The position numbers and the translations under genes are program-made. DNA of 21,017 nucleotides from a virus, in IMG/VR virus record IMGVR_UViG_3300005511_000097, positions 1-21,017 of that record. One strand, given 5' to 3'. The notes beneath the pieces are model-generated. The model was not told the DNA's origin. It worked only from the letters and a program-made list of their open reading frames with translations, and did no database searches. Of this stretch, positions 1 to 21,017 are shown one piece after another. Every line of letters starts with the position of its first letter. Within the stretch, counting starts at the first letter, position 1.

Positions 1-385
1 CGAATTCCTTGGCCTCGCCTTCGTTGAAATAGAAACCCTCGCTGCCGCCCTTAACCGCGCCAATGACGGGCAAATCGCGCTGACTCTGGGCACCACCCAA
101 CGTGCTGGGGCGAGGCGTTACTGGTTCGCGCCGGTGTGTCACGGTTTGGCCCTGTTCGATGCCGGCAAGCTGCAATACGCCGCCGGGCTCGGTACCATGC
201 TGGCTGAACAGCGCGTCAAGCTCGCGGGCGAGTTCGAAGGGCAGGAACCGCCGCTTGTAGCGATCCTCGTAATGCTGATAGCGCGTGAGGCTCCAGCCCA
301 GCGCTTCCGATACGGAGCGCATGGTGAGGCCGGCCTGTTCGCGCAATTCCTTCAGCCGCCGGGCGGCCTCCGAGATTTCGGTCAT
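1..385 (-). CDS. Prophage CI/LexA-like repressor (HTH + S24 domain), 3' part outside window
   Basis: Reading leftward from the ATG at 385-383, an open frame runs off the left edge after 128 residues. A perfect AAGGAG ribosome site (complement of 392-397) sits just upstream and fixes the start. Residues about 7-62 look like an XRE-type helix-turn-helix (LKELREQAGLTMRSVSEALG, then a WSLTRYQHYE recognition region). A polar linker follows. The segment RDLPVIGAVKGGSEG at 103-117 matches the beginning of the S24 (LexA/CI) peptidase domain. Such proteins bind operators as dimers and hold the prophage silent. Here the gene faces away from the phage genes across a 196-bp region with operator-like sites, the usual lysogeny-switch arrangement. 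The dipeptide aligned with the LexA Ala-Gly cleavage site appears to be Gly-Gly (113-114). The catalytic Ser and Lys lie beyond the edge and cannot be checked. Confidence 0.85.
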   Translation of the reverse strand, partial: MTEISEAARRLKELREQAGLTMRSVSEALGWSLTRYQHYEDRYKRRFLPFELARELDALFSQHGTEPGGVLQLAGIEQGQTVTHRREPVTPRPSTLGGAQSQRDLPVIGAVKGGSEGFYFNEGEAKEF

Positions 386-458
386 TGGAAACTCCTTATC
401 GACCATTCAGCTGTCGGGCGCGAACGAAGCGCGCACCGGCGGGTCGACCCATCACGGC

Positions 459-487
459 AATATATGTACGAATAATACGTTTTTAAA
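459..487 (-). promoter_or_regulatory. Possible leftward promoter of the repressor gene
   Basis: On the minus strand a TATATT -10 (459-464) lies 17 nt from a weak TTTAAA -35 (482-487). The operator-like site at 467-480 falls in the spacer, which would permit autoregulation. The -35 match is poor, so this is a tentative call. Confidence 0.35.
467..480. promoter_or_regulatory. Probable repressor operator, leftward site
   Basis: Read on the minus strand the site is ACGTATTATTCGTA. It shares the core CGTATTAT followed by CG with the palindrome at 508-525. It has short ACG/CGT arms. The two sites lie between the divergent repressor and early genes, as expected for paired phage operators. Assignment to this repressor is inference. 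Confidence 0.5.
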
Positions 488-489
488 GC

Positions 490-519
490 TTGACGGCGTA
501 ACCAAAATATGCGTATTAT
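490..519 (+). promoter_or_regulatory. Rightward early promoter
   Basis: TTGACG at 490-495 and TATTAT at 514-519 are separated by 18 nt, a good sigma-70-type match. Transcription would start near 526 and read into the gene at 582. The -10 hexamer is the exact centre of the palindrome at 508-525, so a bound repressor would block polymerase. Confidence 0.65.
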
Positions 520-525
520 CGCATA
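508..525. promoter_or_regulatory. Probable repressor operator over the rightward -10 box
   Basis: Perfect inverted repeat of six bases, TATGCG and CGCATA, around a six-base centre TATTAT that is also the -10 box of the rightward promoter. A related site lies at 467-480. Confidence 0.65.
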
Positions 526-581
526 ATCCTAGTACGCGCAAAGCCTGTCAGCGGCCACCTCGGCCGATTGGGGAGGAAATA

Positions 582-773
582 ATGGAACAAAACAGAAACA
601 AAAATCAGCCGGCGATCTGGGTGAGCATGCGGCGGTGCCTCAATTGCGGCGGCAGTTTCGTCGCGCTCAGCCCCTATCTGCGGGTCTGCGATCTCTGCAA
701 GGAGGGTGAGGAATGGCAGAGCGGCAACAGCGACATCGTCGGCCACCAACCCAAGGCCGCCAATGACAATTGA
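582..773 (+). CDS. Small Cys4 zinc-ribbon-like phage protein
   Basis: A 63-residue protein with the strong ribosome site GGGAGGAAAT at 571-580. The same frame is open further upstream, but that stretch crosses the operator and promoter, so the ATG at 582 is preferred. Residues about 16-40 contain two pairs, CLNC and CDLC, spaced about 18 residues apart, consistent with a small zinc ribbon. The C-terminus KAANDN resembles the AANDN tail seen in many small alphaproteobacterial proteins. It is the first gene after the rightward promoter, where a Cro-like or other early regulator would be expected, but no HTH is visible. DNA binding is possible but not shown. The family was not identified. Confidence 0.8.
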   Translation: MEQNRNKNQPAIWVSMRRCLNCGGSFVALSPYLRVCDLCKEGEEWQSGNSDIVGHQPKAANDN

Positions 774-798
774 TCCCCGAGAAGAAGGAGTGAATGCC

Positions 799-1026
799 AT
801 GGCCGAGATCGTCGATTTTCCGCCGAGCCCTACGATGCGTCCGGAACAGGCCGTCGGTACCTGCCTCAAGACCAGATGGTCGCAGTTCCTGGGCATCGGC
901 ATCACCGAGGCGGGCGAGTTCGAGGTGGTCAACAGCGACATGACCGCCGAGCGTGCGCTGTGGCTGGTGAAGTGGGCCGAGCGCTGGGCGATGGGGCTCG
1001 ACGAAGTGGAGGAGATCGAGGGATGA
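799..1026 (+). CDS. Hypothetical early phage protein
   Basis: A 75-residue acidic protein. GAAGGAG at 784-790, eight bases before the ATG at 799, decides the start. An in-frame ATG at 763, overlapping the end of the previous gene, would add 12 residues but has no ribosome site as good. The C-terminal half (ERALWLVKWAERWAMGLDE) reads as one amphipathic helix rich in Trp. No catalytic motif, membrane segment or known family is evident. The gene overlaps the next by ATGA at 1023-1026, suggesting translational coupling in one early operon. Confidence 0.7.
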   Translation: MAEIVDFPPSPTMRPEQAVGTCLKTRWSQFLGIGITEAGEFEVVNSDMTAERALWLVKWAERWAMGLDEVEEIEG

Positions 1027-1580
1027 GAGCTTTCGTCACGACGAAGCGCGGCAGGCCGCGCCGGGAAGAGGCCGCCAACGACAACACGCCAGATCGCGGT
1101 ACCGCGGAATTGCAGATGAAGCGTGCCGTCCTGGCGCAAGGTGCGGCAGCGGAATCGGCGACACATCCACTTGACCTGCTATTGGCACATGGCCTGATCG
1201 ACGCGGCAGAAAGCCGCGCTGGCCGGCATTATGCGGCGCTGTATCGCCGCGTCATCGGTCGCACGGAAATGAGCTATGGCCGGCTCTATGCGGGGCTTGC
1301 CGGTGAAAGCCGAGGGCGATCGACGGATGTCGCGCGCGATCCCGTTGAGGACGAAGCCGATCTTGCAATCGCGCAAGCCTTGTTTCGCATGGCACAAACA
1401 GCCTTGCGCAGCGAAGGCGCGGTGGTCGCCGGCATCACCGAACGCCTCGCCGTGTTCGGCGCCTTTCCGGATTGGCTGCTGGCGATGGATGCGACCGCCC
1501 TGCGCGAGCGCAGCCATTTGCGCCGGGGGCTGCAGCAGCTGGCGTATGTTTTTCAAAGCAGCAAAGGGAGATGTGCATGA
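1023..1580 (+). CDS. Hypothetical phage protein upstream of the packaging genes
   Basis: A 185-residue protein starting at an ATG that overlaps the previous stop (ATGA), preceded by a GGAGGAGA-like stretch at 1009-1022. The N-terminus is basic (TKRGRPRREEAANDN), suggestive of an AT-hook-like or nucleic-acid-contacting tail. Residues about 50-85 (HPLDLLLAHGLIDAAESRAG, then RHYAALYRRVIG) resemble proteins found just before terminase genes in alphaproteobacterial prophages. The rest is predicted helical, and no enzyme motif was recognised. Small terminase function is possible from position and the basic tail, but the next gene is an equal candidate. Confidence 0.7.
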   Translation: MRAFVTTKRGRPRREEAANDNTPDRGTAELQMKRAVLAQGAAAESATHPLDLLLAHGLIDAAESRAGRHYAALYRRVIGRTEMSYGRLYAGLAGESRGRSTDVARDPVEDEADLAIAQALFRMAQTALRSEGAVVAGITERLAVFGAFPDWLLAMDATALRERSHLRRGLQQLAYVFQSSKGRCA

Positions 1581-1813
1581 CCAAGGCAAGTGCGTTGCCG
1601 GTCGATCAGCTCGAGACCCTCGCCCGCCGGCACGCCAAGCGTGCGCTCGCGGCCCTCGCAGAGGTGATCGACAACGAGGAGGCGACACCGGCGACACGGA
1701 TCTCGGCAGCGACGGCGATCCTGCAATGGGGCTATGGGCGCCCCGGCGGCAAGCCGAAGCCGGGAGAGGCCGGCGAACAGCTCATTCGCCTCACCTGGGG
1801 CAATGATACATGA
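1577..1813 (+). CDS. Small helical phage protein, candidate small terminase component
   Basis: A 78-residue protein coupled to the previous gene by ATGA. The GGGAG at 1566-1570 is six bases before the ATG at 1577 and directly abuts an earlier ATG at 1571, so 1577 is chosen. The central region (ALAALAEVIDNEEATPATRI, then SAATAILQWGYGRPGGKP) matches the pattern of small phage proteins with helical repeats encoded next to large terminases: two helices with TPATR between them, ending in a GYGRP turn. This suggests a role in DNA packaging or recognition, but it lacks a full HTH and is short for a small terminase. Function is inferred mainly from position. Confidence 0.7.
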   Translation: MTKASALPVDQLETLARRHAKRALAALAEVIDNEEATPATRISAATAILQWGYGRPGGKPKPGEAGEQLIRLTWGNDT

Positions 1814-1828
1814 AGGGCAAAAAAGAGC

Positions 1829-1857
1829 TTGACGATCTAGGAATATTTTGCTAGTAT
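1829..1857 (+). promoter_or_regulatory. Promoter upstream of the terminase gene
   Basis: TTGACG at 1829-1834, a 17-nt spacer and TAGTAT at 1852-1857 give a strong sigma-70-like match in the gap between the early genes and terL. An inverted repeat TTTGC/GCAAA (1847-1862) is centred on the -10 box, echoing the layout at the early promoter. The start would be near 1864, just before a terminator. Confidence 0.6.
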
Positions 1858-1880
1858 GCAAATATAGACTGCGAAACAGC

Positions 1881-1924
1881 GCCCCGGTGAGCCGCCAAGG
1901 CTTAGCGGGGCGTTTTCATTTTCC
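1881..1924 (+). terminator. Intrinsic terminator between promoter and terL
   Basis: The arms GCCCCGGTGAGCC (1881-1893) and GGCTTAGCGGGGC (1899-1911) pair at 12 of 13 positions, counting one G-U and one mismatch, around a GCCAA loop. GTTTTCATTTT follows. It sits only about 20 nt after the predicted start of the promoter at 1829. Confidence 0.75.
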
Positions 1925-1958
1925 GCTCCTTCCTCACCGGCAGAAAGCAGCAGGCGCA

Positions 1959-3260
1959 ATGGCCAAGGCAATGCAACGTCAGGCAGCCAAACCGAGGCCG
2001 CTTGACGTGCATCTCTATGCGCCGCGTCCACATCAATCGGCCCTGCATCGCACTTTGAAACGTTTCAACGTGCTGGTGGCGCATCGGCGTTTCGGCAAGA
2101 CGGTTTTCTGCATCAACGAACTCATCGCCAAGGCGGCGGCGAATACGAGCAAGGACGCGCGCTATGGCTATGTAGCGCCACTGCTCACCCAGGCTAAGGA
2201 TATCGCCTGGGCTTATCTCAAGCGCTTCACGGCGCCGATCCCAGGCATTGAGATCAGCGAAACGGAATTGTGGGTGCAGCTGCCCAACGGCGCGCGCATC
2301 CGTCTTTACGGTGCGGACAATGCCGATCGCCTGCGTGGCCTCTATTTCGACGGAATCGTGCTCGACGAATATGCGCAGATGAGCCCGCGCGTGTGGCCAG
2401 AGATCATCCGACCGATGCTAGCCGATAGACAGGGCTGGGCGCTCTTCATCGGCACGCCGATGGGGCGCAATCATTTCTGCATGCTTTACGAACAGGCGAT
2501 GAGCGATTCCGACTGGTTGGCCAAGCGCTTTCCAGCGAGCGAGACCGGCATTCTCCGTGAAACGGAACTCGCGGCAGCCAAGCGCACCATGTCGACCCAG
2601 GCTTTCGCGCAAGAGTTCGAATGCAGCTTTGCCGCCGGCGTGCCGGGAGCTTATTACGCGACGTTGCTCGAGCAGGCCGAACAGGACGGCCGTATCGGTC
2701 GGGTCCCCTGGGAGCCGCGTCTGCCTGTGACGACGGCCTGGGATCTCGGCATCGGTGATGCGACGGCCATCTGGTTTGCGCAAGTACTGGGGCAGGAAAT
2801 CCGCATCATCGACTATTACGAGGCGAGCGGAGCAGCGCTGGCACATTATGCCAAACAGCTCGGCGACAAGCCCTATGTCTATCACGATCATCTGCTGCCC
2901 CATGACGTATCGGTGCGCGAGTTATCCACCGGCCAGACGCGACTCGATACTTTGCGCAGCCTCGGACTCAAAGTTCGTGTCCTCACCGCCGATTCGGTCG
3001 AGGATGGCATCGAGGCGGTACGAAACCTGATCCCGCGCTGCTGGATCGATGCGCAAAAATGCACGCGGGGGCTGGATGCGTTGCGGCTTTATCGGCCCGA
3101 ATTCGATACGCGGCGCGAAACTTTCAGTGTGCGGCCGATCCATGACTGGACATCCCACGCCGCCGATGCCTTTCGCTATCTGGCGCGGGGATTGAAGCGG
3201 CCGGTGCAGCCCATATCGCAACAACGCGCTCTTGGCGATTACAGCCCGTTCACCTGGTAG
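1959..3260 (+). CDS. Terminase large subunit (packaging ATPase/nuclease)
   Basis: A 433-residue protein that would pump phage DNA into the procapsid and cut it. The ATPase half shows a Walker A motif AHRRFGKT at 41-48, Walker B IVLDE at 133-137 and a coupling motif FIGTP at 163-167. The C-terminal half has an RNase H-like nuclease signature beginning with AWDLGIGD (D261) and ending with the conserved segment HDWTSHAADAFRY near residue 405. Length and motif order fit terminase_6-type large subunits. The start is not marked by a strong ribosome site. The frame is open upstream to 1848, but that stretch crosses the terminator, so the ATG at 1959 is preferred. The gene leads the structural operon and ends one base into a possible GTG start of the next. 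Confidence 0.95.
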   Translation: MAKAMQRQAAKPRPLDVHLYAPRPHQSALHRTLKRFNVLVAHRRFGKTVFCINELIAKAAANTSKDARYGYVAPLLTQAKDIAWAYLKRFTAPIPGIEISETELWVQLPNGARIRLYGADNADRLRGLYFDGIVLDEYAQMSPRVWPEIIRPMLADRQGWALFIGTPMGRNHFCMLYEQAMSDSDWLAKRFPASETGILRETELAAAKRTMSTQAFAQEFECSFAAGVPGAYYATLLEQAEQDGRIGRVPWEPRLPVTTAWDLGIGDATAIWFAQVLGQEIRIIDYYEASGAALAHYAKQLGDKPYVYHDHLLPHDVSVRELSTGQTRLDTLRSLGLKVRVLTADSVEDGIEAVRNLIPRCWIDAQKCTRGLDALRLYRPEFDTRRETFSVRPIHDWTSHAADAFRYLARGLKRPVQPISQQRALGDYSPFTW

Positions 3261-3265
3261 TGGAC

Positions 3266-3778
3266 ATGAATATACGGAAGCTCTCGCGCGATGATCTCTT
3301 CGACATCGCGACGGCGATGCGGGCAGCCGATCGACGTGAAATATTCGCGACCCGCTTTGACGAAGATGCGGGCTCGCTGGTCGATGATCTCATCGCTGGC
3401 GATCCCATAGGCGCGGTGATCGCCGCTGGTGATGGTGCAGCTGTTGCAGCCATCGGCGGCACGGAAATGTGGCCGGGCCTCTGGTCGCTGTGGATGTTCG
3501 CAACGGATCGCTGGCCGGAAGTGGCGCGCATTGGAACACGCTTTGCGAAGATGGAATTGTGGCCGGCGTTGCTGGCCCTGGGACTGCGGCGCGGCGAATG
3601 CCGGTCAGCAGCCGAACATGGAATCGCGCATCGCTGGATCCGCCACCTCGGCGGTGTTCAGGAATCCATCCATCCCGCTTTCGGAAAAGGCGGAGAGACC
3701 TTTATCGGCTTTGTCATTTATGGAGAGACAGAAAATGTGCGCCACCCCGAAACGCCGGCCGCGGAACCCCACGGGTAG
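3266..3778 (+). CDS. T7 gp13-like protein with GNAT-like fold (DUF2833 type)
   Basis: A 170-residue protein. Its N-terminus (IRKLSRDDLFDIATAMRAAD, then RREIFA) and later IGGTEMWPGLWSLWMFATD and RWIRHLGGV segments match the pattern of the T7 gp13/DUF2833 family, which has an acetyltransferase-like fold. In T7, gp13 is a head-assembly or internal virion factor. Catalysis by this protein is not established, and the acetyl-CoA-binding loop is not clearly conserved. A GTG at 3260, overlapping the terL stop, would add two residues. Neither start has a strong ribosome site. The 3' end overlaps the next gene by 44 nt in another frame. Confidence 0.75.
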   Translation: MNIRKLSRDDLFDIATAMRAADRREIFATRFDEDAGSLVDDLIAGDPIGAVIAAGDGAAVAAIGGTEMWPGLWSLWMFATDRWPEVARIGTRFAKMELWPALLALGLRRGECRSAAEHGIAHRWIRHLGGVQESIHPAFGKGGETFIGFVIYGETENVRHPETPAAEPHG

Positions 3779-3962
3779 CGGCAGCCGCACCCACAGCAAC
3801 AACGCCGCGCCGGCAGCGAACGATACCGTTGCCGATACTGCCGCGGAAACGGAGCTTCGTCGCCTGCGCTCGCTCTATGGACGCCGTGCCACGATCCTGA
3901 CGCCGGAACGCTCGGCTTTAGGGCAGGCGCCGACGGCGCAGAAAAATCTGCTGGGCTCCTAG
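3735..3962 (+). CDS. Small conserved phage protein before the portal
   Basis: A 75-residue protein starting inside the previous gene, with GGAG at 3722-3725 upstream of its ATG. It begins MCATPKRRPRNP, has a low-complexity Ala/Asn/Thr middle, and ends with GRRATILTPERSALGQ followed by QKNLLGS. Small proteins with an MC.TPKRP start and an ILT...TLLG end are commonly encoded next to podovirus portals. Their role is unknown; a head or portal-associated peptide is plausible. The protein looks mostly disordered, with no membrane segment. Confidence 0.75.
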   Translation: MCATPKRRPRNPTGSGSRTHSNNAAPAANDTVADTAAETELRRLRSLYGRRATILTPERSALGQAPTAQKNLLGS

Positions 3963-3978
3963 GCGGGTAAGGATCCTC

Positions 3979-5592
3979 ATGGACAATATCGCCGACGACC
4001 TCATTCGCCGCCAGGAAGCTCTGGCCGGTGAACGCGCAACGCTTGATACGCTGTGGCAGGAGATCGCCGAACTGATGAAGCCGTTGCGCGCTGATTTCAC
4101 TTTTCAGCGCGTGCCGGGCGACAAGCGAACGCAGAAGATCTTTGACGCGACGGCGGGCCTCGCTGCCGACAATCTGGCTGCCGGGCTCTGGGGCATGATC
4201 ACCAATGCCGCCAACGACTGGTTCACGCTGCGCTCGGATCTTCCGGAAAGCGAGGAGACGCAGGAGACCAAGGAGTGGTTGGATGATGTGACGCGGCGCA
4301 TGCAGGGTTCCTTCGCTGCCAACGGCCAGCGATTCTATGCCCGCGTCATGGAACTCTATGCCGATCTCGTCACCTTCGGCACTGGGATTTTCTATTCCGA
4401 GGAGGATGCGGCAACGGGGCGTGTGCACTATTCCTGCCGGCATCTAGCCGAATGCTTCATCGCCGAGAACGAACGCGACGAGGTCGATACCGTCTTCCGT
4501 CGCTTCAGCTTCACGGCGCGACAGGCACATAAGCGTTGGGGCGACAAATGCCATGCGAGCCTGTTGCGCGCCTTAGAGAAGGAGCCGGATCGCCGTTTCA
4601 CTTTCCTCCATGCGGTCATGCCGCGGGAAGATGTGGCGCGAGACCGGTTTGATCCGGCCGGGATGGCGTTCGCGTCATTCTATCTCGATGTCGAGAACCG
4701 GCTGCTGCTCTCGGAAGGGGGTTATCACGACTTCCCCTATCAGGTGCCGCGCTGGTCGACGGCATCACGTGGGCTCTATGGCGACAGTCCGGCGATGTTG
4801 GCTTTGCCGGACGTAAAGATGCTCAATGCCATGTCGAAGACCACCATCGTCGCGGCACAAAAGGCGGTGGATCCCCCGCTGCTGGCTGTCGATGAGGTCG
4901 CCGTCCGGGGCCTGCGCACGCATCCCGGCGGCATCATCTATGGCGGTCTCGATGAGAATGGCCGCCGGCGCTACGAACCGCTGCACAGCGGCGGCAATGT
5001 GGGGTTGGGGCTGGAACTGGAGGAGCAGCGCCGCGAAGCCGTGCGCCAGGCATTCCATTTCTCGCTGCTGATGATGGTGCAGCAGCCCAATCAGACGGCC
5101 ACTGAAGTGCTGGCGCGGCAAGAAGAGAAGCTGCGCCTGATGGGGCCGCATCTGGGTCGCATCCAGGCGGAATTTCTCGACCCACTCATCCGTCGTCAGT
5201 TCGGCATCATGCGGCGCGCCAACCTGCTGCCGACACCGCCCAAGCAGTTGCGGCAAGGCGGTATCCGGATCGAATATGTTTCGCCATTGGCCCGCGCACA
5301 GCGTGCGGGAGAAGGTGCTGCAATTGTGCGAGCGTTGGAATCGCTGGCACCGCTCGGCGCCATCAAGCCGGAGATCTACGACAATATCGATGCCGACGCC
5401 GCGGCACGGCTGCTGGCGCAATCCTTCGGTGTTCCCAACAATCTGCTGCGCACGCCGACCGCTGTGAAGAAGTTGCGGAAGGACGCTGAGAAGGCGGAAG
5501 GCGCTGGTGCTGCCAGCGCGGGTGCGCTGCCGGCCGGTATGGAGGGCCTCGGCGATCTCGGTGCCATGCTCTCAGGCGGCGGTGGTCAATGA
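3979..5592 (+). CDS. Portal / head-to-tail connector protein (T7 gp8-like)
   Basis: A 537-residue protein, the usual size for T7-type connectors. It would form the ring at the DNA-entry vertex, bind terminase during packaging and later anchor the tail. The N-terminus carries typical features: a helical start with LWQEIAELMKPLR, then KRTQKIFDATAGLAADNLAA, and NAANDWFTL. Further on are LVTFGTGIFY and RWSTASRGLYGDSPAMLALPD, followed by a long helical region (LLMMVQQPNQTATEVLARQE) of the kind found in connector stems. The C-terminal 40 residues are Ala/Gly rich. AAGGAT at 3969-3974 precedes the ATG. The stop overlaps the next gene by ATGA. Confidence 0.93.
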   Translation: MDNIADDLIRRQEALAGERATLDTLWQEIAELMKPLRADFTFQRVPGDKRTQKIFDATAGLAADNLAAGLWGMITNAANDWFTLRSDLPESEETQETKEWLDDVTRRMQGSFAANGQRFYARVMELYADLVTFGTGIFYSEEDAATGRVHYSCRHLAECFIAENERDEVDTVFRRFSFTARQAHKRWGDKCHASLLRALEKEPDRRFTFLHAVMPREDVARDRFDPAGMAFASFYLDVENRLLLSEGGYHDFPYQVPRWSTASRGLYGDSPAMLALPDVKMLNAMSKTTIVAAQKAVDPPLLAVDEVAVRGLRTHPGGIIYGGLDENGRRRYEPLHSGGNVGLGLELEEQRREAVRQAFHFSLLMMVQQPNQTATEVLARQEEKLRLMGPHLGRIQAEFLDPLIRRQFGIMRRANLLPTPPKQLRQGGIRIEYVSPLARAQRAGEGAAIVRALESLAPLGAIKPEIYDNIDADAAARLLAQSFGVPNNLLRTPTAVKKLRKDAEKAEGAGAASAGALPAGMEGLGDLGAMLSGGGGQ

Positions 5593-5879
5593 AGGCCGGT
5601 GTGACCTGGTTACTGCGCCTCCACGGCAGGGCGCGGGCGCGGCGGGTTGCGGATGCCTATCGCCGGCAACTAGCGGCAGATGACGGGTTGGGTCGGCTGA
5701 TCCTCTCCGATCTCGCGCATTATTGCCGGGCCGGGCAAAGCAGTTTCGTGGCCGGAGACCCGCATCAGACGGCCTTCAACGAGGGCGCTCGCGACGTTTT
5801 TCTGCATATCGCGGAAATGTGCGGCGTGACGCCACAGGATTTTACCGAGCTTCTTGAAGAGGTGATCGATGATCGATGA
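5589..5879 (+). CDS. Bbp19-like small phage protein
   Basis: A 96-residue protein starting in the ATGA overlap with the portal gene. The segment LILSDLAHYCRAGQSSFVAG, then DPHQTAFNEGARDVFLHIAE and a C-terminal LTP-like VTPQDFTELLEE, matches the Bbp19 domain of Bordetella phage BPP-1 and relatives, encoded between portal and scaffold genes. The N-terminus is basic. Function is unknown, and its position suggests a head-assembly role. Its last 11 bases overlap the start of the scaffold gene. Confidence 0.8.
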   Translation: MKAGVTWLLRLHGRARARRVADAYRRQLAADDGLGRLILSDLAHYCRAGQSSFVAGDPHQTAFNEGARDVFLHIAEMCGVTPQDFTELLEEVIDDR

Positions 5880-6654
5880 GAAGACGCAGCCCGAACGCAA
5901 AGAGGATGCCGGTTGGCGCGCGGGGCTGGAGGAGGATCTTTCAGAACTGGTGCAGCAGAAGGGCTGGCGCTCGGCCAAGGATGTGCTGACCTCCTATCGC
6001 AGCCTTGAGAAGATGTTGGGCGGCGATCGCTTGGCTCTGCCCGGCAAGGATGCCGGACCGGAAGCCTGGGCACCGGTCTGGGAAAAGCTCGGACGTCCGG
6101 CTGACGCCACGGGCTATGCGCTGAGCGCCCCGGACGGCGCGGATTATGATGGCCCGACCGCAGAATGGTTTCGCGACGTCGCTTTCGAACTGGGGCTTAC
6201 GCAGATTCAGGCCCAAAGGCTGCATGATTCATTTCTGGAGCGTTTCGGGGATGCAGCGGCGTCGCAGGCGCCACAGGAAGACGAACCGGATCTCAAAGCG
6301 CTCTGGGGGCGGCAATATGATCGCAACATGGCGGCGGCACGACGGGCCTATGGCAACTTCGTCGGCGATGAGGCGCGTTTCAATGAAATCGCCGACGGCA
6401 TGGGTACCGAGGCATTGCTTGATCTTCTCGCCAAAGTGGGTCGCGCCACGGGCGAGGACAGCATGACGGGACGAGCCGAGGCCAGAACCGGCGGTCCACG
6501 CTCGGCCGCCGAAGCGATGAGCGAGATCGGGCGGCTGCAGGCAGCGGCGAAGGCTGATGCCAAGCACCCCTACACCAACAAGACACATCCCGATCATGCG
6601 GCAACAGTGAAGCGGATGGAGGATCTGTTCGCCTTGGCCTATGGGAAAAATTAG
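5869..6654 (+). CDS. Capsid assembly scaffolding protein
   Basis: A 261-residue, acidic, largely helical protein between the portal and capsid genes, where podoviruses encode their scaffold. Residues 65-96 contain the recurrent pattern AWAPVWEKLGRPADATGYAL. Residues about 98-196 form a helical domain (WFRDVAFELGL; ALWGRQYDRNMAAARRAY). The C-terminal 50 residues carry AAAKADAKHPYTNKTHPDHA, like the capsid-binding tail of such proteins. Scaffolds guide coat assembly and leave before maturation. The domain at 98-196 recurs in the protein at 12087-12599, which is unusual. The start overlaps the previous gene by 11 nt, and GAAGAGGTGA just upstream serves as ribosome site. Confidence 0.8.
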   Translation: MIDEKTQPERKEDAGWRAGLEEDLSELVQQKGWRSAKDVLTSYRSLEKMLGGDRLALPGKDAGPEAWAPVWEKLGRPADATGYALSAPDGADYDGPTAEWFRDVAFELGLTQIQAQRLHDSFLERFGDAAASQAPQEDEPDLKALWGRQYDRNMAAARRAYGNFVGDEARFNEIADGMGTEALLDLLAKVGRATGEDSMTGRAEARTGGPRSAAEAMSEIGRLQAAAKADAKHPYTNKTHPDHAATVKRMEDLFALAYGKN

Positions 6655-6726
6655 CATTCCCGGGACTTGCATATCAGGCTGTTTGTGGCAGTCTCCGGCG
6701 CCGTTCACGTTCCGGGGTTCCTTAGG

Positions 6727-7089
6727 ATGAGATCATTTCGCTGGCTGCCGCTCGTCGCCGTCCTTCTGGCCGGCTGCGTCAACATCGATACCAGCTTCCT
6801 TCCCAAGACCAATTCGATCGTGGTTGATCACGTCGAGTTCGGGCCCAAGACCTGGGCGGCCTACCAGCAATATCTGGCGGCGATTACGCCGGACGGACAT
6901 GGCGTCTTTGCCGTTGCCAGGGACGGGCGGGGCGGCGAGTCCTGGATCTGCAAGACCGCCGGCTGTACCGATGACGGCCAGTTTGCCGCGAAGGCCGTGG
7001 CGCGCTGCCAGGCCAACAACCGCGGCCATACTTGCGTCGTTTTCGATATCGACCGCGTGCCGCAGATCAAGTTCACGCCGCCAAGCTAA
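6727..7089 (+). CDS. Predicted lipoprotein, probable prophage cargo (moron)
   Basis: A 120-residue protein with a classical lipoprotein signal: MRSFRWLPLVAVLLAGC, with the lipidated Cys at 17. Val at +2 suggests export to the outer membrane. The mature part has four more cysteines (ICKTAGC; RCQANNRGHTC) that could form two disulfides, with the pattern FAAKAVARC. The family was not identified. It lies between scaffold and capsid genes, has a 72-nt gap before it and its own terminator after it, and encodes no virion-like feature, so it is probably a moron altering the lysogen's envelope. The frame is open upstream to a TTG at 6667, but the signal peptide begins at the ATG at 6727. The ribosome site is weak. 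Confidence 0.75.
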   Translation: MRSFRWLPLVAVLLAGCVNIDTSFLPKTNSIVVDHVEFGPKTWAAYQQYLAAITPDGHGVFAVARDGRGGESWICKTAGCTDDGQFAAKAVARCQANNRGHTCVVFDIDRVPQIKFTPPS

Positions 7090-7115
7090 GTCGGCGTCAA
7101 ACGACAGACGTGAGT

Positions 7116-7141
7116 AACCCCGCTTCGGCGGGGTTTTCTTT
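7116..7141 (+). terminator. Intrinsic terminator after the lipoprotein gene
   Basis: Stem AACCCCGC/GCGGGGTT (7116-7135) with a TTCG tetraloop, followed by TTCTTTT. It would end transcription before the capsid gene unless read through. Confidence 0.85.
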
Positions 7142-7374
7142 TGCGCGATATTTTCAAAGCCCGGAGAACCGTGCGTTTCGCGGCCCGGCTGACGGCTCGG
7201 AAAGACGGCCGCCGACGGCGCGCGCCCTGCGCCGAGAGGTCTTGATTGGTTGGTCCGCGGATCGCGGGCCGCCCCGCCAACTCCGCGATGCGCGGCTGGT
7301 TGGGGTATCCGACGAGGCAACCTCATCGATCAAAGCAGTCACTTCCGACAACAGACAGAAGGAGTCGTGGACCC
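7142..7374 (+). promoter_or_regulatory. Capsid gene leader with a large hairpin; no clear promoter
   Basis: The 233 nt before the capsid gene hold a 13-base inverted repeat, CCGCGGATCGCGG (7255-7267) and CCGCGATGCGCGG (7283-7295), pairing at 12 of 13 positions around a 15-nt loop. The rest is very GC-rich, including a GGCGC/GCGCC repeat near 7218-7233. No convincing -35/-10 pair was found even though a terminator lies just upstream. An AGAAGGAG ribosome site at 7357-7364 serves the capsid gene. Confidence 0.5.
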
Positions 7375-8235
7375 ATGTCCTCGCAGATCCAGGTTGCTTT
7401 CAACAACCTCTACAGTGCCAACATCATGCTGCTGGTGCAGCAGAAGGGCAGCCGCCTCAAAGAAGCGGTGCGCCAGGAAGTGGTCGAAGGCGAAATCGCC
7501 TATTTCGACCAGATCGGTGCCGGCAGCGCAGTGAAGCGTCAGTCGCGTCATGCCGACACGCCGCTCACCGAAACGCCGCATGCCCGGCGCCAAGTGATGC
7601 TGGAAGACTACGAATACTCGGACCTTATCGATCGTCTCGACCAGGTGAAGACGCTGACCGATCCGACCAGCGCCTATAGCCAAGCCGCGGCGCATGCGCT
7701 GGGTCGCGCCATGGACGATGTGATCATCGCCAATGCCAACGGCACGGCGCGTACCGGCAAGACCGGGCAGACCAGCGTCGGTCTGCCGTCGGGACAGAAG
7801 ATCGCCGTCGGTGCGGCCGGGCTCACACTTGCCAAGCTGCTGCAGGCCAAGGAGATCCTGGATGCCGCCGAGAACGATCCTGACGAGCCGCGCTTCATCG
7901 CCTGTCCGGCGAAGGACATCACCGTTCTCCTCTCCAACACCCAGGTGACGTCGAGCGATTACAACACGGTGAAGGCCCTGGCGGCCGGTCAGATCGACAC
8001 CTTCCTCGGCTTCAAGTTCATCCGCACGCAGCGTCTGGGTACCACCAGCGGCGGCGATCGCGCCTGTCTTGCCTGGCGCCAGTCGGCACTGCTGCTCGCC
8101 ATTGCGCAGACCCCGAAAGTGAAGGTGACCGAGCGACCGGACAAATCCTACGCCACGCAGGTTTATTGCGCGATGTCGGTCGGTGCCACGCGCATGGAAG
8201 AAGAAGGCGTCGTCGAGATCGCGACGCTTGCTTGA
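7375..8235 (+). CDS. Major capsid protein
   Basis: A 286-residue protein forming the icosahedral shell. The segment LLVQQKGSRLKEAVRQEVVE, then QSRHADTPLTETPHARRQVM and LEDYEYSDLIDRLDQVKTLT, is characteristic of the phage capsid family found in T7-like and BPP-1-like podoviruses with an HK97-type fold. The glycine-rich loop NGTARTGKTGQTSVGLPSG lies at about residues 122-140. The ATG at 7375 follows AGAAGGAG by 10 nt. A longer in-frame reading from 7246 crosses the leader hairpin and is rejected. The gene is followed directly by a perfect 16-bp hairpin and then the cement gene. Its own leader and flanking terminators suggest separately set expression. Confidence 0.9.
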   Translation: MSSQIQVAFNNLYSANIMLLVQQKGSRLKEAVRQEVVEGEIAYFDQIGAGSAVKRQSRHADTPLTETPHARRQVMLEDYEYSDLIDRLDQVKTLTDPTSAYSQAAAHALGRAMDDVIIANANGTARTGKTGQTSVGLPSGQKIAVGAAGLTLAKLLQAKEILDAAENDPDEPRFIACPAKDITVLLSNTQVTSSDYNTVKALAAGQIDTFLGFKFIRTQRLGTTSGGDRACLAWRQSALLLAIAQTPKVKVTERPDKSYATQVYCAMSVGATRMEEEGVVEIATLA

Positions 8236-8238
8236 TTT

Positions 8239-8283
8239 TTGGCGCGCGCAACTGCCGCCCGCCAACCCAGTTGCGCGCGCCAA
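8239..8283 (+). promoter_or_regulatory. Perfect 16-bp hairpin between capsid and cement genes
   Basis: The arms TTGGCGCGCGCAACTG (8239-8254) and CAGTTGCGCGCGCCAA (8268-8283) pair without mismatch around a 13-nt loop. It begins three bases after the capsid stop codon. No T-run follows, so it is less likely a terminator than an mRNA stability or processing element. Confidence 0.7.
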
Positions 8284-8315
8284 GTCGCAGACTGAAATCA
8301 GATAGGAGAAAATCT

Positions 8316-8741
8316 ATGGCTACTCAGTATGGCACCCAGATGGGTCGCCTGCGCAACACGTTGCCTGTGGATCTGCCGATGGCCGGCGATATCCATGGCC
8401 GCGTGCGCGTTTTCAACGAGAAGGTTGTGCTCGCCGCGCAGCCGACCACCGACATCGTGGAGGCGGCTCGTCTGCCCAAGGGCGCACGCGTGCTCTATGG
8501 CATCGTCAACAGCACTGTTTCCCTCGGCTCGTCGACGCTTGCCATCGGCATCGCCGGCAACACCGGCAAATACCGCGCCGGCGCCGTCTTTACCGCCATC
8601 GACACCCCGACATTGTTCGCGCCAGCGGCGGTCGCCGGTGAAGCACTGACGGCCGAGGAGATCGTCATCCTCACCATCGGTGCGGCGGCCCTGCCGGCCA
8701 GCGGCACGCTGCGCGTGATGCTGTTCTACACGCTTGATTGA
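8316..8741 (+). CDS. Probable capsid cement/decoration protein
   Basis: A 141-residue protein with AGGAG at 8304-8308 upstream of the ATG. It is rich in small and beta-favouring residues, with a jelly-roll-like or barrel-like alternation (VRVFNEKVVLAAQPTTDIVE; GIVNSTVSLGSSTLAIGIAG; TLRVMLFYTLD). It contains no Cys or membrane segment. In related podoviruses the gene after the capsid gene encodes a head decoration protein such as Bbp16, and position, size and composition fit this. Direct similarity to Bbp16 was not evident by eye, so the assignment is positional. A terminator follows immediately. Confidence 0.65.
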   Translation: MATQYGTQMGRLRNTLPVDLPMAGDIHGRVRVFNEKVVLAAQPTTDIVEAARLPKGARVLYGIVNSTVSLGSSTLAIGIAGNTGKYRAGAVFTAIDTPTLFAPAAVAGEALTAEEIVILTIGAAALPASGTLRVMLFYTLD

Positions 8742-8748
8742 TGATTGC

Positions 8749-8788
8749 CGGAGCTTGCTGCCGTTTGGCAGCGAGCTCCGCTTTTTTC
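8749..8788 (+). terminator. Strong intrinsic terminator after the capsid/cement cassette
   Basis: The arms CGGAGCTTGCTGCC (8749-8762) and GGCAGCGAGCTCCG (8767-8780) pair over 14 positions with a single G-U, around a GTTT loop. CTTTTTT follows. The ribosome site of the next gene lies just past the T-run. Confidence 0.92.
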
Positions 8789-8804
8789 CGGAGCATGCGA
8801 CCCC

Positions 8805-9380
8805 ATGGCGATATCGACCGTTTCCATCTGCAATCGCGCACTCGACCTTCTCGGCGCCGATCCCATAACCTCGCTGGAAGATGGATCGAAGGCGGCCAAT
8901 TTGTGCCAGCGCAATTTCGACCCGTCGGCGGATTCGGTTTTGCGGCTTTATCCCTGGAACGCGGCATTGCGACGCGCGCGCCTGCCGGCGCTGGCGGAGT
9001 TGCCGGCCTGGGGCTATCGCTATCAATACCAACTGCCGCAAGGGCCGGAGCCGGCTCTGTGCCTCCGCCTGCTGGATGTCGATAACGGCACGGATTTTCG
9101 CGTCGAGGGGCGCCGAATTCTTGCCGATTATGATGCCCCGCTCGACATCCTCTATATCGGCCGAATCATCGACAGCGCCAATTACGACCCGCTTCTGGCC
9201 GAAGCGATCGCTGCAAAGCTTGCCGTGCATCTCGCCGGCAATCTCACGGAAAGTGGTTCACGCATTGAAGCAGCCCGCGACTATCTGCGCACGATCCTTG
9301 CCGAAGCAAAGGCGATCGATGCGCAAGAGGGCGGCACCGCCGATCTGATCGTCGATGCCTGGCTGGCGGCGCGGAGCTGA
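8805..9380 (+). CDS. Tail tubular protein A (T7 gp11-like)
   Basis: A 191-residue protein. The start AISTVSICNRALDLLGADPI, then SLEDGSKAANLCQRNFDPSA and LRLYPWNAALRRA, is the typical signature of the gp11 tail-tube/adaptor family. These proteins form the ring joining the portal to the nozzle. Length is normal for the family (about 190-200). The C-terminal part is helical (YDPLLAEAIAAKLAVHLAGN; RDYLRTILAEAKAID). CGGAG at 8789-8793 lies 11 nt before the ATG. The gene starts just beyond the terminator, so its transcription needs read-through or a promoter not recognised here. It is followed after five bases by the gp12-like gene. Confidence 0.9.
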   Translation: MAISTVSICNRALDLLGADPITSLEDGSKAANLCQRNFDPSADSVLRLYPWNAALRRARLPALAELPAWGYRYQYQLPQGPEPALCLRLLDVDNGTDFRVEGRRILADYDAPLDILYIGRIIDSANYDPLLAEAIAAKLAVHLAGNLTESGSRIEAARDYLRTILAEAKAIDAQEGGTADLIVDAWLAARS

Positions 9381-9385
9381 CGCCC

Positions 9386-11656
9386 ATGTCCCGTGCCTCG
9401 CTCCTGCTCTCGACCTTCAATGCCGGGGAATGGTCGCCGGAACTCTATGGCCGGATCGATCTCGACAAGTACCGCAATGCCTGCCGCCGCATCGAGAATT
9501 TCGTTTTGCTGGCGCAAGGCCCGGCGACAAGGCGACCGGGTACGCAATACATCGCATCGACAAAGGATGATGGTGTCGTGCGCCTGGTGCCATTCGAGTT
9601 CTCGACGGAACAGGCCTATATCATCGAAGCGGGCGCTGGCTATTTCCGCTTCTATATGAACGGCGGGCGTATCGAGACGACCCCAGGTGTTCCCTACGAG
9701 ATCGCGACGCCTTACGGCGTGAGCGATCTCGCCGGTCTGAAATGGGCGCAGTCTGCCGACGTGCTCTATCTGGTTCACCCGCAATTTCCGCCCTACAAGC
9801 TGGCACGCAGTGGTCACACGAACTGGTCGTTGGGTCAGATCGATTTCTCCGACGGGCCCTATATCGACGAGAATGTCGGCCCTATCATGTTGACACCCGG
9901 TGCCGCCAGCGGAACCAATGTAACGCTGACGGCGTCGGCAAATCTGTTCGTTGCCGGAGATGTGGGCCGCCTCGTCCGCATCAAGCACGCCAGCACTTGG
10001 GGCTGGGGCAAGATCACCGCCTTCATCAATCCCACCCAGGTCAAGATCGACATCAGAAGCGCCTTTGGCGGTGCGACGGCGGTCACCAGCTGGCGGCTTG
10101 GGGCCTGGTCGACGGGAACCGGTTGGCCCAGCACCGTGACGTTTCACGAAGAGCGACTGTTCCTCGCCAACACCAAGTTGCAGCCGCAGACGCTTTGGGC
10201 ATCGGTGTCCGGTGCCTATGAGAGCTTTGCACCGAGTGCCGCGGATGGTGTCACCAAGGACGATCACGCGCTCAACTTCACCATAGCCGACGACCGGGTC
10301 AATGCCATCCGATGGATGAGTGCCGGCAAGTCACTGGCGCTGGGGACGACGGGTGGCGAGTTCAATCTCACCGCAAGCTCGCTCAATGAGGCATTGACAC
10401 CGATCAACGTCACGGTGCGACGCGAGACGACCAATGGCAGTGCCGATATCCGGCCGGAGCGGATCGGTGCCGCGGTGCTCTATGTGCAGCGCGCAGGGCG
10501 CAAGGTCTATGAAATGGCCTATAGCTTCGAGAATGATGCTTTCAATTCACCGGAACTCAGTCTGCTGGCTCGGCATCTGACGCTAAAGGGGATCAAGGAG
10601 ATCGCCTATCAGGCCGAACCCTGGTCGGTGATCTGGGCAGTGCGCCGCGACGGAGCGTTGCTGGGTCTTACCTATATGCGCGGGCAGGACGTGGTTGGGT
10701 GGCATCAGCATCGTATCGCCGGTACGGCCACCAAAGTGCATTCGGTCGCGTGCATTCCAGGCAACGCCCAGGACGAAGCATGGCTCGCCGTCGAGCGTAT
10801 CGTGAACGGCGTCGTGCGCCGTTCGGTTGAGCGCATGGCACCAGCTTTCGAGCCGGAAGACGCCTTCGACAAGAAGGGCGCTTTCTTCGTTGATGGCGGA
10901 CTGACTTTCAACGGTGCTGGCACGACCATTCTGACGCCGGACGCTGCGGCCATGATCGTCGGCAGCAACAGCGTGCCCTTTGCTACTTCGGCGCCCACTT
11001 TTGCCGGCGGGGATGTCGGTCGGGAGATCCAGTATTCCTATCCGGCACCTGGCGGTGAGGGATATCACGTGGCGCGAGCGCGCATCACGGGGTTTGCCGA
11101 CGCCAGCCTTGTGACGGTATCCATCCTGGCACCTTTCCCGAGTGCTGCACCCATTGCCGCCGGGGCCTGGTCGCTGGGGGCGACGTCAATCCAGGGCCTG
11201 GGTCATCTGGCCGGCGAAACGGTGACGATCCTCGCTGATGGGGCGACGCATCCGCCCCGCGTGGTGGCGCCCGACGGCAGCGTCAACCTGGAACGGCCGA
11301 CGGCTTTTGCTCATGTCGGCCTCGGCTATACCAGCCGGCTCAGCACCATGGATATCGAGGCGGGTGCGCTGGATGGCAGCGCGCAAGGAAAGAGCCGCCG
11401 CATTCACCGGGTCATTGTTCGCCTCAACAACAGCCTTGGCATGCGCGTGGGTGCCACGGAGCTGGGCAGCGAGGATGTGGTCTTTCGTGCCGCGCGTACG
11501 GCGATGGATCAAAGTCCGCCGCTCTTTACGGGCGACAAGGTGGTGGCCTTCCCCAAAGGCTGGGCCACTGAGGCCGTGGTGACGGTCCTGCAGGAGCAGC
11601 CGCTCCCTTGCACGATTGTCGCTCTGATCCCGCAGCTTACAACGATGGATGGGTGA
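9386..11656 (+). CDS. Tail tubular protein B / nozzle protein (T7 gp12-like)
   Basis: A 756-residue protein, similar in length to T7 gp12 (about 794). The N-terminus LLLSTFNAGEWSPELYGRID, then LDKYRNACRRIENFVLLAQG and RRPGTQYIAS, is the standard opening of this family in podoviruses. Typical later segments include FEFSTEQAYIIEAGAGYFRF, a TFHEERLFLANTKLQPQTLW region and SRRIHRVIVRLNNSLGMRVG near the C-terminus. It would form the tail nozzle through which DNA leaves. GGAG at 9373-9376 overlaps the end of the previous gene and precedes the ATG by nine bases. Codon use matches its neighbours. Confidence 0.9.
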   Translation: MSRASLLLSTFNAGEWSPELYGRIDLDKYRNACRRIENFVLLAQGPATRRPGTQYIASTKDDGVVRLVPFEFSTEQAYIIEAGAGYFRFYMNGGRIETTPGVPYEIATPYGVSDLAGLKWAQSADVLYLVHPQFPPYKLARSGHTNWSLGQIDFSDGPYIDENVGPIMLTPGAASGTNVTLTASANLFVAGDVGRLVRIKHASTWGWGKITAFINPTQVKIDIRSAFGGATAVTSWRLGAWSTGTGWPSTVTFHEERLFLANTKLQPQTLWASVSGAYESFAPSAADGVTKDDHALNFTIADDRVNAIRWMSAGKSLALGTTGGEFNLTASSLNEALTPINVTVRRETTNGSADIRPERIGAAVLYVQRAGRKVYEMAYSFENDAFNSPELSLLARHLTLKGIKEIAYQAEPWSVIWAVRRDGALLGLTYMRGQDVVGWHQHRIAGTATKVHSVACIPGNAQDEAWLAVERIVNGVVRRSVERMAPAFEPEDAFDKKGAFFVDGGLTFNGAGTTILTPDAAAMIVGSNSVPFATSAPTFAGGDVGREIQYSYPAPGGEGYHVARARITGFADASLVTVSILAPFPSAAPIAAGAWSLGATSIQGLGHLAGETVTILADGATHPPRVVAPDGSVNLERPTAFAHVGLGYTSRLSTMDIEAGALDGSAQGKSRRIHRVIVRLNNSLGMRVGATELGSEDVVFRAARTAMDQSPPLFTGDKVVAFPKGWATEAVVTVLQEQPLPCTIVALIPQLTTMDG

Positions 11657-11657
11657 G

Positions 11658-12074
11658 ATGTGCAGTACAGCAGCCGCCATGGCGGCAACGATGATCGTTT
11701 CCAGCACCGCCAAGATGGCGTCCGATGCGCAGCAGGCTCGCCATGATTCACGCGAGCTTGAGCGCGAAGCCAAGGTCGCTCGGGCCCAAGGCGCCGAGCA
11801 AGAGCGCAAGTTGCGCGCCGAGCAAGCGCGTGACCAGGCCAAGCGCCGCGTTGCGGTGCTGAAAGGCGGCGTCACCACCGAAGGCTCACCCACCGATATG
11901 ATGTTGGACGCAGCCCGAGAAGATGATGTCGAGGCGCGCTGGGCGCGGTTCGGCCAGACCGAGGCAGCGCGCGCAAAGGAACGCGACGCCCGCAATCGCC
12001 GGCGTCAATCCGTGCTCGACCATCTTTCCGGGACCAGCAGTCTCGGCACCAATCTCATCAGTCTGAGATCTTGA
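11658..12074 (+). CDS. Internal virion core protein (T7 gp14-like)
   Basis: A 138-residue protein. The N-terminus (MCSTAAAMAATMIVSSTAKM) is a short hydrophobic segment preceded by MC, followed by a long charged helix (about residues 30-75, rich in Glu, Arg, Ala and Gln) and the conserved patch GVTTEGSPTDMMLDAAREDD. Small proteins of this plan encoded after the gp12 gene match the gp14-type core or ejection proteins of podoviruses, which pass into the host membrane during infection. An ATG at 11649 would add three residues; 11658 has GGGTGAG closer to ideal spacing. No signal peptidase site is evident. Confidence 0.7.
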   Translation: MCSTAAAMAATMIVSSTAKMASDAQQARHDSRELEREAKVARAQGAEQERKLRAEQARDQAKRRVAVLKGGVTTEGSPTDMMLDAAREDDVEARWARFGQTEAARAKERDARNRRRQSVLDHLSGTSSLGTNLISLRS

Positions 12075-12086
12075 AAGGACAACGTG

Positions 12087-12599
12087 ATGACGACAGCAAA
12101 GGACTTGGAGACCGCCATGCAGGAAGCGTTGGCTGCTCGCGGATTGCGGCCCGCAGCGGGTGCGCAGCAGGTGTCATCGGCACCACAAAGTGATTCTCGA
12201 GGTGCCTTGGCAGCACCTGCCGCGCCGGAGCACTACCAGATCGCGGTGCCACCTGAATTTGAACGAGATGCCGCCCTAGAGGGGAAGGCGCGGCAATGGT
12301 TCCATCGTGCCGGGCTGCCGCAAGGGGCGGTCAACGGTATCGTCGATGCCTATTGTCGTCAGCTTTGCGGTGATCCCGCGGCTACTGAAGCACCGCAGGC
12401 GGAGGCCGAGCTGATGCGGGAGTGGGGAGCCGATTATCCACGCAAGATCGCTGCCGCCCAGTCGCTCATCGCCAAATGCGGCGGCGCCGAGGAACTGGCG
12501 GAGATTTTCGGTAGCACGGGTCTCGGCAATGACGCATGGCTCATCCGCACATTAGCGGCGATCGCGGAGATGGATCCGCAGACCGGAGCTGTGCGATGA
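12087..12599 (+). CDS. Scaffold-like paralogue in the tail/core region, unknown role
   Basis: A 170-residue protein. AAAGGA at 12074-12079 favours the ATG at 12087 over a GTG at 12084. The first 48 residues are low complexity. Residues about 49-162 align by eye with residues 82-196 of the scaffold encoded at 5869: shared elements are a Y...(V/A)P stretch, WF, GL(P/T)Q, (V/H)D(A/S)(Y/F), GDxAA, APQ, W-G-x-x-Y, AAA and LLA-like helices. Homologous domains in two genes of one phage suggest duplication. In this position the product might be a second assembly chaperone or a core component. No large gp15-like gene is present. Function is unknown. It overlaps the next gene by ATGA. Confidence 0.7.
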   Translation: MTTAKDLETAMQEALAARGLRPAAGAQQVSSAPQSDSRGALAAPAAPEHYQIAVPPEFERDAALEGKARQWFHRAGLPQGAVNGIVDAYCRQLCGDPAATEAPQAEAELMREWGADYPRKIAAAQSLIAKCGGAEELAEIFGSTGLGNDAWLIRTLAAIAEMDPQTGAVR

Positions 12600-13237
12600 G
12601 CAGCGCGGCAGCCGAGAAGGTGACGGGCGCGGTGCCGGCGAATCTTGCAGGATGGCGCGCTTGTGCCGCGGGTCTTTGCGCGAAGCAGGCGGAACAGGCG
12701 GCAGAGCGGACAGATCTTGCGACGCGTCGACAGATGCTGGCACTCGCGGCGGCGACCGGCGACAGTCGTGCACAGAAGCGCATTGAGCAGCTGGCCATGC
12801 GCGAGCAAGCGCTGGATATCAGTGCCGCCAATGTGGCGCAGGCCCTGGAGCGCGCTGAGCGGGAAATCGCTGCTGCGGAGGCGGCGTTAATAGCAGAAGA
12901 CAGGGTCGCAGCCTTGGAGCTTCATGCTCAGCGCCTCACCGCGCGGTTGGCCTTGGTGGCAGCGATTGAGCAGCGCCTTCAAGAGCTGACACCGCTGCTG
13001 GCATCACTTGGTATCGCCACGCGTGAATTGACACAGAGTCACCTTGCTCTCGGCGGTGCGTCGGCGTCATTGCCGCCTTTGGCGACTGAAGCCGTCGGCG
13101 GGCGCCTCGCCGAGTTCATGACGGGTATCGGTTTTGCCGATTGGTTGCCATTGGCACGGCCTGAGATTCGTCCGGCTTTAGCGTCATGGCTGGAAGCCGA
13201 AACCACGGCGCAGGGAAATTACATTATCGCTGGCTAG
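12596..13237 (+). CDS. Coiled-coil phage protein, possible core/ejection component
   Basis: A 213-residue protein starting in the ATGA overlap, with GGAG at 12584-12587 upstream. Residues about 25-140 are almost all Ala, Glu, Gln, Arg and Leu with heptad-like spacing (QKRIEQLAMREQALDI; ALERAEREIAAAEAALIAED), consistent with a long coiled coil. The C-terminal 70 residues are more globular (RLAEFMTGIGFADWLPLARP), and the chain ends at EAETTAQGNYIIAG. It lies between the gp14-like protein and the fibre, where T7 has gp15 and gp16, but is far smaller and has no transglycosylase motif. The family was not recognised. Confidence 0.7.
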   Translation: MSSAAAEKVTGAVPANLAGWRACAAGLCAKQAEQAAERTDLATRRQMLALAAATGDSRAQKRIEQLAMREQALDISAANVAQALERAEREIAAAEAALIAEDRVAALELHAQRLTARLALVAAIEQRLQELTPLLASLGIATRELTQSHLALGGASASLPPLATEAVGGRLAEFMTGIGFADWLPLARPEIRPALASWLEAETTAQGNYIIAG

Positions 13238-13261
13238 ACGCGCAGGCCGAGAGGATAGGAC

Positions 13262-14761
13262 ATGACACTTTCTACCACCACGTCCCGCATCACTTATGCG
13301 GGCGATGGCAGCACGCTTTCCTTCGCGGTGCCCTTCAGTTTCTTCGGTGCCGATGAAATCGATGTGATCGAACGAAGCGCAGAGACGGGCAATGAAACGC
13401 CCAGGGCGCTCACGACAGATTACACGGTCAGCGGCGGCGCAGGTGCAACCGGCACCGTGACGGCCATCGCCGCCCCGGACGCAACCAAGACCTGGACAAT
13501 CGCCAGACGCACCAAACGCACGCAGATGGTGGACTACACGCCGAACGATCCATTTCCGGCAGAAACACATGAGCGTGCTTTGGACCGACTGACGGCGCTC
13601 ATCCAGGAACTCGACGACAAGCTTGGCCGTGCCGCGGCATTGAGCCCGACCAGCCCCCTGATCAACGTCACGCTGCCGACCCCGGATAGCGGCAAACTGC
13701 TCGGTTGGCGCGGCGATGGCAGTGGCCTCGAGAACAAGAATATTCCCAACGCCACCACGATCTATGCGGCGATTGATGTGACGCGGGCGGGTAGTGTCAC
13801 CGGCGAATCGGTGACTCCGCGCGGCTTGGCAATGCTCTGGCGCAAGGGCAGCGACATCGCCAGCGAAGCAGTCTTGTCAAAACCGGCTGACATTAATCTC
13901 GGCGGATATCACGTCGTCACCGGCACGACCACGATTGCAGGCTTATGGGGCGGCGAACAAGCTGGCGCCGAAATCGAGTTGCGCTTCGCAGCTGCGCTCA
14001 CTTTGACGCACAACGGAACGAGTTTCGTTATGCCCGGCGGCAGCAATGTCGTGACGGCGTCCGGTGACGTCGCCCGCTTCCGTGCCGAAGGGGGCAGCAA
14101 CTGGCGCTGTGTTTCAGCGCCGCCATCCTGGTTTGGACAGACGGCCGGCATCAGCCTGCCGACCAACGTGAAATCTGCCACCTATACGATGTTGGCAGGT
14201 GACAAGGGCGGCGAGATCAACTTCACGACAGCCGGTGTCACGCTGAATCTGCTGGCAGCGGCGACGGCCGGCAACGGTGCCGTGATTGGCGTGCGCAATT
14301 CGGCAAGCGCCGGCGACGTGACGATCGACCCGAATGGAGCAGAAACGCTGGACGGTCTTGTGACCCGCCTATTGCGGCCGGGAGATAATGTGCTGCTGCG
14401 ATGCGACGGCAGTGGATGGCGAACGATTAGTGGTGCCTATTCCTACGAAAGCAGTGAGCAGACGCCCGCCGTGTCGACCGCCATTGCCGTGGCGCATGGA
14501 TTGGGCACAAAGCCGAACCACCAGCGTGTCGTCTTCCGCTGCAAGACAAGCGAGGGCAACTGGGCGGTCGGCGACGAGGTCGACTACAACGCGATGATCT
14601 GGACCTACGGCGGCGGGATCGCAGCCGACGCCACCACCGCCATCGTGACGCTCAACCAAACTTACGCGCCCAACTTGTCGAACAAGACAACGGGCGTGGG
14701 CTTCACCATGACCTACGCCAATTGGAAGCTGGTCATTTACTGCAAAGATCTGCGAGGTTGA
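13262..14761 (+). CDS. Tail fibre protein with T7 gp17-like N-terminal anchor
   Basis: A 499-residue protein binding the host surface. Residues 1-125 resemble the gp17 virion-anchoring domain: YAGDGSTLSFAVPFSFFGAD, LTTDYTVSG, TWTIARRTKRTQMVDYTPND, then PFPAETHERALDRLTALIQE. Residues about 130-370 are rich in Gly, Thr and Ser with beta-repeat character. The last 100 residues, beginning AVAHGLGTKPNHQRVVFRCK and ending NWKLVIYCKDLRG, look like a C-terminal receptor-binding or trimerisation module seen in many phage fibres. GAGGA at 13251-13255 precedes the ATG. The following gene begins at the stop codon and encodes a probable partner. Confidence 0.88.
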   Translation: MTLSTTTSRITYAGDGSTLSFAVPFSFFGADEIDVIERSAETGNETPRALTTDYTVSGGAGATGTVTAIAAPDATKTWTIARRTKRTQMVDYTPNDPFPAETHERALDRLTALIQELDDKLGRAAALSPTSPLINVTLPTPDSGKLLGWRGDGSGLENKNIPNATTIYAAIDVTRAGSVTGESVTPRGLAMLWRKGSDIASEAVLSKPADINLGGYHVVTGTTTIAGLWGGEQAGAEIELRFAAALTLTHNGTSFVMPGGSNVVTASGDVARFRAEGGSNWRCVSAPPSWFGQTAGISLPTNVKSATYTMLAGDKGGEINFTTAGVTLNLLAAATAGNGAVIGVRNSASAGDVTIDPNGAETLDGLVTRLLRPGDNVLLRCDGSGWRTISGAYSYESSEQTPAVSTAIAVAHGLGTKPNHQRVVFRCKTSEGNWAVGDEVDYNAMIWTYGGGIAADATTAIVTLNQTYAPNLSNKTTGVGFTMTYANWKLVIYCKDLRG

Positions 14762-14763
14762 TG

Positions 14764-15285
14764 ATGCAATTTTTCTATGTCGCAGCTGACGGCCGATGCT
14801 TAGGGAGCTTTGACGGACCGCCGGCTACCTCTCCCTTTTCCGGCTCGCCTGTTGCCGTCGCCCCGGAGGACGGTGCCGAGCAGCGTTGGAACGGTTTTAC
14901 TTGGGTCTGGCCGGCGGAAACGCTGCGTCAGAAGAAGATTGCGTCAATCACCGCACGCTATTCCGAGGCGCTGCACGCTGGGTTCGCTTATGCCGGCAAG
15001 ATCCTGCAGATACGCGAGCAGGATCAAGCCAATCTCACAACAATGGGCAACGAAGCACGCTGGGCCAAGGCTGCAAATGGGTCTTGGCCATCCGACTTTG
15101 CCTGGCGCATGGCCGACGACAGTTTTCTCGGCCTTTCAACGGCCGACGCCATGATTGCGCTGGCAGAAGCGGCGAAGGCCGAGGTCTACCGCCTGCAGAG
15201 GGTGAAATGGCTGCATGTCGACGCCGTGCGTTCGCTTAGCCAGCCCGCGGATATTGCTGCCTACAATTTCGAAACCGGATGGTGA
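14764..15285 (+). CDS. DUF4376-type tail fibre accessory protein
   Basis: A 173-residue protein. Two ATGs are in tandem at 14761 and 14764; the GAGG at 14753-14756 favours the second. The N-terminal 55 residues are a small beta-rich module ending in a WNGFTWVWP motif. The C-terminal part, with LRQKKIASITARYSEALHAG, then FAYAGKILQIREQDQANLTT, and WRMADDSFLGLSTADAMIAL, matches the DUF4376 domain common in phage proteins next to fibre genes. These are thought to act as fibre assembly factors or distal tail components. It is encoded immediately after the fibre, supporting that role. Exact function is unproven. Confidence 0.75.
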   Translation: MQFFYVAADGRCLGSFDGPPATSPFSGSPVAVAPEDGAEQRWNGFTWVWPAETLRQKKIASITARYSEALHAGFAYAGKILQIREQDQANLTTMGNEARWAKAANGSWPSDFAWRMADDSFLGLSTADAMIALAEAAKAEVYRLQRVKWLHVDAVRSLSQPADIAAYNFETGW

Positions 15286-15293
15286 GGTGTGTG

Positions 15294-15500
15294 ATGGGCG
15301 GATTGCATGAGACGTCCCAAGCGATTGGCCGGTTACAGGCGAGTGTCGAAAAGTTGGAACATGCCGTCGCACGTCTGAGCGAGCGCATTGAAGAATTGCA
15401 GCGGTTGCGCTGGCTGATGGTGGGAGCGTTGGTGGTGCTTTGCGGCATTTCCGGTGCCAGCAGCGGCTGGTTCGCCAAACTATTGGAAGTTGGCGCGTGA
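15294..15500 (+). CDS. Small coiled-coil membrane protein, lysis-cluster candidate
   Basis: A 68-residue protein. GGTGAGG at 15281-15287 supports the ATG at 15294 over earlier in-frame starts. Residues about 5-40 have heptad-like spacing (RLQASVEKLEHAVARLSERI), followed by one membrane segment at about 44-61 (WLMVGALVVLCGISGASSGW). The plan, a coiled coil then one membrane helix, is common in small phage proteins of the DUF1515 kind encoded near holins. It could be an accessory lysis protein or an inner-membrane spanin, though its C-terminal tail is too short for a typical spanin. Function is uncertain. Confidence 0.65.
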   Translation: MGGLHETSQAIGRLQASVEKLEHAVARLSERIEELQRLRWLMVGALVVLCGISGASSGWFAKLLEVGA

Positions 15501-15526
15501 AATAGAGTGACGAACGGAGGGTGACG

Positions 15527-15772
15527 ATGATCGAGAAACGGGTTGCCGCATTCGGCACGATCAACAAGGCCTGGGCCGCCGCGATTGCGGCTCCGTTGGC
15601 CGAATGGCTGGTCGGGCTGTTGACGGGCGCGTTGTGGGAGAGGTGGCAGATCGCCACGCCGGACAGCGCAAAGATAGCGATCGTATCGCTGATCGTCGGT
15701 CTCGTCGTCTATCACGTGCCCAATCTATCGGCTGAAGTGGCAGCCGACAGCACGGAACAGGCGGGAGCGTGA
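15527..15772 (+). CDS. Holin-like small membrane protein
   Basis: An 81-residue protein with GGAGG at 15516-15520 six bases before the ATG at 15527. It has two hydrophobic segments, about 17-38 (KAWAAAIAAPLAEWLVGLLT) and 51-67 (AKIAIVSLIVGLVVYHV), separated by a short polar loop, and a charged tail. Small two-helix proteins with an NKAWAAAIA...VPN pattern occur in the lysis region of alphaproteobacterial prophages and are usually called holins. Holins form membrane lesions that release or activate an endolysin. No endolysin gene is visible nearby, so the role rests on topology and position. Confidence 0.65.
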   Translation: MIEKRVAAFGTINKAWAAAIAAPLAEWLVGLLTGALWERWQIATPDSAKIAIVSLIVGLVVYHVPNLSAEVAADSTEQAGA

Positions 15773-15773
15773 C

Positions 15774-16175
15774 ATGGTGGCTCCTACGCGCAGGATATCC
15801 GTGATCGTGCCCTTCTCCCTGGCCATTGCTGTGCTTGCCAGCTGTGCCACACCTGCCGGTCATCAACAGGGCGCAGAAGGAGGCGATCTGCGGACCCGTC
15901 TGGTCGCGGCCAATCTGTTGGCTGGTAGCCTGGCTGAAGGCTTCAACAGCGCCGTGCGCGCCAAAGCCGTTGAGCCCGGTAGCGATCGCGCATTGCTAAT
16001 CGCAGTTACCCTGGATGCGGTCGAAAGGTCGCTGGATGGGGCGGGCACGGCATTGCGGGCCGGTCTGCCCGAGATCGCCGCGCGGCAGATCGGGGCTGCC
16101 GAATCGCAATTGGACGGTCTGGAGCCGATATTGCCGGATCGAGCATCAAGCGACGTAAGGGGAGAAGTGCCGTGA
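15774..16175 (+). CDS. Predicted lipoprotein of the lysis region
   Basis: A 133-residue protein with a lipoprotein signal peptide: basic N-terminus (APTRR), hydrophobic core and lipobox LASC with Cys at 24. The mature part is Ala/Leu rich and helical (LVAANLLAGSLAEGFNSAVR; AVERSLDGAGTALRAGLPEI). Its start is two bases after the previous stop, with GGGAG at 15763-15767. A lipoprotein after a holin-like gene suggests an outer-membrane spanin, but it is longer than most and lacks the Pro-rich stretch of Rz1. It may instead be a periplasmic accessory or cargo protein. The family was not recognised. Confidence 0.65.
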   Translation: MVAPTRRISVIVPFSLAIAVLASCATPAGHQQGAEGGDLRTRLVAANLLAGSLAEGFNSAVRAKAVEPGSDRALLIAVTLDAVERSLDGAGTALRAGLPEIAARQIGAAESQLDGLEPILPDRASSDVRGEVP

Positions 16176-16369
16176 ATGCTGCGACGATCGCCATCATTCT
16201 GCAGGGGGTCGCGGCACTGGCGCCCTATCTGGCGCAGCTTGGTGTCCTTGCCACCAAGGCCAGGACCGGAGAGGCCGTGACCGACGCTGATCTGCGCATG
16301 GCGGAAGAGGCCCGCCGCCGGGCCTTTGCAGCCTTGCGTGACTCGCTCACGGCAGGCGTTTTGAGGTAG
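16172..16369 (+). CDS. Small hypothetical protein with hydrophobic N-terminus, last prophage gene
   Basis: A 65-residue protein with a GTG start overlapping the previous stop (GTGA) and GGGGAG at 16159-16164 seven bases upstream. Residues 4-27 (ATIAIILQGVAALAPYLAQL) form a hydrophobic helix. The remainder is a charged helix (ADLRMAEEARRRAFAALRDS). It is the last gene before the host cys operon and has the tight coupling of the preceding phage genes. Function is unknown; a small membrane protein or amphipathic lysis factor is possible. Confidence 0.6.
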   Translation: MNAATIAIILQGVAALAPYLAQLGVLATKARTGEAVTDADLRMAEEARRRAFAALRDSLTAGVLR

Positions 16370-16410
16370 GTTTCCCCCTGGGGACAAAATTCCGCTGCCG
16401 CCTTGTCGAA

Positions 16411-16439
16411 TATTGCCTGTACGGCTTCGATCCTATAAT
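16411..16439 (+). promoter_or_regulatory. Probable cysD promoter
   Basis: A perfect TATAAT lies at 16434-16439, 53 nt before the cysD start. The -35 is uncertain: TATTGC at 16411-16416 gives a 17-nt spacer, and TTGCCT at 16413-16418 gives 15. It lies in the 123-nt gap between prophage and host genes. Confidence 0.5.
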
Positions 16440-16492
16440 GACGGCGGCAGCCATTTAGCTCGATTTCCCTGAGGGAGCCGTCGGCCGTCGTC

Positions 16493-17287
16493 ATGGATCA
16501 TCTCGACCAGCTTGAGGCGCAAAGCGTCTACATCTTGCGCGAAGCCTTCAACCGCATCGAAAAACTGGGCATGCTCTGGTCCCTCGGCAAGGACAGCAAT
16601 GTCATGGTCTGGTTGGCGCGCAAGGCCTTCTTCGGCCATGTACCCTTCCCGGTGATGCATATCGATACCGAGAAGAAGTTCCCCGAAATGTACCTGTTCC
16701 GGGAAACCTACGCAAAAAAATGGGGCCTCAATCTCATTGTCGAGAAATGCCCCCCGGTTGAGGCAACCGACCCTACTTTGCCGCCCGCCGCCCGTTCGGC
16801 CGCGCGAAAGACTCTGGGTCTCCGGGATACGATTGCCAAATACGGCTTCACCGGCATCATAGCCGGTATCCGTCGCGATGAGGAAAGTGTTCGGGCTAAG
16901 GAACGGGTGTTCAGCCCCCGCGGCGAGAGCGGGGCGTGGGACTTTCGCGATCAGCCACCGGAATTCTGGGATTACTTCAACACCGACCTGCCGGCGGGGA
17001 CGCATCTCAGGGTGCATCCGCTCCTTTCTTGGACCGAGCTCGATATCTGGCGCTATATCCAACGCGAGAGTATTCCGATGGTGGAGCTCTACTTCGCCAG
17101 GAATGGCAAGCGCTACCGGTCGTTGGGTGATCGCGACATCACCTCGCCGGTGATGAGCGAGGCGGCGACTATCGCCGAAATCATCGCCGAACTGGAGACG
17201 ACACGCGCACCGGAGCGCGCTGGCCGTGCCATGGACCGCGAGACCGAAGACGCTTTCGAGCGCCTGCGCGCTGCAGGATACATGTAA
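16493..17287 (+). CDS. cysD: Sulfate adenylyltransferase subunit 2 (CysD)
   Basis: A 264-residue PP-loop enzyme. With GTPase CysN it makes adenosine 5'-phosphosulfate from ATP and sulfate, the first step of sulfate assimilation. The PP-loop is SLGKDS at 30-35, where the classical form is SGGKDS. Further family segments are [60 protein letters not shown] and [18 protein letters not shown]. It is shorter than E. coli CysD (302 residues) and lacks some of its C-terminal length, fitting a subfamily with the GKDSNVM form. The nearest purine-rich ribosome site, GAGGGAG at 16471-16477, is rather far from the ATG. The TAATG overlap with the next gene couples the subunits. Confidence 0.95.
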
Positions 17288-19188
17288 TGAGCACCGAAGC
17301 CAAAGCAGCGCGCGAGCTGATGCGCATCGTGATCGTCGGACATGTCGATCATGGAAAATCGACTTTGGTCGGCCGTCTGTTTCATGAAACGGGCTCTCTT
17401 CCCGAAGGGAAGTACGAAGCGATCAAGGCGATGTGCGAGCGACGGGGAATGCCTTTCGAATGGGCGTTTCTGATGGATGCGTTTCAGTCCGAACGAGATC
17501 AGGGCATCACCATCGACACGGCGCAGATCTGGTTCAAGACTTCTTTGCGCGACTACACAATCATCGATGCCCCGGGGCATCGCGAATTCATCAAGAACAT
17601 GATCACCGGCGCTTCCAGCGCCGAGGCTGCGCTGATGCTGATCGATGCGGGCCAAGGCATTCAGCAGCAATCGCGCCTGCACGCCTTCCTGCTCAATCTG
17701 CTGGGTGTCAAACAGATCGCGGTCCTGGTCAATAAGATGGATTTGGTGGATTTCAGCGAAGATCGCTTTGCCGAGATCTCGCGTGAATACAGCTCTTATC
17801 TCGGCTCGCTCGGTATCAAGGCGAACTACATCATCCCGCTCGCTGCTCGCGATGGCGATAACATCGTCGCGCGTTCGCCGCGTTCGCCCTGGTACAAGGG
17901 TCCGACGGTGATCGAAGCGTTGGACAGCTTCCGACCGGCGGCACCGCTGTCGGCCTTGCCGCTCCGCCTGCCTATCCAGGATGTCTATAAATTCGACGAC
18001 CGACGGATTCTCGCCGGGCGGATTGCCAGCGGCAGCCTCAAGGTCGGCGATACGCTGCTGTTTTCTCCGTCCAACAAGACCGCGAAAGTGAGCTCGATCG
18101 AAGCCTGGTCGGCGCCGTCTCGCGATATCGCCGAGGCGGGAGAATCGGTCGGGCTGACTCTCGATGAACAGCTCTTCATCGAGCGTGGCGAGATGGCGAG
18201 CCATGTCGATTCCGCGCCTGTTGAAAGCCATGTCTTCAAGGCGAAACTATTCTGGCTCTCGAAGACGCCTCTAAAGCTGGATGCTACCTATCGCCTGCGC
18301 CTGCAGACGCGCGACGTCAATGTCGCTGTCGAAAGCATCACGGCTGTTTACGACCCGGAAAGCTTCACGGCGCGGCCGAGCGATACGGTTGAGCGCAACG
18401 ACATCGCCGAAGTGATCTTGCGTTCACCCGCCTTGCTCAGCCTTGATGCGGCGGAGACACATCCGAAGACGGGCCGTTTCGTGCTGTCGGACGGGCGCAA
18501 TATTCTAGCCGGCGGCACCATCTCGCTCGACGGGTATCCCGATGAGCGGCGCTTGGTGACGGTGCGTTCCAGCAATATTACCGAAGTTGCTCACGGCATC
18601 ACGGCGCCGCAGCGCGCGCAGCGTAACGGTCATCCAGGTGGTGTCTTGTGGCTGACCGGACTCTCCGGCGCCGGCAAATCGACGATTGCCATGGCATTGG
18701 AGCAGGAGTTGTTCCGTCGGGGCTTCCAGGTCTTCGTGCTGGACGGCGACAATGTGCGTCGGGGCCTAAGCGCCAATCTGGGCTTCGCCCCGGAGGATCG
18801 CGCGGAAAACATTCGCCGCATCGGCGAGGTTGCCGCCCTCTTTGCGGAATCCGGCCAAGTGGTCATTACGGCCTTCATCTCGCCCTATCGCAGTGACCGG
18901 GATCGGGCGCGTCAGGCGCTGGCAAAATCGTTGCCGAGCGGGCCTGCGGCAGGCGGCTTCCATGAAATCTATGTGAAGGCCGATCTTGCCACCTGCGAGG
19001 GGCGCGACCCGAAAGGTCTCTATCAGAAGGCGCGGGCGGGTGAGATTGCCGAGTTCACCGGTGTTAGTGCGCCCTACGAGCCCCCGGCCCAGGCCGAGCT
19101 CATCATCGACACGGAAAAGCTTAATATTGCCCAAGCGGTAGCGCTTGCCGTGAGCTATGTCGAAGGGCATTTCCGCAAGGTCGGTTGA
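17287..19188 (+). CDS. cysNC: Bifunctional sulfate adenylyltransferase subunit 1 / adenylylsulfate kinase (CysN-CysC fusion)
   Basis: A 633-residue fusion performing both steps of sulfate activation. The N-terminal GTPase is EF-Tu-like: G1 GHVDHGKS at 18-25, G3 DAPGH at 94-98 and G4 NKMD at 149-152; beta-barrel domains follow to about residue 430. The C-terminal APS kinase domain (about 440-633) has a Walker A GLSGAGKS at 458-465, [15 protein letters not shown] and [13 protein letters not shown], and would phosphorylate APS to PAPS. All key motifs look intact. Fusion of CysN to CysC is common in Alphaproteobacteria, including NodQ-type proteins. It is translated from an ATG overlapping the cysD stop. 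No nod genes are seen, so a housekeeping role is preferred. Confidence 0.96.
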
Positions 19189-19271
19189 GGTTCTGTGGGA
19201 CCACTCTAAGGTACTGAAAATATTGCGATACCTGTGACAGAAGGGCGCGTTGGACCGGGCCTGGGCTGATT

Positions 19272-19291
19272 CGACTTGCGTCGTTTTTTTT
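19272..19291 (+). terminator. Possible terminator of the cysD-cysNC operon
   Basis: CGAC (19272-19275) and GTCG (19280-19283) flank a TTGC loop and are followed by eight T residues. The stem is only 4 bp, so termination would be inefficient, though the T-run is striking. Confidence 0.4.
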
Positions 19292-19318
19292 GTCCGCCTA
19301 AGTTACTTCTGATAATAA
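19290..19318 (+). promoter_or_regulatory. Candidate promoter for the M23 peptidase gene
   Basis: TTGTCC at 19290-19295, a 17-nt spacer and TAATAA at 19313-19318, with an upstream TG that would make an extended -10. It overlaps the end of the T-run and implies a leader of about 180 nt. Confidence 0.4.
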
Positions 19319-19503
19319 TAAATTAACGATTGATCGAGTCCGCGCCAGTGGACGCTGAAACAGTCGTCAGGGGGGCCAAGATCGCTTGGTCCGGTGTGCG
19401 TCACGCGCCAGTCGGCGTCGATGGATCTGAGGGGTTAGCGGATCGATCGGTGTTCGGGTGGCGGCTATGGGTCAATTGAGCGTCCTACCGTGGGGATGGG
19501 ATC

Positions 19504-21017
19504 GTGGTAACCGGAAGAAGTCCTGAAAAATTGTCACTGCGTAATACCGGCGCGCGTCTCGCAGCCGCTCTCTCGAAGCATTTTTCGCCGCGCGAACTCA
19601 TCGTGCGCAGCGATGGCAAGATCAAATATGTACGCCTCTCGACGCGCAGCCAGCTGGTCGGCGCCTCGCTGATCGGCGGCATTGCCGTGTTGTCGCTGGC
19701 GACATCGATTGGTCTTGCCATGCAGCAGGTCACGTTGCATGGACGCGACATCGCCGTGCGGGAGGCCGAGGGCGCCTATACCGGGCTTCTCGCCGAAGTT
19801 GCTGACTATTTCGACCAGTTCAAAGGCAGCACCGGCAAGCTCGGCGACGACGAGGCCTATCTGCTTGGTCTCTCCGGTGAGAATGCCGCGATGCGCGATG
19901 GCCTGCGCTCGATCGCAACCCAGATCGAAGGCCCGGCGCCGCTCGATGGCGCTACGGCCAGCCGCGACATCACCGGCGAAGATCCGCTGCGCGCAAAGTT
20001 GCGCGAGGCTTTGAAGAATCGCCTGCAGGCCTTCGACAGTGATCTAAAGCGCATCGCCGCTCGCAACCAATCGCTCACCAATCAGATCGCCGACCTTAAG
20101 TCCGAGATTCGCGGCATCGAGGGCGACCGGCGTCGCATGGCGGCCGAACGTGACGAACTGACCGCTTTGCTGGACCAGAGCCGCCAGAGCAACGGTAATC
20201 TTGCCGTGCAGGTCGCGGACCTTACCGGCCGCCTCACCTCATTGCAGCGCGACCATGACGCGGCGACGGCGCAGGTGACGACGCTCAATGCCAAGGTGGC
20301 TTCGCTGCAAGGTGAGTTGCAGGTGGCGCAGGCGAGCAACGCAGACCTCTCGCGCCAGGTGGCGCAGACCAAGCTGGCGCTTTCGACCGTCATCAATCAG
20401 CGCAATTCGCTGCAACTGGGGCGGTCCGATCTCGGCCGCACGATCGACGAACTGCGCGACAAGGTTGCGTCGGTTCAGGAAAGCCAAGCCAATTTCGTCG
20501 CGAGCGTCACCGAGCGCACGCGTAACAGCCTCGAGGAAATGGAAAAGACCCTCGAGATGACCGGGCTCAATGTCGAGAACATGATCGCGGCTGCCGAGCA
20601 GAACGGTATCGGCAAGGGCGGTCCGTTCATTCCGGACCCGGCAACGGGCGCTGATGAGACCGAGCAAAAGCTGCTCGCCAATGTCGCGACCCTTGATGAC
20701 GAAGTGGCGCGTTGGGAGAAGATGCAGGTCGTGCTGCGCTCCGTGCCGCTCGCAGCCCCCGTCGATCACTATTACATTTCCAGCGGCTTCGGTGCCCGCG
20801 TCGATCCCTTCAATGGCGCGCGGGCGCGTCATGAAGGCCTCGACATGGTGGGCACGCTGCGCTCCGACGTACTAGCGACGGCACCGGGAACGGTCGTCTC
20901 AGCCGGCTGGAAAGGAAATTACGGGCGCGTCGTCGAGATCGACCATGGTCTTGGCATACATACGCTTTATGCCCATCTGGATTCGGTTGCCGTGAAGGTC
21001 GGGGATGTGGTGGACTA
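19504..21017 (+). CDS. M23-family metallopeptidase with coiled coil, 3' end outside window
   Basis: An open frame of at least 504 residues running off the right edge. An in-frame TGA at 19477 limits the start; the GTG at 19504 follows GGGGATGGGA, and no in-frame ATG lies nearby. The N-terminus (FSPRELIVRSDGKIKYVRLS) resembles the DUF5930-type region of alphaproteobacterial M23 proteins. A membrane helix lies at about 51-73 and a long coiled coil at about 170-330. The peptidase domain begins near residue 420 (YYISSGFGARVDPFNGARAR). It shows the zinc motif HEGLD (H443, D447) and the catalytic His of LYAHLD (H491). The final HxH is beyond the edge. Such proteins cut peptidoglycan cross-links during growth or division, or activate amidases. 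It is host-encoded, well outside the prophage. Confidence 0.9.
   Translation, partial: MVTGRSPEKLSLRNTGARLAAALSKHFSPRELIVRSDGKIKYVRLSTRSQLVGASLIGGIAVLSLATSIGLAMQQVTLHGRDIAVREAEGAYTGLLAEVADYFDQFKGSTGKLGDDEAYLLGLSGENAAMRDGLRSIATQIEGPAPLDGATASRDITGEDPLRAKLREALKNRLQAFDSDLKRIAARNQSLTNQIADLKSEIRGIEGDRRRMAAERDELTALLDQSRQSNGNLAVQVADLTGRLTSLQRDHDAATAQVTTLNAKVASLQGELQVAQASNADLSRQVAQTKLALSTVINQRNSLQLGRSDLGRTIDELRDKVASVQESQANFVASVTERTRNSLEEMEKTLEMTGLNVENMIAAAEQNGIGKGGPFIPDPATGADETEQKLLANVATLDDEVARWEKMQVVLRSVPLAAPVDHYYISSGFGARVDPFNGARARHEGLDMVGTLRSDVLATAPGTVVSAGWKGNYGRVVEIDHGLGIHTLYAHLDSVAVKVGDVVD

Follow-up and report, generated by a model that had tools for sequence, protein, structure and literature searches.

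A probable antitermination gate ahead of terL in a podovirus-type element of Dongia and near relatives

In the DNA analysed here, an IMG/VR record of 21,017 bases that we refer to as the window, positions 1829-1924 hold a promoter (P2) followed directly by an intrinsic terminator, in front of the terminase gene terL. Judging from the sequence, this segment is probably a late-gene gate of the Q, AlpA and GafZ kind, at which the product of the upstream gene g1023 would load as a GafZ/Q21-like antiterminator. We read it as a late gate because all three cis-acting parts of such a system are present: an element in the promoter spacer (predicted binding), a -10-like sequence (predicted pausing) and a terminator before the controlled genes. 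The reading draws on features seen directly, namely the conservation and register of promoter, box, -10-like sequence and hairpin, the covariation in the stem, the position of g1023 adjoining the gate, and a profile link between g1023 and the DUF6456 family.

Promoter, spacer box and hairpin

P2 consists of a -35 hexamer TTGACG (1829-1834) and a -10 hexamer TAGTAT (1852-1857) on the plus strand, with a 17-nt spacer, nine of 12 hexamer matches, a TG preceding the -10 and a +1 near 1864. Since promoters of similar score occur at 1.3 sites per 5 kb in shuffled sequences, P2 by itself is not improbable. Its spacer contains the box TAGGAATATTTTGCTA (TAGGA-N6-TGCTA, 1838-1853, plus strand), a dyad at a fixed distance, 8 nt ahead of the -10, which is presumed to be the antiterminator loading site. 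A conserved -10-like sequence, TAGACT, occupies +2 to +7 (1865-1870, plus strand) within the stretch AAATATAGACTGCGA and is presumed to act as a sigma-dependent pause element. The terminator (1879-1924, plus strand) has a core stem of 1879-1886 paired with 1906-1913, after which the U-tract TTTTCATTTTC continues as a U-rich tail to 1924. The predicted fold of -31.6 kcal/mol (z -4.8) was not equalled in stability by any of 200 shuffles. The hairpin was absent from the output of a simple terminator scan, and no conserved alternative fold was seen. Both the promoter (TTGACG, 17 nt, TAGTAT) and the strong intrinsic terminator of the original prediction are borne out, the first by the sequence and its recurrence in relatives, the second with a claimed span of 1881-1917 that is close to the computed core of 1879-1913.

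The first gene behind the gate, terL (1959-3260, plus strand; Terminase_6N, E 1.1e-5; PHROG 2, E 1e-34), most likely has its start codon at ATG 1959; the mechanically called reading frame begins at TTG 1848, inside P2. Two further symmetries present in the window, a palindrome centred on the -10 (TTTGC-TAGTAT-GCAAA) and a longer AGTCTA/TAGACT dyad, were dropped because they are not kept in relatives.

These relatives were found via terL in viral contigs and genomes, and their hosts are Dongia and near relatives. In 13 aligned elements, the promoter and the hairpin lie in the same place ahead of terL. Ten of the 13 share the spacer TAGGAAT-N3-TTGC and the RNA start AAATRTAGACTG, with a -10 that varies within TANNNT. 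Over 10 sequences, 11 of the 17 spacer positions and 11 of the 13 positions of the initial transcribed region are invariant, compared with 19% of the fourfold sites of terL across eight sequences from this clade. The corresponding binomial values (6e-5 for the spacer and 8e-7 for the downstream part) are guides only, as the sequences are related. Compensatory changes were found at three stem pairs, and the outer stem pairs covary in L003 and L087. Because the promoter and hairpin recur in 13 relatives with conserved positions and compensatory stem changes, we regard the arrangement as being beyond chance. An alignment upstream of terL and a search for covariation in the stem had been proposed together with the prediction, which was to be abandoned if relatives conserved neither promoter nor hairpin; they conserve both.

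Other elements are less complete. L007 and L048 keep the promoter, RNA start and hairpin and have lost the spacer box, L013 keeps the promoter, GGAA in register and the hairpin, and L008 has neither the box nor a clear terminator. When 87 terL loci were scanned for a promoter plus a terminator, only 10 gates emerged, nine of the Dongia type and that of L013, because gates positioned behind g1023 fall outside the scanned stretch. In one Dongia genome (G007, L104), a HIT-family-like gene appears to adjoin the gate on its upstream side, and after it comes another small hairpin, GGTCCGCCTTCGCGGACC.

The candidate antiterminator and its homologues

Gene g1023 (1023-1580, plus strand) encodes a protein of 185 aa and is separated from the gate by a gene for a small-terminase-like protein (1577-1813, plus strand; PHROG 641, terminase small subunit, E 0.0023; phrog_15261, E 5e-5). 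It has no match in Pfam, PHROG or NCBIfam models and no relatives among 50,697 phage records. No member of the g1023 family (profile A2) matched the Pfam model of DUF6456 (PF20057) above the cut-off, and the family is therefore not filed as a member. In profile-profile comparison, hhalign scored a narrower g1023 profile of 19 sequences against DUF6456 at 65.6%, and the family of 36 sequences at 95.9% with a score of 57.0 over 123 colinear columns. The controls, a reversed profile (score 17.1), the highest-scoring of 40 column shuffles (16.2) and terL (17.3), all remained at 1% or less. By profile comparison, the g1023 family is thus a remote homologue of DUF6456, with a similarity that spans the whole domain. 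DUF6456, the C-terminal domain of GafZ and GafA, is the annotation given to GafA (PMC9638019, PMC9765227). In five of eight loci checked, judged by eye, a DUF6456 gene follows a short DnaA-domain-IV-like (gafY-like) gene, as gafZ follows gafY.

The AlphaFold model of g1023 has a pLDDT of 74, with a core above 90. The best three rows of a VIA-align comparison were all Q21 (Z 6.7, 6.4 and 6.1; 97 residues), although a Z of 6-7 is ordinary for helical proteins, and the rows that follow are mostly sigma region 4 domains. The VIA-align list covers only chains ranked by Foldseek, so that folds absent from it mean nothing, and Foldseek itself returned no significant match for the model. Among PDB sequences, profile A2 found no match up to E 10, hence there is no sequence similarity to Q21. 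A sigma-like HTH has been reported in GafZ and GafA (PMC11150451, PMC9638019), and Q21 resembles sigma region 4 (PMC6606751). With sigma region 4 domains also frequent among the rows for the g1023 model, these observations fit together. From these comparisons, g1023 is likely the loader at P2, though g799 or g582 of the same operon could be the factor instead.

More distant g1023 homologues occur in 17 of 385 sampled alphaproteobacterial genomes. Outside Dongia, nine of the 23 regions behind homologues contain a terminator; among 200 random slices, 17 do (P 0.0003). Five loci (L010, L089, L009, L011 and L098) have no such element between the small-terminase gene and terL; in these, the g1023 homologue overlaps at its end with a promoter of the form TTGACA-N4-TAGGAA-N8-(-10). 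A terminator directly follows this promoter in all but L098, where there is none. In L318 and L319, the gate lies just behind g1023 and contains a perfect dyad, TAGGA-N6-TCCTA. A gate with a terminator that either overlaps the 3' end of the homologue or comes immediately after it is consequently seen in L010, L089, L009, L011, L318 and L319. In these and in L098, TAGGA again precedes the -10 by exactly 14 nt; the box keeps its spacing from the -10, and the interval between -35 and box differs by one. Of 16 gates, 13 carry the -10-like sequence (T/A-A-N3-T, beginning at -1, +1 or +2), where shuffling gives 2.8 on average. In the five loci with the overlapping promoter, the box overlaps coding sequence, though its codons are AT-rich. 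A prophage of another type (L310) has a g1023-like gene, a terminator, a small gene, a Terminase_6C terL and a Phage_portal gene in that order, and in L047, L028 and L111 a g1023 homologue is present with no gate behind it. Scanning viral contigs for the box pattern gave at least 120 stretches, most of which are likely due to chance; the motif was checked on fetched loci only.

The left end of the element, in the order acuI, repressor, g799, g1023, is also found in other genera (L089, L098, L144, L147, L149), and the head and tail genes of the window were mostly not found in the loci read (L089, G009, G019, G020). It looks as if this end were an old fixed locus with exchanged late genes.

Proposed mode of action and competing explanations

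The window opens with the N-terminal part of a repressor gene (2-406, minus strand; HTH and Peptidase_S24, CI/LexA-like), which is cut by the window end so that the HTH lies within it; a full-length homologue (L139) matches Peptidase_S24 at E 2.6e-13. Repressor sequences share 87-100% identity within the Dongia clade, and the gene is divergent from the early operon. The early promoter P1 (490-519, plus strand; TTGACG, 18 nt, TATTAT) has a palindrome, TATGCG-TATTAT-CGCATA, on its -10, is strongly conserved in 12 relatives and is presumed to be the target of the repressor. In the intergenic region around it (440-545), 70 bases hardly vary among 12 relatives, and there are repeated GCGTA-like half-sites, which are likely operators of the S24 repressor. 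P1 has neither the TAGGAA box nor the other motifs of P2, and because the box is missing we take P1 to be regulated differently from P2. The first gene of the early operon, g582 (582-773, plus strand), encodes a small CxxC...CxxC protein. The next, g799 (799-1026, plus strand), encodes a 75-aa protein that is the best conserved of the early operon (87-100% across the Dongia clade, above terL and g1023); conservation this high probably points to a very conserved partner. No family was found for g799, and its predicted model is poor, with no confident fold.

In the gate that we propose, P2 would fire unaided and the polymerase would halt at the hairpin after about 55 nt, leaving an RNA that is a by-product only. 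Early transcripts from P1 would meet the same hairpin, which would gate both promoters in this way; as the hairpin would also end P1 transcripts, the head and tail genes would stay off until the loader is made. Once the S24-type repressor releases P1, the early operon, including g1023, would be expressed. The GafZ/Q21-like g1023 protein would then bind the TAGGA-N6-TNCTA dyad in the P2 spacer and engage the polymerase that sigma holds back at the -10-like TAGACT. The polymerase would become resistant to the hairpin and transcribe terL and the head and tail genes, so that the gate would probably be an on/off switch for the production of virus-like particles. In this scheme we infer that g1023 is the loader and binds the box, that the box recruits and does not repress, that polymerase does read through, and that P1 is where the repressor acts.

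Several other uses of the same segment were weighed. The 55-nt RNA could itself be a stand-alone small regulatory RNA that base-pairs via its conserved 5' end. The 5' stretch AAATATAGACTGCGA is indeed conserved and single-stranded in the predicted fold, and a promoter with a terminator makes a complete short gene, much as 6S and other Rfam small RNAs are short RNAs made from a promoter of their own. However, the RNA has no Rfam match at gathering thresholds, and the untranscribed promoter spacer, for which a small RNA has no need, ranks with the best conserved parts and persists in relatives with a different RNA sequence (L010, L089, L009). Furthermore, the RNA has no complement longer than 9 nt in the element, the same as for shuffled seeds, and the one of 11 nt in G011 is not shared. 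We therefore consider a small RNA quite improbable. Operators in promoter spacers are common, and the dyad might be one for the S24 or another repressor at P2, with the hairpin as a plain terminator of the early operon. The GTA repressor RogA binds GGAA-N4-TTCC (PMC9632790), which resembles the GGAA-N4-TTGC found here, and AlpR sets a precedent by repressing both the alpA and alpB promoters (PMC7969949, PMC9371919). Yet P1, the expected target of the repressor, has other conserved motifs and no box, for which reason an operator shared by P1 and P2 was rejected; a repressed promoter needs no terminator ahead of its genes, and the conserved -10-like sequence would be left unexplained. A repressor site in the P2 spacer is hence unlikely.

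It is very improbable that the segment is an ordinary overlap of the early-operon terminator with a weak or decayed promoter, without regulated readthrough and with the late genes served by another promoter. The loss of the box in L007 and L048 and the relatives without any gate would fit such a history, but the conservation is far above that of fourfold sites and the same architecture recurs in other element types. The original prediction had suggested a late-gene gate in need of antitermination (by analogy with lambda Q), a small regulatory RNA, or an attenuator. It is the gate that is supported, by the register of the dyad, the -10-like sequence, the terminator, the GafZ-related gene upstream and the Q21-like model. 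The small RNA gained nothing, given the lack of unusual complementarity and the conserved spacer, and an attenuator of the leader-peptide or ligand type is likewise without support, in view of the Rfam result and with no conserved alternative fold seen.

Known systems and the nature of the element

In lambda, the Q gene lies before pR', and the terminator is much farther from the promoter than the hairpin is here. Q proteins use a spacer element and a -10-like sequence in the first transcribed bases, after which terminators are passed (PMC6606751). The Q21 and lambda Q systems (pR'-tR') share with the gate the spacer element, the -10-like sequence in the initial transcribed region, the terminator, an antiterminator gene (here a candidate) directly upstream and late packaging genes downstream (PMC6606751). 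Q21 also heads the VIA-align rows for the g1023 model, but there is no similarity in sequence and the box is a dyad, not a direct repeat of TGAGCA. AlpA of Pseudomonas aeruginosa requires a spacer element and a -10-like sequence (at -1 to +5), and at one of its targets the terminator lies 26 bp after the promoter (PMC7969949, PMC9371919). It resembles our system in these parts, in the closeness of the terminator and in the S24-type repressor above, and differs in the protein, in the site (GGGACG) and in controlling lysis genes.

GafZ is an antiterminator with a near-palindromic site between the -35 and -10 (PMC11150451). The GafYZ system of the Caulobacter gene transfer agent (GTA; Tran and Le 2024, PMC11150451) is alphaproteobacterial, too, and has a DUF6456-family factor (here a remote homologue and a candidate), a terminator before most structural genes, and a repressor above an activator with one target promoter. 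Here, by contrast, no GafY or IHF site was identified, the -35 is near consensus, the terminator lies at +15 to +60 and not after the first gene, the candidate gene is inside the element directly before its target, and the structural genes are of podovirus type. The GafZ authors found no similarity to known antiterminators; if our reading is true, g1023 offers a link between GafZ and Q21, and late-gene antitermination of the Q kind would be an old strategy of alphaproteobacterial phages that was inherited by gene transfer agents. The candidate gate is compact, conserved and directly testable, lies outside the lambdoid phages, and would be operated by a protein that no family library names.

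The element itself (2-16369 of the window; L139/L140, L141/L143, L155 and L152/L153) may be a podovirus-type gene transfer agent, the plain alternative being an old prophage. Directly behind terL, a GNAT-like-looking gene (3260-3778; 58-79% identity in relatives) is followed by the presumed late operon (3979-16369, plus strand), which by PHROG matches and the gene list comprises portal, scaffold, capsid, tail, fibre and small membrane or lipoprotein genes; the portal, or head-tail connector, matches Head-tail_con at E 8e-133. No integrase or replication genes were recognised in the element, either by reading the gene list or in Pfam and PHROG searches, and a cluster of structural genes without them is one mark of a GTA. 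Another is a fixed chromosomal site with descent alongside the host, which is found as well. In G011 and in the type strain of Dongia mobilis (G004), acuI lies to the left of the element and cysD-cysNC to its right, and one or both flanks agree also in the window, G005, G007 and G013; in the window, host cysD, cysNC and a peptidase gene lie to the right of the tail and fibre genes. It is the lack of a recognisable integrase together with one chromosomal site in several Dongia genomes that makes the element a GTA candidate. The identities of host and element genes fall together (in G011, G007 and G004, 95.5, 88.0 and 73.8% for M23 and 87, 79 and 71% for terL), which suggests that the element descends with its host. 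These results suggest that bacteria of soil and water may carry a new gene transfer agent. A wider proposal, which we make tentatively and would sooner doubt than assert, is that g1023 founds a phage antiterminator family joining GafZ and Q21 by descent and that its gate controls a new podovirus-derived, vertically inherited GTA of the Dongiaceae.

One genome, G013 (L152, L153), has an internally deleted, degenerate copy of the element, in which the promoter, the hairpin and most structural genes, and with them the gate, are gone and the flanks are intact. In this copy, g1023 runs on into terL near residue 94, and a second junction, near residue 257 of terL, leads into the fibre gene.
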